The position numbers were made by a program, and so were the translations under genes. Shown here piece after piece: positions 1-58,777 of a stretch of DNA of 58,777 nt (position 1 is its first letter; each line of letters starts with the position of its first letter). The notes below the pieces were generated by a model. That model did no database searches. It saw only the letters and a list, made by a program, of their open reading frames with translations, and was not told where the DNA came from. Origin of the DNA: Gammaproteobacteria bacterium (GTDB taxonomy: Bacteria; Pseudomonadota; Gammaproteobacteria; Steroidobacterales; PWYM01); assembly GCA_003567475.1 (NCBI GenBank), contig PWZL01000016.1:1-58777 (forward strand), written 5' to 3'.

Positions 1-126
1 CGACGCCTGCTGCGTGCCGGCGTGTCGCCGGTGTTGCCAGTGGTGACCGGCGAGGGCGCGGCGGCCGGTCTCTCGATCCCGCCAGTCGCCGATGACGACC
101 GGCCGACGGAGGGTGCGGATGGATGA
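1..126 (+). CDS. C-terminal end of an unrecognised protein (partial)
   Basis: An open frame enters from the left edge and ends at a TGA at 124-126. It encodes the last 41 residues of a protein, rich in Ala, Gly, Pro and Val and ending in ADG. The stop overlaps the preferred start of the next gene (ATG at 119), the usual sign of translational coupling. Too little is left to name a family. NUDIX hydrolases often precede MBL-fold genes of the next type, but nothing visible here proves that. Confidence 0.5.
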   Translation, partial: RRLLRAGVSPVLPVVTGEGAAAGLSIPPVADDDRPTEGADG

Positions 127-961
127 TTTCACGGTCGGCCGGAGCGTCATGCTGGCGCCCGGCGTGCGGCGAGTGGTCGCCCCTAACGGCGGGCCGCTCA
201 CCGGTCCGGGCACCAACAGCTACGTGCTGGGCGATGCCGCTCGCGTCGTGCTCGATCCCGGACCCGCGGAGCCGGCGCATCTCGAGCGTCTGGCAGCGCT
301 TTGCGAAGGGCGCTGCGCGTTCATCGCCGTGAGCCACACCCATCCTGATCACTCGCCTGGCGCCGCGCCGCTGGCCGCCGCCCTGGGCGTGCCGCTGGTC
401 GGTCTGCCGCCCCCGGCGGCCGGGCCGCAGGACCGCTCGTTTCGTCCTGACCGGGTGCCGGCCGATGGCCAGGCCTGCGGATTCGACGGCTTCGAACTCG
501 TGGCCATCCATACCCCGGGACATGCGTCCAATCACGTCTGCTGGCTGCTCAGGCCGTTGAACTGGCTGTTCACGGGGGATCACCTGATGGGCGGTTCGAC
601 CGTGGTGATCGCGCCGCCCGATGGCAACATGAACGCCTATCTCGCCTCGCTGCGGCGACTGAAGTCACTGCCGATCTCGCAGCTGGCGCCCGGGCACGGC
701 GGCGTGCTGGGCGATCCGGCGGCGGTGGTCGATGGCGTGATCGCGCATCGCCTGCGCCGCGAGGCCCGCGTGGTCACTGCCCTGAGGGCGGAGCAGCCGG
801 CCACCGCAGATGAGCTGGTCGCGACAGTCTATGCCGACACGCCAGTACAGCTGCATCCGCTGGCGCGTCTTTCGTTGCAGGCGCACCTGGAAAAGCTGGT
901 CGAGGATGGCCGTGCCGTCAGCTCAGCCGATGGCCGCTATCGTCTCCACGAGGCCGGTTGA
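119..961 (+). CDS. MBL-fold metallo-hydrolase (LACTB2-like)
   Basis: This is a 280-residue metallo-beta-lactamase-fold hydrolase. The metal motif HTHPDH lies near residue 73, followed by HTPGHASNH, the aspartate of FTGDH and the late histidine of APGHGG, so all metal ligands of the fold are present. The C-terminal 80 residues form the small helical domain seen in LACTB2-type proteins. The ATG at 119 is chosen over the one at 92 because GGAGGG lies 6 bases upstream and the start overlaps the stop of the preceding frame. LACTB2 relatives are RNases or thioester-type hydrolases; the substrate here is unknown. It is probably a cytoplasmic housekeeping protein. Confidence 0.85.
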   Translation: MDDFTVGRSVMLAPGVRRVVAPNGGPLTGPGTNSYVLGDAARVVLDPGPAEPAHLERLAALCEGRCAFIAVSHTHPDHSPGAAPLAAALGVPLVGLPPPAAGPQDRSFRPDRVPADGQACGFDGFELVAIHTPGHASNHVCWLLRPLNWLFTGDHLMGGSTVVIAPPDGNMNAYLASLRRLKSLPISQLAPGHGGVLGDPAAVVDGVIAHRLRREARVVTALRAEQPATADELVATVYADTPVQLHPLARLSLQAHLEKLVEDGRAVSSADGRYRLHEAG

Positions 962-1012
962 TACGTTCAGCGTGGGCCTGCACCGTGTGACGTGCTCATG
1001 GGTCTGGATGGA

Positions 1013-1411
1013 TCACACGCCCGGCAATGGCTGACGCGCAATCACGTATTCCGCCACCGGCACGCCACCGATGAGGTGTTCCTGGATGATGCGCTCGAGC
1101 ACTTCGGGCGTGCAGCTGCGATACCAGATCCCGTCCGGGTAGACGACCGCAATCGGGCCCTCGAGGCAGACCTGCAGACAATTGGCTTTGGTCCGGAACA
1201 CCCCCCCCTGGCGCACGAGCCCAACCTGGATCAGCCGTTTCTTCAGGTAGTCCCAGCTCCTGAGGCTTGTTTCGCGATCGCAGCACTTGGGCTTCGTCTG
1301 ATCGGCGCACAGCAGGATATGGCGGCGGATGCTGCGGATCTGCAGCTTTTCCACCGCCGCCTCGAGGCGCTCACGATCGCCCACGGTGCGCGCCTGGAGG
1401 GTGGTGGACAT
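1013..1411 (-). CDS. Thioredoxin-like [2Fe-2S] ferredoxin
   Basis: This 132-residue protein has the cysteine pattern of the thioredoxin-fold [2Fe-2S] ferredoxin family: Cys35, Cys43/44, then Cys78 and Cys82 three residues apart in ANCLQVC. The stretch VVYPDGIWY followed by a helix and EHLIGG is typical of that family. The ATG directly follows the stop of the nitroreductase gene upstream with no spacer, so the two are co-transcribed and probably translationally coupled. It presumably carries electrons in the cytoplasm. Pairing with a flavin reductase suggests a shared redox function, but the partner is inferred only from position. Confidence 0.85.
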
Positions 1412-2005
1412 TCAGAGCACCCTGCAGACCTGCGAAAACTCGAAGCGTGGCAGCCGTGGATGCAGCTTCTCGGCGATGCCATAGCCGAGGTTGCAGAGGA
1501 AATTGCTACGGAAGCGACCTTCTGGAAAGAACTCGCGGTCGACGGCAGTCTTGTCGAAACCGGACATCGGCCCACAGTCCAGGCCGAGCCCGCGCGCGGC
1601 AATGATCAGATACCCGGCCTGCAGCGTGGCGTTCCGGAAGGCGGTTTCGTTGCCGCTGTTCTCCTCGCCGCGCCACCAGCCTTTCACCTCGTCGGGCGCG
1701 GGCGGGTAGAGCTGATCCATGTGTTCGTAGAACAGCGTATCGAACGCGAGAATCGCGGTGACCGGCGCGGTCATGGTCTTTTCGATGTTGCCCTCCATCA
1801 GGCAGGGCCTGAGTCTTTCCTTGGCCGTCTCGCTCTTGATGAACTCGATGCGCAGCGGCGAACAGTTCGCGCTGGTGGGGCCCATCCGCACCAGTTCGAA
1901 CAATTCCTGTAGCAGCGCATCCGGCACCTCGCGCGGTTGCCAGGCGAAGTGCGTCCGGGCCTCCCGGAACAGCTGGTCCAGCGCGGTCTCATCGATACGG
2001 GACAT
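1412..2005 (-). CDS. Nitroreductase family protein, RutE/malonic semialdehyde reductase-like
   Basis: This 197-residue FMN-dependent nitroreductase-fold enzyme carries GPTSANCSP near residue 40, RPCLMEGN, and TAPVTAILAFD, all close to the RutE group (reduction of malonic semialdehyde in pyrimidine catabolism or of similar aldehydes). No other rut genes are nearby, so a RutE role is not shown; enoate or nitro reduction is possible. The start at 2005 has GGAGG a few bases upstream. A longer frame to 2104 exists but its extra residues look non-coding. The gene is the first of a two-gene operon with the ferredoxin. Confidence 0.85.
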   Translation of the reverse strand: MSRIDETALDQLFREARTHFAWQPREVPDALLQELFELVRMGPTSANCSPLRIEFIKSETAKERLRPCLMEGNIEKTMTAPVTAILAFDTLFYEHMDQLYPPAPDEVKGWWRGEENSGNETAFRNATLQAGYLIIAARGLGLDCGPMSGFDKTAVDREFFPEGRFRSNFLCNLGYGIAEKLHPRLPRFEFSQVCRVL

Positions 2006-2152
2006 GGTCAACCTCCGATGTTGCTCCTGCAGCGAAGGATACCGCAGCCGCACATCGGCTGTCGGCCCTTCCGGTGGCCCCTGAGCCCCCCTGTCCAGCG
2101 GCAATCATCCGATCGGGACTTGCGTCTCTCTCGATATCGGGCAAGCTGATAT

Positions 2153-2165
2153 TTCAATAATTGAA
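2153..2165. promoter_or_regulatory. 13-bp inverted repeat in a divergent promoter region
   Basis: TTCAATAATTGAA is a perfect 6+1+6 inverted repeat in the AT-rich stretch between the nitroreductase and the hypothetical gene at 2216. Its base composition contrasts sharply with the GC-rich surroundings, as expected for a divergent promoter. It may be an operator. No regulator can be assigned. Confidence 0.35.
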
Positions 2166-2215
2166 TATTCAAGTAATGTTCGGAAACGAGACAAGGGAAT
2201 GAATGATGCGGATTC

Positions 2216-2854
2216 GTGCTTGCAAGACCGACCGCCGCCGCGCGCGCCGGTCTCAACGTGGTGGCCGAGCTGCTGCGCGGACACGAGGGGTTCTACATCG
2301 ACGAGCACTATCCGCCGGGCGACGTGAGCGACAGTGCGTCGGACAGCCTGTACTACTATCACGCCCATCGTGATGTCGACCTCGAGCACGGCCACTTCCA
2401 CCTGTTTACGCGTGATACAGCGCGTAGCGTTCGACGGGTCGATGCGCCGCATGCGCACGCGTCGGCAGACCGCCTGGTGCATCTGGTCGCCATCTCGATG
2501 GATGACTGGGGAGAGCCGCAGGCCTTGTTCACCACCAACCGTTGGGTGACCGGGGAGGACTGGGCCGCCGCCGCGGAGGTCCGGGATCGGGTGGCGAGGT
2601 TCGAGATCGACCACGCCTATCCGTCATGGCCGGTGAATCGCTGGCTGACTGCGATGCTGCAGCTTTATGGCGCACATCTGGACGTGCTGCTCGCGGCCCG
2701 CGATGCCACGATCGACCGCTGGGCAGAAAAAAGACCGGGCGACGATCCCCGCGCCGCCCGGTCTCTGGAGGTGCTGTCCTGGCTGCCGGTGTCGATCGAT
2801 GCCTGCGCCGATCAGCTCGAAACCGGCAGCCTCAAGGCTATTTCTCGCCGTTGA
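2216..2854 (+). CDS. Conserved hypothetical protein (DUF6969-like)
   Basis: This 212-residue protein is of unknown function. It has a conserved-looking core with GLNVVAELLRG, EHYP, LYYYHAHR and EHGHFH in the first 65 residues, then SMDDWGEP and TNRWVTGE. The histidine-rich motifs could bind a metal. From memory these match the uncharacterised DUF6969 group, but I could not check it. The only in-frame start is GTG at 2216, without a good ribosome-binding site. Better-placed ATGs (2199, 2203, 2206) are in the other frames, so the N terminus is uncertain. The 3' end overlaps the convergent Rieske gene by 17 bases. Confidence 0.6.
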   Translation: MLARPTAAARAGLNVVAELLRGHEGFYIDEHYPPGDVSDSASDSLYYYHAHRDVDLEHGHFHLFTRDTARSVRRVDAPHAHASADRLVHLVAISMDDWGEPQALFTTNRWVTGEDWAAAAEVRDRVARFEIDHAYPSWPVNRWLTAMLQLYGAHLDVLLAARDATIDRWAEKRPGDDPRAARSLEVLSWLPVSIDACADQLETGSLKAISRR

Positions 2855-4199
2855 GGTAGCGGTCGAGTTCCTTGTGGAAGTGACGGATGCGGACTTCCTG
2901 CTCACTCCACAGCGGTCCACGGAAACCGCGCGAGCGGACACCCTTCTGCACCACCGGCAGCAGTTCGGCATCCTGGTCGAGCACCAAACCGAGCCCCGCG
3001 GGTTCGCCGAGGCCGACATGCTCGGTGTCCGGTCGGGTCTCGCCCGTGGTGTCCAGTCCCTCAGGGAGCCCCATCCACGCGGGTACAGTGTAGCTCGGGT
3101 CCGCGGCGGGTCGGAACAGCGTGATGGTGTCGTAGTAGAAGCGGTTCGGATCGGACTCGTGCGGGAGAAAGCGCATCAGGAAGGCACCCTCCGGGTGCAG
3201 GCCAACCTGAACATTCGGGAAAATGCCGGTCGCCCAACTGTCGGTGAGCTGCGCATCGGAGAGCCGACTGTAGTCCAGGCCGAGTTTATCGGCGCGCACG
3301 CGCTTAGAGCGCTGGATGAACTCGCGCACACCGATGGCTGGGCCGTCATACTGCTTTGGGTCGGCGCCGGCGTCGCGGATCATGAACTCCAGCCCCGCGT
3401 CCACCGCCTCCTGATCCGGTACCCGCGGGCTCTTCTTGCCGATGGGCACGATCATGCGCGAGGCGCCGTTCGGGTAGAGGTCGTACTGCACACCCAGGTC
3501 ATCCATGACCGTCGAGGTCTGCGGATGCACCGCGTGCAGGTGATAGCTCTCGTAGAAAGCATCGATGCCGTTCTTCCAGTTGGCCGCCCATTCGCTGGAG
3601 ACATGACGCACGGTGAACATCTGGTCGAGCTGGTAGTTCTCGAGATACCCCTCGGGTAGACCGATGTACTCCTTGAGTGGGGGGGCATTGCCATCCATGT
3701 TGATCCAGATCAGGCCGGCGTGTTCTTCACAACGAACGCTGGAGAGCTGCGGACGCGGGCAGAGCACCTCGGGTCGGAAGCTGTCCTCGTCGGTGATCGC
3801 GTTCAGCTGGCCATCGAGCTCGAAGCTCCAGGAATGAAACGAGCAGGTGAAGCGGGGTACGCTGCCGCGCTCGTTCAGCACCAGCTGGTTGCCCCGATGC
3901 GGGCAGACATTGTAGTGCGCCCGCACCGCGTGGGTGTCGTCCAGGGTGATGATGAACGACTCGGGCCCGACGTTGAACACGAAGTAGTCACCCGGCTCGC
4001 GCAGATCGGTGCGGGGGCCGGCGATCAGCCACACGCGTGGCCACAGGTGCTGCCATTCCTGGGCCATGAATTCGGTGCTGTAGTAGCGGTCGGGGGCGAC
4101 GACCTCGGTGCCATTGTCGACGTAGGGCCGCTTGGCTTCGAGCGAATCTTCCGGAGCGCTCGGGTTGACGACGGGGCCATGCTCGTAGTTGTAGGCCAT
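2838..4199 (-). CDS. Rieske non-heme iron oxygenase, alpha subunit
   Basis: This is a 453-residue aromatic-ring-hydroxylating oxygenase large subunit. The Rieske [2Fe-2S] ligands are Cys99, His101, Cys119 and His122 (CPHRG ... CSFHSW). The mononuclear iron site follows as Asp213, His220 and His225 (DAFYESYHLHAVH), and LDQDAEL near the C terminus may give the last carboxylate. No beta subunit gene is adjacent, so it is probably an alpha-only oxygenase that takes electrons from a separate ferredoxin. It resembles the paralogue at 49865 (shared LDQDA and RIRHFHK tail). An 18-bp palindromic operator lies 95 bp upstream (4294-4311), shared with the divergent TonB receptor. The substrate is unknown. 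Confidence 0.93.
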   Translation of the reverse strand: MAYNYEHGPVVNPSAPEDSLEAKRPYVDNGTEVVAPDRYYSTEFMAQEWQHLWPRVWLIAGPRTDLREPGDYFVFNVGPESFIITLDDTHAVRAHYNVCPHRGNQLVLNERGSVPRFTCSFHSWSFELDGQLNAITDEDSFRPEVLCPRPQLSSVRCEEHAGLIWINMDGNAPPLKEYIGLPEGYLENYQLDQMFTVRHVSSEWAANWKNGIDAFYESYHLHAVHPQTSTVMDDLGVQYDLYPNGASRMIVPIGKKSPRVPDQEAVDAGLEFMIRDAGADPKQYDGPAIGVREFIQRSKRVRADKLGLDYSRLSDAQLTDSWATGIFPNVQVGLHPEGAFLMRFLPHESDPNRFYYDTITLFRPAADPSYTVPAWMGLPEGLDTTGETRPDTEHVGLGEPAGLGLVLDQDAELLPVVQKGVRSRGFRGPLWSEQEVRIRHFHKELDRYLNGEK

Positions 4200-4293
4200 G
4201 ACGGGTCTGCTCCTGTGACTGGCTGGCGACGCGGGCGAGACGCCCGGACGTTCAGTAGCGTAACAGCCTCAAGGATAGGCCACCTCCGCGAAA

Positions 4294-4311
4294 AAACAAG
4301 CCTGACTGTTT
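4294..4311. promoter_or_regulatory. Operator copy A (recurrent 18-bp palindrome)
   Basis: AAACAAGCCTGACTGTTT matches the consensus AAACAGTCATGACTGTTT at 15 of 18 positions, with one half-site perfect. It lies upstream of the minus-strand Rieske gene, with TATCCT 16 bp further on as a possible -10. Confidence 0.65.
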
Positions 4312-4418
4312 ATTTTGCACTGCAATAGATCCAAACGGCGCTGCAGCGTGTCGATCCGTCGCGACGCGCGAGTTGCAAGTCCCTGAAATGAAGATGGTTC
4401 CGTTGTCGCCGAACCGAC

Positions 4419-4436
4419 AAACAGTCGTGCTTGCTT
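4419..4436. promoter_or_regulatory. Operator copy B (recurrent 18-bp palindrome)
   Basis: AAACAGTCGTGCTTGCTT matches the consensus at 14 of 18 positions; the left half-site differs at one base only. It is 101 bp upstream of the TonB receptor start and 18 bp before a TAAATA -10-like hexamer. It is the weakest of the five copies. Confidence 0.5.
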
Positions 4437-4537
4437 TTTTTTGGAGGCGCCGATTAAATACCCGGAGGCTGTCGTGGCATTCCGCCCGTCAGTAGACCCG
4501 CGGATACTGGGGGGTCCGTGCAACTGGGGGAGAAGAC

Positions 4538-7090
4538 ATGCAAGCATCCTCGCATGCGGGCCAGCGCCGTCGCGCGGGCGTCGCCACTTTGACCGGTGCG
4601 GCGCTGCTCGCCGCCAGCATCAGCACTGCCATGGCGCAGCAACCTCAGGGGGAGCGTGCCCGCGGGCTCGACGAAATCCTGGTCACCGCGACCCGGCGCG
4701 TAGAGACCGCGCTGCAGGACACGCCGGTCTCGGTGTCAGCCTTCAGTCCTGACGATATCGATCGCATGGTCGCACGGGATATTTCCGGCCTGGCTGCGGC
4801 CGTGCCCGGTTTCTCGGCCGCGCGCATTACCGCCTTCAATGCCGCTTCGTTCGCGATGCGAGGCGTCGGTCTGACCGACATCATCGTCTATCAGGATGCG
4901 CCGGTCAGCGTCCAGATCGATGACTTCGTCATCCCCAGCGTGCAGACGCAGCTGCTCGATACGTTCGATATCGAGGCCATCGAGTTCCTGCGCGGACCAC
5001 AAGGCACACTGTTTGGCAAGAACACCACAGGCGGTGCCGTCAATATCCGCAGCAAGCGCCCGGATATGAGCGAGTTCGGGGGTTCGGCACGCGTCGCGTA
5101 TGGGAGTTTCAATGAACGGCGCATCATGGGCGCCGTGGATATCCCGGTTGTCGAGGACGTGTTCGCGCTGCGCTTGGTCGGTGGCTACGTGGAATCGGAC
5201 GGGTACTATCGTTTGGGCGCACCTTACGGACCGATCAATACCCTGGGCTTGTTCGATGGTTCCTTTGAGCCGTTCGTGATCGAAGGATTCACCGGCGAGT
5301 CCGGTCGTGGGACGGGGGAACGCGCTGGTGGTGAAGACGTGTTCAACGGTCGGATCAAGGCGCAGTGGAATCCGAACGATGACATGTCAGTGCTTCTGCA
5401 GTACGAGTTCCTGCGCGACCGCTCCGACGCGGTGCCTGCGTTCAACGATACCCCGCCCGATGGTCCGTATCTCTGGAACGCCCTCGGATTCACCCGGCCG
5501 GACGGCGATCCGATCAAGAACATGGGCTCGACCCAGCGTAACGACGCGCTGCTGGGGATGGGGCGTGGTCAGCGTATTGACGTCGACGGTATCTACCTGA
5601 ACTTCGACTGGGCGTTCAGTCCGGATTACACCTTTATCGCCTCGGCGGGTCGTCGCGAGCAGGACGAGATCCTGCCGAATACCTATACGGGTGCGGCGCC
5701 GGTGAATACCATCACCGGCGAGGTGCTGTCGCTGTTCGATGCAAATCGCAGCACGACCCGAGAAACCACCCAGTTCGAGGCGCGCGTGGCCTCCGACCTC
5801 GATGGGCCGGTCAACTTCGTGGTGGGTGGTTTCTACCAGCAGAACGACGCGGCATTCTGCGTGGTGCAGGTGCTGGGCTTCATCGACCTGGCACTGGATT
5901 TCGCCTCACTGGGACTGCCAGCGCTGTTCAACAACAACAGTCCTTCGGTGCTGTGTAACCGGCAGGACTCCAAATCACTCGCCGGTTATGCGGATGTCAC
6001 CTACGAATTCAACGATCGTTTCACCTTGGGCGCGGGCCTGCGTTACACACGTGACGAGCGCAGTTGGGCGGGGCGCACACAGGTGCCGTTCGGGCAGCTC
6101 GACCCGAACAATCCGGGGCTGACGGCAGACGACCTCAACGCACCTCTCGACGCCGGGGATTTCGTCCGCTTCCCAGGCGGTACGATTGTAGATGCGTCGA
6201 CGCCCGGCTTCGATAACCTCGATCAGACGTGGAACGAACCGAGCTGGCGGGTCACCGGCGCCTACCGGGTGACCGACGACCTGCTGTCGTATCTCACCAT
6301 CTCTCGCGGCTACAAGGCTGGCGGTTACAATGACCAGACCGGGACCAGCGGTCTACTCGTCCCGGCGCTGACCCGACCGGTCGATCCCGAATTCGCAACC
6401 AACTATGAGCTTGGTTTCAAGTACGAGACGGCCGACGGACGCCTGCGCTTCAATCCGACCGTGTTCTTCGCGCGCTATACCGATGCCCAGCGCGCTGCCA
6501 ACGTGATCACCGAGCAGGGCGGCGCGCAATTCCAGGAAACGGTGTTCTACAACGCCGCGAAAGTGGAAGCCAGGGGCGTCGAGCTGGAGTTCCAGGCCCT
6601 GCTGACCGACAACTTCAGGATACGGGCTCAGGCATCGTGGCTGGATGCCAGTTACAAGAACTTCTTCCTCGAGCAGGAGGAACTCGTCGACCCGCTCACC
6701 GGGGGACGCATCCTGCCGATCTCCGAGGACCTCAGCGGTCTGCCGGTGCCGCGTTCGCCGAAGAAGAGCGGGGCGATTTCCGGAACCTATGAGATCGAGC
6801 TCGCGGGTGGCTTCGTCGATATTTCCGGCGAGGTCTATTACGAGGATCGTAATCTGTTCTACATCTCGGTGGCCGGCCGTGAGTTCGATGCCTACCTGGA
6901 TTCCAAGGCGCTGTTCAACGCCTCGGTGACCTACAGCGACCGTGATGGCCGTTATTTCGTCCGCGCGTATGGCAAAAACCTTGGCGACAAGCGTTATCGG
7001 GTCGCCAGCCAGTCGGTGGCGACGCTGTGGACGCATACCCAGTGGGGCGCGCCGCGTAACTTTGGTGTCGAGGTCGGCTTCAACTTCTGA
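4538..7090 (+). CDS. TonB-dependent outer membrane receptor
   Basis: This 850-residue receptor has a signal peptide ending near AMAQ, a TonB box (DEILVTATRR) and a plug domain with the LRGPQGTLFGKNTTGGAVN motif, followed by a long beta-barrel ending in a terminal Phe (GFNF), as outer membrane barrels do. It imports a large or scarce substrate using TonB energy. Receptors of this subtype in proteobacterial degraders often sit beside catabolic genes. Here it is divergent from a Rieske oxygenase and shares its operator region, so the imported compound may be that enzyme's substrate; this is inferred. The start is set by GGGGGAGAAG just upstream. Confidence 0.93.
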   Translation: MQASSHAGQRRRAGVATLTGAALLAASISTAMAQQPQGERARGLDEILVTATRRVETALQDTPVSVSAFSPDDIDRMVARDISGLAAAVPGFSAARITAFNAASFAMRGVGLTDIIVYQDAPVSVQIDDFVIPSVQTQLLDTFDIEAIEFLRGPQGTLFGKNTTGGAVNIRSKRPDMSEFGGSARVAYGSFNERRIMGAVDIPVVEDVFALRLVGGYVESDGYYRLGAPYGPINTLGLFDGSFEPFVIEGFTGESGRGTGERAGGEDVFNGRIKAQWNPNDDMSVLLQYEFLRDRSDAVPAFNDTPPDGPYLWNALGFTRPDGDPIKNMGSTQRNDALLGMGRGQRIDVDGIYLNFDWAFSPDYTFIASAGRREQDEILPNTYTGAAPVNTITGEVLSLFDANRSTTRETTQFEARVASDLDGPVNFVVGGFYQQNDAAFCVVQVLGFIDLALDFASLGLPALFNNNSPSVLCNRQDSKSLAGYADVTYEFNDRFTLGAGLRYTRDERSWAGRTQVPFGQLDPNNPGLTADDLNAPLDAGDFVRFPGGTIVDASTPGFDNLDQTWNEPSWRVTGAYRVTDDLLSYLTISRGYKAGGYNDQTGTSGLLVPALTRPVDPEFATNYELGFKYETADGRLRFNPTVFFARYTDAQRAANVITEQGGAQFQETVFYNAAKVEARGVELEFQALLTDNFRIRAQASWLDASYKNFFLEQEELVDPLTGGRILPISEDLSGLPVPRSPKKSGAISGTYEIELAGGFVDISGEVYYEDRNLFYISVAGREFDAYLDSKALFNASVTYSDRDGRYFVRAYGKNLGDKRYRVASQSVATLWTHTQWGAPRNFGVEVGFNF

Positions 7091-7101
7091 GCCTGACGGG
7101 T

Positions 7102-7132
7102 GGCCCCGGGGGAGTGATGTCCTCCCGGGGCC
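7102..7132 (+). terminator. GC-rich hairpin after the TonB receptor
   Basis: GGCCCCGGG at 7102-7110 pairs with CCCGGGGCC at 7124-7132, with a 13-base loop, 11 bp after the receptor stop codon. There is no T-run after it, so it may only stabilise the mRNA end or aid termination. Confidence 0.4.
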
Positions 7133-7206
7133 GCAGTCCGACTTGACCTGGCCCCGCCGTGTCCGCTATGCCACACTGCTGGCGTCAGGAGGATGCGGGG
7201 TGGGCC

Positions 7207-7818
7207 ATGAGCGAGCGCAAGCGCCCTTCGGTGACGTCCGGCCAGCCGGGTCCACCGTCTGATGATGCCGCAGCATCGACCCGGTCGGTCAGCGACAGCG
7301 ACGCGGGCAAGGTGACGTTTCGCCACGGTGCCGCTGTGTGGGAATGGAACACCCGCACCGGGGCGTTCGATCTCGAAGAGACCACCATGTTGTTGCGACG
7401 GCTGGAGAATCCGGCGCTCAGCCTGGAAGAGCCTCTGGAGCACCGCGATCTTGCCGTGAGCGGTGAGGTGGCACGCCAACGGCAGGCGCAGTCCGCGGTC
7501 CCCAGGTCGGCGGGCGAGGATGCGGACACCGGTGCGGGGTCCCGCCCGGCACCGGCCCAGATGCCGGCGCCGGAAGACTGGGCGCTGCAGACCCTTTCCC
7601 TGGACGGGTCCGTCGTGGAGGGTGGCAATCCCTACGACAGCCTCGCGTCGGGTTCTCGCGGGCGCGAGCGGACACCGGATGGCGAGTCTGACGCCTGGTC
7701 ATGGGCGCTTCGCAGCGGGCCCAGCAAAGCCCGCGGCGCCAGGGACGAGGCGGCTGACAGGCGCGAGCGGGGCTACAATCCCTACGGTGATGACCCGCCT
7801 GCGCGGCGGCGCCGCTAG
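7207..7818 (+). CDS. Conserved low-complexity protein of unknown function
   Basis: This 203-residue, largely disordered, charged protein has a short ordered-looking core: VTFRHGAAVWEWNTRTGAF followed by LLRRLENPALSLEE. From memory, small proteobacterial proteins with the same order of motifs (WEW, TG-F, then LSLE and a C-terminal NPY) exist without a known role. The NPY motif occurs twice here, as GGNPYDS and YNPYGDD. There is no signal peptide or membrane segment. The start at 7207 is preferred over 7159 because the earlier residues look non-coding. It faces the end of the SDR gene, so the two converge with 9 bp between. Confidence 0.6.
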   Translation: MSERKRPSVTSGQPGPPSDDAAASTRSVSDSDAGKVTFRHGAAVWEWNTRTGAFDLEETTMLLRRLENPALSLEEPLEHRDLAVSGEVARQRQAQSAVPRSAGEDADTGAGSRPAPAQMPAPEDWALQTLSLDGSVVEGGNPYDSLASGSRGRERTPDGESDAWSWALRSGPSKARGARDEAADRRERGYNPYGDDPPARRRR

Positions 7819-7827
7819 CCGCCGGCC

Positions 7828-8727
7828 TCAACGCTCCGGAATGCGGAAGTAGTCCGGGATACCTGCCGGCCAGACATCACCCCACTGCTGGCCACCACCG
7901 TCGACCGTCAGCACTTCGCCGGTCACGAATTTTCCCGAGGGCGCCAGCAGGTAGACCACAGCTTCGGCGATATCGTAGGCGTCGCCGAGACGCTGCAACG
8001 GGTTGGAGTATCGAAACGCTTCGGCCGCCGCAGGCGGGTAGACATTGAAGCCCTCGGTCTCGACCGAGCCCGGGGCGACGCAGTTGACGCGAATGTCCAG
8101 CGGTGCCCACTCGACTGCGACCGTCTTCGACAGATAGACCACGCCGGCCCGGGCCGCGCAGGTATGGGCGACCTGCGGCATGCCCCGCTGCACCAGCGCA
8201 ACGATGTTCACGATACTCCCCGGTCGGCCCTCGTCTCGCCAGCGTCGCGCCGCCGACTGCATCATGTACCAGGTGCCGTTCAGGTTCGTGTCGATGACGG
8301 CGTTCCAGCCTTTTACGCTGAAGTCGATCGCCGCCTGCGGAAACTGGCCACCGCCGTTGTTGACGATACCGTCAAGCCGCCCGAATTCGCTCCAGGTGCG
8401 CTCCACCAGCGCTTCGACCTGCTCAGGATCGCGGATGGTCATTGCCGTGGTCGCGATCTGGCTGCCCGGCACCAGCGCACTGACCGCTTCGCGACAGTGC
8501 TCCAGCTTCTCGCCGCGCCGGCCACAGATCATGACCCGGGCGCCGAGTCGCGCCAGCAGAAAAGTCATGGCGCGGCCCAGTCCGCTGCCACCACCGGAGA
8601 CGATGTACACCTGGTCGGCGAGCAGATCATCCCGGTAGACGGTGGGACGTTCGGCGAGCTCCTCATCCGTGAAGCCCCAGCGACGCGTCGGCTCGTCTTT
8701 GATGGGCGTGGCCTTCATGGTGGTCAT
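7828..8727 (-). CDS. SDR oxidoreductase, PECR/2,4-dienoyl-CoA-reductase-like
   Basis: This 299-residue NAD(P)-dependent short-chain dehydrogenase has the cofactor loop GGGSGLG near residue 46 and NNGGGQF in place of NNAG. Where most SDRs have YxxxK it has AHTCAARAG, as in peroxisomal trans-2-enoyl-CoA reductase and dienoyl-CoA reductase relatives, which lack the classical tyrosine at this place. This favours an enoyl- or dienoyl-CoA substrate over an alcohol. It is the last gene of a four-gene operon (Rieske, HMGS-DUF35, thiolase, SDR) and starts 30 bp after the thiolase stop. Function in acyl-CoA reduction during ring or side-chain breakdown is inferred. Confidence 0.85.
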   Translation of the reverse strand: MTTMKATPIKDEPTRRWGFTDEELAERPTVYRDDLLADQVYIVSGGGSGLGRAMTFLLARLGARVMICGRRGEKLEHCREAVSALVPGSQIATTAMTIRDPEQVEALVERTWSEFGRLDGIVNNGGGQFPQAAIDFSVKGWNAVIDTNLNGTWYMMQSAARRWRDEGRPGSIVNIVALVQRGMPQVAHTCAARAGVVYLSKTVAVEWAPLDIRVNCVAPGSVETEGFNVYPPAAAEAFRYSNPLQRLGDAYDIAEAVVYLLAPSGKFVTGEVLTVDGGGQQWGDVWPAGIPDYFRIPER

Positions 8728-8757
8728 CGCATAGGTCCCCTGGTCAAGCGTGCGGAG

Positions 8758-9963
8758 TCAGGCGCCGTGCAGGCCGATCACGGAGATCGCTGCCACGTTG
8801 CGGATCGGGATGCCGCCTAGGTTATGCGTCAGTCCCAGTTTCGGTTGGGTCAGCTGCCGCGACCCTGCACGGCCGAGCAGCTGGAGATAGATTTCGTAGA
8901 CCATGCGCAGCCCCGAGGCGCCGATCGGATGGCCGAAGCACTTCAGTCCGCCGTCGATCTGGCAGGGAAGCTCGCCATCGGCGTCGTACACCCCGTCGAG
9001 GACGTCGCGAATGGCTGCCCCGCGGGGCGACAGACCCAGATCTTCCATGATCACCAGCTCGGTGATCGAGAAGCAGTCATGCACCTCGATCAGGTCGAGG
9101 TCGCGACGGGCATCGCGGATGCCGGCTTCCTCGTAAGCCCGCTTCGCGGCCAGCGGTGTCGTGAGGGTGTAGCTGCCGTCCCAGGACTCATGGCCCATTT
9201 CCACGCCGTTGGACGGTGCCAGCTGCAATGCCTTGACCGTGACCATATCGTCGCGGCGACCCAGGCTGCGTGCGATCTCGGGGGTGGTGACAATCGCGCA
9301 GGCCGCGCCGTCGCTCACACCGCAGCAGTCATACGTCCCCAGCGGAGAAGACACCATCGGTGCGTTCAGGATGTCTTCGATGGACGGCGTGTTGCGCAGA
9401 TGCGCCTTGGGGTTGTGACGGGCGTTCTGGTGACTCTTCCAGGAGACATGCGCCATCGCGCGCTTGAGTTCAGCCATGTCGATGCCATGGCGATTGGCAT
9501 AGGCGCTGGCCAGTTGGGCGAAGGCCCCGGGGGCCGTGCTGTTCGGCAGATAGAGGTCTTCGAAGGTGCCCTTGGTCCGCTCGGGCAGGCCCGCGTAGCC
9601 GGTGTCCTTGAGCTTCTCCACACCCATGGCCAGCGCGATGTCGCAGGCGCCGGCGGCAACGGCATACGTGGCGCCGCGTAGCGCCTCCGTGCCCGTGGCA
9701 CAGAGGTTTTCCACGCGGGTGACCGGGATGTTCGGCAGACGCAGTGCCATTGACAGCGGCAGGGCGGATTTGCCGGTGTTCTGCTCGTCGAAGAATACGC
9801 CCAGCCATGCCGCATCCACAGCGGATTTGTCGATACCGGCGTCGGTGACCGCCTCGGAAAACGCCTCGACCATCAGATCCTCATGGCCGCAATCCCAGCG
9901 CTCGCCAAAACGCGAACAGCCCATGCCGATGATCGCCACCTTGTCGCGGATGCCCTGCGCCAT
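8758..9963 (-). CDS. SCP2-type thiolase (acetyl-CoA acetyltransferase-like)
   Basis: This 401-residue thiolase-fold protein keeps the nucleophile Cys88 in ENLCATGTEAL and the histidine of GGLKCFGHPIGASG. The usual last motif with cysteine (CxGGG) is replaced by THNLGGIP, as in SCP2/Ltp-type thiolases. These cleave 3-ketoacyl-CoA or, with a DUF35 partner, act as retro-aldolases on steroid side chains. The gene upstream encodes a DUF35 domain and ends 5 bp before this start, so the two proteins probably form a complex. The start at 9963 is right after that stop; upstream residues in the same frame are antisense noise. Confidence 0.9.
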   Translation of the reverse strand: MAQGIRDKVAIIGMGCSRFGERWDCGHEDLMVEAFSEAVTDAGIDKSAVDAAWLGVFFDEQNTGKSALPLSMALRLPNIPVTRVENLCATGTEALRGATYAVAAGACDIALAMGVEKLKDTGYAGLPERTKGTFEDLYLPNSTAPGAFAQLASAYANRHGIDMAELKRAMAHVSWKSHQNARHNPKAHLRNTPSIEDILNAPMVSSPLGTYDCCGVSDGAACAIVTTPEIARSLGRRDDMVTVKALQLAPSNGVEMGHESWDGSYTLTTPLAAKRAYEEAGIRDARRDLDLIEVHDCFSITELVIMEDLGLSPRGAAIRDVLDGVYDADGELPCQIDGGLKCFGHPIGASGLRMVYEIYLQLLGRAGSRQLTQPKLGLTHNLGGIPIRNVAAISVIGLHGA

Positions 9964-9968
9964 CTCGT

Positions 9969-11405
9969 TCAGACGCTCCGAGCCGGGGCCGGCTTCCAGA
10001 AATACCGCGTGAAACCGCGTTTCTCGTCGATGTCCTTGATCCGGAAAACCATACGCAGCGGCGTGCCCACGCTCAGCTCGCCGGTTGCGAAGTCGGTGAA
10101 TTCCATCATCAGGCTGCCCCCCTCGGCGAAGCTCACGCTGCCATACATCAGCGGTGGTGATGGTGAATGGGCCTGCCAGTCTTCGGTGTAGGACTTCACC
10201 TGGGCACGACTGTCGGCGAATCGGTGCTCTTCCTGGGTGTCGATCGCACCGCAGTGCACGCATGCCCTGGTGCGGGGGAACTGCGCGGTACCGCAGGCGG
10301 TGCAACGTCCGCCGACAAAGGCGGTGATCGCGCGGCGCTTGCGGTAATACACCGACTGGGCTGTGCGTTTGTCGTGCTCGGCCCGCGCACCCCACTCCAT
10401 CTCCACCTGCCCGGTGAAAGACAGGTAGCGGAGGTACTCGGTTTCCTCGCGACGCAGCGACAGGTGGCCGGTGACGCCCAGTCCGCGCGGGGCTCTGGTG
10501 ATCGCGTCGGTCACGCGGAACAGCAGGGCGTCGGCGCCCTGGCCGAAGCCGAGGACCAGAATCACCTGTCCGGGGGAAGCCTCCTCGAGGGCGTGCACGA
10601 GCATCAGGAGCGGCTGTGCGCTGCCCGCGTGGCCGCAATTTGCCGCCAGGTCATCAGCCAGTCGTGAGGGGTCGACCCCGAGCCTGCGGCACACCGCCTG
10701 GCCGACGCGTACGGGACCAGGGAAAATCAGCGTGTCCACTGCGTCGGCACCCAGACCGGCATCGCTGAAGGCGCGGGCACACACCTCCGGCACCATCTTC
10801 AAATAGCCTTCATCGCGGATCCAGCGTTCCTCCAGCGGGTAGTCGTAGCGTTCGCCGCTGGCACGATAATGGTCGACCAGATCGCGTGCGAGGCTCGCGC
10901 CGCCCAGAAAGCCGGCGACCACAGCTTCGCCGTAGCCCAGATGCAATGCGGCTGCCGCATCGCCAAAGCGCAATTCGCCTGCGCTGCCAGCGCGTGCGAG
11001 ACGATGCTCGGAGGCGATCAGCAGGCCCGCGCGGGTCTGGCCGCGCAGACTTGCCAGCAGTGCCGAGGTTGCGCAGCGCAGACTGCCGCCGGTGTCGCGG
11101 GTCGCGACCGATTCCTCGAGGTCGAGTGCTGCGGCCACCAGGCCCGCGTTACTGCGATCAGCGAAAGGCAGGGTGGTGGAGGCCAGTTGGAGATCTGCGA
11201 GGACCGGCCGGGCGCCCTGCAGGCAGTCTCGACCGGCCTCGACGGCCATGGTCAGTGCGTCTTCGTCCCAGTTGCAGATCGCCCGTTCGCCGTGAGCCTG
11301 CTGCCTGAATCCAGGGTTCAGCCAGGCGGTCTGGGTGACGATGCGCGCGCGCGGCAGCCGCAGCAGAGGCACATAGGCGCCCCATCCGAGGATGCCGGGG
11401 GTCAC
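9969..11405 (-). CDS. HMG-CoA-synthase-like domain fused to a DUF35 zinc ribbon/OB-fold
   Basis: This is a 478-residue two-domain protein. Residues 1-330 have the thiolase-superfamily fold of HMG-CoA synthases (GWGAYVPLLRL start, NCGHAGSA with His259). Residues 365-470 are a DUF35 domain with a four-cysteine zinc ribbon (Cys368, 371, 382, 385) and an acyl-CoA-binding OB-fold. By my alignment the synthase nucleophile position in GGSLRCATSA holds Leu, with Cys111 shifted by two, so classical condensation is doubtful. Archaeal thiolase, HMGCS and DUF35 form a three-protein complex; here two of the three are fused next to the thiolase. The start is GTG at 11405 with GAGGG upstream; a TTG at 11423 is the alternative. 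Confidence 0.85.
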   Translation of the reverse strand: MTPGILGWGAYVPLLRLPRARIVTQTAWLNPGFRQQAHGERAICNWDEDALTMAVEAGRDCLQGARPVLADLQLASTTLPFADRSNAGLVAAALDLEESVATRDTGGSLRCATSALLASLRGQTRAGLLIASEHRLARAGSAGELRFGDAAAALHLGYGEAVVAGFLGGASLARDLVDHYRASGERYDYPLEERWIRDEGYLKMVPEVCARAFSDAGLGADAVDTLIFPGPVRVGQAVCRRLGVDPSRLADDLAANCGHAGSAQPLLMLVHALEEASPGQVILVLGFGQGADALLFRVTDAITRAPRGLGVTGHLSLRREETEYLRYLSFTGQVEMEWGARAEHDKRTAQSVYYRKRRAITAFVGGRCTACGTAQFPRTRACVHCGAIDTQEEHRFADSRAQVKSYTEDWQAHSPSPPLMYGSVSFAEGGSLMMEFTDFATGELSVGTPLRMVFRIKDIDEKRGFTRYFWKPAPARSV

Positions 11406-11409
11406 GGGC

Positions 11410-12621
11410 TCAGCCCTCGACAAAATCGTGCAGCACGGGCGTGACCCGCAGCGGTTCGGGTACCCGTTCCCGACCGATCCGCCGGTCGAGTTCTTCGTGC
11501 CAGTGGTAGATCCGGCGCTCCTGGTAGTTCAGGGGCATCCCCTTGAACCCCGGAGATTCCACGGACTTCTGGATTTGCGGGGCGAACTGCGTGTCTTCCT
11601 CGAGAATACGCTCGAAGTTCGCGATGCGGGTCTCCCAGAGCGCCGGGGGCTCGCCGTCACCCCAGTCGGGGGCGAACCAGTGGCACTCGATGCGCATGCT
11701 GCGGGGCCCCGTGGGCCAGAACAGCAGAAACGGCATGCCGGAGTCGGCCATGGGCGTGACCAGGTTAGGGTAGAGGTTGAACGAAGGATTGTTTTTCGCG
11801 AACAGCTCATCGACCGAGGGAATCTGCTTCATGCCCACCGTCCCCGGATCGACCCAATCCGGCCGGCGGTTGGGGGTGAGCATCAACGAGTGGCCGTTTT
11901 TCCACAACACGATCTTCGAGCCGCGGTGATCGAGGAAGCGGTCGACGGTGTGCTGGTGGATGGACTTCAGGTGATAGACCTCCAGGAAGGCATCCATCAG
12001 CACCTTGACGTTGCACTCGACGTCCACCCCGTCTTTCTTCACGAACCGGATGTTGTCGATGTCGTACTGCGCGAAATACTCGGGAATCGGCCCGAGATGC
12101 TCCAGCAGAGGTTCGGCGTCGGGATCCTCGTTGATGAAGATCCAGTTGCCCAGCTGTTCACAGCGAACCTCGATGAGTCCTCTGCGGTGCATGTCCAGGC
12201 CAACGAAATCGCGCTTGTCACGCAGGTTGATCAGCTTGCCTTCGAAGTCATAGGTCCAGCCGTGATACCCGCAGACCAGTCCCCGGGTGTGACCGCAGGC
12301 CTCCTTCACCAGCGGGCCACCACGGTGACGGCAGGTGTTGTAGAACGCGCGGACCTTCAGATCCTTGCCGCGAATCAGGAAAATCGGGCTGCCGGTCCTG
12401 GTGAACATCAGGAAACTGCCCGGTTCCGGCAGCTCGTCGGCGTGTCCGGCATACAGCCAGGAGCGCTTCCAGAGCTGTGCGTCTTCCAGCGCGAGGAACT
12501 GCGGGTCCACATAACGCCCGCCGGGGATGTCCGGCAGCTGCGGGAAATGTTCCGGAGGACCGGAGCGGTTGCGCTCGTACTCCATACCCTCGCGGAGATG
12601 GTCTGTGATGGCTGCTTCCAT
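11410..12621 (-). CDS. Rieske non-heme iron oxygenase, alpha subunit
   Basis: This is a 403-residue oxygenase. The Rieske ligands are Cys97, His99, Cys117 and His120 (CRHRGG ... CGYHGW); the catalytic iron is held by Asp210, His217 and His222 (DAFLEVYHLKSIH). It is more distant from the other two Rieske oxygenases of the window than they are from each other. No beta subunit is adjacent. It is the first gene of an operon with the HMGS-DUF35 fusion, thiolase and SDR. The start at 12621 (MEAAITDH) is chosen because upstream residues in the frame are Arg/Pro-rich noise; 12585 is an alternative. Operator copy C and a TATACT -10 lie upstream. Confidence 0.92.
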   Translation of the reverse strand: MEAAITDHLREGMEYERNRSGPPEHFPQLPDIPGGRYVDPQFLALEDAQLWKRSWLYAGHADELPEPGSFLMFTRTGSPIFLIRGKDLKVRAFYNTCRHRGGPLVKEACGHTRGLVCGYHGWTYDFEGKLINLRDKRDFVGLDMHRRGLIEVRCEQLGNWIFINEDPDAEPLLEHLGPIPEYFAQYDIDNIRFVKKDGVDVECNVKVLMDAFLEVYHLKSIHQHTVDRFLDHRGSKIVLWKNGHSLMLTPNRRPDWVDPGTVGMKQIPSVDELFAKNNPSFNLYPNLVTPMADSGMPFLLFWPTGPRSMRIECHWFAPDWGDGEPPALWETRIANFERILEEDTQFAPQIQKSVESPGFKGMPLNYQERRIYHWHEELDRRIGRERVPEPLRVTPVLHDFVEG

Positions 12622-12770
12622 GGCGGTCTGCGTCCCGGGGTCTGACTGATGACGGGTGGCCGCACGCGGCGGAGTCGGGACGTCCCTGTCCCCATCGCGG
12701 CGCACCTGGCGGGGCGGCAACGACGTGCTGCCTCTCGGCGTCACTCGGGAGCGCCTCGGACAGACTGTAG

Positions 12771-12776
12771 AGTATA
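12771..12776 (-). promoter_or_regulatory. -10 element (TATACT) of the Rieske/HMGS-DUF35/thiolase operon
   Basis: On the minus strand TATACT lies exactly 20 bp beyond operator copy C and about 150 bp before the Rieske start. The same hexamer at the same 20-bp distance occurs beyond operator copy E (52146-52151). Confidence 0.5.
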
Positions 12777-12796
12777 GGCATACGCCCACTCAAAAG

Positions 12797-12814
12797 AAAC
12801 AATCGTGACTGTTT
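12797..12814. promoter_or_regulatory. Operator copy C (recurrent 18-bp palindrome)
   Basis: AAACAATCGTGACTGTTT matches the consensus at 16 of 18 positions. It lies between the minus-strand Rieske operon and the plus-strand GST-like gene, and could control both. CATACT at 12833-12838, 18 bp to the right, is a possible -10 for the GST-like gene. Confidence 0.7.
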
Positions 12815-12893
12815 TTTTAGGCAGGTGCGTGGCATACTCGCGCGACTCCGGCGGTCGGCCGGTCGTCAAGCTAAACCGCACCGGGGGCTGTGT

Positions 12894-13808
12894 ATGCCGA
12901 CGCCGATACTCCATCAGTTCGACCTCTCGCCTTTTGCGGAGAAAGCCCGTCTGGCCTTCGGCCTGAAAGGGCTGGCCTGGTCTGCCGTCGATATCCCGAT
13001 GATCATGCCCAAGCCCATGCTCACGGGGCTCACCGGCGGGTATCGCAAGACGCCGGTCATGCAACTCGGCGCCAACATCTACTGCGACACCCGCCGGATC
13101 GCTCTGGAACTCGAACGCCTGCAGCCCGACCCTTCGCTGTTCCCCACGGGTGATGTCGGCCTGGGCCTGGCCCTGTCGCACTGGAGCGATACGGCGTTCT
13201 TCGAGCCGGGCGCGGGGTTGTCGATGGGCACCAATGATGAACTTCCCGAATCGCTGCTGGCCGACCGCAAGGCTTTCTTCGAGTTCATGGACTTCGCTCG
13301 GCTCCGTGAGGAGATCCCGCATCTGCTCACGCAGTTGCGGGCCCAGGCGAGCCTGGTCGACCGGCAGCTGGCTGACGGCCGGCGGTTCATGACCGGAGAG
13401 GTGCCCGGCTGGGTCGACATCTGCGCCTACTTTCCGCTGTGGATGGCGCGCGGTTTTCTGGTGCATGCGGAGAAAATCCTGGCGCCGCTGACGCGGCTCC
13501 CGGACTGGGAGGCGCGCGTCAAGGCCTTGGGGCAGGGGCGCCGTGACACCATCGACGCCGACGCCGCCTGGGCCGAAGCGCGCGCGGCCGAGCCGGTGGT
13601 GGGCGGCCATGTCGATCCTGACGATCCGCTGGGGCTGACAGCCGGTGAGCGCGTGCGCGTTGCCGCCGACGACTATGGCCGCGATCCCGTGGAGGGGGAA
13701 CTGCTTGTGCTTGATATCGATGAGGTGGTGGTGTTGCGCGAGACCCGGGAGCTGGGACGCATCGCCGTGCACTTCCCGCGTATGGGCTATCGCGTCACCG
13801 CCGCCTGA
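12894..13808 (+). CDS. Glutathione S-transferase-like protein with a C-terminal extension
   Basis: This 304-residue protein begins with a thioredoxin-like GST N-terminal domain (LHQFDLSPFAEKARLAF, then YRKTPVMQLG for the cis-Pro loop) and a helical C-terminal domain to about residue 215. A further stretch (about 235-304) looks like a small beta-rich domain with LGLTAGERVRV and VEGELLVLD, unusual for GSTs. Such proteins may handle glutathione adducts of reactive catabolic intermediates, or serve as isomerases. It is divergent from the Rieske operon and shares operator copy C, which supports a catabolic role. The ATG at 12894 fits the GST fold start; no strong ribosome-binding site is visible. 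Confidence 0.8.
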   Translation: MPTPILHQFDLSPFAEKARLAFGLKGLAWSAVDIPMIMPKPMLTGLTGGYRKTPVMQLGANIYCDTRRIALELERLQPDPSLFPTGDVGLGLALSHWSDTAFFEPGAGLSMGTNDELPESLLADRKAFFEFMDFARLREEIPHLLTQLRAQASLVDRQLADGRRFMTGEVPGWVDICAYFPLWMARGFLVHAEKILAPLTRLPDWEARVKALGQGRRDTIDADAAWAEARAAEPVVGGHVDPDDPLGLTAGERVRVAADDYGRDPVEGELLVLDIDEVVVLRETRELGRIAVHFPRMGYRVTAA

Positions 13809-13840
13809 GTCGGCTCGAAGGCTCTGCGATGCGCCAGCGG

Positions 13841-15025
13841 CTAGACCACGCGCGCGGCCCGCAGAGCGGCGATCTCCGCTTCGCCGTAACCGAGTTCGTC
13901 CAGAATGGCATCAGTGTGCTCACCGAGTCGTGGCGGCCCCTGGCGGATGCCCGCGGGCAGCGACGAGAACTTCACCGGGATATCGGCCACCGGGGCCGGG
14001 CGAGGCAGCCCGGGGAACGCCACGCCCTGCAGCCAGCCCATGGCCGCCACTTGCGGATTGTCCAGCGCCTGTTGCAGATCGAGCACCGGGCCGCAGGGAA
14101 TCCCGGCGCGCCCGAGCGCCTCCAGCGCCTCGCTGCTGCTGCGCTCGCCACACCACTGCGCCATGCGCCCGCAGAGGACATCCCGATGGTCGCCGCGCCC
14201 CTGATCGGTGAGGAACCGCGGGTCGGTGATCCAGTCAGGCTCGCCGACGAGTTCGCACCATCGGCGAAACAGCGCGCCGCCGACCGTGTGGGTGAGAATG
14301 TGTCCGTCGCGCGTGGCGAAGACGTCGGATGGCGCGGAGGTCTGCACACGGTTGCCGGTGGGGGCACGGTTGGGCGCGGCCACCCCCTGCTCGATCAGGT
14401 GGGAGTTGAACACCGCCAGTGCCGTGGCAAGCAGCGAGGTCTCGACGTGCTGGCCTTCACCGGTGCGCTCGCGATGCATCAGCGCGGCCAGCGTGCCGAA
14501 GGCCGAGAGCACAGCGGTGGCGTAATCGACGTAAGGCGCTGCGGCTTTGACTGGCTGCTGCGGCGTGCCGGACATGAACATCGCGCCCGACATCGCCTGG
14601 CCGACGCCGTCGAAACCACCGCGCTCGGCGTCGGGGCCCTCAGCGCCGAAAGCCGTCTGTGTGGCCAGGATGATGTCGGCACGGATGGCCTTGAGGCTTG
14701 CATAGTCCAGACCCATGCGCGTCAGCCCCGCCGGCGTGAGGTTGGCCACCACCACGTCGGCGGTGGCCACGAGCCGGGTGAGGATCTCGCGGCCCTCGGG
14801 CTTGAGCGGGTTGAGCGTCATGCCGCGTTTGTTGCAGGCGGTCTGCAGGAACACACCGCCCTCGCCGGACCCAGCCAGCGGCGCGATGTAGCGGTCCTCT
14901 CCGCCGTCGAGTTTTTCGATACGGATGACTTCCGCGCCGAGATGGCCCAGCAGCGTGGCGCAATAGGGACCAGCGACGTAACGGCCGAAATCGAGCACTC
15001 TGAGACGCGAGAAATCGAGACTCAT
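13841..15025 (-). CDS. CaiB/BaiF family (class III) CoA-transferase
   Basis: This is a 394-residue class III CoA-transferase. It has the N-terminal VLDFGRYVAGPYCATLLGHLGAEVIRIE stretch typical of the family (quoted in parts: VLDFGRY, GAEVIRIEK) and the catalytic aspartate Asp139 in GGFDGVGQAMSG. It transfers CoA between organic acids, forming the acyl-CoA needed for beta-oxidation. It follows an alpha/beta hydrolase gene with 15 bp between, in the same direction, and both diverge from an acyl-CoA dehydrogenase. Specificity within the family (formyl, crotonobetaine, succinyl, bile-acid types) cannot be read from sequence alone. Confidence 0.92.
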   Translation of the reverse strand: MSLDFSRLRVLDFGRYVAGPYCATLLGHLGAEVIRIEKLDGGEDRYIAPLAGSGEGGVFLQTACNKRGMTLNPLKPEGREILTRLVATADVVVANLTPAGLTRMGLDYASLKAIRADIILATQTAFGAEGPDAERGGFDGVGQAMSGAMFMSGTPQQPVKAAAPYVDYATAVLSAFGTLAALMHRERTGEGQHVETSLLATALAVFNSHLIEQGVAAPNRAPTGNRVQTSAPSDVFATRDGHILTHTVGGALFRRWCELVGEPDWITDPRFLTDQGRGDHRDVLCGRMAQWCGERSSSEALEALGRAGIPCGPVLDLQQALDNPQVAAMGWLQGVAFPGLPRPAPVADIPVKFSSLPAGIRQGPPRLGEHTDAILDELGYGEAEIAALRAARVV

Positions 15026-15040
15026 GCGCCTGTTCCTGGA

Positions 15041-15844
15041 TCAGTGTCTGGCCAGCCATGGCAAGAGGATTTCGCAGAACGCGATTTTTTCCTCTTTGCC
15101 GGCCACCACGTGGGCCACGTCTTCCATCAGCACCCCTTCGGCGTCCGGGATCAGTTCCTCGATCGGCCGCGTGGTGCGCGGGCTGGTGACCAGGTCCTGG
15201 CCGGCATGAATCACCAGCGTCGGACACTTGACCTGGCCGAGCCGGTCCCGCACGTCGTGTTCGATGCAGGCGCTGACGAAGCGCTCATGGGCCTGCAGGC
15301 GCCCGTTGAGTTCTTTCCAGCCGCCGTCGGGGCCAAGCAACTTGCCCTTGTTGGTGTTGTAGTACTCCGGCTTGAACGACATCACCGTGACGAACCGCTG
15401 GAAGGCCTCGAACCCGGAGTCGCGGTGGACGGTGGCGAAGAGTTCCAGTTGGTCGCGGAGGAAATCGTCGCAGTGTGTCCACGCGCCCATGTTGATCATC
15501 GAGCGCACCAGGTCGGGGCGCTGGATGGCGACCTCCTGGGAGATGCATGCGCCGATGCCGACCAAGCCGATGAAGTGCACGTGGCTCCAGCCCAGATGGT
15601 CGAGCAGCGCGATCACGTCCTGTGCATGGAGGTTCATGGTCGGCGGGACGGAGAGATCGTCGGTGGACTCACCGATGCCCCGGTAGTCGATCAGCAGCAC
15701 CGTGTAACGGTCGGTGAGGCCGCGCGCCAGGTTGCGTTCGCCCCCGTGGCAGAACGTGCCCCAGCCGCCCATGCAGATCGCGGGGTCGCCGCTGCCGTGC
15801 AGCTCGTAGTACATGTCGTGGCCGTTGATGTGCGCAATGGGCAT
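15041..15844 (-). CDS. Alpha/beta-hydrolase-fold protein lacking the nucleophile serine
   Basis: This is a 267-residue alpha/beta hydrolase-fold protein with the usual landmarks: GGWGTFCHGG oxyanion region, LLIDYRGIGES, and a late histidine in AHVVAGKEEK. The nucleophile elbow, normally GxSxG, reads GLVGIGAC (residues 93-100), so no Ser, Cys or Asp sits at the expected position. It might be a catalytically altered or cofactor-independent member, a lyase, or a non-enzymatic binder. It precedes the CoA-transferase in a two-gene unit. The reading is unambiguous in the DNA around 15545-15570. Confidence 0.8.
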   Translation of the reverse strand: MPIAHINGHDMYYELHGSGDPAICMGGWGTFCHGGERNLARGLTDRYTVLLIDYRGIGESTDDLSVPPTMNLHAQDVIALLDHLGWSHVHFIGLVGIGACISQEVAIQRPDLVRSMINMGAWTHCDDFLRDQLELFATVHRDSGFEAFQRFVTVMSFKPEYYNTNKGKLLGPDGGWKELNGRLQAHERFVSACIEHDVRDRLGQVKCPTLVIHAGQDLVTSPRTTRPIEELIPDAEGVLMEDVAHVVAGKEEKIAFCEILLPWLARH

Positions 15845-15931
15845 GATGACTCAGCTCCGCTAATGTCCGGTCAGGGAGCAGGCAAGCTACACACCCCGCG
15901 GGGGGCTTGCAATCACAAGAGGAGAAGGTAG

Positions 15932-17092
15932 ATGGATTTCCAGTTGTCCGAGGAGCAGAGGGAACTGCAGCAGGCGGCCCGCAAGTACGCGCGCGAGCGA
16001 TTGCCGAAGATCGCCGAGCAGATCGAGCGCACCGGCGAGCCGCCGTCACATGAACTGGTGCGCGAGTTCGCCGAACTGGGCTTCCTCGGCATCAATATTC
16101 CGCAACAGTACGGGGGCATGGGATTAGGGAATCTCGAGGCGCTGATCATTCTGGAGGAGTTTGCACAGATCTCCTCGGCCGTGGCGTTCCCGGTGTTCGA
16201 GTCCTGTGTAGGCCCGGTGCGGGCGATCGAGCGCTTCGGCAGCGAGGCGCTGCGCCAGCGGGTGGTGCCGGGGGTCTGCCGCGGTGAGCTGATCGTGGCG
16301 GTGTCGATGTCCGAGCCGCAGGCTGGCTCGGCGCTGACCGATCTGAAAACCACGGCCGAGCTGCGTGGCGATACCGTGGTGGTCAATGGGACCAAGCGCT
16401 GGTGCTCCGGAGGCGGCCATGCGGACGGCTACGTCGTGTACTGCCGGATGTCCGCAGACCCGGGTGCTCGCGGCATCGGCGCGGTCTATATCGAAAAGGA
16501 CCGGGCCGGGCTGACCTTCGGTGCCCAGGAGGCGCTGATGGGCTTCCGCGGGGTGCCTTCTTCGGACCTCTACCTCGACGGGGTCGAGTTGCCGGTGGAC
16601 AACATCATCGTGCCCGCGGGCGGATTCCGCAAGCTGATGGAGGCCTTTGACCTGGAGCGCTGCGGCAATGCCACGATGGCCCTCGGTCAGGCTTCCGGCG
16701 CGCTGGAAGACGTCCTGTCCTATGTCCAGGAGCGAGAGCAGTTCGGCAAGCCGATCGTCGATTTCCAGGCCGTGCAGCTGAAGCTCGCAGAGATGAAGAT
16801 GCGCGTCGATGCGGCGCGGCTGCTGATCTGGCGGGCGGCGAGCAACGCCCAGGAGGGTCTGCCCAGCGTGCTTGAGTCCTCGGTGGCCAAGTGTTTCGCC
16901 AATGAGATTGCCCGCGAGGTGACCGGCGATGCCGTGCAGCTCATGGGCGGCTACGGCTACTCCAAGGACTACCCGATGGAGCGACGGTTGCGTGATGCCT
17001 GGGGCTGGGGCATCGCCGGCGGGGCGGTCGACATTCAGAAGACCAACATCGCCTCCGCGCTGGTCGGTCGGCGTTTCGATCAGCGCCGTTAG
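15932..17092 (+). CDS. Acyl-CoA dehydrogenase
   Basis: This 386-residue FAD-dependent acyl-CoA dehydrogenase shows the family signatures VSMSEPQAGS (FAD/substrate loop), REQFGKPIVDFQAVQ, and MGGYGYSKDYPMERRLRDA. The C-terminal catalytic glutamate of most members is missing (WGWGIAGGAVDIQ), but Glu242 in FDLER matches the alternative base position of isovaleryl-CoA-dehydrogenase-type enzymes, so the protein is probably active. It introduces a double bond in a branched or cyclic acyl-CoA. A strong AGGAGAAGG ribosome-binding site precedes the ATG. It is divergent from the hydrolase/CoA-transferase pair, with 87 bp between. Confidence 0.9.
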   Translation: MDFQLSEEQRELQQAARKYARERLPKIAEQIERTGEPPSHELVREFAELGFLGINIPQQYGGMGLGNLEALIILEEFAQISSAVAFPVFESCVGPVRAIERFGSEALRQRVVPGVCRGELIVAVSMSEPQAGSALTDLKTTAELRGDTVVVNGTKRWCSGGGHADGYVVYCRMSADPGARGIGAVYIEKDRAGLTFGAQEALMGFRGVPSSDLYLDGVELPVDNIIVPAGGFRKLMEAFDLERCGNATMALGQASGALEDVLSYVQEREQFGKPIVDFQAVQLKLAEMKMRVDAARLLIWRAASNAQEGLPSVLESSVAKCFANEIAREVTGDAVQLMGGYGYSKDYPMERRLRDAWGWGIAGGAVDIQKTNIASALVGRRFDQRR

Positions 17093-17125
17093 CGGCGCCG
17101 CCGATCGGCGCGTGGGCGGCGGCCG

Positions 17126-17443
17126 TCAGTCCAGGGCGACTTCGACTCGACCGTCGGTCACGCGCACGGGGTAGCTGCGAATGCCCTCGTAAGCCGGTGG
17201 GCCCTTGACGCTGCCATCACGGACATCGAAAGAGGCGCCGTGCAGCGGACAGATCACCCGGGTGCCTCGCAGTCGACCTTCATCCAGCCGTGCGTAAGCA
17301 TGCGAGCAGATGTTGTGTACCGCGAAGAATCCTTCCTTGGTGTGGCACAGCAGGACCTGATGTTCGCCGAGGTCGAAACAACGCGTCCTACCGACCGGCA
17401 GTTCCTCGGCCTGAAGCAGCAGCTGATACCGGGGTTGACTCAT
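17126..17443 (-). CDS. Rieske-type [2Fe-2S] ferredoxin
   Basis: This 105-residue soluble Rieske ferredoxin is of the type that feeds electrons to ring-hydroxylating oxygenases. It has the motif CSHAYARLDEG followed by CPLHGASFD 17-18 residues later, giving two Cys and two His ligands. The start at 17443 (MSQPRYQ) has a GGGATGAG-like site upstream; a longer frame to 17512 is not needed. It converges with the acyl-CoA dehydrogenase and is divergent from the SDR at 17552, with a TA-rich stretch between. It is a likely electron donor for one of the three Rieske oxygenases, none of which has its own adjacent Rieske ferredoxin. Confidence 0.92.
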   Translation of the reverse strand: MSQPRYQLLLQAEELPVGRTRCFDLGEHQVLLCHTKEGFFAVHNICSHAYARLDEGRLRGTRVICPLHGASFDVRDGSVKGPPAYEGIRSYPVRVTDGRVEVALD

Positions 17444-17551
17444 GAGGCTCTCATCCCTGTCGGCTTGTGCGACGCAATCCTGCACCGCCATTGGGCGGCG
17501 CGATGATAGCATATCGATCTGGGCTCACCGGGCGTGCATGCGAGGGTGCAG

Positions 17552-18211
17552 GTGGACAAAAAAGTTTGTGCGATCGCCGGTGTCGGACCCGGCATGGGAT
17601 TGGCCCTGTGTCGTCGCTTCGGGCGGGAAGGCTTCCATGTGGCCATGCTCGGACGAACGGCGGCGCGGCTGGCCGAGATTCAGGATCAGCTGCGTGAGGA
17701 AGGTATCGAGTGTTCCGCGCATGTCGCAGATGTGACGGATCGCAAGGCCGTGGCCACCGCTTTTCAGCGGATCGGGCAGGAACACGGTGCGCCCGAGGTG
17801 CTGATCTTCAACGCTTTCCTGCGTCGCACCAGTGCCCCCAGCCTGCTGACCGAACTCGACGTCGTCGACAGTGTCCGCGTCAACGTGGTCGGTGCGCTGC
17901 ATTGCGTCCGCCAGGTCGTCGCCGACATGCGCTACAAGCGTCGGGGCACCATTGTGTTCACCGGTGGCGGCTCCGCGGTCGACCCCCCGGTGCAGGTGGC
18001 GGCGCTGGGGATCGGCAAGGCGGGTCTGCGCAACCTCTGTTTCAGCCTGGCCCGCGAGCTGGCCTACCACGACGTGCACGTGGCCACGGTCACCATTTTC
18101 GACCACATCAATCCCGGCACCCGCTTCGATCCGGATACGATCGCCGAGGAGTACTGGAAGCTGCACGTGCAGCCGCGCGACCAATGGCAGCTGGAGGTCG
18201 AGTACCGCTGA
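17552..18211 (+). CDS. SDR-family protein lacking the catalytic tyrosine
   Basis: This is a 219-residue short-chain dehydrogenase-fold protein. It has the cofactor loop GVGPGMG and an SDR-like IVFTGGGSAV strand. The active-site motif reads AALGIGKAG, with Leu where YxxxK has Tyr, while Lys is kept. A subgroup of SDR proteins has this pattern; whether they reduce ketones is unclear. The GTG start at 17552 is chosen for its GAGGG site 5 bases upstream; GTG at 17534 and 17546 are alternatives. It ends 35 bp before operator copy D, which serves the next operon, so it is probably transcribed separately. Confidence 0.8.
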   Translation: MDKKVCAIAGVGPGMGLALCRRFGREGFHVAMLGRTAARLAEIQDQLREEGIECSAHVADVTDRKAVATAFQRIGQEHGAPEVLIFNAFLRRTSAPSLLTELDVVDSVRVNVVGALHCVRQVVADMRYKRRGTIVFTGGGSAVDPPVQVAALGIGKAGLRNLCFSLARELAYHDVHVATVTIFDHINPGTRFDPDTIAEEYWKLHVQPRDQWQLEVEYR

Positions 18212-18246
18212 GGATGTCGCGCCCGGGATGCGGCTCGCCGCTAAAT

Positions 18247-18264
18247 AAACAGTCATGACTGTTT
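18247..18264. promoter_or_regulatory. Operator copy D, perfect 18-bp palindrome
   Basis: AAACAGTCATGACTGTTT reads the same on both strands at all 18 positions. It is intergenic, 129 bp before the first ABM-domain gene. TATGAT at 18286-18291, 21 bp downstream, is a good -10 candidate. This copy defines the consensus used for the other four. Confidence 0.75.
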
Positions 18265-18393
18265 CTTCTCCGGGCAGCGCGATGCTATGATCGACGCTCT
18301 CTTGGGGGAGGGCGTGACGGCGGCGGGCTGGCCGGGTCACGATCGCGGCACGCGCTCCGCAATTCGGCGAGACCTGTGACCGAGGAGTAGGCC

Positions 18394-18702
18394 GTGAGCG
18401 AGAAAACCGCACGCCTGTCGTTCATTTCCCGCATGACCGTCAAGCCCGAGAAGGAAGCGGAGTTCATCCGCCTGGCCAATGCCCTCACGCAGCAGGTGCA
18501 TGCACACGAGCCCGAGACGCTCATCTATCAGTTCTACCGTCTGCGCGAGCCCAACCGGTTCGCGGTGGTCGAATCGTTCACCAGCGAGCAGGCCGAGCAT
18601 GACCATCAGAACACCGAGCACTTCAAGGCGCTGGCGCCGGGCTTGGTCGATTGCCTCGACGGGGCCTACGTGCGCGAGTACCTGGACCCGCTCGAGCCGT
18701 GA
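18394..18702 (+). CDS. Small ABM-domain protein (antibiotic biosynthesis monooxygenase fold)
   Basis: This 102-residue protein has the ferredoxin-like ABM fold pattern: SFISRMTVKPEKEAEF, then HEPETLIYQFYRL, and FTSEQAEHDHQNTEHFKAL. Family members are cofactor-free monooxygenases, isomerases or heme-degrading proteins. It begins with GTG and AGGAG upstream, is the first gene after the perfect operator, and lies 14 bp before the CoA ligase. A related protein (20396) follows the ligase, so the ligase is flanked by two paralogues. Its role is unknown; it may process the substrate or product of the ligase. Confidence 0.85.
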   Translation: MSEKTARLSFISRMTVKPEKEAEFIRLANALTQQVHAHEPETLIYQFYRLREPNRFAVVESFTSEQAEHDHQNTEHFKALAPGLVDCLDGAYVREYLDPLEP

Positions 18703-18716
18703 CGGGGCAGCACGCG

Positions 18717-20375
18717 ATGTCGCAGACGCCCTGGGTCAACGTCACCACGCTGGGTGACCTGCTGCTGCAGGCCGCGGCAGACTACCCGGCCACCGATGCC
18801 ATCGTCTTTCCCGATGAGCGCGTCAGTTATCGCGAGCTCGCCGAGCGCGCGCTCGAGCATGCGCGCTCACTGCGCGCACTGGGTGTTCAGCCCGGGGACC
18901 ATGTCGGCCTGTTGATGCCCACCTGCATGGACTTCCCGGAGCTGTTTTTCGGGGTCTCGCTGTGTGGCGCCGTGGCGGTGCCGATCAACGCGCGCTACCA
19001 GTCCGCCGAACTGGCCTATGTGATCGGTAACGCCGATCTGGTCGCGGTGATCACCACCTCGCGCGTGAACGATCACGTGAATTTCGTCGAACGCCTGACT
19101 GGCGCCTTTCCTGAACTCGCCGACGGGCCGGATCCGGTGGCGCTGGCACTCGCCACAGCGCCGCAGCTGCGGCGGCTGGTGCTGCTGGGGCCGGGTGAGG
19201 CGCCAGGCTTCATGCCGGAGGCCGATTTCCGAGCCCGCGCTGAGACCATCGCGCTCGATGAGATCATGGAAGTCCGCTCACGCGTGCGCCTGCGTGACCC
19301 GGCGCTGATGCTCTATACCTCCGGGACGACGGCGAATCCGAAGGGCTGTCCCATCACGCACGAGGCCATGGTGCGCAACTCGATCGCGCTGGGTCGGCAT
19401 CGCTACCGGCTCACTGCGGACGATCGCTTCTGGTCGCCACTGCCGATGTTCCATATCGCAGCGATTCTGCCGATGGTGTCGATCTTCGATGTCGGCGGCA
19501 GCTACCTCACCATGGCGCACTTCGACGCCGGGGTCGCGTTGGGCATGCTGGAGCGCGAGCAGGTGACTGCCACCTATCCCTGTTTCGTTACCATCATGGC
19601 GGACCTGATCAAGCACCCCGACTTCGAGAAAACCGATCTGTCACGGATCCGGCTGATGAATTCGAATTTTGCCGTGCAGCCGGACTGGATTCGCGAGGCC
19701 ATGCTCAAGGCGATGCCGAACACCGTCTACGTCGGCACGTTCGGTATGACCGAAACCGCCGGCACCGTCTGCACCAGTCGGCTGGATGATCCGCTGGCGG
19801 CGCGCACGACGCGGCTCGGCGTGCCGCTGCCTGGCCTGGAAGTCCGGATCGTCGATCCGTCGACGGGGGAGGCGGTGCCGACCGGTGAGCGCGGTGAGAT
19901 TCTTGTGCGCGGCTACAGCCTCTTCGAGGGGTACTACAAGGACCCGGAAAAAACCGCCGAGGCACTGGATGCTGACGGCTGGTATCACACCGGCGATATC
20001 GGCTCGCTGGATGCCGCGGGTCAGATCATGTTCTACGGTCGCCTGAAAGACATGCTGAAGGTGGGCGGAGAAAACGTGGCCGCCGCTGAAATCGAGGCCT
20101 TCCTGGCCGGCCATCCGGCGGTAAAGCTTGCCCAGGTCGTGGGTGTTCCCGATGAGCGCCTGCAGGAGGTCCCCGCGGCATTCGTTGAACTGGAGGCTGG
20201 CGAAGAGGTCACCGAGCAGGCTCTGATCGACTACTGCAAAGGGCGGATTGCCGGCTTCAAGGTGCCGCGCCATGTGCGATTTGTGCATGAGTGGCCGATG
20301 TCCACCAGCAAGATCCAGAAATTCCGGCTGCGCGACGGGCTCATCGATGAGCTCGGGCTGAAGCGTGCCGGCTGA
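18717..20375 (+). CDS. Acyl-CoA synthetase (AMP-forming ligase)
   Basis: This is a 552-residue ANL-superfamily ligase that activates a carboxylic acid to its CoA thioester using ATP. The P-loop-like motif is YTSGTTANPKG, followed by GMTETAGTV, then GWYHTGDIG, RLKDMLKVGGENV and a C-terminal catalytic Lys in STSKIQKFRLRD. The start at 18717 follows the ABM gene by 14 bp; the longer frame from 18651 overlaps that gene and is less likely. It is the central gene of the ABM-ligase-ABM operon led by operator D. The specific acid (fatty, aromatic or cyclic) cannot be assigned. Confidence 0.93.
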   Translation: MSQTPWVNVTTLGDLLLQAAADYPATDAIVFPDERVSYRELAERALEHARSLRALGVQPGDHVGLLMPTCMDFPELFFGVSLCGAVAVPINARYQSAELAYVIGNADLVAVITTSRVNDHVNFVERLTGAFPELADGPDPVALALATAPQLRRLVLLGPGEAPGFMPEADFRARAETIALDEIMEVRSRVRLRDPALMLYTSGTTANPKGCPITHEAMVRNSIALGRHRYRLTADDRFWSPLPMFHIAAILPMVSIFDVGGSYLTMAHFDAGVALGMLEREQVTATYPCFVTIMADLIKHPDFEKTDLSRIRLMNSNFAVQPDWIREAMLKAMPNTVYVGTFGMTETAGTVCTSRLDDPLAARTTRLGVPLPGLEVRIVDPSTGEAVPTGERGEILVRGYSLFEGYYKDPEKTAEALDADGWYHTGDIGSLDAAGQIMFYGRLKDMLKVGGENVAAAEIEAFLAGHPAVKLAQVVGVPDERLQEVPAAFVELEAGEEVTEQALIDYCKGRIAGFKVPRHVRFVHEWPMSTSKIQKFRLRDGLIDELGLKRAG

Positions 20376-20395
20376 TACCCCGAGGAGACGTCCCC

Positions 20396-20689
20396 ATGAT
20401 GGCATTCATCGCGAAGCTGGTGGTCAAGCCGGAGAAGGCGGCCGAGTTCGAGGCGCTGCAGATCAAGCTCAAGCAGCTGACTCACGAGCACGAGCCCGAT
20501 ACGCTGGTCTACGATCTCATCCGCCACCGTGACGCGCCCAACACCTATGTGGTGTATTCGAGTTTCAGGGACCAGGCGGCCTTCGATTTGCACATGGCCT
20601 CATCGTTTCACGATGAGCTTGTGCCCCCCATTCTCGATTGCCTCGCCGAAGAGATGGATCTGCAGTTTTTCGAGGTCCTGGGCGCCTGA
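20396..20689 (+). CDS. Small ABM-domain protein, paralogue of the gene at 18394
   Basis: This 97-residue ABM-fold protein shares the layout of the gene at 18394: AKLVVKPEKAAEFEAL, HEHEPDTLVYDLIRH, then YVVYSSFRDQAAFDLHM. It starts 20 bp after the ligase stop, behind a GAGGAGACG ribosome-binding site. An adjacent second ATG (20399) is equally possible. The two copies differ clearly in sequence, so the duplication is old or each was recruited separately. They could form a heterodimer, as ABM proteins are usually dimers. Confidence 0.85.
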   Translation: MMAFIAKLVVKPEKAAEFEALQIKLKQLTHEHEPDTLVYDLIRHRDAPNTYVVYSSFRDQAAFDLHMASSFHDELVPPILDCLAEEMDLQFFEVLGA

Positions 20690-20729
20690 GCCCGGCCCGC
20701 CTGCTGGCAGCGCCGCGCCCGCGTGCGGC

Positions 20730-22100
20730 TCAGGCCAGCAGGTTCACCGCGAACACCAGAATCACCACAGTGGGCACGACCCAGCGCACCAGCAGCCGCC
20801 AGCCGCGAAACGCCCACTCGCTGCGCATGCCGAGTTCCTCTGCAGAACTGCGCCGGGCAATGATCCAGCCGGCGAGCACCGCCAGCAGAATGCCGCCGGC
20901 GGGCATCAGCACGTTCGCCACCGCCAGCCCCTTGAGATCATAGAGCGTGCGGCCCTCCAGTGCGCCGATGAACCCCAGCGGGTAGACATCGGCCCAGAGG
21001 TTGAAGGAGAACACCGTCCCCAGGCCAGCCAGCCAGAGTGCCAGGCCGGTGATCAGCGCCAATGGGATCCGCGTCAGCCCGGTGTAGTCCTCAAGCGTCG
21101 CAATGATGCTTTCCAGCAGCGTGATCGAAGAAGACAGCGCCGCGAAGGCCATCAGCAGGAAGAACAACGGGCCGAGGATCGCACCGCCTTGCATCTGACC
21201 GAAGGCCACCGGCAGTGTCGCGAAGATCAGGCCCGGTCCCTGTGCTGGCGACAGGCCGTGGGCAAAGACGATCGGGAACATCACCATGGCCGCGATCAGC
21301 GCGACCGCGCCGTCTGCGGTCGCGATCACGATACCTGAGGGTACGATCGGGATATCCCGGCCCATGTAGGCGCCAATGGTCATGATGACGCCGACGCCAA
21401 CGCCCAGCGAAAAGAACGCCTGGCCTACCGCGAACAGCACGATTGCCGGCGTCAGTTCGCTCCAGCTGGGCCGGAAGATGAACGCAAGCCCTGCTGCGGC
21501 ATCCCCGGCGAGCATGGCGTAGCCGAGCATGATCAGCAGGATCAGGAACAGCCCGGGCGTCAGCAGCTTCAGCGCGCGCTCCAGTCCGGCATGGATGCCT
21601 GCGGCAACAATCCATACGGTCAGGCCGATGAACAGCGTCTGGAACAGAATCATCCGCAGCGGACTGGCATGCATGGCCGCCAGCGCCGCACCCGAACCCG
21701 TGGCATCCATGTCGCGGAATGCGCCGGAGAGCGCGACACGAAAGTAGTCGATGGTCCAGCCCGCGACCACGCAATAGAACGACAGGGCGATGAATACCGT
21801 CGTCACCGCCATCACGCCGTAAGCCTTCCAGCCGCGACCGATGCCCTCGCGCTCGCGCAGCACCGCCATGGTCCCGACCACGCTGCGCCCGCCGCGTCGT
21901 CCGATCATCAGTTCCGCGACCAGCGCCGGCAGGGCCACGCCGAATAGCGCGATCACATAGATCAGCACGAAGGCCCCGCCACCGTTGCCGCCGGCGACGT
22001 AGGTGAACTTCCAGATGTTGGCGATGCCCACCGCGCTGCCGATGGCGGCGGCGAGGAACATCAGGCCCGATGACCATTGCCTGTCGCCCTGTACCGTCAC
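20730..22100 (-). CDS. Sodium-dependent transporter (NSS/SNF family)
   Basis: This 456-residue inner membrane Na+ symporter of the neurotransmitter/amino acid family has about 11-12 hydrophobic segments. Its first segment carries AAAIGSAVGIANIWKF, the Na+ and substrate binding stretch of the family, followed by ELMIGRR. The GTG start at 22100 is supported by GGAGG 7 bases upstream and the signature beginning 10-20 residues later; a longer frame to 22295 overlaps the next gene. It lies downstream of the secreted DUF885 hydrolase in the same direction, 85 bp away, so it may import amino acids released by that enzyme. Confidence 0.93.
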   Translation of the reverse strand: MTVQGDRQWSSGLMFLAAAIGSAVGIANIWKFTYVAGGNGGGAFVLIYVIALFGVALPALVAELMIGRRGGRSVVGTMAVLREREGIGRGWKAYGVMAVTTVFIALSFYCVVAGWTIDYFRVALSGAFRDMDATGSGAALAAMHASPLRMILFQTLFIGLTVWIVAAGIHAGLERALKLLTPGLFLILLIMLGYAMLAGDAAAGLAFIFRPSWSELTPAIVLFAVGQAFFSLGVGVGVIMTIGAYMGRDIPIVPSGIVIATADGAVALIAAMVMFPIVFAHGLSPAQGPGLIFATLPVAFGQMQGGAILGPLFFLLMAFAALSSSITLLESIIATLEDYTGLTRIPLALITGLALWLAGLGTVFSFNLWADVYPLGFIGALEGRTLYDLKGLAVANVLMPAGGILLAVLAGWIIARRSSAEELGMRSEWAFRGWRLLVRWVVPTVVILVFAVNLLA

Positions 22101-22185
22101 CTGCTCGCCTCCGCTGCTGTCGTCCGACCGCGGGGCAGTGTAGAGGATGCCGGCGGCGGCAGCCAGACAACGGCGAGCGCCGGGT

Positions 22186-24396
22186 TCACGGGGCCGTCCG
22201 GTGGGCGTCCAGCCACTGTGCGATCGCCTGCTCGAGGGCCCATAACGGGACATTCCCATGCGCGAGCAGCTGGTCGTGGAACGCCCGGATGTCAAAGTTC
22301 TCGCCCAGGGTCAGGCGGGCGTCTTCGCGGAGTTCCAGCAGTTGCTGCATGCCGATCTTGAACGACGTGGCCTGTCCGGGAACGGCCAGATAACGATCGA
22401 CTTCGCGAGCGTTCGCCTCGGCGGTCGCAGGCAGCGTGTCGGCCATGTACTCGAGCGCCTGCTCGCGCGTCCATCCGCGGCTGTGCAAGCCGCTGTCGAC
22501 GACCAGGCGCACCGCGCGCCAGAGTTCCGCGGACAGCCGGCCGAACTCGGCGTAGACATCCCGGTACAGCCCCATCTCCGAGGCCAGCAGTTCGGCATAC
22601 AGCGCCCAGCCCTCGATGAAGGCGCTGTTGAGCCACCAGACATAGATCTTTCGCAGCTCCGGAATCGTCGGGTCGGCGAGCATGCTGGCGATCTGCAGAT
22701 GATGTCCGGGTGGGCCCTCATGGTAAATCAGCGCGTCGAGTGCGTATAAGGGGTTGGAGCGCATGTTGGCGAGATTGAGATAGATGGTGCCGGGGCGTGA
22801 ACCGTCGGCGGCGGGCGCTGAATAGAAGCCGCCCGGGGCGCCGGCTTCGCGGTAGGCTGGGAACCGCCGAACCACCAGCGCGCTGTCGGGCGGGACGGTG
22901 ACCACCTCGTCGAGCCTGGCCATCGCGCCGGCCACCAGTTCGCGCGCCAGCGCCAGGTACGCCTCGCGGCCCTCGTCGTCGTCGGGCAGCAGCAGGCGTT
23001 CGTCCTCCCGGAGCGCCGCGAAAAAAGCCGCCAGGTCGCCCTCGAAGCCGACCTGGCCCATGATGTCCTGCATCTCGCCACGGATGCGGCTCACTTCCGC
23101 CAGGCCGAGTGCGTGGACCTCCTCCGGGCTGATGTCAGTGGTGGTGAACAGTCTCAGCAAGAACCGGTAATACGCCTCGCCGTCAGGGAGTTGCCACACG
23201 CCACCGGTGATCGGTGTGCGTGCCGCCTCGTCCTCCAGCCGCGCCAGCAACCCGCGATACCCGGCGCGGAATTCCCCGCGAAGCGCTGCCTGTGCGGCGG
23301 CCATGAGTTCCTGCGCCCGGGCGGGCGGCAGTTCCAGCGCCATGAGTTTGCGCTGGAAGTCGTTCCACAGTGGGTGCGCCTCGCCCTCGTCGAGCGGTGC
23401 GCCGACGAGCAGCGAGCGTGTCGCCTCGATCAGTCGCGGGTACACCGCCTGCGGCATCAGGACACCGGCCTGCTCGCGCAGTGCCATGTCGGCAACGAAT
23501 TCGCGCAGCAGCGGCCCGACGCCCTTGAGGCGCTGGATGTAGGCCAGCGCATCGGCTTCCTCGCGCACGGGATGATGGTTGATCAACAGATTCGGGATGT
23601 CGACATGCAGGCCAACGATCTGGTTGAGGGGATAGGTCTGGGCCCACCACTCCAGCCGCTCGAGCCGCAGCGCCAGTTCCTCGAGGGCGACGTCGTACTG
23701 CAGCGCGGCCCGCGGCGACAGGCTGCTGCGGTCGATTTCGCCCTGCAGCCGGGTCTGCCAGCGTTGCAGGCGGGCGGTTTCGGCGGCGCGCGCCTCGGCA
23801 GAAAACCGGTCCCAGTCGCCGCGGGGTGCACCCTGGTCGAGGCGCGCCGCCAGCATGGGGCTGGCCTCCAGCATCTCCGCGAACAGCGCATCCAGCAGGC
23901 CGAGCAGGCGGGCATCGGCAGACCCCTCCACGCCGAGGGGTGGAGGGGGCGCCCCCTCGATTGGCAGGTTCACGAAGTCGATCAACGCGATGCGACCGTC
24001 GCGCACCAGTGCGTAGCCCATCACGCGCGAGTACCGTGTCTGGCCGTCGACCTCCGCGCGGGTGTAATGGTAGGTGAAGCTGCGCGGGCCCGCATCGAAG
24101 CGCTCACGGAATGGCAGCAGGATTTCGACCTCGTCGATCGCGGCCTGGATGCCGCGGAAATGACGGGCAATGGCCACTGGTCCCGGCCCGCGGGCATTGC
24201 CGTTGATGACCATGACCGCATCGTCGTCGAAATACCGTGCGAAAGCCTCTGGCGTGAAGCCGTCGGGATCATGGTAGGCCTCGTTCCACCACTCGAACAT
24301 GCCGATCAGCACGTCTCCGGGGCGCGTCGACTCCGCCGGGACGGCGACGGGTGTCAGCAGCAGCAAGGCTCCCAGCAGCAGGTTCAGCCGCGTCAT
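22186..24396 (-). CDS. Secreted SnoaL-like/DUF885 fusion metallohydrolase
   Basis: This is a 736-residue exported protein with a signal peptide ending near VAVPAE. Residues 27-145 form an NTF2/SnoaL-like domain nearly repeated in the separate gene at 24602. Residues 165-736 are a DUF885 domain, a family related to zinc carboxypeptidases, with HEGPPGHHLQ at 559-568 and a downstream Glu in FIEGWALYAE as likely metal ligands. DUF885 proteins alone are about 580-600 residues, so the N-terminal domain is an addition. The ATG has ACGGAGGAC upstream. It precedes the Na+ symporter, suggesting a peptide- or amide-scavenging pair. Confidence 0.9.
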   Translation of the reverse strand: MTRLNLLLGALLLLTPVAVPAESTRPGDVLIGMFEWWNEAYHDPDGFTPEAFARYFDDDAVMVINGNARGPGPVAIARHFRGIQAAIDEVEILLPFRERFDAGPRSFTYHYTRAEVDGQTRYSRVMGYALVRDGRIALIDFVNLPIEGAPPPPLGVEGSADARLLGLLDALFAEMLEASPMLAARLDQGAPRGDWDRFSAEARAAETARLQRWQTRLQGEIDRSSLSPRAALQYDVALEELALRLERLEWWAQTYPLNQIVGLHVDIPNLLINHHPVREEADALAYIQRLKGVGPLLREFVADMALREQAGVLMPQAVYPRLIEATRSLLVGAPLDEGEAHPLWNDFQRKLMALELPPARAQELMAAAQAALRGEFRAGYRGLLARLEDEAARTPITGGVWQLPDGEAYYRFLLRLFTTTDISPEEVHALGLAEVSRIRGEMQDIMGQVGFEGDLAAFFAALREDERLLLPDDDEGREAYLALARELVAGAMARLDEVVTVPPDSALVVRRFPAYREAGAPGGFYSAPAADGSRPGTIYLNLANMRSNPLYALDALIYHEGPPGHHLQIASMLADPTIPELRKIYVWWLNSAFIEGWALYAELLASEMGLYRDVYAEFGRLSAELWRAVRLVVDSGLHSRGWTREQALEYMADTLPATAEANAREVDRYLAVPGQATSFKIGMQQLLELREDARLTLGENFDIRAFHDQLLAHGNVPLWALEQAIAQWLDAHRTAP
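24245..24300. repeat. Left arm of a 56-bp exact inverted repeat
   Basis: The minus strand of 24300-24245, inside the SnoaL domain of the DUF885 fusion gene, is identical base for base to 24710-24765 on the plus strand. The arms are separated by 409 bp holding both divergent starts. Third codon positions are also identical, which points to recent duplication or gene conversion. Confidence 0.9.
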
Positions 24397-24601
24397 GTCG
24401 TCCTCCGTAGTTGTTGGTCATGCGCCACGTGGAGTCGCTGGAGCGTCCTCATCGTGGTGCTGGTGCGTTCCCCTCGGGGCGATTCTCGCGATCCGGATTG
24501 CGTAACGCCAGCTTTTGTTGTTTGCTAGCGCACTGTTGGCAGGTTGCGACAGTCCGGGAGGGATGGGACGCAGCCGGAATTCTCAGCAGGGAGTGGGGCG
24601 C

Positions 24602-25057
24602 ATGGACGGAAAACTGGGATGGCGCGCAGCGTGGCTGGCGCCGCTGCTCGTCATGGTGACGCTCGGGGCTGCGCGGGCCGAGGAAGACCCGGGCCGGGTG
24701 CTCGAGGCGATGTTCGAGTGGTGGAACGAGGCCTACCATGATCCCGACGGCTTCACGCCAGAGGCCTTCGCCCGCTATTACACCGAGGACTCGGTGATGC
24801 TCATCAACGGCAACCTGCGCGGGGTGGGCCCGGTGGCCCTCGCGCGCCACTTCCGCAACATCCAGGCCGCCACCGAGGACGTCGAGATCGTGCTGCCCTT
24901 CGACCAGGCGTTTTCCGCGGGCAACCGGACCTTCACTTCGCATCTCGTGCGCTCGCGACGGGATGGCGTCGAACACCGGGAGCGCGTGGTGGGCTACGCG
25001 CTGATTACCGATGGGCGCATTGCCCTGATCAATTTCGTCGGTACGCCGGCACCTTGA
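24602..25057 (+). CDS. Exported SnoaL/NTF2-like protein, twin of the DUF885 fusion N-terminus
   Basis: This 151-residue protein has a signal peptide (LLVMVTLGAARAEE) and a single SnoaL/NTF2-like domain. From MFEWWNEAYHDPDGFTPEAF onward it matches residues of the divergent DUF885 fusion with about 65% identity overall and 56 bp of perfect DNA identity. SnoaL-like folds bind or isomerise small hydrophobic molecules. The start at 24602 is chosen because it gives a clean signal peptide. It is 73 bp upstream of a TonB receptor in the same direction, probably as the first gene of an operon with the amidohydrolase and acyl-CoA dehydrogenase. Confidence 0.85.
   Translation: MDGKLGWRAAWLAPLLVMVTLGAARAEEDPGRVLEAMFEWWNEAYHDPDGFTPEAFARYYTEDSVMLINGNLRGVGPVALARHFRNIQAATEDVEIVLPFDQAFSAGNRTFTSHLVRSRRDGVEHRERVVGYALITDGRIALINFVGTPAP
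24710..24765. repeat. Right arm of the 56-bp exact inverted repeat
   Basis: Plus-strand copy of the repeat described at 24245-24300. It encodes the start of the SnoaL-like domain (FEWWNEAYHDPDGF). It ends at 24765, where a C/T silent difference breaks the identity; the following bases diverge mainly at third positions. Confidence 0.9.
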
Positions 25058-25130
25058 CCCGTCCCGGTACCGCCGGGGACCGCACCGTCACCAGAATTCC
25101 CAATTACGAGTCAGCTGGAGAGATCAAACC

Positions 25131-27434
25131 GTGAGCAACATCCAGGAGTCCATCCGCCCCGTCGTCCTCGATGGCCGTGTCCACCTCAGGCGCCAGGTCG
25201 CCGTGCTGTGCGGTGCCACGCTGCTGGCCGCCGGCTGGCAGGCCCCTGCATCCGCCCAGCAGGGCGCGCGGACGCTCGACGAGGTGGTGGTCACCGCCCA
25301 GCGGCGGGAAGACGTGGCGCAGGACGTGCCGATCAGCCTCACGGCGTTCACCGCCGAAGACATCACGCTCAGCAACATCCAGGGCGTGGATGACTTTTTC
25401 TTCCGTACCCCGAACGTGAGCTTCATTCAGGAGGGCTCGCGCGACCGCCGCGAGCTCAGCATCCGCGGCGTGACCAACCAGGTTTCCCGCGACATCGACG
25501 TGCGCCCGCAGTCTTTCGGTTTCTACGTTGACGAGTTCAACGTGGTGCAGGCGACGGTCAACCCGCCGATCCTGGACATGGAGCGCATCGAGGTGCTGCG
25601 GGGTCCGCAGGGTACCGGTTTCGGGCGCAATGCCGTCGGCGGGGCGATCAACCTGGTCACCCGCAAGCCGGACAATGACCTCTTCATGGAAAACTCGGTC
25701 GGCTACGCGCGTTTCAACACCATCGATGTGGAATCGGTGCTGAACGTGCCGATTATCGAGGATACGCTCGCGGTGCGCTTCGCCGGCAAGTTCGCCCAGA
25801 CCGATGGCCACATCCGCAACATCAATCCCATCGGCGGCGGCAACGATTCCAAGTACCAGTACCTGCGCGGCACCGTGCGCTGGACGCCCACCGAGCGCTT
25901 CGCCCTGGATGTCAGCGGTACCTATGTCGACGAAGAAGTCGGTATGCGCGAGGGTGTGCCCTCGGGCGTGATGTCCACTTTCGGTGGCTTCCTGTTCGGG
26001 CCGGAGGCCAATCCCGACGGCGTGGGCTTTTTTCCCGAGAACCGTAACCGCGTGAACTTCAACCGAGGTCAGAGCGTCGGCAACAAGTTTTACTATCTGA
26101 TGGCCCGCGCGCAGTACGACTGGGATGATCTCTCGCTGATCAGCATCACCGGCTATATCGACAAGGACGAGTTCCTGCGTGGCGATATCGATGGCGGCAG
26201 CATCGACGCTTTCTTCGAGACCAAGCCGCTGTTTCGCGATTCCTTCACCCAGGAGTTCCGCCTGGTCTCGGCACTGGATGGGGCACTCAACTGGAGCGCC
26301 GGGGTGATCTACGCGCGCGATCGTGGCAGTCAGGACCAGTTCACCTTCGCGGGCAACGCCTTCGATCCGAATGATCCTGGCAATCAATTCGTCAGCGGAC
26401 TGCCGTTCGCCCCCGGGCAACAGGTGACCTCATCGGGTTCCAATGGCGAATTCGAAAGCTATGCCGCTTACGGCGAGCTGTTCTATGACATCAGCGATCA
26501 GCTCACGCTGAAGCTCGGCGCGCGGGTCACCCGTGACGAGATCGACTCGCTGACCTTCCGGACCTCCGGCGATCCTCCCGTGATCACCGCCTTCGCGGAA
26601 GGCTCGACCCGCTACACGGATTTCTCGCCCTCGGCGGCGCTGACCTGGGCGCTGACCGACGAGATCAACGTCTACGGCAGCGTGGCACGCGGCTACAAGA
26701 GCGGCGGGATCCAGACGAATATCGCGCTGGCTGGCGCGGGTGAGCGCGAGGACTTCGACGAGGAAACGGTGTGGAGCTACGAGGTCGGCGTGAAATCGGA
26801 ACTCTTCGACCGACGGCTGCGGCTGAACGCCGCGGCTTTCCTGATGGACTGGAAAGACATGCAGGTGAACACCGCCGTCGGTGTCCAGCGTCCGGACGGC
26901 AACATCGCTTTCATCGCCGCCATACTCAATGCTGCCGAGGCGCGCAACTACGGTGTCGAGGTGGACGCGCTGGCACTGGTCACCGACAACCTGGTGCTCG
27001 GCGTTGGTGTGGGCTATCTCAGTGCCAAGTTCGACAGCTTCGATGGTGCGTTCATCGATGGGCAGTTCGTCGACCTGACGGATCGGCGCATCCCCAATGC
27101 GCCGCGCCTCACCGCCAACGCCGATGCCCAGTACAACTTCGAACTGGGTAACGGCAACGAGGCGTACCTGCGGGGCGAGTGGTTTGCCCGCAGCCGCAAT
27201 GTCGCCAATATCAACTCGCTGGTGCGTGAAGGCTTCCCATGGGAAGTCCCGGGTTTCAACCAGGTCAACCTGCGCGCCGGTATCCGCACCGAGCGCTGGG
27301 ATGTCAGCGCCTATGTGGAGAACGTGTTCGACAATACTTTCTTCACCAATTCCTACCAGAAAGCCTTTTTCGGCGGACTGCATGTCGTACCGTCGTTCCG
27401 CAATTACGGGGTGCGGCTGACGGTGCGGTTGTGA
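25131..27434 (+). CDS. TonB-dependent outer membrane receptor
   Basis: This 767-residue receptor has a signal peptide ending at ASAQ, a TonB box (LDEVVVTAQRR), and a plug with LRGPQGTGFGRNAVGGAIN, followed by a barrel with ADAQYNFEL and a C-terminal RLTVRL. It begins with GTG after a GGAGAG site. It is in line with a small exported SnoaL-like protein upstream and with a secreted amidohydrolase 13 bp downstream, so its ligand may be an amide or peptide-like compound; that is inference from context. The palindromic operator found elsewhere in the window is not seen upstream. Confidence 0.93.
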   Translation: MSNIQESIRPVVLDGRVHLRRQVAVLCGATLLAAGWQAPASAQQGARTLDEVVVTAQRREDVAQDVPISLTAFTAEDITLSNIQGVDDFFFRTPNVSFIQEGSRDRRELSIRGVTNQVSRDIDVRPQSFGFYVDEFNVVQATVNPPILDMERIEVLRGPQGTGFGRNAVGGAINLVTRKPDNDLFMENSVGYARFNTIDVESVLNVPIIEDTLAVRFAGKFAQTDGHIRNINPIGGGNDSKYQYLRGTVRWTPTERFALDVSGTYVDEEVGMREGVPSGVMSTFGGFLFGPEANPDGVGFFPENRNRVNFNRGQSVGNKFYYLMARAQYDWDDLSLISITGYIDKDEFLRGDIDGGSIDAFFETKPLFRDSFTQEFRLVSALDGALNWSAGVIYARDRGSQDQFTFAGNAFDPNDPGNQFVSGLPFAPGQQVTSSGSNGEFESYAAYGELFYDISDQLTLKLGARVTRDEIDSLTFRTSGDPPVITAFAEGSTRYTDFSPSAALTWALTDEINVYGSVARGYKSGGIQTNIALAGAGEREDFDEETVWSYEVGVKSELFDRRLRLNAAAFLMDWKDMQVNTAVGVQRPDGNIAFIAAILNAAEARNYGVEVDALALVTDNLVLGVGVGYLSAKFDSFDGAFIDGQFVDLTDRRIPNAPRLTANADAQYNFELGNGNEAYLRGEWFARSRNVANINSLVREGFPWEVPGFNQVNLRAGIRTERWDVSAYVENVFDNTFFTNSYQKAFFGGLHVVPSFRNYGVRLTVRL

Positions 27435-27447
27435 GGGAGGAGTGCGC

Positions 27448-28710
27448 GTGAGAAAGCTGCTGCTGCTTGCGGCGTTGCTGGTCTGGCAGCCGCTGCTGGC
27501 CGGGGAAACCCGTGCGATCGTCGGCGCCGCGCTGGTCGATGTGATCGAGGGTCGTGTGATCCCTGATGCCGTGGTGGTGATCCGTGATGGTCGGATCACC
27601 GCTGCGGGGTCAGCGGCAGACACGCCAGTGCCGGAGGATGCCGAGCGTATCGAGCTCGAGGGCCGCTGGCTGATTCCGGGGTTGATGAACATGCACGTGC
27701 ACCTCGGACTGATCCTGCCCGGGCTGATGGCGGCCGAGCATGCCACCGAGAGCGATGCCCAACTGGTGCTGCGCATGGCCGATAACGCGCGCCAGAGCCT
27801 GCACAGCGGTGTGACCACGATTCGTCAGCCCGGTGACCGGCGTCACGCCGACATCGCGCTGGCCCGGGCGATCGATCGCGGTGTTCTGCCGGGTCCGCGG
27901 ATCGTCTCCTCCGGAGAGATGATCAACATCACCGGCGGCCACGGCGCGAGCATGGGTACGCATTTCGATGGGCCCTACGAGATACGCAAGGCGGCGCGGC
28001 TGCAGGTGCGGGCCGGGGCGCAGTGGCTGAAGATCGCCATCTCCGGGGGGATTGCCACGCCGGTCGGTGGGATCGGTCAGGGGCTGATGACGCCGGACGA
28101 GATCTCCGCGGTGGTGGATATCGCCGAGCGCCACGGCATCAAGGTCACGGCACACTCGGGCTCCGATCATGCCACCCGTGAAGCGGTGGAGCTGGGTATC
28201 CACGGTGTCGAGCATGGCTATTTTCTGCAGCGGCCGACCCTGCGTCTGATGTCCGAGCGCGGGACCTGGTACGTGCCCACCATTGTGGTCAGTCAGCCGG
28301 CCACCTTCGATTTTTTCGAGCGGATCGGGTCGCCGCCGTGGTACATGGCACGCGTCTACGAAGTGGGTCAGGACCACTGGCGTGCGCTGGAAATGGCGGT
28401 CGAGGAGGGCGTGAACATTGCGCTCGGCACCGATCAGTTTCCCTATGAGCCGAATGACGGGACGACCGCAACCGTTCGCGAGGCGGAATACTACGTCGAA
28501 GCGGGAATGACCCCGCTGCAGGCCTTGCGCTCGGCGACCCTCGAGTCGGCGCGGATGCTCGGCATGGAGGACAGCATCGGCTCGCTGTCGCCCGGCAAGC
28601 ACGCCGATATCGTGGCGATCGAGGGTGATCCGCTCGCGGACATCTCGGCGCTGCGCAGCATCGGTTTCGTGATGAAGGGTGGCCAGGTCTACCGCCACGA
28701 CTGGGAATAG
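27448..28710 (+). CDS. Secreted amidohydrolase
   Basis: This is a 420-residue amidohydrolase-superfamily enzyme with a signal peptide (LLLLAALLVWQPLLAG). Metal ligands are visible as His83 and His85 in NMHVHLGL, a lysine in QWLKIAISGG as possible bridging ligand, histidines in TAHSGSDH and GVEHGYF, and the aspartate of GTDQFPYE. The layout resembles secreted Xaa-Pro dipeptidase/imidazolonepropionase-like proteins. The GTG at 27448 is preferred over 27442 because GGGAGG lies 7 bases upstream. It is tightly placed between a TonB receptor and an acyl-CoA dehydrogenase (7 bp to the next start), so it likely works on the imported ligand. Confidence 0.88.
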   Translation: MRKLLLLAALLVWQPLLAGETRAIVGAALVDVIEGRVIPDAVVVIRDGRITAAGSAADTPVPEDAERIELEGRWLIPGLMNMHVHLGLILPGLMAAEHATESDAQLVLRMADNARQSLHSGVTTIRQPGDRRHADIALARAIDRGVLPGPRIVSSGEMINITGGHGASMGTHFDGPYEIRKAARLQVRAGAQWLKIAISGGIATPVGGIGQGLMTPDEISAVVDIAERHGIKVTAHSGSDHATREAVELGIHGVEHGYFLQRPTLRLMSERGTWYVPTIVVSQPATFDFFERIGSPPWYMARVYEVGQDHWRALEMAVEEGVNIALGTDQFPYEPNDGTTATVREAEYYVEAGMTPLQALRSATLESARMLGMEDSIGSLSPGKHADIVAIEGDPLADISALRSIGFVMKGGQVYRHDWE

Positions 28711-28717
28711 CCCGGCG

Positions 28718-29875
28718 GTGGGTGATCCGCTCGATCTGCTCGATGTCCGTGGACAGCTCAGCGATGAAGAGTGCGCGGTGCAGGATAGCGTGGCACGGTT
28801 TGTCGCGGCCGAAGTGCTGCCGATCATCGGCGAAGCCTTCGACGCCGGCCGGTTCCCGCGTGAACTCGTCAGGCCCATGGCGGAGCTTGGTCTGCTCGGC
28901 AGCAGCCTGGAGGGCTGGGGCTGCCCCGGCCTCGGTCCCGTCGCTTACGGTCTGATCTGCCAGGAAATCGAGCGTGGTGATTCGGCGCTCCGAAGCTTCG
29001 TGTCGGTACAGTCCAGCCTGGTCATGTGGCCGATTCACACCTACGGTTCCGAAGCGCAGAAGGCCCGCTGGCTGCCGGCGCTTGCGCGCGGAGACGCCAT
29101 CGGCTGCTTCGGCCTCAGCGAGGCTGCGGGCGGGTCGGACCCGGCGAGCATGCGCACGCGGGCGCGCCGCGATGGCAGCGACTGGATTCTCGATGGCAGC
29201 AAGACCTGGATCAGCAACGGCTCCATTGCCGACTGTGCACTGATCTGGGCGAGATCCGAGGAAGGTGTCCGGGGGTTTCTGGTCGAGCGGGGGACGCCGG
29301 GCTTCACCGCCACGGATATCGGACGCAAATACAGCCTGCGCGCGGCAGTGACCTCTACCCTGCATCTCGATACGGTGCGCGTGCCGGCAGAGCAGATGCT
29401 GCCGGGGGCACTGGGACTGCGCGCCGCACTCAGCTGTCTTTCCGAGGCCCGTTACGGCATCTGCTGGGGTGCGGTCGGCGCGGCCAGCGCCTGCCTGGCA
29501 GAGAGCATGGCCTATACCGGGGAGCGCCTGCTGTTCGGTCGTCCGCTGGCGCATACCCAGTCGGTCCAGCAGCGGCTTGCGGACATGGCGCGGCAGCTTG
29601 CCACGGCACGCCTGCTGGCCCTGCATCTCGGCCGCCTCAAGCAGGCGGACACGGTGTCACCGGTGCAGGTCTCGCTGGCCAAATGGAACAACGTGCGCAT
29701 GGCGCTCGAGCTGGCCCGCGAGTGCCGCGATCTGCTCGGCGCCGCCGGGATCACCAGTGCCCACCAGGCCATTCGCCACATGCTCAACCTCGAGAGCGTG
29801 ATCACCTACGAGGGCACGGAGACCATCCACCAGCTCGTGGTGGGCCAGGCCCTGACTGGACAATCCGCGTTCTGA
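28718..29875 (+). CDS. Acyl-CoA dehydrogenase, glutaryl-CoA-dehydrogenase-like
   Basis: This 385-residue FAD acyl-CoA dehydrogenase has FGLSEAAGGSDP, a typical GSKTWISNG strand, LFGRPLAHTQSVQQRL and the catalytic Glu in YEGTETIHQ. FVSVQSSLVMWPI is characteristic of the glutaryl-CoA dehydrogenase branch, which oxidises and often decarboxylates dicarboxylic acyl-CoAs. The GTG at 28718, 7 bp after the amidohydrolase stop, is chosen; an ATG at 28679 would overlap that gene. Being cytoplasmic, it would act on acids that arise after uptake of the amidohydrolase products. Confidence 0.88.
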   Translation: MGDPLDLLDVRGQLSDEECAVQDSVARFVAAEVLPIIGEAFDAGRFPRELVRPMAELGLLGSSLEGWGCPGLGPVAYGLICQEIERGDSALRSFVSVQSSLVMWPIHTYGSEAQKARWLPALARGDAIGCFGLSEAAGGSDPASMRTRARRDGSDWILDGSKTWISNGSIADCALIWARSEEGVRGFLVERGTPGFTATDIGRKYSLRAAVTSTLHLDTVRVPAEQMLPGALGLRAALSCLSEARYGICWGAVGAASACLAESMAYTGERLLFGRPLAHTQSVQQRLADMARQLATARLLALHLGRLKQADTVSPVQVSLAKWNNVRMALELARECRDLLGAAGITSAHQAIRHMLNLESVITYEGTETIHQLVVGQALTGQSAF

Positions 29876-30011
29876 TTCGCGAACGCACGATTCCACTCCA
29901 TGGCGTTCATCGGGGAGTGGCTCTTGCAGACATCGTGCCCGGTGTACCTGCTAGAGTGCGGTTTCAACCAAGCACAGGGGACGTCAGCAGAGGCGGCTCC
30001 CGGACAACACC

Positions 30012-31211
30012 ATGCACATGACACCCAACGCCCGCGCGTTCGACGACTGGATCCGTGATCGCTTCGTCGGCATCAACACCGAGCTCGAGGCCCTGTACTT
30101 CGTCCAGCCGGACCGAAACGTGATTCCTGCCGAAGGCGAGGCGCTGCGTCAGGAGCTGCTGGCGAGCGGCCACGCGCATGTCTCCCGCCTGCTTGCCGAA
30201 GGCAACACCGATGAAGGCTTCGAGGCTGCATTCGACCTGCTGGGGAATCTCGGCATGTTCATGGCCGCCTGTCGTCGGCACGGGCTGACCGACCCGGCTC
30301 GCGAACAGCGCTCACCACTGCAGGCGGCTTCTGCGCTTGCGCTGCACCTCGGCGCCTCGCTGGGGGTGACGCCGCGCTTCGCCACCAGTCACCTGACCAC
30401 CCACAATCCGGCCCGTGACGGCGTCTACAAGTGCTTCACGCGGCTGGAGGCCGAGCGCGTGTTCTTCGACTACAACACGCGCGGCATTCTCGCCTACAAG
30501 CGGGCCGCCGATGCGCTGGTGCGGACTCTGCCAATGGGAATTTCCCATCCCGCCGTGCTGCAGCTGCTAGACGACGCCGCCGCTGCGCTGGCCGATGTCC
30601 AATGCAGCAATGCGGCGCTGTTCGAGGCGCTCGATGTGGACGAATTTTTCTATTGCGTGCGGCCCTACCTGAAGCCCTACCGCGTCGGCCTGCAGGTCTA
30701 TCGTGGCGCCAACGCGGGCGATTTTGCCGGCATCAACGAGATCGACCTGCTGCTCGGCCTGTGCCGCGCCGACCATCCCGAGTACTCGCAGCTGCTGGTC
30801 GACAAATTTCTCTACATGCTGCCGGAAGACCAGCAGCGCCTGCGCGACTGCATGCGCCGACGAAGCCTTCTCGACGCCCTGCTCGAGGCGCTCCCCGAGG
30901 CCGGCGGGCAGGCATGGTTCCAGGCGGTCGTGCCGCGCTTCCTCGAGGTCTGCGCGCGGCATGGTGAGACGGCCAGTCAGCACCATGATCAGCTGGTGCG
31001 GCGGTTCATCGAGCGGCCTGCGCAGGCATTGCCTGAGGAGGAGCAGGGGGATGTGACCGCCAGCGGACCGCCGCTTTCAGTGCTGCTGCCGGCGCTGGAG
31101 CGGTTGCGCGATCTACGCAGGGCAGCACCGCGGGAGGATATCCCGACCCGCCATCGCGACCTGGCGCGCCTGCGCGCCGCCCTGCCGCCGACGACAGCGG
31201 AGGCCGGCTGA
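30012..31211 (+). CDS. PrnB-like (DUF1864) protein of the heme dioxygenase superfamily
   Basis: This is a 399-residue protein. Landmarks are RFVGINTELEALYF, NLGMFMAACRRHG, LEAERVFFDYNTRGI, and VRPYLKPYRVGLQVYRGANAGDF (in pieces). These resemble what I recall of PrnB, the pyrrolnitrin enzyme related to tryptophan 2,3-dioxygenases, and its DUF1864 relatives; the assignment is from memory. Relatives bind heme and an indole-like substrate. It ends one base before a class V PLP-enzyme start, so the two are coupled. No halogenase or other prn genes are near, so pyrrolnitrin itself is not expected. Confidence 0.6.
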   Translation: MHMTPNARAFDDWIRDRFVGINTELEALYFVQPDRNVIPAEGEALRQELLASGHAHVSRLLAEGNTDEGFEAAFDLLGNLGMFMAACRRHGLTDPAREQRSPLQAASALALHLGASLGVTPRFATSHLTTHNPARDGVYKCFTRLEAERVFFDYNTRGILAYKRAADALVRTLPMGISHPAVLQLLDDAAAALADVQCSNAALFEALDVDEFFYCVRPYLKPYRVGLQVYRGANAGDFAGINEIDLLLGLCRADHPEYSQLLVDKFLYMLPEDQQRLRDCMRRRSLLDALLEALPEAGGQAWFQAVVPRFLEVCARHGETASQHHDQLVRRFIERPAQALPEEEQGDVTASGPPLSVLLPALERLRDLRRAAPREDIPTRHRDLARLRAALPPTTAEAG

Positions 31212-31212
31212 G

Positions 31213-32400
31213 GTGGTACAGGCGGGCTGGCCTGCGCGGTCCGACTGGCCGGCACCAGAGGACTGGCCAGGCTGGCGTGCCCAGTTCCCGGTTCTGGGTC
31301 GACGGACCTATCTGAACTCAGGCTCATGCGGTGCGCTGGCGTTGCCGGTGAGGGCTGCCATGGAGGACTACCTTGAATTGCGGCTGCAAGAGGGCGCGGA
31401 CTGGGGGCTCTGGCTCGCTCGGATCGAGGCCTTGCGCAGTTCGCTGGCGGGGTTGCTTGGCGTGAGGCCTGGCGAACTGGCGCTGACATCCTCGGCCTCT
31501 GCGGGGCTCAACAGCCTCGCCAGCGCGCTCAGCTTCACCGGCGGCCGCCACCGTGTGGTGATCAGCGACTTCGAGTTTCCGACCAGCGCCCAGATCTGGC
31601 ACGCGCAGGCCCGCCGGGGTGTCGAGGTGCTCCATGTGCCTACCACGGCGACCGGTGACGAGGTGCCGCTGGCACACTTCGAGCCGTTGATCGATGAACA
31701 CACGGCGCTCGTGGCCGTGACCCATGTCTGTTATCGCAACGGCGCACGGCTCGACATCCCCGCGATTGTGGAACTGGCCCATGCGCGGGGTGCCCGCGTG
31801 CTGCTGGACTGCTATCAGTCCGTCGGCGCGGGGCCGCTCGATCTCGCCTCGCTCGGCGTCGATTTTGCCGTAGGCGGGATGATGAAATATCTGCTCGGGA
31901 CCTCGGGCAGCGGCTTCATGTTTGTCCGTGGTGAGCTGATTCCCACGCTCGAGCCGCTGGCCACCGGCTGGTTAGCCCAGGCAGACGTGGGCGCGATGGA
32001 TATCACCGGGCATACCCCGGCGCCTGATGCCCGTCGTTTCGAGGCCGGCACCCCAGGCGTGGTCAACAGCCAGGCGGCCGCCGCAGGCGCAGCGATCCTC
32101 GACCACGTGGGACTCGCGTCAGTCGGCGCCAGGGTCGAGGCGCTGGTGACGCGCTGTCTTGCTGCCCTGGCGGACCAGGGGGTTGCGGTGGCGACGCCGC
32201 AGCCACCGGAACAGCGGGGCGCGACCGTGGCCATCCGCGCAAGCGACGCGGCGGCGCTGGTCGAGGCGTTGGCGCGCCACGGCATTGTGACCTCCTGCCG
32301 CGACGGCAACGTCCGCGCCTCGTTTCACTTCTATAACGACGACGAGGATATTTCCCGATTGCTCGGCGCACTCGCCCGCGAGCGGGCCTTGCTGCGCTGA
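31213..32400 (+). CDS. Class V aminotransferase-fold PLP enzyme
   Basis: This is a 395-residue fold-type I PLP enzyme of the class V group (cysteine desulfurase, isopenicillin-N epimerase and kynureninase relatives). The PLP lysine lies in GGMMKYLLGTSG, the Asp that binds the ring nitrogen in LLDCYQSVGA, and NSGSCGALALP opens the N-terminal substrate arm. It starts with GTG one base after the stop of the PrnB-like gene. Kynureninase-like chemistry after a dioxygenase step is tempting because tryptophan dioxygenase plus kynureninase is the classical pair, but no formamidase is present. A strong terminator follows directly. Confidence 0.88.
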   Translation: MVQAGWPARSDWPAPEDWPGWRAQFPVLGRRTYLNSGSCGALALPVRAAMEDYLELRLQEGADWGLWLARIEALRSSLAGLLGVRPGELALTSSASAGLNSLASALSFTGGRHRVVISDFEFPTSAQIWHAQARRGVEVLHVPTTATGDEVPLAHFEPLIDEHTALVAVTHVCYRNGARLDIPAIVELAHARGARVLLDCYQSVGAGPLDLASLGVDFAVGGMMKYLLGTSGSGFMFVRGELIPTLEPLATGWLAQADVGAMDITGHTPAPDARRFEAGTPGVVNSQAAAAGAAILDHVGLASVGARVEALVTRCLAALADQGVAVATPQPPEQRGATVAIRASDAAALVEALARHGIVTSCRDGNVRASFHFYNDDEDISRLLGALARERALLR

Positions 32401-32411
32401 GTGATCAAAAA

Positions 32412-32435
32412 AAAAGCGGCCCGGAGGCCGCTTTT
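32412..32435. terminator. Bidirectional Rho-independent terminator
   Basis: AAAAGCGGCC and GGCCGCTTTT pair as a 10-bp stem around a CGGA loop, with A-run on one side and T-run on the other. It sits between the convergent PLP-enzyme and superoxide dismutase genes and can stop transcription from both. Confidence 0.9.
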
Positions 32436-32459
32436 CTGGAGGCGTTGGGGCCTGCCGGA

Positions 32460-33071
32460 TCAGACGGCGGCGGGGCCCTTGCTGACCTTGGCCAGTCGAT
32501 CGGCCACGTCCTGCCAGTTGACGATATTCCAGTAGCCCTTCACCCAGTCCGCCTTGACGTTGCGGTATTGCAGGTAGAACGCGTGCTCCCACATGTCGAG
32601 CACGAGAATCGGTGTGGTGCCCTGGCCGAAGTTGGTCTGGTGGTCGTAGACCTGGTGAACCAGCAGATGCCCGGCAACCGGTTCCCACGACAGTGCGGCC
32701 CAGCCCGAGCCCTGAATGCCCATGGCCGCCGCGGTGAACTGCTCACGGAAGCCGTCCAGTGAGCCGAAGTCACGGTTGAGCTGATCGGCAAGCGCGCCGG
32801 TCGGGTCACCACCACCGTCCGGGCCGAGGTTCTTCCAGAACAGCGCGTGCAGCACGTGGCCGGAGAGGTGGAAGGCCAGATCCTTCGAGAGTTGGTTGAT
32901 CTTGCCGAAATCATTGCCCTTGCGGGCCTCGGCCAGTTTCTCGAGAGTGGTGTTGGCGCCGGTCACGTACGCGGCATGGTGCTTGCCGTGATGCAGTTCG
33001 AGAATCTCGCTGGAAAGATGCGGCTCGAGTGCCTTCAGATCGTAGTCAAGCGCGGGTAGCTGGTAGCTCAT
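32460..33071 (-). CDS. sodB: Superoxide dismutase (Fe/Mn family)
   Basis: This 203-residue cytoplasmic superoxide dismutase has metal ligands His27 (LHHGKHH), His75 (VLHALFW), Asp159 and His163 ([12 protein letters not shown]). Its [10 protein letters not shown] and VYDHQTNFG stretches resemble the actinobacterial Fe/Mn-SODs, with His in the YDHQTN position as in the mycobacterial iron enzyme, more than the usual gammaproteobacterial SodB. The metal is probably iron, but cambialistic use is possible. It is monocistronic, ends at the shared terminator, and probably uses a promoter in the gap to the MFS gene. Confidence 0.95.
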
Positions 33072-33153
33072 GATGTCTCCTGTTTGACCGCGGGAGGCCC
33101 CGATATGGGACCCTGCCCTTCCATGTCATTCGTCGCCGGCAACCGCGCCCGCT

Positions 33154-33159
33154 TATAAT
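33154..33159 (+). promoter_or_regulatory. TATAAT -10 element in the SOD/MFS divergent gap
   Basis: A perfect TATAAT at 33154-33159 lies 143 bp before the MFS start. No good -35 is evident at 17 bp upstream. On the minus strand the same place reads ATTATAAGC, so it could instead serve the SOD gene 80 bp away. Confidence 0.4.
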
Positions 33160-33302
33160 GCTGGCGCTGCCACCGTCGACCCCCAAAGATCCCTATGGTA
33201 GCGCAGCCACCCGTGTCGCGTCAGTGCGCCCCCGCACGCGTGGTCGCGGGTCCACCACCTTGCGGTCGTCCGCGAGACGTGCCAACGGCCAGGGAAGCGC
33301 CC

Positions 33303-34613
33303 ATGACCATAGCCTCGAGAGAACTGCTGACGCGGCTCTACGACCTCGCCACGGGGGACGAGGACGCACGGGTCTGTCGCGACATCCCCGACGATGCCTG
33401 CCGGCACCAGCCGAGGAACTATTTCGCGCACATCATCGCGCTGATTGCCACCAAGGCGGGCGATCTGCTGATGGACGTCAAGACGGTACTCGCCTGGATT
33501 CTCGCCACCCTCGGGGCGCCGCCGGTGATGATCGCGATGCTGGTGCCCATCCGTGAGTCTCTGTCGCTGTTGCCGCAGCTGGCGGTGGCCGGAGTGATGC
33601 GTCGCTATCGCCTGCGCAAGGGGTTCTGGGTGGCCGGCAGTGTGGTGCAGGCGGCGGCCGTGCTGGCCATGGTGCCGGTGGTGCTCGCCTTCGACGGGAC
33701 GGCCGCCGGCGCGCTGATCCTGGGGCTGCTGGTGGTGTTCGCGCTGGCGCGTGGGGTGTGCTCGGTCGCACTGAAGGATGTCGAAGGCAAGACCGTGTCG
33801 AAGACTCGGCGCGGCTCGGTCAGCGGCTATGCGTCCTCCGCTGCGGGTATCGTCTCGCTGCTGGTCGGTGGCTGGCTGCACTTTGGCGGCTCGGACAGCC
33901 AGTCGCTCGCGGTGTTTGCGTGGCTGTTGATCGCGGCGGGCGTGCTCTGGCTGTTCGCAGCGCTGGTCTACGCGCAGGTGCTGGAACCCGAAGGTGCCAC
34001 CGAGGGTGGGGCGAGCGCATTGGTGGAGGCCTGGCGGAGCCTCCGCCTGTTGCGCGAGGATGCACGACTGCGACAGTTTCTCTACGTGCGCAGCCTGTTG
34101 TTGTCCACCGCGTTGACGGCACCGTTCTACGTCGTCCTGACCCGCGAGCTGACCGAGAGCAGTGTCGGTGCGCTGGGCCTGATGATCATCGCTACGGGGC
34201 TGGCCTCGCTCCTGTCCTCGGCGGTATGGGGCCGGCTGGCAGATCGTTCGAGCCGTTGGGTGCTGGTGGCCGCGGCCGTGATTGCGGGGGTCTCGGGATT
34301 CCTCGCGTTTGGCTATGGTCGCCTGGACACGACACATTCCGCCACGGTGTTCGCCGTGCTGTTTTTCGTGCTCGGGGTGGCCCATAGTGGTGTTCGGATC
34401 GGCCGCAAGACCTACCTTGTGGATATGGCCGATCAGTCGACCCGAGCGGCTTACGTGGCGCTCAGCAACACGTTGATCGGCATCGTGCTGTTGCTGGCGA
34501 GCGCGGTCGGTCTGCTTGGAGGGGTGCTGGGTGCGGCTGGCCTGATCCTGTTACTGGCGCTGTTTTCGCTCGCCGCGGCCGCAGTCGCGGTACGCCTACC
34601 CGAGGTGCAGTAG
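33303..34613 (+). CDS. MFS-type transporter
   Basis: This is a 436-residue integral membrane protein with about 12 hydrophobic segments in the six-plus-six arrangement of the major facilitator superfamily. The loop between segments has SKTRRGSVSGYASS and IGRKTYLVDMADQSTRAAY, typical of the DHA-like MFS group with GRLADR between segments 8 and 9. Residues 1-50 form a hydrophilic N-terminal tail. Substrate unknown. The start at 33303 has AGGGAAG upstream; the longer frame from 33195 adds a Pro/Arg-rich stretch that looks non-coding. It is followed 29 bp later by a glutathionyl-hydroquinone reductase gene. Confidence 0.88.
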   Translation: MTIASRELLTRLYDLATGDEDARVCRDIPDDACRHQPRNYFAHIIALIATKAGDLLMDVKTVLAWILATLGAPPVMIAMLVPIRESLSLLPQLAVAGVMRRYRLRKGFWVAGSVVQAAAVLAMVPVVLAFDGTAAGALILGLLVVFALARGVCSVALKDVEGKTVSKTRRGSVSGYASSAAGIVSLLVGGWLHFGGSDSQSLAVFAWLLIAAGVLWLFAALVYAQVLEPEGATEGGASALVEAWRSLRLLREDARLRQFLYVRSLLLSTALTAPFYVVLTRELTESSVGALGLMIIATGLASLLSSAVWGRLADRSSRWVLVAAAVIAGVSGFLAFGYGRLDTTHSATVFAVLFFVLGVAHSGVRIGRKTYLVDMADQSTRAAYVALSNTLIGIVLLLASAVGLLGGVLGAAGLILLLALFSLAAAAVAVRLPEVQ

Positions 34614-34642
34614 ACTGGCAGACCTTTACCGGAGGCGAGTCC

Positions 34643-35644
34643 ATGGGCCTGTTGAAGAATGGCGAGTGGCATACCGATTGGTATGACACGGAGGCGAGTG
34701 GGGGTGAATTCCAGCGCGAGGACGCCGGATTCCGCGACTGGGTGGTGGCGTCGGACGATGGGGCGCCGACAGCGGGTGGCGCCTGGCCGGCAGCTTCGGG
34801 GCGCTATCATCTGATCGTCTCCTGGGCCTGCCCCTGGGCGCACCGAACCTTGATCTTCAGGCGTCTCAAGGGCCTCGAGCCGCATGTCGGTGTGTCAGTG
34901 GTCGACGCCGAGATGCTCGAGCATGGCTGGAGTTTTTCGCGCAGCTTTGCGGAGAATGTCGATCCCCTGCACGGCGTGGCGCATCTTTACGAACTCTATC
35001 AGCGTGCCCGAAGCGACTACACTGGTCGGGTCACCGTGCCGGTACTCTGGGACCGTGAACGCGACACCATCGTCAGCAACGAGTCGGCCGATATCATCCG
35101 CATGTTCAACTCGGCTTTCGACAAGCTGACAGGCAACACGATTGACTTTTATCCCGACGCTCTGCGGGCCGAGATCGACGAGATCAATGCGTTCGTCTAC
35201 GAGAAGATCAATAACGGGGTCTATCGCAGCGGGTTTGCCACTACGCAGTCTGCGTATGAGGAGGCTTTCGAAGCGCTGTTCGCTGCGCTCGATCGCATCG
35301 AGCAGCGATTGTCTGCGCAGCGTTACCTCGTGGGTAATGCCCTCACCGAGGCCGACTGGCGACTGTTCACCACCCTGGTGCGCTTCGACGCCGTCTACGT
35401 GGGGCACTTCAAGTGCAATCGCCAGCGCATCGAGGACTACCCGGCGATCTCCAACTACCTGCGCGATCTCTATCAGGTGCCCGGCGTCCGCGGCACGGTG
35501 AACATGCACCACATCAAGACCCATTACTATTACAGCCACGACATGATTAATCCGACCCGGATAGTCCCGCGCGGCCCGGCGCTGGATCTCGATCGGGCGC
35601 ATGATCGCGAGCAGCTCGGTCCGGCGCCAGCGTGGGCCCGCTGA
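34643..35644 (+). CDS. Glutathionyl-hydroquinone reductase (Xi-class GST)
   Basis: This 333-residue Xi-class GST carries the catalytic Cys63 in SWACPWAHR, the family hallmark, and the NYLRDLYQ and HYYYSH motifs of its C-terminal domain. These enzymes reduce glutathionyl-hydroquinones to free hydroquinones and help quinone or chlorophenol metabolism. GGAGGCGAG lies before the ATG. The preceding MFS gene ends 29 bp upstream, so both may be in one transcript. In a genome with many oxygenases it could salvage glutathione-quinone adducts; this is an inference. Confidence 0.93.
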   Translation: MGLLKNGEWHTDWYDTEASGGEFQREDAGFRDWVVASDDGAPTAGGAWPAASGRYHLIVSWACPWAHRTLIFRRLKGLEPHVGVSVVDAEMLEHGWSFSRSFAENVDPLHGVAHLYELYQRARSDYTGRVTVPVLWDRERDTIVSNESADIIRMFNSAFDKLTGNTIDFYPDALRAEIDEINAFVYEKINNGVYRSGFATTQSAYEEAFEALFAALDRIEQRLSAQRYLVGNALTEADWRLFTTLVRFDAVYVGHFKCNRQRIEDYPAISNYLRDLYQVPGVRGTVNMHHIKTHYYYSHDMINPTRIVPRGPALDLDRAHDREQLGPAPAWAR

Positions 35645-35686
35645 GTTCAGGCTGCATCCGACTGCGCATCCGGTGCGTATAGAGGG

Positions 35687-35715
35687 TTGACGCCATTGGA
35701 TGGCGTGCTTACGAA
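35687..35715 (+). promoter_or_regulatory. Sigma70-like promoter with inverted repeat in its spacer
   Basis: TTGACG (35687-35692) and TACGAA (35710-35715) are 17 bp apart, 30 bp before the fasciclin gene start. The spacer overlaps a perfect 6+3+6 inverted repeat, CGCCATTGGATGGCG (35691-35705), which could be an operator. The transcription start is not known. Confidence 0.45.
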
Positions 35716-35744
35716 CTCAACCCAATCCACACGGAGAGCGGTAT

Positions 35745-36242
35745 ATGAAGATCATGACGGGTGTGATGACATTTGCTGCGGCGATGATGCTCGCCGGCAG
35801 CCCGGCGGTGAAGGCGTACGATGCGCACGCTCACGGGCCGGACATCGTCGAGACGGCGGTCGCAGCTGGGGCCTTCGAGACCCTGGTGGCTGCGGTACAG
35901 GCGGCAGGCCTGGTGGAAACGCTGCAGGGCGAAGGGCCGTTCACGGTATTTGCACCGACCGATGAGGCTTTCGCGGCGCTGCCCGCCGGCACGGTGGAGA
36001 GCCTGCTTCAGCCGGAAAATCGCGATCAGCTGGTCGCAATCCTGACCTATCACGTCGTCGCCGGTAAGGTCATGGCTGCGGATGTGGTCAACCTGACTTC
36101 GGCGGAAACGGTGAATGGCGCGAGCGTCACGATTGCTGTCGAAGACGGCGCGGTGAAGATCGACGGTGCGACGGTGATTCAGGCCGACATCGAGGCCAGC
36201 AACGGCGTCATTCACGTCATCGATCAGGTGATCCTGCCGTAA
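35745..36242 (+). CDS. Secreted fasciclin (FAS1) domain protein
   Basis: This 165-residue exported protein has a signal peptide ([17 protein letters not shown]) and a single FAS1 domain with both conserved blocks: H1 [17 protein letters not shown] and H2 [13 protein letters not shown], plus TYHVVAG between them. FAS1 proteins act in adhesion or surface binding. ATG at 35745 is chosen since it yields a clean signal peptide. It is monocistronic, with its own promoter-like sequence upstream and a strong terminator 50 bp downstream. Confidence 0.92.
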
Positions 36243-36292
36243 CGCCGAGTCGGTAGAGCATCACGGACGGGACAGCTGCTGGCCCGTCGACG

Positions 36293-36326
36293 ACGGGAAG
36301 CTGCGCGATGATGCGCAGCTTCCCGT
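36293..36326 (+). terminator. Rho-independent terminator after the fasciclin gene
   Basis: ACGGGAAGCTGCGC (36293-36306) and GCGCAGCTTCCCGT (36313-36326) form a perfect 14-bp stem around a 6-base loop, followed by TTACTGTT. It lies between the convergent fasciclin and PLDc_N genes and may serve both. Confidence 0.85.
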
Positions 36327-36340
36327 TTACTGTTGCATTA

Positions 36341-36532
36341 TCATAGCCCTGTGCGCCGCTTGGGGCCCAAGAGCAGCCAGAGAATCACGCCAACAACCGG
36401 CAAGACCAGGATCAGGACGATCCAGAGCACCTTGGCGCCCGTGGTGGCGCCACTGTCGACGGTCTTGACGATGGCGTAGATGACGAGGATCAGCCACAGC
36501 AGACCCAGAATGCCGCCGATTTCAAGGCCCAT
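36341..36532 (-). CDS. Small PLDc_N-type inner membrane protein
   Basis: This 63-residue protein has two hydrophobic segments with a short loop between: the first about residues 4-22, the second LWIVLILVLPVVGVILWLLL, then GPKRR at the end. This is the phospholipase-D N-terminal (PLDc_N) membrane module, common as a stand-alone small protein whose role is unknown. ATG at 36532 has GGGAG 5 bases upstream; the GTG two codons earlier is less well placed. It has its own short upstream region. Confidence 0.8.
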   Translation of the reverse strand: MGLEIGGILGLLWLILVIYAIVKTVDSGATTGAKVLWIVLILVLPVVGVILWLLLGPKRRTGL

Positions 36533-36654
36533 AATCACTCCCGGTCAACTGAACACGAGTTGACGATAACAGAACTCCGCGGGAACGGTCACGCGGGTGC
36601 AGGCAGGCCAACCGGCCCGCAGCCTGAATAAGACGCTCCAGAAAGGGGAAACAC

Positions 36655-37257
36655 ATGCAGATCAGATATCGGAAGGGGTGGCTGGCCGCAGGCACCCTCG
36701 CGGTGCTCGGCGGTGCGGTGTCGGGTTGCGCCGGCCCCGGTGTCAGCAGCGCGGAGTTGATCGCGAGCTACGAGCAGGCGCTGATCGCCAGCGAAGCGCA
36801 GGCCGTCGACAATCTTGACCAGGACCCTGAGCGCCTCGCCGCCTTCATGGCGCGCGCCGAGACTTACTTTCGCGATATCACCCAGGAGTCGGTACGCGCC
36901 CTGACGAGGGACACCTACGCCCCTGACGGCTATCTCAACGATACGCTCAAGGTGATCAACGGTGCCGAGGCGATCGAAGCGTATTTCTACGCCACGGCGG
37001 GCAATACCGATGCCGTGCGGGTGGAGTTTCTCTCCCATGCGGCGACCGGTATGGATGTCTATGTCCGCTGGCGCATGACCATCGAGGCACCACGGCTGGC
37101 CGATGACCCCCTGGTGTCCTACGGTGTGTCGCAGTTTCGCTTCGACGAGCAGGGGCGACTGCTGATCCACAAGGACTTCTGGGACTCCGGTGGCAATTTC
37201 TTCGAACACCTGCCATTTGTCGGCCGGGCCATCCGCAGCATTCGCGGACGTCTGTAA
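36655..37257 (+). CDS. Lipoprotein with SnoaL/NTF2-like domain
   Basis: This 200-residue exported protein has a lipobox (LGGAVSGC, Cys25). A SnoaL/NTF2-like domain is suggested by the DTYAPDGYLNDTLKVINGAEAIEAYF start, YVRWRMTI, and FRFDEQGRLLIHKDFWD end. Family proteins bind or transform small hydrophobic molecules. AGAAAGGGGAAAC precedes the ATG. It lies 4 bp upstream of a lipoprotein-type esterase, forming a two-gene operon at the cell envelope. It is not closely similar to the SnoaL pair near 24.5 kb. Confidence 0.82.
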   Translation: MQIRYRKGWLAAGTLAVLGGAVSGCAGPGVSSAELIASYEQALIASEAQAVDNLDQDPERLAAFMARAETYFRDITQESVRALTRDTYAPDGYLNDTLKVINGAEAIEAYFYATAGNTDAVRVEFLSHAATGMDVYVRWRMTIEAPRLADDPLVSYGVSQFRFDEQGRLLIHKDFWDSGGNFFEHLPFVGRAIRSIRGRL

Positions 37258-37261
37258 ACGC

Positions 37262-38257
37262 ATGGTTTCGCGACCTACCGGCGGTGTGGCTCTCGGCCTG
37301 TTGGCGACCCTGCTGCTGGTGGCCGGCTGCAGCCCCACGCGCGTGGTGTCGACGCTGAGTCCGACGTCCCATCTCGAGCACGCGCCGGCAATCGCCTACG
37401 GTTCGCATCTTCGACAGCAGCTCGACGTCTACCGCCCGCAGGAGGGCGCGACATCCGCGGGCGCGCCAGTGGTGGTGTTTTTCTATGGCGGTTCCTGGCA
37501 ACGGGGTGATCGCGACAAGTATGCGTTCGTGGGCAGCTACCTGGCCGAGCTTGGCGTGGTGGCGGTGGTGCCGGATTACCGTGTGTATCCTGAGGTCCGG
37601 TTTCCCGGATTCGTCGAGGATGGGGCCGCCGTGCTGGCCTGGGTCGAGCGCCATATCGAGGCGTTCGGAGGTGATCCTGACCAGGTGATCGTCATGGGTC
37701 ATTCTGCCGGGGCCCATATCGCCGCGCTGCTGGCGCTGGATACACGCTATCTGCAGGCTCAGGGGGTGACCCGCGCTGTGCCCCGGGGTCTGATCGGGTT
37801 GGCTGGGCCGTACCGCTTCGATATCGACAGCGGCAGGCTGGCCGAGATTTTCGCTGCCGACGACGGCACGGGCGACAGCCAGCCGATGAACTTCGCGCGT
37901 GCTGATGGCCCACCGGCGTTGCTGCTGCACGGCGAGAGTGATCGGGTGGTCTCGGCCGACAACAGTCGCCAGCTGTTCGAACGGTTGTGCGATGCGGGGG
38001 GGACGGCCGAGGTGATCGTCTATCCTGGTGTGGGGCATATGCGCATTGCGGCGGCACTGGCGCCACCACTGTCATTTGCCGGTCGCAGTGACGAGGACGT
38101 CGCCGAGTTCATCGCACGGGTGACTGGCGAGTCGACGGGGCCGTCCGCCGAGGATGCGCTGACCTGTGGGGAACGACTCAACGGGGCAGCCAATGCAGCG
38201 GCTGGCCGCCCGAAGGCCAGTCCAGCCGAACCAGGCGCCCCCGTCCCGACAGGGTGA
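37262..38257 (+). CDS. Alpha/beta-hydrolase lipoprotein (esterase-like)
   Basis: This 331-residue hydrolase has a lipobox (LLVAGC, Cys23). The oxyanion block is FFYGGSW (HGG type with Tyr), the nucleophile is Ser148 in GHSAGAH, the acid is probably in GESDRVV, and the His is in GVGHMRI. This is the carboxylesterase/hormone-sensitive-lipase-like group. The last 40 residues are Ala/Pro-rich and probably disordered. ATG at 37262 is 4 bp after the upstream stop, and the longer frame from 37190 overlaps that gene. It likely acts on an ester at the membrane surface. Confidence 0.88.
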   Translation: MVSRPTGGVALGLLATLLLVAGCSPTRVVSTLSPTSHLEHAPAIAYGSHLRQQLDVYRPQEGATSAGAPVVVFFYGGSWQRGDRDKYAFVGSYLAELGVVAVVPDYRVYPEVRFPGFVEDGAAVLAWVERHIEAFGGDPDQVIVMGHSAGAHIAALLALDTRYLQAQGVTRAVPRGLIGLAGPYRFDIDSGRLAEIFAADDGTGDSQPMNFARADGPPALLLHGESDRVVSADNSRQLFERLCDAGGTAEVIVYPGVGHMRIAAALAPPLSFAGRSDEDVAEFIARVTGESTGPSAEDALTCGERLNGAANAAAGRPKASPAEPGAPVPTG

Positions 38258-38285
38258 CGCAGGCGCTACGCCCTCCGGGGCCGGG

Positions 38286-38894
38286 TCAGCTTACGTGCGG
38301 ATGACCGCGCAGATGAAAGCGCAGCGGTTTCAACGCCCAGTCGCCGGCGTAGGCGATGCCGATGCGGGGTCCGCTGACGATGTCCTCGGCACGCACCCGC
38401 CGTCCGCGTTCCAGGAACAGCTGATCGCCGTCGACAAGATCGGCGCCGTCGAGTCCGCGATCGAGGCCCATCGCCTGGGCGAGCTTGGCCGGTCCGGAGC
38501 ACAGATCGACGTCGCGCAGGCGTGCCGCGGGGATGCGTCCGGCCCGGTGGGTGCGCATGCGCGCCATCCCCTCCACGGGTTCGAGGGCGCGGATCAGCAC
38601 GGCGGTGGGGTGTCCGGGGCCTTGGGCCACGACGTTCATGCAGTGATGCATGCCGTAGAGGAAATAGATGTAGGCATGACCCGCCGGGCCCCACATCGAC
38701 TCGGTTCGCGGTGTACGCCGCCCGCCATAGGTGTGGGCGGCACGGTCGATCACACCCAGATAGGCCTCGGTCTCGACGATGCGTCCGGCCAGCCGCTCGC
38801 CGTCGTCCAGCACGCGCACGAGCACCTGGCCGAGCAGCGCTCGCGCCAGGGTCACCGGTTCACGGGCGTGAAATCGTCTCGTCAGGCGGCGCAT
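38286..38894 (-). CDS. aag: DNA-3-methyladenine glycosylase (AAG/MPG family)
   Basis: This 202-residue DNA repair glycosylase excises alkylated bases. It shows VETEAYLG (catalytic Glu about residue 41-43), GGRRTPRTESMWGPAGHAYIY, the LYGMHHCMNV strand, GPAKLAQAMG, and the late PRIGI motif. All are hallmarks of the AAG/MPG fold. ATG at 38894 is set by the start of the fold; the gene overlaps the 3' end of the upstream membrane hydrolase by 35 bases, so the two are translationally linked. Confidence 0.93.
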   Translation of the reverse strand: MRRLTRRFHAREPVTLARALLGQVLVRVLDDGERLAGRIVETEAYLGVIDRAAHTYGGRRTPRTESMWGPAGHAYIYFLYGMHHCMNVVAQGPGHPTAVLIRALEPVEGMARMRTHRAGRIPAARLRDVDLCSGPAKLAQAMGLDRGLDGADLVDGDQLFLERGRRVRAEDIVSGPRIGIAYAGDWALKPLRFHLRGHPHVS

Positions 38895-40578
38895 GACCGC
38901 TCCGGGTACGAAACCAGGTCTTGAGACGCTCGATGTCTTCCGGGTGCCAGTCCGGGGGCTCGCTGACCTCGAGCCAGGCGTCGATGTAGTGCTCAGGCGC
39001 GTAGCGATGTCCGAAGCCCATCGGAGCCTCGTCTGCCGCGATGATGTCGATCGCGAGCTGCAGCATGGTGACCACCGGATACCATCGCAGGCGCTCCGAG
39101 ACATCCGGTCCGCGCGGTGGCTGCATCCACTCCGGCTGCCGGTAAAACGATTGGGGCTCGAAAAAAGTCACCGGATCGCTGGCGTATTGCAGATAGACGA
39201 TGCGGATGGGGCCCCAGGTTGCGCCCGGCAGGGCCAACGCGTTGTGCTGATGGGTGAACCTGACGATTGAGCCATCGCGAAAGCGCGGCAGCCATGCCGG
39301 CGAGTCGGGTTCGCGGCTGTTGGTGATGGTGCGCCAGGCTTGGCTGCGAAACGGGGGGCCACTCCACAGCGCCCCGTGGAATGGATCGGCGATGACGTCG
39401 AAGAGATCGGCCGAGCGCTCTGAGTTCAGCGCCCCCAGGCTCAGCCCGTGGAGATACAGGCGCGGGCGCGTGTCGCGGGGGAGTTGCGTCCAGTGGCCGT
39501 AGATGGCTTCGAACAGGGCACGCGCGCTCTCCGCGCCGTAGTCTTCCTCCGACAGCAGCGACAGCCAGCTCGGCAGGTAGGAGTACTGCAGGGCAACGGT
39601 GGCGACGCGACCGCGATGCAGATATTCCAGCGTGTCGATCGCCGAGGGGTCGAGCCACCCGGTGCCGGTTGGTGTGGCGATGACCAGGACCGTGCGATCG
39701 AATGCCCCGGTACGGTCCAGTTCCTCAACGGCGAGCCGGGCACGCGCCTGGATGTCCTCTGCCGAATTCAGTCCGATGTAGACGCGGATGGGCTTGTCGA
39801 CCCCCTCGCCGTGAAACGCCTGCAAGGCCGCGAGGCTCGGCCCGGAGGATACGAAGTTCCGCCCTGTTCGCCCCAGGGTGCCCCAGGCGACCGGTGAGGC
39901 GGCGCTGCCGGTGCGGGCCGGATCCTCCGGCGCAGCGACTTCCGGTTCCATGAGTGCATCGAATTGCTGGAAGGAACTGTCCAGCGCACGCATCAGCCCG
40001 GCCAGCAGCACGCCATCGATCACCGACCAGAACACAGCGACCGCGAGCACCACGCCCAGTCCATGAGAGATGCGGCGTGGCACGTATCGGTGCAGGCGGC
40101 CGGAAATCAGCCTGAACGTGAATAGAAAGGCGCGCGAGAAGACCAGGATCAGCGCGAACAGCGGCAGTGCGAGCATGGCGACGCGGAGTGGCCGAGCCGT
40201 ATCGACCGTATCCATGGCCATCAGCACCCGGATCGAATTCTGCCACTCGGAAGCCTGGCGCAGGAAAATCACGGCCACCACCAGGCAAGCCAGGGCGGCC
40301 AGCGCCAGCAACAGGCGCTGCGCCGGTCGCGAAGGGACGGGTAACTCGAGGTAGGCCCAGCACCAGCGCAGGGCGACGCCGGTGGCATAGCCGGCCGCCA
40401 GCGACAGCCCTGAGAGCACGCCCTGCATGTGCCAGGTCCGCGGAATCAGGCTGGGTGACAGCGAGGCGGCGAAAAACAGCGTACCCACAATCAGGCCGAT
40501 GGTGGAGAGGGCAACCGGCCCTCCGCTGAGCCAGGCCGGCAGCAGACTGACTGGCGCTTCGCGAGCCTCCTTGCGCAT
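38860..40578 (-). CDS. Membrane protein with Abhydrolase_9 domain
   Basis: This is a 572-residue protein with four to five hydrophobic segments in the first 200 residues, followed by a C-terminal alpha/beta hydrolase domain with VYIGLNSAEDIQARA, ATPTGTGWLDP, and YLHGLSLGALNSE (serine in GLSLG). From memory this matches the Abhydrolase_9_N/Abhydrolase_9 family of unknown function. A start at 40578 (MRKEAREAPVS) is chosen; upstream residues in the same frame are non-coding. Operon with aag. It is divergent from the polyamine transporter operon with 138 bp between. Confidence 0.85.
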   Translation of the reverse strand: MRKEAREAPVSLLPAWLSGGPVALSTIGLIVGTLFFAASLSPSLIPRTWHMQGVLSGLSLAAGYATGVALRWCWAYLELPVPSRPAQRLLLALAALACLVVAVIFLRQASEWQNSIRVLMAMDTVDTARPLRVAMLALPLFALILVFSRAFLFTFRLISGRLHRYVPRRISHGLGVVLAVAVFWSVIDGVLLAGLMRALDSSFQQFDALMEPEVAAPEDPARTGSAASPVAWGTLGRTGRNFVSSGPSLAALQAFHGEGVDKPIRVYIGLNSAEDIQARARLAVEELDRTGAFDRTVLVIATPTGTGWLDPSAIDTLEYLHRGRVATVALQYSYLPSWLSLLSEEDYGAESARALFEAIYGHWTQLPRDTRPRLYLHGLSLGALNSERSADLFDVIADPFHGALWSGPPFRSQAWRTITNSREPDSPAWLPRFRDGSIVRFTHQHNALALPGATWGPIRIVYLQYASDPVTFFEPQSFYRQPEWMQPPRGPDVSERLRWYPVVTMLQLAIDIIAADEAPMGFGHRYAPEHYIDAWLEVSEPPDWHPEDIERLKTWFRTRSGHAPPDETISRP

Positions 40579-40716
40579 GGCGGTATTGTGCCGGGCGCAG
40601 GCGGCGCCTGCCAGCGCCTGCCGGTTGCGTGACAGGCCGCCGAATTGACGGCTCCGTCGGCGCTTCGCATCATTGACGGCGCGTGGCGCTCGGGCCGCGT
40701 CACCGGAGATCTGCGC

Positions 40717-41832
40717 ATGATGTCTATTCGTCGCCCCCTGATCGCGCTGGCCGCCTGCCTGAGCGCGGTGGCCTGTGGTAGCCCGGACGCCCCGGAGCGT
40801 CGCGCCGAGACGGTGCGCATCTTCAATTGGTCGGATTACATCGCCGCCGATACCCTGGCGCGTTTCCGTGCCGAGACCGGATTGCGGACCGTGTACGACG
40901 TGTTCGACAGTCAGGAAGTGCTGGAGGCCCGTCTGCTGCCCGGCGCCAGCGGCTATGACGTGGTGGTGCCGAGCAGCGATGCGATCTCCCGACAGATTGC
41001 CGCCGAGGCGTTTCAGCCCCTGCAGCGCGAGCGCCTGACCCACCTTGGCAACCTCGACCCGGAGCTGCTCCGATTCCTCGAGACGGTGGATCCGGGCAAT
41101 ACCTACGGGGTGCCCTATCTCTGGGGCACCACCGGGATCGGGGTCAACGTCGCAATGCTTGAGGCGCGCTTTCCGGAAGGCGCGCCGACTGACAGTCTCG
41201 ATCTGCTGTTCGTGCCGGAAAACATCGAACGTCTGGCCGACTGCGGTGTAGCCCTGCTGGATTCGGCGGCCGAAGTGTTTCCCCTGGTGCTGAACTATCT
41301 GGGTCTCGACCCGAACTCAGCCGATCCTGCCGACTACCAGGCGCCGGTGCGGGATGCCTTCATGGCAATCCGGCCCCATATCCGCTACTTCCATTCATCG
41401 CAGTACATCAACGATCTGGCCAACGGTGAAATCTGCGTGGCGCTGGGCTGGTCCGGCGATATCCTGCAGGCGGCCGACCGTGCAGCCGAGGCCGGGCGCG
41501 GTGTGGAGATTGATTACGCCGTACCCGTCGAAGGCAGCAGTGTCTGGTTCGATCTTCTGGCCATCCCGCGCGACGCGGGGAATGTCGCGGGGGCGCATGC
41601 GTTCATAGATTTCCTGCTACGCCCGGAGGTGATTGCCGAGGTCAGCAACGAGGTGTTCTACGCCAATCCCAATCTGGCGGCCACGGCACTTGTCGCCCCC
41701 GAGGTGCGCGAGCATCCGGGCATTTACCCGCCTCCTGAGGTTCGTGCCCGACTGTTCGCGGTCGAGGCCCGCGAGCCGGCACTCGATCGTGTCATGACCC
41801 GGGTGTGGACCGAGATCAAGACCCGTCGATGA
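40717..41832 (+). CDS. Polyamine ABC transporter, substrate-binding lipoprotein (PotF/PotD type)
   Basis: This 371-residue binding protein is tethered by a lipid (lipobox LSAVAC). The mature N terminus has VRIFNWSDYIAADTLARFR, the classic PotD/PotF opening, and VFDSQEVLEARL, WGTTGIGVN, and the ALGWSGDI ligand-loop region match the polyamine family. It captures putrescine or spermidine in the periplasm. Start at 40717 has GGAGAT 7 bases upstream. First gene of a four-gene operon. Lipoprotein rather than free form is notable for a Gram-negative PotF but not unusual. Confidence 0.9.
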   Translation: MMSIRRPLIALAACLSAVACGSPDAPERRAETVRIFNWSDYIAADTLARFRAETGLRTVYDVFDSQEVLEARLLPGASGYDVVVPSSDAISRQIAAEAFQPLQRERLTHLGNLDPELLRFLETVDPGNTYGVPYLWGTTGIGVNVAMLEARFPEGAPTDSLDLLFVPENIERLADCGVALLDSAAEVFPLVLNYLGLDPNSADPADYQAPVRDAFMAIRPHIRYFHSSQYINDLANGEICVALGWSGDILQAADRAAEAGRGVEIDYAVPVEGSSVWFDLLAIPRDAGNVAGAHAFIDFLLRPEVIAEVSNEVFYANPNLAATALVAPEVREHPGIYPPPEVRARLFAVEAREPALDRVMTRVWTEIKTRR

Positions 41833-41872
41833 CGAGTGTCGTCGTGCACGTCGTCGCGTCGTCCGCCACGGC

Positions 41873-42937
41873 ATGAGTGCTGACGAGGGTTTCCTGTCGC
41901 TGCGCGCGCTCGCGCGCAGCTTCGATGGCGTCGGCGCCGTGGCGCATGTCGACCTGGACGTCGCGCGCAGTGAGGTCTTCGCGCTGCTTGGACCGTCCGG
42001 CTGTGGCAAGTCGACCCTGCTGCGCATGCTGGCCGGGCTGGAGCGGATCGATGCCGGCAGCATCCGGCTGGATGGCGAGGTGCTCAACGACCAGCCTGCG
42101 CACAAGCGCCCCGTCAACATGATGTTCCAGGCCTATGCGCTGTTTCCGCACCTGAGCGTCGCGGACAATGTCGCCTTTGGCCTCCGGCAGATGGGTATGA
42201 ACGCCACCCGTATCCGTGCCCGGGTCGAGGAGATGCTCGAGCTCGTGCGGATGAGCGATCACGCTGCACGGCGCCCGCATCAGCTCTCCGGGGGGCAGCA
42301 GCAGCGCGTGGCGCTGGCGCGCAGTCTGGCCCGTGAGCCCAAGCTGCTGTTGCTCGACGAGCCCATGGCCGCGCTGGACCGCCAGCTGCGGGTGCAGATG
42401 CAGCGCGAGCTGCGGGAGATCCTCCGCAGCATCCAGATCACCTGTGTGCTGGTGACTCATGATCGCGACGAGGCGATGACCATGGCGGATCGGATCGGGT
42501 TGATGCAGGCCGGGCGGCTGGTGCAGGTCGGTCCCCCGGAGGAGGTCTACGATCGTCCGCGCACGCGCTTCGCCGCAGCATTCCTCGGCCAGGTGAACCT
42601 GCTGGAGGGGGTGGCCGAGTCGGCAGAGCGTATTCGTCTGGCGGGGCGGTTGCTGCCGACCCGGGGGGCAGTGCCGGGCGTGCTCACGACGGTGGCGGTG
42701 CGTCCCGAAGCTATCGAACTGCACCTGTCGGCGCCGGCGCATGGGCAGGCGCTTGAGGGTACGGTACGTGGCGCGGAGTACATGGGCGCTCACCGTGTGC
42801 TGGAAGTCGCTGTCGCCGGCTTGCCGCAGCTCGCGGTCATCATCGCGGGCAGCGCCCAGAAAACGCCCCCTGTCGGCAGTGCCGTGTGGCTGGACTGGTG
42901 GGCTGACGACGCGGTGGTGCTGGAGCCCGACACATGA
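41873..42937 (+). CDS. potG: Polyamine ABC transporter, ATP-binding protein
   Basis: This 354-residue ATPase has Walker A GPSGCGKST, Q-loop FQAYALFPH, the signature LSGGQQQRVALARSLA, Walker B LLLLDEPM with H-loop VLVTHDRDEA, and a C-terminal TOBE-type domain. It powers import through the PotH/PotI pore encoded downstream. The stop overlaps the next start (ATGA at 42934), indicating translational coupling. Confidence 0.93.
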   Translation: MSADEGFLSLRALARSFDGVGAVAHVDLDVARSEVFALLGPSGCGKSTLLRMLAGLERIDAGSIRLDGEVLNDQPAHKRPVNMMFQAYALFPHLSVADNVAFGLRQMGMNATRIRARVEEMLELVRMSDHAARRPHQLSGGQQQRVALARSLAREPKLLLLDEPMAALDRQLRVQMQRELREILRSIQITCVLVTHDRDEAMTMADRIGLMQAGRLVQVGPPEEVYDRPRTRFAAAFLGQVNLLEGVAESAERIRLAGRLLPTRGAVPGVLTTVAVRPEAIELHLSAPAHGQALEGTVRGAEYMGAHRVLEVAVAGLPQLAVIIAGSAQKTPPVGSAVWLDWWADDAVVLEPDT

Positions 42938-43830
42938 AGGGGGGGGACGCGACCCGGCCCTGGGGTCGTTGGCTGGTCATCGGCATCCCGCTGGTCTGGC
43001 TGACGCTGTTTTTCCTGCTGCCCTTCGGCATCGTGCTGAAGATCAGCCTGTCGCAGGGCGCGCTGGCCATCCCGCCCTTCCAGCCGTGGTTCGGTATGGA
43101 AGACCAGTGGCTGAACGCCACACTGGCCAACTTCCGCTTCCTGCTGACCGACAACCTCTATGCCGCCGCCTATCTGAATTCGCTGAAGATCGCCGCGGTT
43201 GCGACCTTCGCTTGCCTGCTGATGGGCTTTCCGCTGGCGTTGGGCATCGCGCGGGCCGCGCCGCGATGGCAGGCGGTGCTGCTGCTGCTGGTGATCGTAC
43301 CTTCATGGACGTCTTTTCTGATCCGGGTCTACGCCTGGATGGGCATCCTCGGCAACACTGGCGTGATCAATACCCTGCTGCTCTGGCTGGGCCTCATCGA
43401 TCAGCCGGTGGTGATGCTGCGCACTGATTTCGCCGTGTACGTCGGCATTGTGTATGCCTATCTGCCGTTCATGGTGCTGCCGCTGTACGCCACGCTGGTG
43501 CGCATCGAGCCGGCGCTGCTCGAGGCGGCCGCCGATCTTGGCGCGGGGCCGGCGACGGTGTTCCTGCGCATCGTGTTGCCCCTGGCCGCAGGCGGGATTC
43601 TCGCTGGTTGCATGCTGGTGTTCATTCCGGCGATCGGCGAGTTCGTGATCCCCGAGCTGCTCGGTGGCGCAGATACGCTGATGATCGGTAAGGTGCTCTG
43701 GCAGGAGTTTTTCAATAACCGCGCCTGGCCGCTGGCATCAGCGGTGGCGGTGGTGTTGCTCGGGCTGCTGCTGGCGCCGCTGTGGCTGTTCCATCATCAG
43801 CAGGCCCGCAGCATGGCCTTGCATCGATGA
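42934..43830 (+). CDS. potH: Polyamine ABC transporter, permease
   Basis: This 298-residue permease has six membrane segments. It has the EAA loop EAAADLGAGPATVFLRIVLPL, which docks to the ATPase, and the family block PSWTSFLIRVYAWMGIL typical of PotH. It overlaps the ATPase upstream and the PotI gene downstream by the ATGA pattern, so the operon is translated as a unit. Confidence 0.93.
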   Translation: MKGGDATRPWGRWLVIGIPLVWLTLFFLLPFGIVLKISLSQGALAIPPFQPWFGMEDQWLNATLANFRFLLTDNLYAAAYLNSLKIAAVATFACLLMGFPLALGIARAAPRWQAVLLLLVIVPSWTSFLIRVYAWMGILGNTGVINTLLLWLGLIDQPVVMLRTDFAVYVGIVYAYLPFMVLPLYATLVRIEPALLEAAADLGAGPATVFLRIVLPLAAGGILAGCMLVFIPAIGEFVIPELLGGADTLMIGKVLWQEFFNNRAWPLASAVAVVLLGLLLAPLWLFHHQQARSMALHR

Positions 43831-44669
43831 CCCGCGGTCTCTCGCCGGCGCTGCGCGTGGCGATGATCGCCGTGTTCGTGTTCCTGTATGCACCGATGCT
43901 GCTGCTGGTGATTTACTCGTTCAACGAGTCCCGGCTGGTCACGGTCTGGGCGGGTTTTTCGACGCGCTGGTACGGCGAGCTGTTCCGCGATCGTCAGATG
44001 ATGTCGGCGTTGTGGGTCAGTCTGCGGGTGGCCAGCATGGCCGCCACCACGGCGGTGGTGCTCGGCACGCTCGCGGCGATCGCGCTGACGCGCCTGGGGC
44101 CGTTTCGCGGCCGCGGCGCCTTCGGCATGCTGGTGACGGCGCCACTGCTGATTCCGGAGGTGATCACCGGCCTGTCGCTGCTGCTGCTGTTCGTCGCCAT
44201 GGGTCAGCTGATCGGTTGGCCCGCCGAGCGTGGCATGCTGACCGTGTGGATCGCGCATGTGACCTTCGCCACGGCCTTTGTGACGGTGGTGGTGGCTGCG
44301 CGGCTGGCTCAGTTCGATCGCGCGCTCTACGAGGCGGCGCTGGATCTGGGGGCGACCCCTTTCAGGGCCTTCGCGCAGGTGGTGCTGCCGGTGATCGCGC
44401 CCGCGCTTGGCGCCGGCTGGCTGCTGGCCTTTACCTTGTCGCTGGACGATCTGGTGATCGCGAGTTTCACCTCCGGCCCGGGCGCCACGACCCTCCCGAT
44501 GGTGGTGTTTTCCAGCGTGCGGCTGGGCGTCAGTCCAAAGGTCAACGCCCTGGCAACGCTGCTGATGGCGTTCGTGCTGCTGGCGGCGCTGCTGAGCTGG
44601 TGGCTGATGCGTCGGCGCGCGTCCGCGGGGGCAGCGATGGTCTCCCCGGGCAACATGTCTCGCCGGTGA
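43827..44669 (+). CDS. potI: Polyamine ABC transporter, permease
   Basis: This 280-residue permease has six membrane segments, with PMLLLVIYSFNESR, an EAALDLGATPFRAFAQVVLPVI EAA loop, and LDDLVIASFTSGPGATTLPM, which is the PotI/PotC signature. It starts with ATG at 43827 overlapping the stop of potH. Last gene of the Pot operon; the next gene starts 56 bp later with its own ribosome-binding site and is probably separate. Confidence 0.93.
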   Translation: MTRGLSPALRVAMIAVFVFLYAPMLLLVIYSFNESRLVTVWAGFSTRWYGELFRDRQMMSALWVSLRVASMAATTAVVLGTLAAIALTRLGPFRGRGAFGMLVTAPLLIPEVITGLSLLLLFVAMGQLIGWPAERGMLTVWIAHVTFATAFVTVVVAARLAQFDRALYEAALDLGATPFRAFAQVVLPVIAPALGAGWLLAFTLSLDDLVIASFTSGPGATTLPMVVFSSVRLGVSPKVNALATLLMAFVLLAALLSWWLMRRRASAGAAMVSPGNMSRR

Positions 44670-44725
44670 TCTTCGGGTAGGCTTTGGCCAGCAAGAGTGA
44701 AGTGACCAGCCGAAGGAGCCTCGAC

Positions 44726-45862
44726 ATGCGATCTCTCTGGATTATCCTGCCCTCGTTTGCGGCGTTATTGCTCGCTGCATGCGCCAAGCCCACGTATGGG
44801 TACACCGTGGAAGTCCTCGCCGAAAGGCTGGATCGGCCCTGGGGCATGGCCTTCCTGCCCGATCGGGGCGACCTCATCATCACCCTGCGGGGTGGCCAGG
44901 TGGTGCTGTGGGATGCCGAGAACGGCATCACCGAGATCAGCGGTGCGCCTCGGGTGGTCAGTCAAGGCCAGGGGGGGCTGCTGGACGTGGCCGTGGGCCC
45001 GGATTTCGCCGAGCGCGGAGTCGTCTACCTGACCTGGGTCGATCGGGTCGAGGGCGGGACCACCACGCATGTCGGTCGTGCGCGGCTCGACCGCGCTGCC
45101 GGCGCACTGACGGACCTGGAAGTCCTGCATGCCGTCAGCCCCGGCATGGCCGGTGGGGGGCATTTCGGCTCGCGCATCGTCTTCAGTGACGGTCACCTGT
45201 TTGCCGGTTTCGGCGATCGCAACAGCAAGGAGTTCTCGGCAGACCACATCTCGCAGGACCTCAGCAGCGAGAATGGCTCGGTGATCCGCCTCACCCTGGA
45301 CGGCGAAATTCCGGCGGACAACCCCTTCGTCGGTCGTGACGGCGCGGCGGGCGCCCTCTGGTCGTATGGTCATCGGAACATCCAGGCGATGACCGTGCAT
45401 CCCGAGACGGGCGCCCTCTGGCTCGCCGAGCATGGCGAGGCCGGTGGCGATGAAGTCAACGTGGTCGAACGCGGCGGGAACTTCGGCTGGCCCCTGGCCA
45501 GCTTTGGCGTCAATTACCGCGACGGCAGCCGTTTCGCGCCGCCGCATCAGCCCGATGACGGTTTCGTGGCGCCGGTACACCATTGGCCGGCCGGGCGGAC
45601 GGCACACTTTCCGCCCTCAGGGATGGTGTTCTACACGGGCGAGGCCTTTCCAGACTGGCGCGGCCACCTGATGATCGGCAATCTTTACCACCGTTACCTT
45701 GGACTCTTTGCCGAGTCCGAGGGTGGACTCCGTGAGGTCGGGCGCCTGCTGGAGGGCGAGAACCTGCGGATCCGGGACGTCGCGATCGGTCCGGATGACG
45801 GATTCGTGTACGTGCTCGCCGACGGCCCGGGTGCGCCGCTGCTGCGACTCACGCCCGAGTAA
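44726..45862 (+). CDS. PQQ-dependent sugar dehydrogenase, lipoprotein
   Basis: This 378-residue beta-propeller protein of the soluble glucose/aldose dehydrogenase family (YliI-like) is anchored by a lipobox (LLLAAC). It shows RPWGMAFLPD, GGLLDVAVGPDF, GHFGSRIVF, and the calcium/PQQ-related WLAEHGEAGGDEVN, followed by GGNFGWP. It oxidises an aldose in the periplasm using pyrroloquinoline quinone. ATG at 44726 has AAGGAG upstream. There are no PQQ synthesis genes in the window, so the cofactor comes from elsewhere in the genome or outside. Confidence 0.9.
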   Translation: MRSLWIILPSFAALLLAACAKPTYGYTVEVLAERLDRPWGMAFLPDRGDLIITLRGGQVVLWDAENGITEISGAPRVVSQGQGGLLDVAVGPDFAERGVVYLTWVDRVEGGTTTHVGRARLDRAAGALTDLEVLHAVSPGMAGGGHFGSRIVFSDGHLFAGFGDRNSKEFSADHISQDLSSENGSVIRLTLDGEIPADNPFVGRDGAAGALWSYGHRNIQAMTVHPETGALWLAEHGEAGGDEVNVVERGGNFGWPLASFGVNYRDGSRFAPPHQPDDGFVAPVHHWPAGRTAHFPPSGMVFYTGEAFPDWRGHLMIGNLYHRYLGLFAESEGGLREVGRLLEGENLRIRDVAIGPDDGFVYVLADGPGAPLLRLTPE

Positions 45863-45920
45863 GGTCGCGCTGCTGGCGGACGATATCCCGCCAGGGCAGT
45901 TCTCAGGCGCGACCAGGCGG

Positions 45921-46787
45921 TCAGCTCGTCAGCCGGCCGAACTGCCCGCTGTTGAAATCGGCTATGGCCTGACGGATCTCCGCTTGGGTATTCATGACGA
46001 ACGGTCCGTAACCGACGACGGGCTCGTCAATCGGCTCCCCGGTCAGCACGAGGACGCTGGCGTCTGTGTCGGCCTCCAGGACGGCCCCCTGCCCGGCGGG
46101 TTCAAGCAGGGCGAACTGCGCCTCGCGCAGGGACTGCTGGCCGTTGAGACGCAGCGTCCCCTTGAGCACCACCAGCAGTCCGTTCCAGCCCTCTGGCAAC
46201 GGCAGCTCAAGGGCATGTCCCTGGTGCAGCCTCAGGTCCCACACGCCCATCGGGGTGTGTGTTCGCGCCGGCCCCTGCAGGCCGGCGTACTCGCCTGCGA
46301 TCACGCGCAGATGTCCACCGGCTTCCGGGAGGGTGACCACCGGGATCGCTTGCGCAAGCAGAGTCTGATAACCGGGTTCTGACAGCTTGGCGCGGGCCGG
46401 CAGATTGACCCAGAGCTGCACCATTTCCAGGGTTCCTCCCCTCCGGGTGAAGGCCTCGGAATGGAACTCGTGGTGCTGGATGCCGGCTGCGGCCGTCATC
46501 CACTGCACGTCGCCCGGACCGATCAGCCCGCCAGCGCCGGTCGTGTCGAGGTGCTCGATCTCGCCCTGGTAGACGAGGGTGACCGTCTCGAACCCGCGAT
46601 GGGGGTGTTCTCCCACACCGCGCGGGTGATCGGCTGGCATGAACTCGGCCGGGCCCGCGTAGTCGAGCAGCAGGAACGGACTCACGTGCGCACCATGGCT
46701 GTGATACGAGAACAGCGATCGCACGGGGAAGCCGTCACCGACCCAGTGGCCGGCCGGTGCACTGTAGACACCCAGGATTTTTTTCAT
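45921..46787 (-). CDS. Pirin family protein
   Basis: This is a 288-residue bicupin of the pirin family. The metal-binding motif HPHRGFETVT with TGAGGLIGPGDVQWMTAAAG-like block and HHEFHS provides the expected His/Glu ligands. Bacterial pirins are quercetinase-like dioxygenases or redox regulators. It diverges from a LysR regulator 113 bp away, which is a common arrangement and suggests that LysR controls it. The tail after residue 250 (AEIRQAIADFNSGQFG) is typical of the family. Confidence 0.93.
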   Translation of the reverse strand: MKKILGVYSAPAGHWVGDGFPVRSLFSYHSHGAHVSPFLLLDYAGPAEFMPADHPRGVGEHPHRGFETVTLVYQGEIEHLDTTGAGGLIGPGDVQWMTAAAGIQHHEFHSEAFTRRGGTLEMVQLWVNLPARAKLSEPGYQTLLAQAIPVVTLPEAGGHLRVIAGEYAGLQGPARTHTPMGVWDLRLHQGHALELPLPEGWNGLLVVLKGTLRLNGQQSLREAQFALLEPAGQGAVLEADTDASVLVLTGEPIDEPVVGYGPFVMNTQAEIRQAIADFNSGQFGRLTS

Positions 46788-46831
46788 GACTGCTGCCCTT
46801 TACCGCCTAGTTTGACCTAGATTAAGTATCC

Positions 46832-46845
46832 CAATGATTTCATTG
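46832..46845. promoter_or_regulatory. Inverted repeat in the pirin/LysR divergent promoter region
   Basis: CAATGATTTCATTG is a 6+2+6 inverted repeat between the two divergent starts, in an AT-rich region that also holds TTTGAGACAATTAAGG next to the LysR start. It may be the LysR-type operator (a T-N11-A pattern is also possible). It is unlike the AAACAGTCATGACTGTTT element. Confidence 0.4.
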
Positions 46846-46900
46846 AGGGTGTAGTCCGCTAAAATCAAACAGATCGTTCTATTTTTGAGACAATTAAGGC

Positions 46901-47809
46901 ATGCAGGATCTGAATGAGCTGTATTTTTTCGTGCAAGTGGTCGATCACGGCGGCTTCGCGGCGGCCGGCCGAGCGCTCGGGATCCCGAAGTCACGCCTGT
47001 CGCGGCGGATTGCCGCTCTGGAGGCCCGTCTCGGCGTCCGACTGCTCCAGCGCACGACGCGGCGTCTGGCAGTCACGGAACTCGGCCAGGCGTACTACAC
47101 CCACTGCAAGGCCATGCTGGTGCAGGCCGAGGCTGCGCAGGAGGCCATCGACCGCAGCCGCGCCGAGCCCTCAGGGGTAGTGCGCATCACCTGCCCGGTG
47201 ATGCTGCTGGAGGCCACGGTCGGAGAGATGCTGGGCGAATTCCTCGCGCTGTATCCGCAGGTCGAGCTGCACCTTGAGGCCACCAACCGCCGGATCGACG
47301 TGGTGGGGGAGGGCGTGGATATCGCGATCCGGGTCCGACCGCCGCCTCTGGAGGACAGCGAGATGGTGCTTCGGGTGCTGGGCGAGCGGGCACAATGCCT
47401 GGTGGCCAGCCCTGCATTGCTGGCAGCTCGGGGCACCCCCACTGTCCCGGCGGATCTGACCCGTTATCCCAGCCTGGTGCTGGGGACGCCGCAGCAGCAC
47501 GCCCGCTGGACACTGATCAGCCAGGACGGTGCGGTGGCGGAGATCGCGCACCATCCGCGCCTGGTCACGCGCAGCATGATGGCATTGAGGGCGACGGCGA
47601 TCGCGGGTGTCGGGATCGTACAGCTGCCCACCATGATCCTCGCCGAGCCGCTCGCGCGCGGCGAACTGCGGCGGGTGCTGCCCGGCTGGGCGCCCCGCCC
47701 CGAGATCATCCACGCGGTGTTCGCCTCACGCCGGGGGCTGTTGCCCTCGGTGCGGGCACTGGTGGATCACCTCGCCGCGCGATTCACTGCCCTAGAACTT
47801 TCCGCCTGA
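46901..47809 (+). CDS. LysR-family transcriptional regulator
   Basis: This is a 302-residue LysR-type regulator. The winged HTH is at residues 1-60 (FFVQVVDHGGFAAAGRALG, KSRLSRRIAALEARLG) and the effector-binding domain from about 90 on (VVRITCPVMLLEATVG). It belongs to the group common beside pirin or quinone-related genes. Divergence from pirin with a shared AT-rich region suggests control of pirin and itself. The effector is not predictable, though a redox or quinone-like signal would be typical. Confidence 0.93.
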   Translation: MQDLNELYFFVQVVDHGGFAAAGRALGIPKSRLSRRIAALEARLGVRLLQRTTRRLAVTELGQAYYTHCKAMLVQAEAAQEAIDRSRAEPSGVVRITCPVMLLEATVGEMLGEFLALYPQVELHLEATNRRIDVVGEGVDIAIRVRPPPLEDSEMVLRVLGERAQCLVASPALLAARGTPTVPADLTRYPSLVLGTPQQHARWTLISQDGAVAEIAHHPRLVTRSMMALRATAIAGVGIVQLPTMILAEPLARGELRRVLPGWAPRPEIIHAVFASRRGLLPSVRALVDHLAARFTALELSA

Positions 47810-47843
47810 ACAGACAAAGGATCGTGAGTGCGCGCACGACCCA

Positions 47844-49814
47844 TCAGCGCCCGGCCTGGCGAGCCGTCGTTGCCACAGAGCCCGCGTCGCGGCTTGCGGT
47901 CTCTGCGGGGGCGAATCGCAGGAACACGTTGCCGGGCAGATGGTAATAGATGCCGTAGCCCGAGTTGACATACAGCGCGCCATTGACGATCACCGGCCCC
48001 GGGCCGCCGAACGAACCGCCATGGGCCGTTGCACCTGAAACGGTCGTGAATTCGCGCAGGGCATCGAACTGCCAGAGTACCTCGCCGGTGTCACGCGCGT
48101 GAATGCGCAGGGTACCGTCCATGGCGCCGGCCGCGACCGCACCCGGGAAGGCGTAGATGGCCGCGGAGATCCCCGGATCACAGTAGGCCTTGCCCTCGCA
48201 GCGGTCTTCATACTCGTAGTGCCAGCGCACTTCGCCGCTGGCGACATCCACTGCGAACAGCCCCGGGCGATCCGGGTGCTCGTACGTCAGGCCATCATCC
48301 ATGTCGGAGATCGGCACGTAGAGCAGGTCGCCATCGTTGGCCATGCCAAAGTGAATGCCGCCCTGGATGCCGCCGCGACCGAGCTTGTGGAACCACTTCA
48401 CGCGCCCGGTATCCGGGTCCAGCGCCCAGACATCGCCGGATTTCTGGCCAGCGAGTACAGTGCTGCCGTCAGCCGAGAGCAGGGTGCCGGCGCCGAAGTC
48501 GAGGTCCGGGCCGTTCTCCTCCGGACAGTTCGGGCCGGGATCGCCGCCGTAGTAGTCGTAGCAGCCCATGTTCCAGGCATCGCCGGCCAGTGCCTGGAAG
48601 ACCCAGCGCTGTTCGCCGGTCTCGAGATCGAAGGCGATGATGGCATTGCTGTGCCCGTCGGCCGGAGAGGAGTAGTTCTGGCCGGTGCCGATGTAGAGCT
48701 GGCCGCGCGCCGGGTCGATGGTGGGGGCATTCCAGACCGGTGCACCGCTGGGCCCGTAGATGGTCGTGCCTGCCGTGGTCACGCCGAATTCGGCCGGCGG
48801 CTCTGGAATGGTATAGCCCTTCCACAGCGGTTGCCCGGTGGCGGCGTCCAGTGCGACCACGGCGCCGCGGAACGTGCAGCAGGCGTAGTCGGGATCGGCG
48901 GCAGCGGTCACCTCGAGTGAGGAGACCGGGGCGTAGACCCGCCCGTCGTGATACACCGGTGAGCCTGTGGCCGTGGCGTTGGCATGATCATCGAGACGGG
49001 TCACCCAGAGCAGCTCGCCGGTCTGCAGATCCACGGCATACACCCGCGCCTGGAAGTCGCCGAAGAAACCGACCGGGCGCGCCGACTCGTCGCCGGCCTC
49101 CCATGGGCTGATGCTGACCGCCGTGCGCACCTCGGCGCTCGCCCGGAAGCTCCAGCGCAGGCAGCCGGTCTGTTCCTCCAGCGCGTACACCGTGCCGTCC
49201 TGGCTACCGAGGTACACGGCACCGCCGGCCACGGCGGGTTGCGAGCGCGCCCGGTTGGCATTGGGCAGGGCGAACGCCCAGCTCAGTTCGAGCTGCGGCG
49301 CGTCCTCGGCCGTGAGACCGGCATGCTCGGCAGGCGAGAACCGTGAGTTGAACGGGTCGACGCCGCCCCAGCCGCGCTGGCTGGGTGGCTGGGAGAAATC
49401 GAAGGCCATCTGCGCGGCGGCACAGCTCGGCGGAGCCGGGTAGCGGGATTCGGCGCCCAGGGGGATCTCGAGGGCCAGATAATCGGTCACCGCGATCTTC
49501 TGCGCTTCAGTGAGCATCGCCGCCTGCTGGCGCATGACCCCATCAGTCAGCGAGGCGTAGATCACGTCGCCGGCCATCAGGTTGAGAAACTCCCGGTGCG
49601 GCGAGCGCGCGACCCCGCCCTCATGGCAACCGGCACAGAACTGCTGGTAGATGCCGGCGCCGTCGATGTCCGTCACCGGCGCTGTGGCCAGGGCCAGTGC
49701 GGCTGCCGGCTCGCCCGCGGCCGGTGATGTGTCGGTCGGGCTGCCGCAGGCCCCCAGTGCCACTGTCGCTGTCAGCGTGACCGCGGCAATGCCGCTCAGG
49801 CTGGTGCGTTGCAT
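47844..49814 (-). CDS. PQQ-binding beta-propeller/cytochrome c dehydrogenase, lipoprotein
   Basis: This 656-residue exported protein has a lipobox (LGAC, Cys23), an N-terminal cytochrome c domain with heme motif CAGCH (residues 60-64), and a PQQ-type beta-propeller with repeated W-containing strands such as LYIGTGQNY, AGQKSGDVWALDPDTG and GYGIYYHLPGN. The layout matches polyvinyl-alcohol dehydrogenase (cytochrome) and other PQQ alcohol dehydrogenases. It would oxidise an alcohol in the periplasm and pass electrons to the respiratory chain. It is the last gene of an SDR-Rieske-dehydrogenase operon, 50 bp after the Rieske gene. Confidence 0.88.
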   Translation of the reverse strand: MQRTSLSGIAAVTLTATVALGACGSPTDTSPAAGEPAAALALATAPVTDIDGAGIYQQFCAGCHEGGVARSPHREFLNLMAGDVIYASLTDGVMRQQAAMLTEAQKIAVTDYLALEIPLGAESRYPAPPSCAAAQMAFDFSQPPSQRGWGGVDPFNSRFSPAEHAGLTAEDAPQLELSWAFALPNANRARSQPAVAGGAVYLGSQDGTVYALEEQTGCLRWSFRASAEVRTAVSISPWEAGDESARPVGFFGDFQARVYAVDLQTGELLWVTRLDDHANATATGSPVYHDGRVYAPVSSLEVTAAADPDYACCTFRGAVVALDAATGQPLWKGYTIPEPPAEFGVTTAGTTIYGPSGAPVWNAPTIDPARGQLYIGTGQNYSSPADGHSNAIIAFDLETGEQRWVFQALAGDAWNMGCYDYYGGDPGPNCPEENGPDLDFGAGTLLSADGSTVLAGQKSGDVWALDPDTGRVKWFHKLGRGGIQGGIHFGMANDGDLLYVPISDMDDGLTYEHPDRPGLFAVDVASGEVRWHYEYEDRCEGKAYCDPGISAAIYAFPGAVAAGAMDGTLRIHARDTGEVLWQFDALREFTTVSGATAHGGSFGGPGPVIVNGALYVNSGYGIYYHLPGNVFLRFAPAETASRDAGSVATTARQAGR

Positions 49815-49864
49815 GCCATCCCCCCAGAGAAAGCGTCGGCGACCGGCAGGCCGCGCGACTGTGA

Positions 49865-51244
49865 TCAGAAGGCCGAGTCGGCGGGTTTGCCTCCCGGGCC
49901 GAAAATGTAATCGTCGATGACCTTGTGAAAATGCCGGATGCGCAGTTCCTGCTTGCCGAGCCACAGGCCGCGAAACCCTGCCGAGTGCATCCCCTGCTGT
50001 ACGCCGGGCAGGTTGTGGGCATCCTGGTCCAGGACCAGACCGATCGATTTGTCGCCGTGCGGATAGGTGGCGTGCTCAGGGCGCTCGGGCCACTCACCAC
50101 CCTCCGGGATCAGCTCGTAGGTCTGTACGTCGAAGAGCATCTTGTCCGGGTCGGTGGGATGCGGGCGCTGGCGGAACAGCATCAGGTCATCGGCATGGAT
50201 GTTCAGCGTGACGTTCGGGAAAATCATGTAGTGGTAGTCGTCGGTCAGCTGGTCATCGTTCAGGCGCGAATAGTCCTTGCCCTGGGCCACCCCGTGCTTG
50301 CGCTTGAACTTCTGGATGTTCACGCGCAGATCCTTGATCTTGCCGTCATAGTCGGCCGGATCCATGCCGGCCTCCAGCATGATGTGCTTGATGGCGGGTG
50401 GGATGTCCGGCGGCAGCTTGACCCGGGGGCTGATGGTCGCGAAAGGGATCAGGTAGCGGTTATGGCGCGCGTAGCAGTCGATCTGGATGTTGTAGTCGTC
50501 GAGATACCAGAGCAGCTGCGGATGAATGCCCTGCACGTGGTAGCTCTCGTTGAAGGCGTCCACGGAGGCCTTCCAGTTGCAGTTCCACTCGATCGTGACA
50601 TCACGCGTCAGGGCCATGCGCGAGAAGTTGTAGGCCCCCAGATGGGCGGGGATCGGGTCGAGGAACTCCAGCAGCGGCTCGACTTCCGGGTTGAGGCTGA
50701 ACCATACGAAGCTGCCCCAGCTGTCGCAGGGGATCTCGGTCAGGCCGTTGCAGGGAGACCCCTGCGGGAAGGTGTCGACATCGGGGATATTCTCGAAGCT
50801 GCCGTCGAGCCGGTATTCCCAGTGGTGATAGGAACATTTGAAGGTCGTGGCGCTGCCGTAGCCTGGTGATCGCAGGCGATTGCCGCGGTGCTGGCAGACG
50901 TTGTAGAACGCCCGCACGCCGCCATCGGGCTGGCGCACGATGAGCACGGATTCCCGGCCGATCTCGGTGCAGGCGTAATCCCCCGCTTCGGGGATATCGT
51001 CTTCCCGGCAACCGAGCAGCCAGACCTTGCGCCAGATGTGCTCCCATTCCAGGCGCATGAACTCGGCGCTGGTATAGCGCGAAGCGGGGATGACCTCGGT
51101 GCCCAGGTTCGGATCCGGGGCTTTCTCCGCCGGCGTTTCCGGACTGTCCTCCGGGTTCACACGCGGCACCTTGACATCGCGAACCGTGTCCAGCTTCGCG
51201 TAGGAACGGACGAAACTGGCCTCGACCTTGTCCAGCTTGTTCAT
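49865..51244 (-). CDS. Rieske non-heme iron oxygenase, alpha subunit
   Basis: This 459-residue oxygenase has Rieske ligands Cys117, His119, Cys137 and His140 (CQHRGNR ... CSYHHW) and catalytic iron ligands Asp229, His236 and His241 (DAFNESYHVQGIH). It is a clear paralogue of the oxygenase at 2838: both start with a long acidic N-terminal arm, share YNVCPHRG/YNVCQHRG-like sites and end in LDQDA and RIRHFHK. No beta subunit is adjacent. It lies 43 bp downstream of an SDR and is led by operator copy E, so it belongs to the putative regulon. Substrate unknown. Confidence 0.93.
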   Translation of the reverse strand: MNKLDKVEASFVRSYAKLDTVRDVKVPRVNPEDSPETPAEKAPDPNLGTEVIPASRYTSAEFMRLEWEHIWRKVWLLGCREDDIPEAGDYACTEIGRESVLIVRQPDGGVRAFYNVCQHRGNRLRSPGYGSATTFKCSYHHWEYRLDGSFENIPDVDTFPQGSPCNGLTEIPCDSWGSFVWFSLNPEVEPLLEFLDPIPAHLGAYNFSRMALTRDVTIEWNCNWKASVDAFNESYHVQGIHPQLLWYLDDYNIQIDCYARHNRYLIPFATISPRVKLPPDIPPAIKHIMLEAGMDPADYDGKIKDLRVNIQKFKRKHGVAQGKDYSRLNDDQLTDDYHYMIFPNVTLNIHADDLMLFRQRPHPTDPDKMLFDVQTYELIPEGGEWPERPEHATYPHGDKSIGLVLDQDAHNLPGVQQGMHSAGFRGLWLGKQELRIRHFHKVIDDYIFGPGGKPADSAF

Positions 51245-51287
51245 AGGGTTCGGCCTCGCTTGACGGCGGTCGGCGAGCGCGGACGGC

Positions 51288-52049
51288 TCAGTACTGCACC
51301 CGGTTGGTGAAGCCTAAATCCGCCACGATGTTGGCCCCCTGCAGGACGCTGCCCGCGGGGCTGGCCGCAAAGGCGACCACCCGGGCGATCTCCTCCGGTG
51401 TCGCCATGCGCCCGGCGGGGATCTGCTTCAAGGTCGCCTTGTAGAACTCCGGCATCGTGCCCTCGATCATCTCCCAGGCGCCGCCTTCGAAATACACCGG
51501 CCCCGGTGAGACCGCGTTGACGCGGATGCCTTTCTTGGCGACGAACAGCGCGAGCTGCTTGCTGTAATTCAGCAGGGCCGCTTTCATGGCGTTATAGGCC
51601 ATCGGACCGGCAAAGAATTCAACCGCGTTGGTGGAGCTGATGATCACTACGGCGGCCGCCTCGGACTGCTCGAGCTGCGGCATGAGCGTCTCCACGCCGC
51701 GCACGGTGCCCAGGATGTCGATCTCGAAGCACTTCCACCAGTTCTTCTCGGAGTCCATGCCACCGCCGCCGCTGACATTGGGCACGAAAATGTCGACCCC
51801 ACCGAGAGCCTCGGCCGTCTCCGTGAGCCAGACCTTGTAGGCATCGCCGTCGCGCACGTTGACCGCGGCGCCGACGGCGTTCACGCCTTTGGCCTTGAGT
51901 GCCGCGACGGTTTCAGCCACCTCGTCCTCATCGCGTGAGCAGACGCCGACATCCACGCCTTCGTCGGCCAGCAGGTCGACGATCCGACGGCCGATCCCCT
52001 TGGTCGAGCCGGTGACGATGGCCTTCTTGCCCTTGAGTCCGAGATCCAT
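51288..52049 (-). CDS. SDR-family oxidoreductase
   Basis: This is a 253-residue short-chain dehydrogenase. It has the cofactor motif TGSTKGIG, the catalytic Ser in IISSTNAVEF, and the YxxxK pair in AYNAMKAAL. The active site is complete, so it should oxidise or reduce an alcohol or ketone with NAD(P). The start at 52049 has GGGGGAG upstream. It is the first gene of the operon with the Rieske oxygenase and PQQ dehydrogenase, behind a TATACT promoter and operator E. Confidence 0.93.
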   Translation of the reverse strand: MDLGLKGKKAIVTGSTKGIGRRIVDLLADEGVDVGVCSRDEDEVAETVAALKAKGVNAVGAAVNVRDGDAYKVWLTETAEALGGVDIFVPNVSGGGGMDSEKNWWKCFEIDILGTVRGVETLMPQLEQSEAAAVVIISSTNAVEFFAGPMAYNAMKAALLNYSKQLALFVAKKGIRVNAVSPGPVYFEGGAWEMIEGTMPEFYKATLKQIPAGRMATPEEIARVVAFAASPAGSVLQGANIVADLGFTNRVQY

Positions 52050-52145
52050 GCGCGTGCTCCCCCTGTTGATTGCTGCCGGCGGCGCGCTGTCGGCCACCGC
52101 GTGACACTGGTATCTTCCGGCGACACCGCGGCCGCCATGGGTTCG

Positions 52146-52151
52146 AGTATA
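52146..52151 (-). promoter_or_regulatory. -10 element (TATACT) of the SDR-Rieske-PQQ operon
   Basis: TATACT on the minus strand, exactly 20 bp beyond operator copy E and 97 bp before the SDR start, in the same geometry as the element at 12771-12776. Confidence 0.5.
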
Positions 52152-52171
52152 CTCTGCCGGCGGAGGTGGAC

Positions 52172-52189
52172 AAACAATCTTGACTGTTT
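52172..52189. promoter_or_regulatory. Operator copy E (recurrent 18-bp palindrome)
   Basis: AAACAATCTTGACTGTTT matches the consensus at 16 of 18 positions. It lies between the minus-strand SDR-Rieske-PQQ operon and the plus-strand ferredoxin. Downstream of it, on the ferredoxin side, only a weak GCTATC hexamer is visible. Confidence 0.7.
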
Positions 52190-52235
52190 TTTATGCATCA
52201 ACGGCCGCGGAGCTATCCCGGGAGGCGACAAGTCG

Positions 52236-52553
52236 ATGGCAAAAATAATCGTGACGGATCGTGAGGGCGCGACCCATGAGGTGGAAGGCAAGGTGGGTCT
52301 GTCCATCATGGAAACCCTGCGCGAACTCGAGAATGGTGTGGAGGCCTTGTGTGGTGGCATGTGCTCCTGCTGCACCTGCCACTGCTACATCGAGCCGGAG
52401 TGGTTTGCGCAGCTGCCGCGCCGCCAGGACGACGAAGAGGAGCTGCTGGCCGAGGGCGAAAGCTATCGCGCCGAGACGTCGCGACTCACCTGTCAGGTGG
52501 AGTTCACCGCAGCGCTCGACGGCATCCGCCTGACGGTGGCGCCGGAGGAGTGA
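52236..52553 (+). CDS. Adrenodoxin-type [2Fe-2S] ferredoxin
   Basis: This is a 105-residue plant/adrenodoxin-type ferredoxin. Cluster ligands are Cys39, Cys45, Cys48 and Cys86 (C-x5-C-x2-C, then LTCQV). The loop LCGGMCSCCTCHC also has Cys46 and Cys50, which are extra compared with the usual sequence. It probably transfers electrons to a Rieske oxygenase or P450. The start at 52236 has GGGAGGCGAC upstream. It is divergent from the SDR-Rieske operon with shared operator E, so it is a good candidate donor for the oxygenase at 49865. It converges with an SDR. Confidence 0.93.
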   Translation: MAKIIVTDREGATHEVEGKVGLSIMETLRELENGVEALCGGMCSCCTCHCYIEPEWFAQLPRRQDDEEELLAEGESYRAETSRLTCQVEFTAALDGIRLTVAPEE

Positions 52554-52557
52554 ACAG

Positions 52558-52594
52558 CCGCGCTGCGCCGGGGTCGGTCGCCGGCGCAGCGCGG
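52558..52594. terminator. Strong GC hairpin between convergent genes
   Basis: CCGCGCTGCGCCGG (52558-52571) pairs perfectly with CCGGCGCAGCGCGG (52581-52594), a 14-bp stem around a 9-base loop. It lies between the convergent ferredoxin and SDR stops and has no T-run. It could terminate in a Rho-dependent way or protect both 3' ends. Confidence 0.55.
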
Positions 52595-52605
52595 AGCCTC
52601 GGGTG

Positions 52606-53370
52606 CTATTGCACGGTCAGCGCATTGTCCAGCATGAGTTCTGCGCCATTGACGAAGCTCGCCTCGTCGGAGGCGAGATACACCACCATCCAGGCCACGT
52701 CCTCGGGTTTGCCGACGCCGACGTGACCTGCGGCGGCCTTGGCATCTTCATCGGAGACGCCAAGCGCTGCGTTGGCGGTGGCAATCATCGGCGTTTCGAT
52801 CGCGCCGGCGTGGATCGAATTCACGCGGATGTTGTAGCCGTTCATCTGGCAGTGCACCGCCACCGACTTGGTCATGCTGCGTACCGCCCCTTTCGCTGCC
52901 GTGTAGGCAAAGAAGACCGGGTACCCCAGATGCGAGGCGACTGACGACATGTTGATGATCGAGCCGCCTCCGCGTTTTTTCATGGCCGGAATAGCCGCCT
53001 GAATTCCGAGGAAGACACCCTCGTTCATCACCGCATTGGCGAAGCGGAACTGCTCGAGTGTGGTGTCTTCCGGGGTGGCGACGATCACCACGCCGGCGTT
53101 GTTGACCAGCACGTCGAGCCCGCCGAAGTGGCGCTCGGCGGCAGAGACGGCGTCCCCCCAGGCGCTCTGATCACGCACGTCGAGTGTCAACGCCAGCGCC
53201 CGTCCACCCTCGCGGCCATTGATCGCCTCGGCCACCGCCTCCGCGGCCTCGAGGTTGACATCGGTGACGACCACGTCGGCCCCCTCGGCGGCCAGCAGTT
53301 CGGCGTCCGCCTTGCCGAGACCGGATCCGGCACCCGTGACCAGTGCAACCTTTCCCTGTACGCGACCCAT
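52606..53370 (-). CDS. SDR-family oxidoreductase (cyclic alcohol dehydrogenase-like)
   Basis: This 254-residue SDR has TGAGSGLG, NNAGVV, the catalytic Ser in NMSSVASHLG, and YTAAKGAVRSMTKSVAVHC. Its sequence style (RVQGKVALVTGAGSGLG start, HAGAIETPM) resembles cyclopentanol/hydroxysteroid dehydrogenases, so oxidation of a cyclic alcohol is a fair guess. The start at 53370 faces the TetR gene, 164 bp away, so TetR may regulate it. Confidence 0.93.
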   Translation of the reverse strand: MGRVQGKVALVTGAGSGLGKADAELLAAEGADVVVTDVNLEAAEAVAEAINGREGGRALALTLDVRDQSAWGDAVSAAERHFGGLDVLVNNAGVVIVATPEDTTLEQFRFANAVMNEGVFLGIQAAIPAMKKRGGGSIINMSSVASHLGYPVFFAYTAAKGAVRSMTKSVAVHCQMNGYNIRVNSIHAGAIETPMIATANAALGVSDEDAKAAAGHVGVGKPEDVAWMVVYLASDEASFVNGAELMLDNALTVQ

Positions 53371-53534
53371 GATGCATCTCCCCCTGACTGTCGATGAGGC
53401 AGCGGCGCGCTGCGACCGGGCTGACGCTAGCAGTCAGGCGTGCCGGTTTCAATCATCTTTGACTTTTCCTGGCCTCCGCGACACTCTTGTCACACCGCCA
53501 CGCAACCGGCGGGCACGCAGGGGAGATACGCACA

Positions 53535-54206
53535 ATGAGCAAGCGCAACCAGCGCGTTGCGCAGCGCCATGAAGAGGTTGTCAGCGGTGGCTGGCAGGCC
53601 CAGAAAAGCGCGTCAACGCGCAGACTGATCATCGAGGCGGCCATTCGCTGCTTCGTCGAACTCGGGTACGCGCAGACCACCACGACACGCATTGCCGAGA
53701 TGGCGGGGCTGTCGCGAGGGGCGATGCTGCATCACTTTCCCTCGAAAATCGACATCGTGCGCGCTGCCGTAGATTACCTGCATGCCAAGCGCCTGAAGGC
53801 ATTCCGGCGGGCCGTCGCCGCCATCGGGCCAGAAGAAGACCGGGTGCGCTTCAGCGTCGAGGCCTATTGGCAGCAGGTCAATCATCCCTGGTTCATGGCC
53901 TTTTTCGAACTCTCCGTCGCCGCCCGCACGGATGCCGAACTGCGCTCGATTCTGCAGCCCGCCCAGGCCGCGTTTGACCAGGCCTGGTACCAGACGGCCT
54001 GGGAGGTGTTTCCGGAGTGGAAAGACCATCCAGCCGCTTTCGATCTCGCGCTCGACCTCTCGCGCTGCCTCATGGAAGGCATGGCCGTGAGTTTCATGAC
54101 CCACGATCCGAGCGAGCGTGACCGGCGCCTGCTGGCGTACCTCGAGGAGAAGCTGCGCGAGCTCGCCCCGCCGGCCCGCCCGGCCCGCAGCCGCGCCGGT
54201 CAGTGA
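53535..54206 (+). CDS. TetR-family transcriptional regulator
   Basis: This is a 223-residue TetR-type regulator. The HTH is near residues 28-80: RLIIEAAIRCFVELGYAQTTTTRIAEMAGLSRGAMLHHFPSK (read in parts). The C-terminal half should bind a small ligand such as an acyl-CoA. It is the only TetR gene in the window and lies 1.3 kb from operator copy E, so it is a candidate regulator of the palindrome regulon. Its own upstream region has no clear copy. The start at 53535 has GGGGAGA upstream. It overlaps the next gene by GTGA, so it heads an operon. Confidence 0.93.
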   Translation: MSKRNQRVAQRHEEVVSGGWQAQKSASTRRLIIEAAIRCFVELGYAQTTTTRIAEMAGLSRGAMLHHFPSKIDIVRAAVDYLHAKRLKAFRRAVAAIGPEEDRVRFSVEAYWQQVNHPWFMAFFELSVAARTDAELRSILQPAQAAFDQAWYQTAWEVFPEWKDHPAAFDLALDLSRCLMEGMAVSFMTHDPSERDRRLLAYLEEKLRELAPPARPARSRAGQ

Positions 54207-55081
54207 ACTTCAGCCTGCCGGGCGCCGACGGCCTCCGCCTCGCCGCTGAGCGCGACGGCGACGGCACGCCGGTGCTGTTGCTTCACGGTGGCGGTCAGAC
54301 GCGCCACGCCTGGGGTCAGACCGCCACCCGGCTGGCTGCGGCCGGCTGGCAGGCCATCGCCATCGACCAGCGCGGCCATGGCGACAGCGACTGGGCACCA
54401 CCCGATCAGGATTACCGGCTCGAATGGTATGGCGAGGATCTGGCGGCGGCGGTCCGCAGCCTGAACGAGCCTGTGGTGCTGGTCGGTGCGTCGCTCGGCG
54501 GTCTCGCCGCCCTGATGGTGGCGGGCGAACTGGCGCCGGAATGCGTCGAGGCGCTCGTACTGGTCGATATCGCGGTGCGCCCCGAGCCGCATGGCGTCGA
54601 TCGGGTACTGGCCTTCATGGAGGCGCATGGCCAGGGGTTTACCAGCCTCGAGGAGGCGGCTGCAGCCGTCGCCGCCTACCTGCCCCACCGGCCGCGGCCG
54701 GCGCGCAGCGAGGGGCTGGCGCGCAACCTGCGCCGGCGTGCAGACGGGCGCTGGTACTGGCACTGGGATCCGCGTTTTCTGCATGCTGCCCGCACCCAGC
54801 CGCCCGAGGCCTGGGAGCCGCGGATGCGCGCTGCCGCGCGGCGGTTGTGCCAGCCGACCTTGCTCGTGCGGGGTGGCCTGAGCGACGTGCTGAGCGAGGC
54901 GGGTGCCCGGGATTTTCTCACGCTGGTCCCCCATGCGCGCTACGCGTCGGTCAGCGATGCCGCGCACATGGTGGTCGGCGACCGCAATGACCGCTTCACC
55001 GCTGCGGTGCTCGAGTTTCTCGCCTCGTCGGCACTGCCGGCGCAGGCTTCTCCAGTGACACAACGGAGTCTCCAGCGATGA
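54203..55081 (+). CDS. Alpha/beta hydrolase
   Basis: This 292-residue hydrolase has the LLLHGGGQTRHAW oxyanion block, AIDQRGHGDSDW, nucleophile Ser98 in GASLGG, and a late His in DAAHMVVGD. The triad looks complete, unlike the hydrolase at 15041. It begins with GTG overlapping the TetR stop, and its stop overlaps the next ATG, so it is translated within the TetR-led operon. An ester, lactone or C-C bond in a catabolic intermediate is a likely target. Confidence 0.9.
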   Translation: MNFSLPGADGLRLAAERDGDGTPVLLLHGGGQTRHAWGQTATRLAAAGWQAIAIDQRGHGDSDWAPPDQDYRLEWYGEDLAAAVRSLNEPVVLVGASLGGLAALMVAGELAPECVEALVLVDIAVRPEPHGVDRVLAFMEAHGQGFTSLEEAAAAVAAYLPHRPRPARSEGLARNLRRRADGRWYWHWDPRFLHAARTQPPEAWEPRMRAAARRLCQPTLLVRGGLSDVLSEAGARDFLTLVPHARYASVSDAAHMVVGDRNDRFTAAVLEFLASSALPAQASPVTQRSLQR

Positions 55082-56250
55082 TCGATTTCGAACCGACGCC
55101 CGAGCAGGCGGCCCTGGTCGCGCAGGTGCGCGAGTTCATTCATGAGCGGGTCATCCCGATGGAAGCCGATCCACGACGAACGGCGCATGGTCCGACCGAG
55201 GCGTTGCGCGGCGACCTGGTGGCCATGGCCCGCGAGGCCGGCCTGCTCAGTTTGCATGTCAGCCCCGAGTACGGCGGCAAGGGCATCGACCACCGCACCG
55301 CCGCACTGGTGTTCGAGGAGTCCGGCTACTCGATGCTCGGTCCCGTGGCCATGAACATCGCGGCCCCTGACGAGGCGAACATGCACATGCTCGAGCGCAT
55401 CGCCAGCGACGAGCAGAAGGAGCGCTACCTCCGCCCGTTGGCCGCCGGGGGCGGACGTTCCTGTTTCTGCATGACCGAGCCAGCACCGGGCGCGGGATCC
55501 GACCCCGCGGCGCTGGCCACGACCGCCCGCCAGGAGGGGGAGGAATTCGTGATCGACGGTCGCAAGTGGATGATCACCGGCTTCGACGGTGCGGCCTTCG
55601 CGATCATCATGGCTCGGACCATCGATGCCCAGGGGCGCGACCTCGGCGCCTCGATGTTCCTGACGCCGATGGACGTGCCGGGCATTCGCCTGGTGCGCGT
55701 GCTGGACACGATGGACGCGAGCTTCACAGGCGGGCACGCCGAGCTTGCCTTCGAAGGCCTGAGGGTGCCGCGCGAGGCCGTGCTCGGTGAGCTGGGCGAA
55801 GGCTTCCGGTATGCCCAGGTCAGCCTTGCCCCCGCGCGGTTGACGCACTGCATGCGCTGGTTGGGCGCGGCCCGTCGCGCCCATGACATCGCGGTGGACT
55901 ACACCCGCCGCCGCGAGGCCTTCGGCCAGCGGCTGATCGATCACGAGGGCGTGGGGTTCCAGCTGGCTGACAACGAAATCGAGCTCCGTCAGGCGCGGCT
56001 GGCCATCTGGCACACCGCCTGGCTGCTCGATCGCGGCGAACGCGCCTCGCGGGAGTCGAGCATGGCCAAGGTATACTGCGCCGAGGCCATCTACCGCATT
56101 GCCGACCGGGCGATGCAGGTGATGGGAGGACTCGGTCTGTCCGACGATACCGAGGTCGCGCGCATCTACCGCGACGTGCGTGCCTTCCGGGTGTACGACG
56201 GGCCGAGTGAGGTCCATCGCTGGTCGATTGCCAGGCGGCTCGGCCGCTGA
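55078..56250 (+). CDS. ACAD10/11-type acyl-CoA dehydrogenase
   Basis: This 390-residue FAD acyl-CoA dehydrogenase has FCMTEPAPGAGSDP, GRKWMITGFDGA, RREAFGQRLIDHEGV and MGGLGLSDDTEVARIYRDVRAF. The active base region reads VYDGPSEVH, with Asp where most members have Glu, as in ACAD10/11 relatives. Mammalian ACAD10/11 fuse a kinase-like domain to this dehydrogenase and act on 4-hydroxyacyl-CoAs; here the kinase-like gene is separate at 57786. ATGA overlap with the hydrolase and a 14-bp gap to the SDR show an operon. Confidence 0.9.
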   Translation: MIDFEPTPEQAALVAQVREFIHERVIPMEADPRRTAHGPTEALRGDLVAMAREAGLLSLHVSPEYGGKGIDHRTAALVFEESGYSMLGPVAMNIAAPDEANMHMLERIASDEQKERYLRPLAAGGGRSCFCMTEPAPGAGSDPAALATTARQEGEEFVIDGRKWMITGFDGAAFAIIMARTIDAQGRDLGASMFLTPMDVPGIRLVRVLDTMDASFTGGHAELAFEGLRVPREAVLGELGEGFRYAQVSLAPARLTHCMRWLGAARRAHDIAVDYTRRREAFGQRLIDHEGVGFQLADNEIELRQARLAIWHTAWLLDRGERASRESSMAKVYCAEAIYRIADRAMQVMGGLGLSDDTEVARIYRDVRAFRVYDGPSEVHRWSIARRLGR

Positions 56251-56264
56251 AGGGGAGAGGGCGC

Positions 56265-57095
56265 ATGAGTCTCGCGGGTAAGACAGTATTCATCACCGGC
56301 GGCAGCCGGGGCATCGGTCTGGCCATCGCCTGTCGCGCGGCCCGCGACGGCGCGAATGTGGCGATTGCGGCCAAGACCGCCGAACCGCATCCCAGGCTGC
56401 CCGGCACCATCCATACGGCGGCGCGCGAGATCGAGGCCGCCGGGGGCAAGGCGCTGCCGCTGGTCTGTGACATCCGCGATGAGGCCCAGGTCGAGGCGGC
56501 GGTCGCGGCCACCGTCGAGGCGTTCGGCGGGATCGACATCTGCGTGAACAATGCCAGTGCCATCTCGCTCACGCCCACGCTGAAGACCGACATGAAGCGC
56601 TTCGACCTGATGCACCAGATCAACCTGCGCGGCACGTTCCTGGTCTCGAAGAGCTGCCTGCCGCACCTGCTGGAGGCCGACAATCCGCATGTGCTGAACC
56701 TCGCCCCGCCGCTGAATTTCGAGGCGAAGTGGTTCGCGCCGCATGTCGCCTACAGCATGGCCAAGTACGGCATGAGCCTGTGCGTGCTCGGCATGGCCGA
56801 GGAGTACCGCGCCCAGGGAGTGGCCTTCAATGCGCTGTGGCCCCGCACGGCCATCGCAACCGCCGCGATCCGCAATGTCATTGGTGGCGATGAGCTGATT
56901 CGCCGCTCGCGCAAGCCGGAGATCATCGCCGATGCGGCCTGGTTCATCCTCACCCGACCCGCCCGCGAGTTCACGGGGAATTTCTGCGTCGATGACGAGG
57001 TGCTGGAAGCCGCCGGCATCACCGATCTCACGGGCTACGCGGTGGACCCCGACGTGGAACTGGCACCCGATTTCTTCGTCGAGCCGCGCGGCTGA
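56265..57095 (+). CDS. HSDL2-like short-chain dehydrogenase
   Basis: This is a 276-residue SDR. ITGGSRGIGLAIA, VAIAAKTAEPHPRLPGTIHTAA and NNASAISLTPTL are close to what I recall of HSDL2 (hydroxysteroid dehydrogenase-like 2), as are NLAPPLNF and HVAYSMAKYGMSLCVLGMAEE with YxxxK and ALWPRTAIATAA. Human HSDL2 adds a C-terminal SCP2 domain, absent here. Role is probably in peroxisome-type fatty acyl metabolism. It sits in the ACAD10/11-type operon, which supports a lipid or hydroxyacid substrate. Confidence 0.9.
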   Translation: MSLAGKTVFITGGSRGIGLAIACRAARDGANVAIAAKTAEPHPRLPGTIHTAAREIEAAGGKALPLVCDIRDEAQVEAAVAATVEAFGGIDICVNNASAISLTPTLKTDMKRFDLMHQINLRGTFLVSKSCLPHLLEADNPHVLNLAPPLNFEAKWFAPHVAYSMAKYGMSLCVLGMAEEYRAQGVAFNALWPRTAIATAAIRNVIGGDELIRRSRKPEIIADAAWFILTRPAREFTGNFCVDDEVLEAAGITDLTGYAVDPDVELAPDFFVEPRG

Positions 57096-57147
57096 ACCGG
57101 CAAGTCCGACCGGTACGGCGATCATCGCCCTGCAAGGAGACCCTGAC

Positions 57148-57789
57148 ATGAAGCTGTATCACTGCGCGGGATCGCGCTCGGTGCGTGTCCGCTGGCTGCT
57201 CGAGGAGCTCGGTCTCGAGCATGAGCTCGAGGAACTGCCCTTCGGTCCGCAGGCGCTCAAGTCCGAGGCGTTCCGCCGCGTGAACCCGCTCGGGCGCGTG
57301 CCTGCACTGATCGACGGCGACCTGGTAATGCACGAATCCGGCGCGATCGTGCAGTACATTCTTGAGACCTATGCCGAGGGTCGGCTGCAGCCGGCGATCG
57401 GTACGCGCGAGCGCGGCGAGTTTCTCAACTGGATCCACTTCGCCGAGGCCTCCCTGATGGTCCCGGTCGGCATGCTGATCGGCCAGCTGGTGTTCACGCC
57501 GGAGGCCCAGCGCAACGCCGGCATGATCGCCTACGGACAACAGAAATACGCCGAGCAGATGAAGCTGGTGGACGACAGCCTCGCCGGACGCGAGTGGCTG
57601 TTGGGTGAGTTCTCGGCCGCCGACGTGATGCTCGGATACACCGTGTTCCTTGCCGCCTATATCAGGATGCTCGATGAGACCACGCCCAACGTGCAGGCGT
57701 ACTTCGCGCGCGTGCGGGCGCGGCCGGCCTGGCAGCGCGCCATGACCTCGACGCTGCCGCCGGCAGGCGAGGGCGGGACGGGCGAATGA
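57148..57789 (+). CDS. Glutathione S-transferase
   Basis: This 213-residue GST has an N-terminal thioredoxin fold (YHCAGSRSVRVRWLLEELGL, VNPLGRVPALIDGD with the cis-Pro, and MHESGAIVQYI with the Glu-Ser glutathione site). The C-terminal helical domain ends at about residue 205. Its start at 57148 has AAGGAGA upstream. The stop overlaps the next start (ATGA at 57786). In this operon it may conjugate or isomerise a reactive intermediate. Confidence 0.92.
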   Translation: MKLYHCAGSRSVRVRWLLEELGLEHELEELPFGPQALKSEAFRRVNPLGRVPALIDGDLVMHESGAIVQYILETYAEGRLQPAIGTRERGEFLNWIHFAEASLMVPVGMLIGQLVFTPEAQRNAGMIAYGQQKYAEQMKLVDDSLAGREWLLGEFSAADVMLGYTVFLAAYIRMLDETTPNVQAYFARVRARPAWQRAMTSTLPPAGEGGTGE

Positions 57790-58777
57790 GCGATAGCAGC
57801 CGGCAGGAGCAGTTCAGCGGGGTCAAGCCCGTGAGTGAGGGTCACCGCTTCGACGAGGCCCGACTGGAGGCCTACCTGGCCGCCCATGTCCCCGGCTTCC
57901 GCGGGCCGCTCACCGTCGAGCAGTTCAAGGGCGGTCAGTCGAACCCCACCTACCGCCTGCGTTCGCCCTCCGGAGCCTGGGTGCTGAGGCGCAAGCCCCC
58001 GGGCAAGCTCCTGCCTTCAGCACACGCCGTCGACCGCGAATACCGCATCATCAAGGCCCTCGGCGAGGCCGGGTTCCCCGTGCCCGAGGCCGTGCTGCTG
58101 TGCGAGGACGAGAGCGTCGTCGGCACCATGTTCTACCTCATGGCCTATGTCCCCGGGCGGATCGTCTGGGAGGCGCCGATGCCCGGCAGTACTCCGGCCG
58201 AGCGCGCGGCCATCTACGATGCCGTCAACGCCACCCTGGCGCGCCTGCATTCACTGGACTATGCCGCCATCGGTCTGGCCGACTATGGCAAGCCGGGCAA
58301 TTATTTCGTCCGGCAAATCGGGCGCTGGTCGCGCCAGTACGAGGCCTCGGAGACCGAGTCCATCCCGGAGATGAACCGGTTGATTACCTGGCTGCCCGAC
58401 AATATCCCCGATGACGAGGCCACCAGCATCGTCCACGGTGACTACCGCCTGGATAATCTCATCCTGCACCCCGAGCGTCCGGAAGTGCTGGCGGTGCTCG
58501 ATTGGGAGCTCTCCACGCTTGGTCATCCGCTGGGGGATTTCACCTACCATCTGATGCAGTGGCGGCTGCCGAACATCGAGGGTTTCGGTATCAGCACGTT
58601 GGCTGGCGCGGACCTGCCTGCCCTGGGGGTCCCCACTGAGGACGAATACGTCGCCCTGTACTGCGAGCGCACCGGCCGCAGTGGCATCGAGAACCGCGAC
58701 TTCTACTTCGCCTACAATTTCTTCAGGCTGGCGGCGATTCTCCAGGGGATTGCGGGGCGTGTGCGTGACGGCACCGC
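57786..58777 (+). CDS. ACAD10/11-type phosphotransferase (partial, runs off the window)
   Basis: About 330 residues of an aminoglycoside phosphotransferase-fold kinase are present; the 3' end lies beyond the window. It has VEQFKGGQSNPTYRLR (nucleotide loop), VLRRKPPGKLLPSAHAVDREYR, HGDYRLDNLI (catalytic Asp and Asn) and LDWELSTLGHPLGDF (metal-binding Asp). These match the kinase-like N-terminal domain of ACAD10/11. Such kinases are thought to phosphorylate the hydroxyl of 4-hydroxyacyl-CoA before the dehydrogenase acts. ATG overlaps the GST stop. Confidence 0.9.
   Translation, partial: MSDSSRQEQFSGVKPVSEGHRFDEARLEAYLAAHVPGFRGPLTVEQFKGGQSNPTYRLRSPSGAWVLRRKPPGKLLPSAHAVDREYRIIKALGEAGFPVPEAVLLCEDESVVGTMFYLMAYVPGRIVWEAPMPGSTPAERAAIYDAVNATLARLHSLDYAAIGLADYGKPGNYFVRQIGRWSRQYEASETESIPEMNRLITWLPDNIPDDEATSIVHGDYRLDNLILHPERPEVLAVLDWELSTLGHPLGDFTYHLMQWRLPNIEGFGISTLAGADLPALGVPTEDEYVALYCERTGRSGIENRDFYFAYNFFRLAAILQGIAGRVRDGT

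Follow-up and report, generated by a model that had tools for sequence, protein, structure and literature searches.

An oxygenase, a thiolase-like protein and a DUF35 protein are already known in combination from ibuprofen degradation (ipfABDEF), as set out in PMC9195938 and PMC11347016. Among thiolase-fold enzymes, PMC12329534 places a catalytic Tyr of Ltp2 and Sal in the motifs YDHF and YDCY, reports a Gly at the thiolase Cys site of Sal and describes BbsA as the DUF35 partner in BbsAB. CntA-type Rieske oxygenases have a bridging Glu whose spacing is defined by E205 and H208 of CntA (PMC7948474). Searching the literature by family names, we found no paper on the arrangement analysed here, a fused HMGS-DUF35 protein with a thiolase and a Rieske oxygenase. 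The original prediction, which did not recognise such a pathway as described, thus holds in part: the trio of oxygenase, thiolase-like protein and DUF35 is known from ipfABDEF, but the catalytic residues there are different and an HMGS domain is absent.

The operon, within a window that comprises the whole analysed stretch of 58,777 nucleotides, consists of four minus-strand genes in the order RIE1, HD, THL and SDR1, separated by gaps of 4, 5 and 30 nt:

11410..12621, minus strand: RIE1, Rieske oxygenase alpha subunit, CntA/GbcA-like (403 aa; Pfam PF00355 1.8e-16, PF00848 5.2e-22)
9969..11405, minus strand: HD, pseudo-HMGS fused to DUF35 (GTG start, 478 aa)
8758..9963, minus strand: THL, PRK06157-family thiolase (401 aa; NCBIfam NF004810)
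7828..8727, minus strand: SDR1, short-chain dehydrogenase/reductase (SDR) resembling peroxisomal trans-2-enoyl-CoA reductase and dienoyl-CoA reductase (299 aa; phmmer)

Pfam assigns Rieske and Ring_hydroxyl_A domains to RIE1, ACP_syn_III_C, zf-ChsH2 and OB_ChsH2_C to HD, Thiolase_N and Thiolase_C_1 to THL, and adh_short_C2 to SDR1. The gaps agree exactly with those originally given, the single four-gene operon is confirmed, and the predicted mixture of oxygenase and CoA-thioester carbon-carbon chemistry is supported. Judging from spacing and conserved order, the four genes probably form one co-transcribed unit. We favour, with a probability of roughly 0.6, the reading that this operon encodes the core of a catabolic route in which a carboxylic acid, carried as a CoA thioester, is oxygenated, reduced at a C=C bond and cleaved in retro-Claisen fashion by a thiolase held on a scaffold.

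RIE1 followed by HD was found in 12 genomes from more than one proteobacterial class, nine of which have all four genes. The original prediction had hung on the gene order being conserved somewhere; it is found again in further genera, families and classes and is therefore more than chance. HD relatives are widespread (at least 580 genomic stretches), and we compiled 88 loci: nine from relatives, 78 of the best 80 of these stretches (L026 and L027, which duplicate L017 and L018, were left out) and L106. The 80 loci are an uneven sample, having been taken as the best among 580 or more, and the titles of some records (Klebsiella, Kuenenia and Rhizobium MAGs) look like mislabelled bins. THL lies within 400 nt after HD in 73 of the 83 loci with room for it and more than 400 nt away in nine others; three of the 88 gave no thiolase match at E 1e-60; in L102 none was found in 4.2 kb of downstream sequence. 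The SDR slot is taken by a carboxymuconolactone-decarboxylase-family protein in two of 11 genomes with RIE1-HD-THL (L020, L097). SDR1 also accompanies RIE1 in the absence of HD-THL (L108, L109, L115) and HD-THL in the absence of RIE1 (L080), so the association of the four genes is not obligatory. A second RIE1 in the genome to which the window belongs has no HD adjoining. All four genes are present on a plasmid of the sequenced strain Niveispirillum cyanobacteriorum TH16, and the substrate question is therefore testable; our literature search on Niveispirillum returned nothing usable toward the substrate.

An ordinary short-chain thiolase complex, acting on acetoacetyl-CoA or another 3-ketoacyl-CoA and adjoining the oxygenase by chance without being coupled to it, would fit the abundance of HD relatives and the fact that RIE1 lies directly upstream of HD in only nine of the 88 loci, besides two further genomes and the window (79 loci are without it, six of which have less than 1300 nt of upstream sequence). 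It would also fit the closest solved structure to THL, the archaeal acetoacetyl-CoA thiolase 6esq_A (186 bits). We nevertheless consider it unlikely, since RIE1, HD and THL follow one another in the same order in different classes and this arrangement is confined on the thiolase tree (86 rows), where the 10 RIE1-linked thiolases fall inside one 24-row group (92/95, just below the star limit). The RIE1 label changes twice on this tree versus a shuffled mean of 9.7, with none of 500 shuffles as low, L030 and L031 being scored as not Rieske-linked with upstream sequence too short to tell.

The surroundings of the operon are consistent with the degradative reading. CoA ligase, CoA transferase, acyl-CoA dehydrogenase and TonB receptor genes occur in several clusters with RIE1-HD-THL, and the window holds the following (identities refer to homologs in the loci named):

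4538..7090, plus strand: TonB-dependent receptor, probably for uptake (Pfam; 45-92% in L017-L019, L106)
12894..13808, plus strand: glutathione S-transferase-like protein (PF13417 1.4e-11; in L017, L018, L020, L097)
13841..15025, minus strand: CaiB-type CoA transferase (PF02515 2.2e-109; 58-94% in L017-L020, L028, L106)
15041..15844, minus strand: alpha/beta hydrolase (PF00561 3.1e-18; in L017-L019)
15932..17092, plus strand: acyl-CoA dehydrogenase (Pfam; 71-96% identical in L017-L021, L097)
17534..18211, plus strand: SDR2, second SDR (PF00106 5.7e-31; in L017-L019)
18394..18702, plus strand: ABM-family (quinol monooxygenase-like) protein (PF03992 6.5e-14; in L017-L020, L097, L106)
18717..20375, plus strand: ACS, acyl-CoA ligase (PF00501 2.7e-79; 43-92% identical near RIE1 in L017-L019, L106-L109, L113, L115)
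20396..20689, plus strand: second ABM-family protein (PF03992 9.4e-13; in L017-L020)

None of the CoA transferase, hydrolase, SDR2, acyl-CoA dehydrogenase and CoA ligase reaches the NCBIfam cut-offs listed; the glutathione S-transferase has no NCBIfam match.

HD proved to be a fusion as predicted, but its HMGS half has lost the catalytic Glu and Cys and is better termed a pseudo-HMGS. Mapped through an alignment with 6esq_I, the catalytic Glu, Cys and His positions are occupied by Thr77, Leu109 and Pro229. In tblastn alignments of the 88 HD proteins, the Glu site is Thr in all, the Cys site is Gln, Arg, Leu or Met in all and Cys in none, and the His site is Pro in 81; the six that keep His have neither Glu nor Cys. 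HMG-CoA synthesis by HD was rejected on account of these losses, and the HMGS half looks catalytically dead on its residues. HD also scores below the HMG-CoA synthase cut-offs (NF003274, 131.2 of 244 bits; TIGR00748, 79.1 of 353.35 bits). Its zinc ribbon, on the other side of the fusion, is a canonical Cys4 (C368/C371/C382/C385). The nearest solved sequence relative of the HMGS half is PhlA of PhlABC, which likewise lacks the catalytic Cys and Glu (PMC6392133). Its CsATase homolog and MucA (9vbo) are also among the closest, both again without Glu and Cys at these sites according to our alignments; HD thus shares with multi-component acyltransferases an HMGS-like A subunit devoid of the catalytic Cys and Glu. 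An AlphaFold2 model of HD (pLDDT 87.8, pTM 0.91), the sole query of both fold searches, gave PhlA, the CsATase A subunit and archaeal HMGS as top matches, the last with Z 43.2 and an rmsd of 2.0 over 330 aligned residues.

This kinship suggests a second alternative, a CoA-independent acyltransferase or deacylase of the PhlABC/MucABC type with a phenolic or heterocyclic ketone as its substrate, which we regard as distinctly improbable: THL is far closer to the CoA-dependent 6esq_A than to PhlC (64.5 bits), CoA-ligase, CoA-transferase and acyl-CoA dehydrogenase genes lie nearby, and no His in THL residues 50-69 consistently corresponds to the essential His56 of PhlC (none in the window's protein; His62 in 40 of 85 and His57 in 11 of 85, by an approximate, indirect comparison of THL with PhlC).

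The retro-Claisen reading draws on the residues of THL. THL scores 664.7 bits against NF004810 (PRK06157; cut-off 403), compared with 144.7 of 750 bits for BbsB, and has the nucleophilic Cys (Cys88), HDCF (295-298) and His of GHP (His345, in CFGHP 342-346) of a CoA-dependent SCP2-type thiolase. These are invariant wherever tblastn aligned them across the 88 loci (Cys88 in 85/85, HDCF in 83/83, His345 in 82/82). Conversely, Cys88 and HDCF are absent from IpfD, an Ltp2-like protein and a Terrarubrum homolog; Sal, IpfD and the Ltp2-like protein have no Cys88 equivalent and carry Tyr in place of the His of HDCF, and the Tyr of IpfD (YDAF) is presumably catalytic as in Ltp2 and Sal. Of the original label, thiolase therefore stands, but the protein is not a retro-aldolase like those of steroid breakdown, and side-chain removal by retro-aldol cleavage, as first proposed, fails on these catalytic residues: Cys88, HDCF and His345 with no Tyr speak against a steroid-type retro-aldolase, which was rejected.

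RIE1 carries a bridging Glu214 and His217-x4-His222, and the CntA-type Glu, three residues ahead of the first iron His, is present in all 17 RIE1 sequences (the window's and 16 at 50% identity or more). It lies below all NCBIfam cut-offs (GbcA, 123.6 of 670 bits) and is thus related to GbcA but not a member; because their cut-offs are failed, neither the HMG nor the GbcA matches were used as names. No beta-subunit family was found in the operon or among the 51 window proteins scanned with Pfam, and ring hydroxylation, part of the original prediction, is unsupported given this absence and the CntA-type Glu. Two further Rieske proteins are encoded in the window:

17126..17512, minus strand: FDX, Rieske-type ferredoxin (PF00355 4.2e-17; homologs, 42-88%, in L017, L018, L019, L020, L028, L097)
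2838..4199, minus strand: RIE2, second Rieske oxygenase, 29% identical to RIE1 (Pfam; 54-95% in L017-L020, L030, L097, L106)

FDX, which lies in the same cluster, is the probable electron donor, and no reductase for it was recognised among the window proteins scanned. A route in which RIE1 forms a beta-hydroxy or cis-diol acyl-CoA for retro-aldol cleavage by the thiolase-like protein and DUF35 would have precedents in ipfABDEF, which unites Rieske, thiolase-like, DUF35 and CoA-ligase proteins for ibuprofen, and in the DUF35-partnered aldolases of thiolase fold Ltp2/ChsH2 and Sal/Shy. It is very improbable, given the thiolase residues above, the Cys4 rather than Cys3His zinc motif, the 23% identity between IpfA and RIE1 and the lack of a recognised beta subunit among the window proteins scanned.

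SDR1 matches 1yxm best (phmmer, 5.8e-53), as well as 6lln (citronellol catabolism) and 4fc6. In its HTCAAR motif, Thr and Arg align with the Tyr and Lys of levodione reductase, so that the YxxxK of a classical SDR alcohol dehydrogenase is missing; HT[CA]AAR recurs in 13 of 13 homologs at 51% identity or more. By sequence, SDR1 resembles enoyl/dienoyl-CoA reductases without the usual Tyr. A cis-diol dehydrogenase role was dropped on both grounds, and a scheme of hydroxylation, oxidation by SDR1 and thiolysis was abandoned because the catalytic Tyr is missing. No 3-hydroxyacyl-CoA dehydrogenase, as a beta-keto source, was identified in the operon. This weighs against the favoured reading, as do the lack of a recognised reductase for FDX among the window proteins scanned, the His kept by six HD proteins and the loci and genomes in which the four-gene set is incomplete or altered.

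For the pathway that we favour, we infer an HD-THL complex, an order of steps, an electron path and a catabolic direction as follows. RIE1, monooxygenase-like and probably fed by FDX, would oxygenate the substrate, SDR1 would reduce a CoA thioester at a C=C bond, and THL would carry out a retro-Claisen cut of a C-C bond. If it works as thiolases do, Cys88 would be the residue acylated, proton transfer would involve His345 and the HDCF Cys, and CoA would free the product. The HMGS half, as an apparently dead PhlA-like shell without HMG-CoA chemistry, may with its own DUF35 domain hold THL and shape the cavity for CoA and substrate. The residues of HD and THL point to a synthase half that is dead and serves the thiolase, whereas annotations are vague: among the fusions listed, plasmid-borne HD has names such as '3-oxoacyl-ACP synthase III C-terminal domain-containing protein' or 'OB-fold domain-containing protein', and the Niveispirillum thiolase is annotated acetyl-CoA acetyltransferase. 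A bolder extension, possible but doubtful, is that HD and PRK06157 thiolases form an undescribed, widespread class of scaffolded retro-Claisen enzymes, of which a horizontally spread branch has been joined with a Rieske monooxygenase and an enoyl-CoA reductase lacking the Tyr as an O2-dependent variant of beta-oxidation for acids, perhaps cyanobacterial or algal, that ordinary beta-oxidation cannot open.

Compared with PhlABC (DAPG biosynthesis; PDB 5M3K), CsATase (9SKH) and MucABC (9VBO), the operon shares an HMGS-like subunit (without Cys and Glu in PhlA), a DUF35 and a thiolase-like component, but here DUF35 is fused to the HMGS half, THL is of the CoA-dependent PRK06157 type, and the surroundings, with a Rieske oxygenase, look catabolic. 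The archaeal thiolase/HMGS system (6esq) has the three components and the HMGS fold in common and provides the best thiolase match; its HMGS retains Glu82 and Cys114, whereas HD lacks both and has DUF35 fused. BbsAB (benzoylsuccinyl-CoA thiolase; 7PXP) belongs to the same thiolase superfamily as THL and is not known to have an HMGS-like partner. The steroid side-chain aldolases Ltp2-ChsH2 and Sal-Shy share the thiolase fold and a DUF35 partner but differ in catalytic residues, and Shy has a Cys3His zinc motif and a MaoC partner domain where HD has Cys4 and HMGS. The ipfABDEF cluster (pIBU218) likewise unites a Rieske oxygenase, a thiolase-like protein, DUF35 and a CoA ligase, but its Rieske enzyme has alpha and beta subunits, it has no HMGS domain, its operon is without SDR1, and IpfD, with YDAF, has neither Cys nor GHP at the sites where THL has both. 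If the coupling is real, the pairing of oxygenase and retro-aldolase in ibuprofen breakdown would have in this operon a counterpart that works by retro-Claisen cleavage.

Both the four-gene layout put forward in the original prediction (gaps of 4, 5 and 30 nt), here placed on the minus strand, and, at Pfam level, the family labels of the four genes were borne out:

12621-11410, minus strand: Rieske oxygenase (RIE1)
11405-9969, minus strand: HMGS-DUF35 fusion (HD)
9963-8758, minus strand: thiolase (THL)
8727-7828, minus strand: short-chain dehydrogenase/reductase (SDR1)

The window is one complete contig (C59) of a 3.06 Mb parent genome in 102 contigs, and the closest named relatives of the fusion protein among the matches listed belong to the gammaproteobacterial MAGs DLM2.Bin61 (87%) and CSSed162cmB_305 (81%), which we take to be of soda-lake origin.

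The HMGS half of HD lacks key HMGS residues. Among solved structures the whole HD protein is closest in sequence to PhlA (5m3k, 2.5e-23), the archaeal HMGS 6esq_I being weaker (5.9e-13), and the C-terminal third of HD matches archaeal DUF35, ChsH2 and PhlB. Alignment to archaeal HMGS places Thr77 of HD at Glu82, Leu109 at Cys114 and Pro229 at the His of FHQP (the assignment of the catalytic His within this stretch is our own). Across 88 loci (nine from relatives, 78 of the best 80 of at least 580 genomic stretches, and L106), the Glu site is invariably Thr, the Cys site carries Gln in 60 loci, Arg in 16, Leu in 10 and Met in 2, and at the His site 81 loci have Pro, 6 His and 1 Asn; Cys111 of the window's HD, two residues past the Cys site, has a counterpart in just 3 of the 88. 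The zinc ribbon is of the Cys4 type (C-x2-C-x10-C-x2-C), and each of its four Cys is present in 86-88 of the 88 loci. In the PhlABC acyltransferase the HMGS-like subunit is PhlA, which extracts of PMC6392133 describe as likewise devoid of the Cys and Glu, with catalysis by PhlC residues only.

An AlphaFold2 model of HD (mean pLDDT 87.8, pTM 0.91) returned CsATase, PhlABC, archaeal HMGS and MucABC chains as top Foldseek matches, and VIA-align placed the CsATase and PhlA chains within 2 Z of 6esq_I (Z 43.2, rmsd 2.0, 330 aligned), so that fold alone cannot tell PhlA from a true HMGS. As judged from the alignment, HD is set apart from true HMGS by residues and not by fold.

The pairing of SCP2-thiolase with DUF35 had been read as steroid-type retro-aldol side-chain removal. 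THL scores above the PRK06157 cut-off (664.7 versus 403 bits), and its best solved match is an archaeal thiolase. Cys88 is kept in 85/85 loci, HDCF in all 83 loci aligned, and Cys342, Phe343 and His345 of CFGHP in all 82 aligned. In the portions of PMC12329534 consulted, the retro-aldolase Ltp2 works with YDHF, and Sal carries YDCY with Gly in place of the thiolase Cys. IpfD of pIBU218 has YDAF, an Ltp2-like protein of the same plasmid YDHF and a Terrarubrum homolog YDAF; all three are without Cys at the thiolase site, and GHP is absent from the two plasmid pIBU218 proteins, the Terrarubrum homolog retaining HP. Because THL keeps its thiolase residues, with HDCF where Ltp2, Sal and IpfD carry YDHF, YDCY and YDAF, retro-Claisen rather than retro-aldol chemistry is expected.

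The best solved relatives of SDR1 are 1yxm (peroxisomal trans-2-enoyl-CoA reductase), 3imf (an SDR without named function), 6lln (a putative dehydrogenase of citronellol catabolism) and 4fc6 (peroxisomal 2,4-dienoyl-CoA reductase). HT[CA]AAR replaces YxxxK in the window and in 13/13 homologs of at least 51% identity, and SDR1, at 204 bits, does not reach the 318 bits that NCBIfam requires of a dienoyl-CoA reductase. On the basis of these relatives and the replaced YxxxK, SDR1 probably reduces a CoA thioester of the enoyl type and is unlikely to be the enzyme that oxidises the oxygenase product.

The full-length fusion occurs in 10 of 59 genomes searched, its own included (42-100% identity); three of the four other genomes of the window's genus are among these 10. 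THL follows the fusion within 400 nt in 73 of 83 loci with room, and RIE1 precedes it within 400 nt in 9/88, namely L083 and 8 of the 81 loci where 1300 nt or more lie upstream. RIE1 (E <=1e-90) was found at eight places in 6 of 369 genomes of the class; four adjoin the fusion, with G300 and G395 as new cases, and the others are paralogs in the own genome (contig C98) and in G013 (C15) and copies in G148 and G369. RIE1 followed by the fusion is present in 12 genomes (G000, the window's own, G002, G003, G004, G013, G046, G300, G395, and those of loci L028, L083, L097 and L106), including records titled Alphaproteobacteria (L028, L083). THL follows in 11 (the G395 contig stops within the fusion), and nine have all four genes; in Niveispirillum cyanobacteriorum TH16 the set is plasmid-borne. 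In the tree, a single group of 24 rows takes in all 10 RIE1-linked thiolases (support 92/95, not starred; among starred sets, the smallest to contain all 10 has 29 rows), with two label changes for RIE1 linkage versus a shuffled mean of 9.7. Host classes are mixed inside this group, which suggests spread by transfer. MAGs titled Rhizobium sp. Q54, Klebsiella pneumoniae and Candidatus Kuenenia contain loci L030, L031, L035, L038 and L042, whose relatives are near-identical or unlikely; these titles are probably wrong.

The genes also occur in other combinations. RIE1 and SDR1 flank an enoyl-CoA hydratase gene, without HD-THL, in Paracoccus pantotrophus (L108), P. versutus (L115) and Terrarubrum (L109), and RIE1 lies with a thioesterase and MaoC in L107, L112, L113 and L114. 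An alphaproteobacterial MAG (L080, 9112-12761) has an SDR1 homolog (61%) immediately ahead of the fusion and thiolase, with no RIE1 match within the locus, and the SDR slot holds a carboxymuconolactone-decarboxylase-family gene in L020 and L097. The four genes therefore recur together, but in a modular way. A CoA ligase like the window's (43-92%) is found in 10 of 17 RIE1 loci compared, window included, L083 being too short to judge.

Several further arrangements were observed. CoA transferase, fusion, thiolase, acyl-CoA dehydrogenase and CoA ligase are kept together in a related gammaproteobacterial/proteobacterial group (L032, L043, L075, L099, L104), where RIE1 has no match. In the own genome, a second RIE1 (63%) adjoins another Rieske gene (L124, G000:C98:22000-41900), and HD, THL and SDR1 have no match within the 19.9 kb around it. 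The Terrarubrum flagellatum plasmid (L109, 501-5342) carries CoA transferase, unfused DUF35, a thiolase-like protein (YDAF, without Cys), SDR, a Rieske gene like RIE2 (the window's second Rieske oxygenase) and MaoC, and looks like an ipf-type retro-aldolase module. On the ibuprofen plasmid pIBU218 (L111, 938-5194), a second thiolase-fold (YDHF) and DUF35 pair adjoins an enoyl-CoA hydratase-like gene and a CaiB gene.

Elsewhere the window holds:

1412-2104: nitroreductase-family gene (NCBIfam NF003768, malonic semialdehyde reductase, 282.7 versus cut-off 152 bits)
17126-17512: small Rieske ferredoxin (PF00355, 4.2e-17)
25131-32400: separate island with TonB receptor, amidohydrolase, acyl-CoA dehydrogenase, PrnB-family protein (PF08933, 5.1e-171) and class-V aminotransferase/kynureninase-like gene
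47844-57789: second catabolic-looking cluster with SDRs, acyl-CoA dehydrogenase, hydrolase and GST
49865-51244: third Rieske oxygenase, within that cluster
52236-52550: ferredoxin-like stretch, within the same cluster

The nitroreductase-family gene, a neighbour of the cluster in L018 and L019 as well, may point to a C3 pathway product, and the 25131-32400 island perhaps serves tryptophan- or pyrrolnitrin-related catabolism. The small Rieske ferredoxin, absent from the original prediction and probably the electron donor of RIE1, has homologs in six of the loci compared, and no Rieske beta subunit was recognised among 51 window proteins scanned with Pfam.

We infer that HD and THL would form a PhlABC-like complex, and that a CoA thioester would be oxygenated, reduced at a C=C bond and cleaved by thiolysis, not necessarily in that order. 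The direction would be catabolic, because a TonB receptor, a CoA ligase and a CoA transferase lie nearby. Cyanobacterial aggregates in Lake Taihu were the source of the Niveispirillum, and an algal phycosphere that of the L107 Sphingobium, in which RIE1 occurs without HD; these origins give a weak hint of a phototroph-derived substrate.

Searches of open-licence papers turned up no description of the fused pseudo-HMGS-DUF35, its thiolase-type partner and their linkage to a Rieske oxygenase. RIE1 has a Glu three residues ahead of the first iron-binding His in 17/17 sequences of at least 50% identity, window included, at the same position as E205 of CntA (as given in extracts of PMC7948474), whereas IpfA, read by eye, has Asp. 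The component parts are already known, and sections of PMC9195938 and PMC11347016 describe the combination of a Rieske oxygenase, a thiolase-like protein and DUF35 in ibuprofen degradation.
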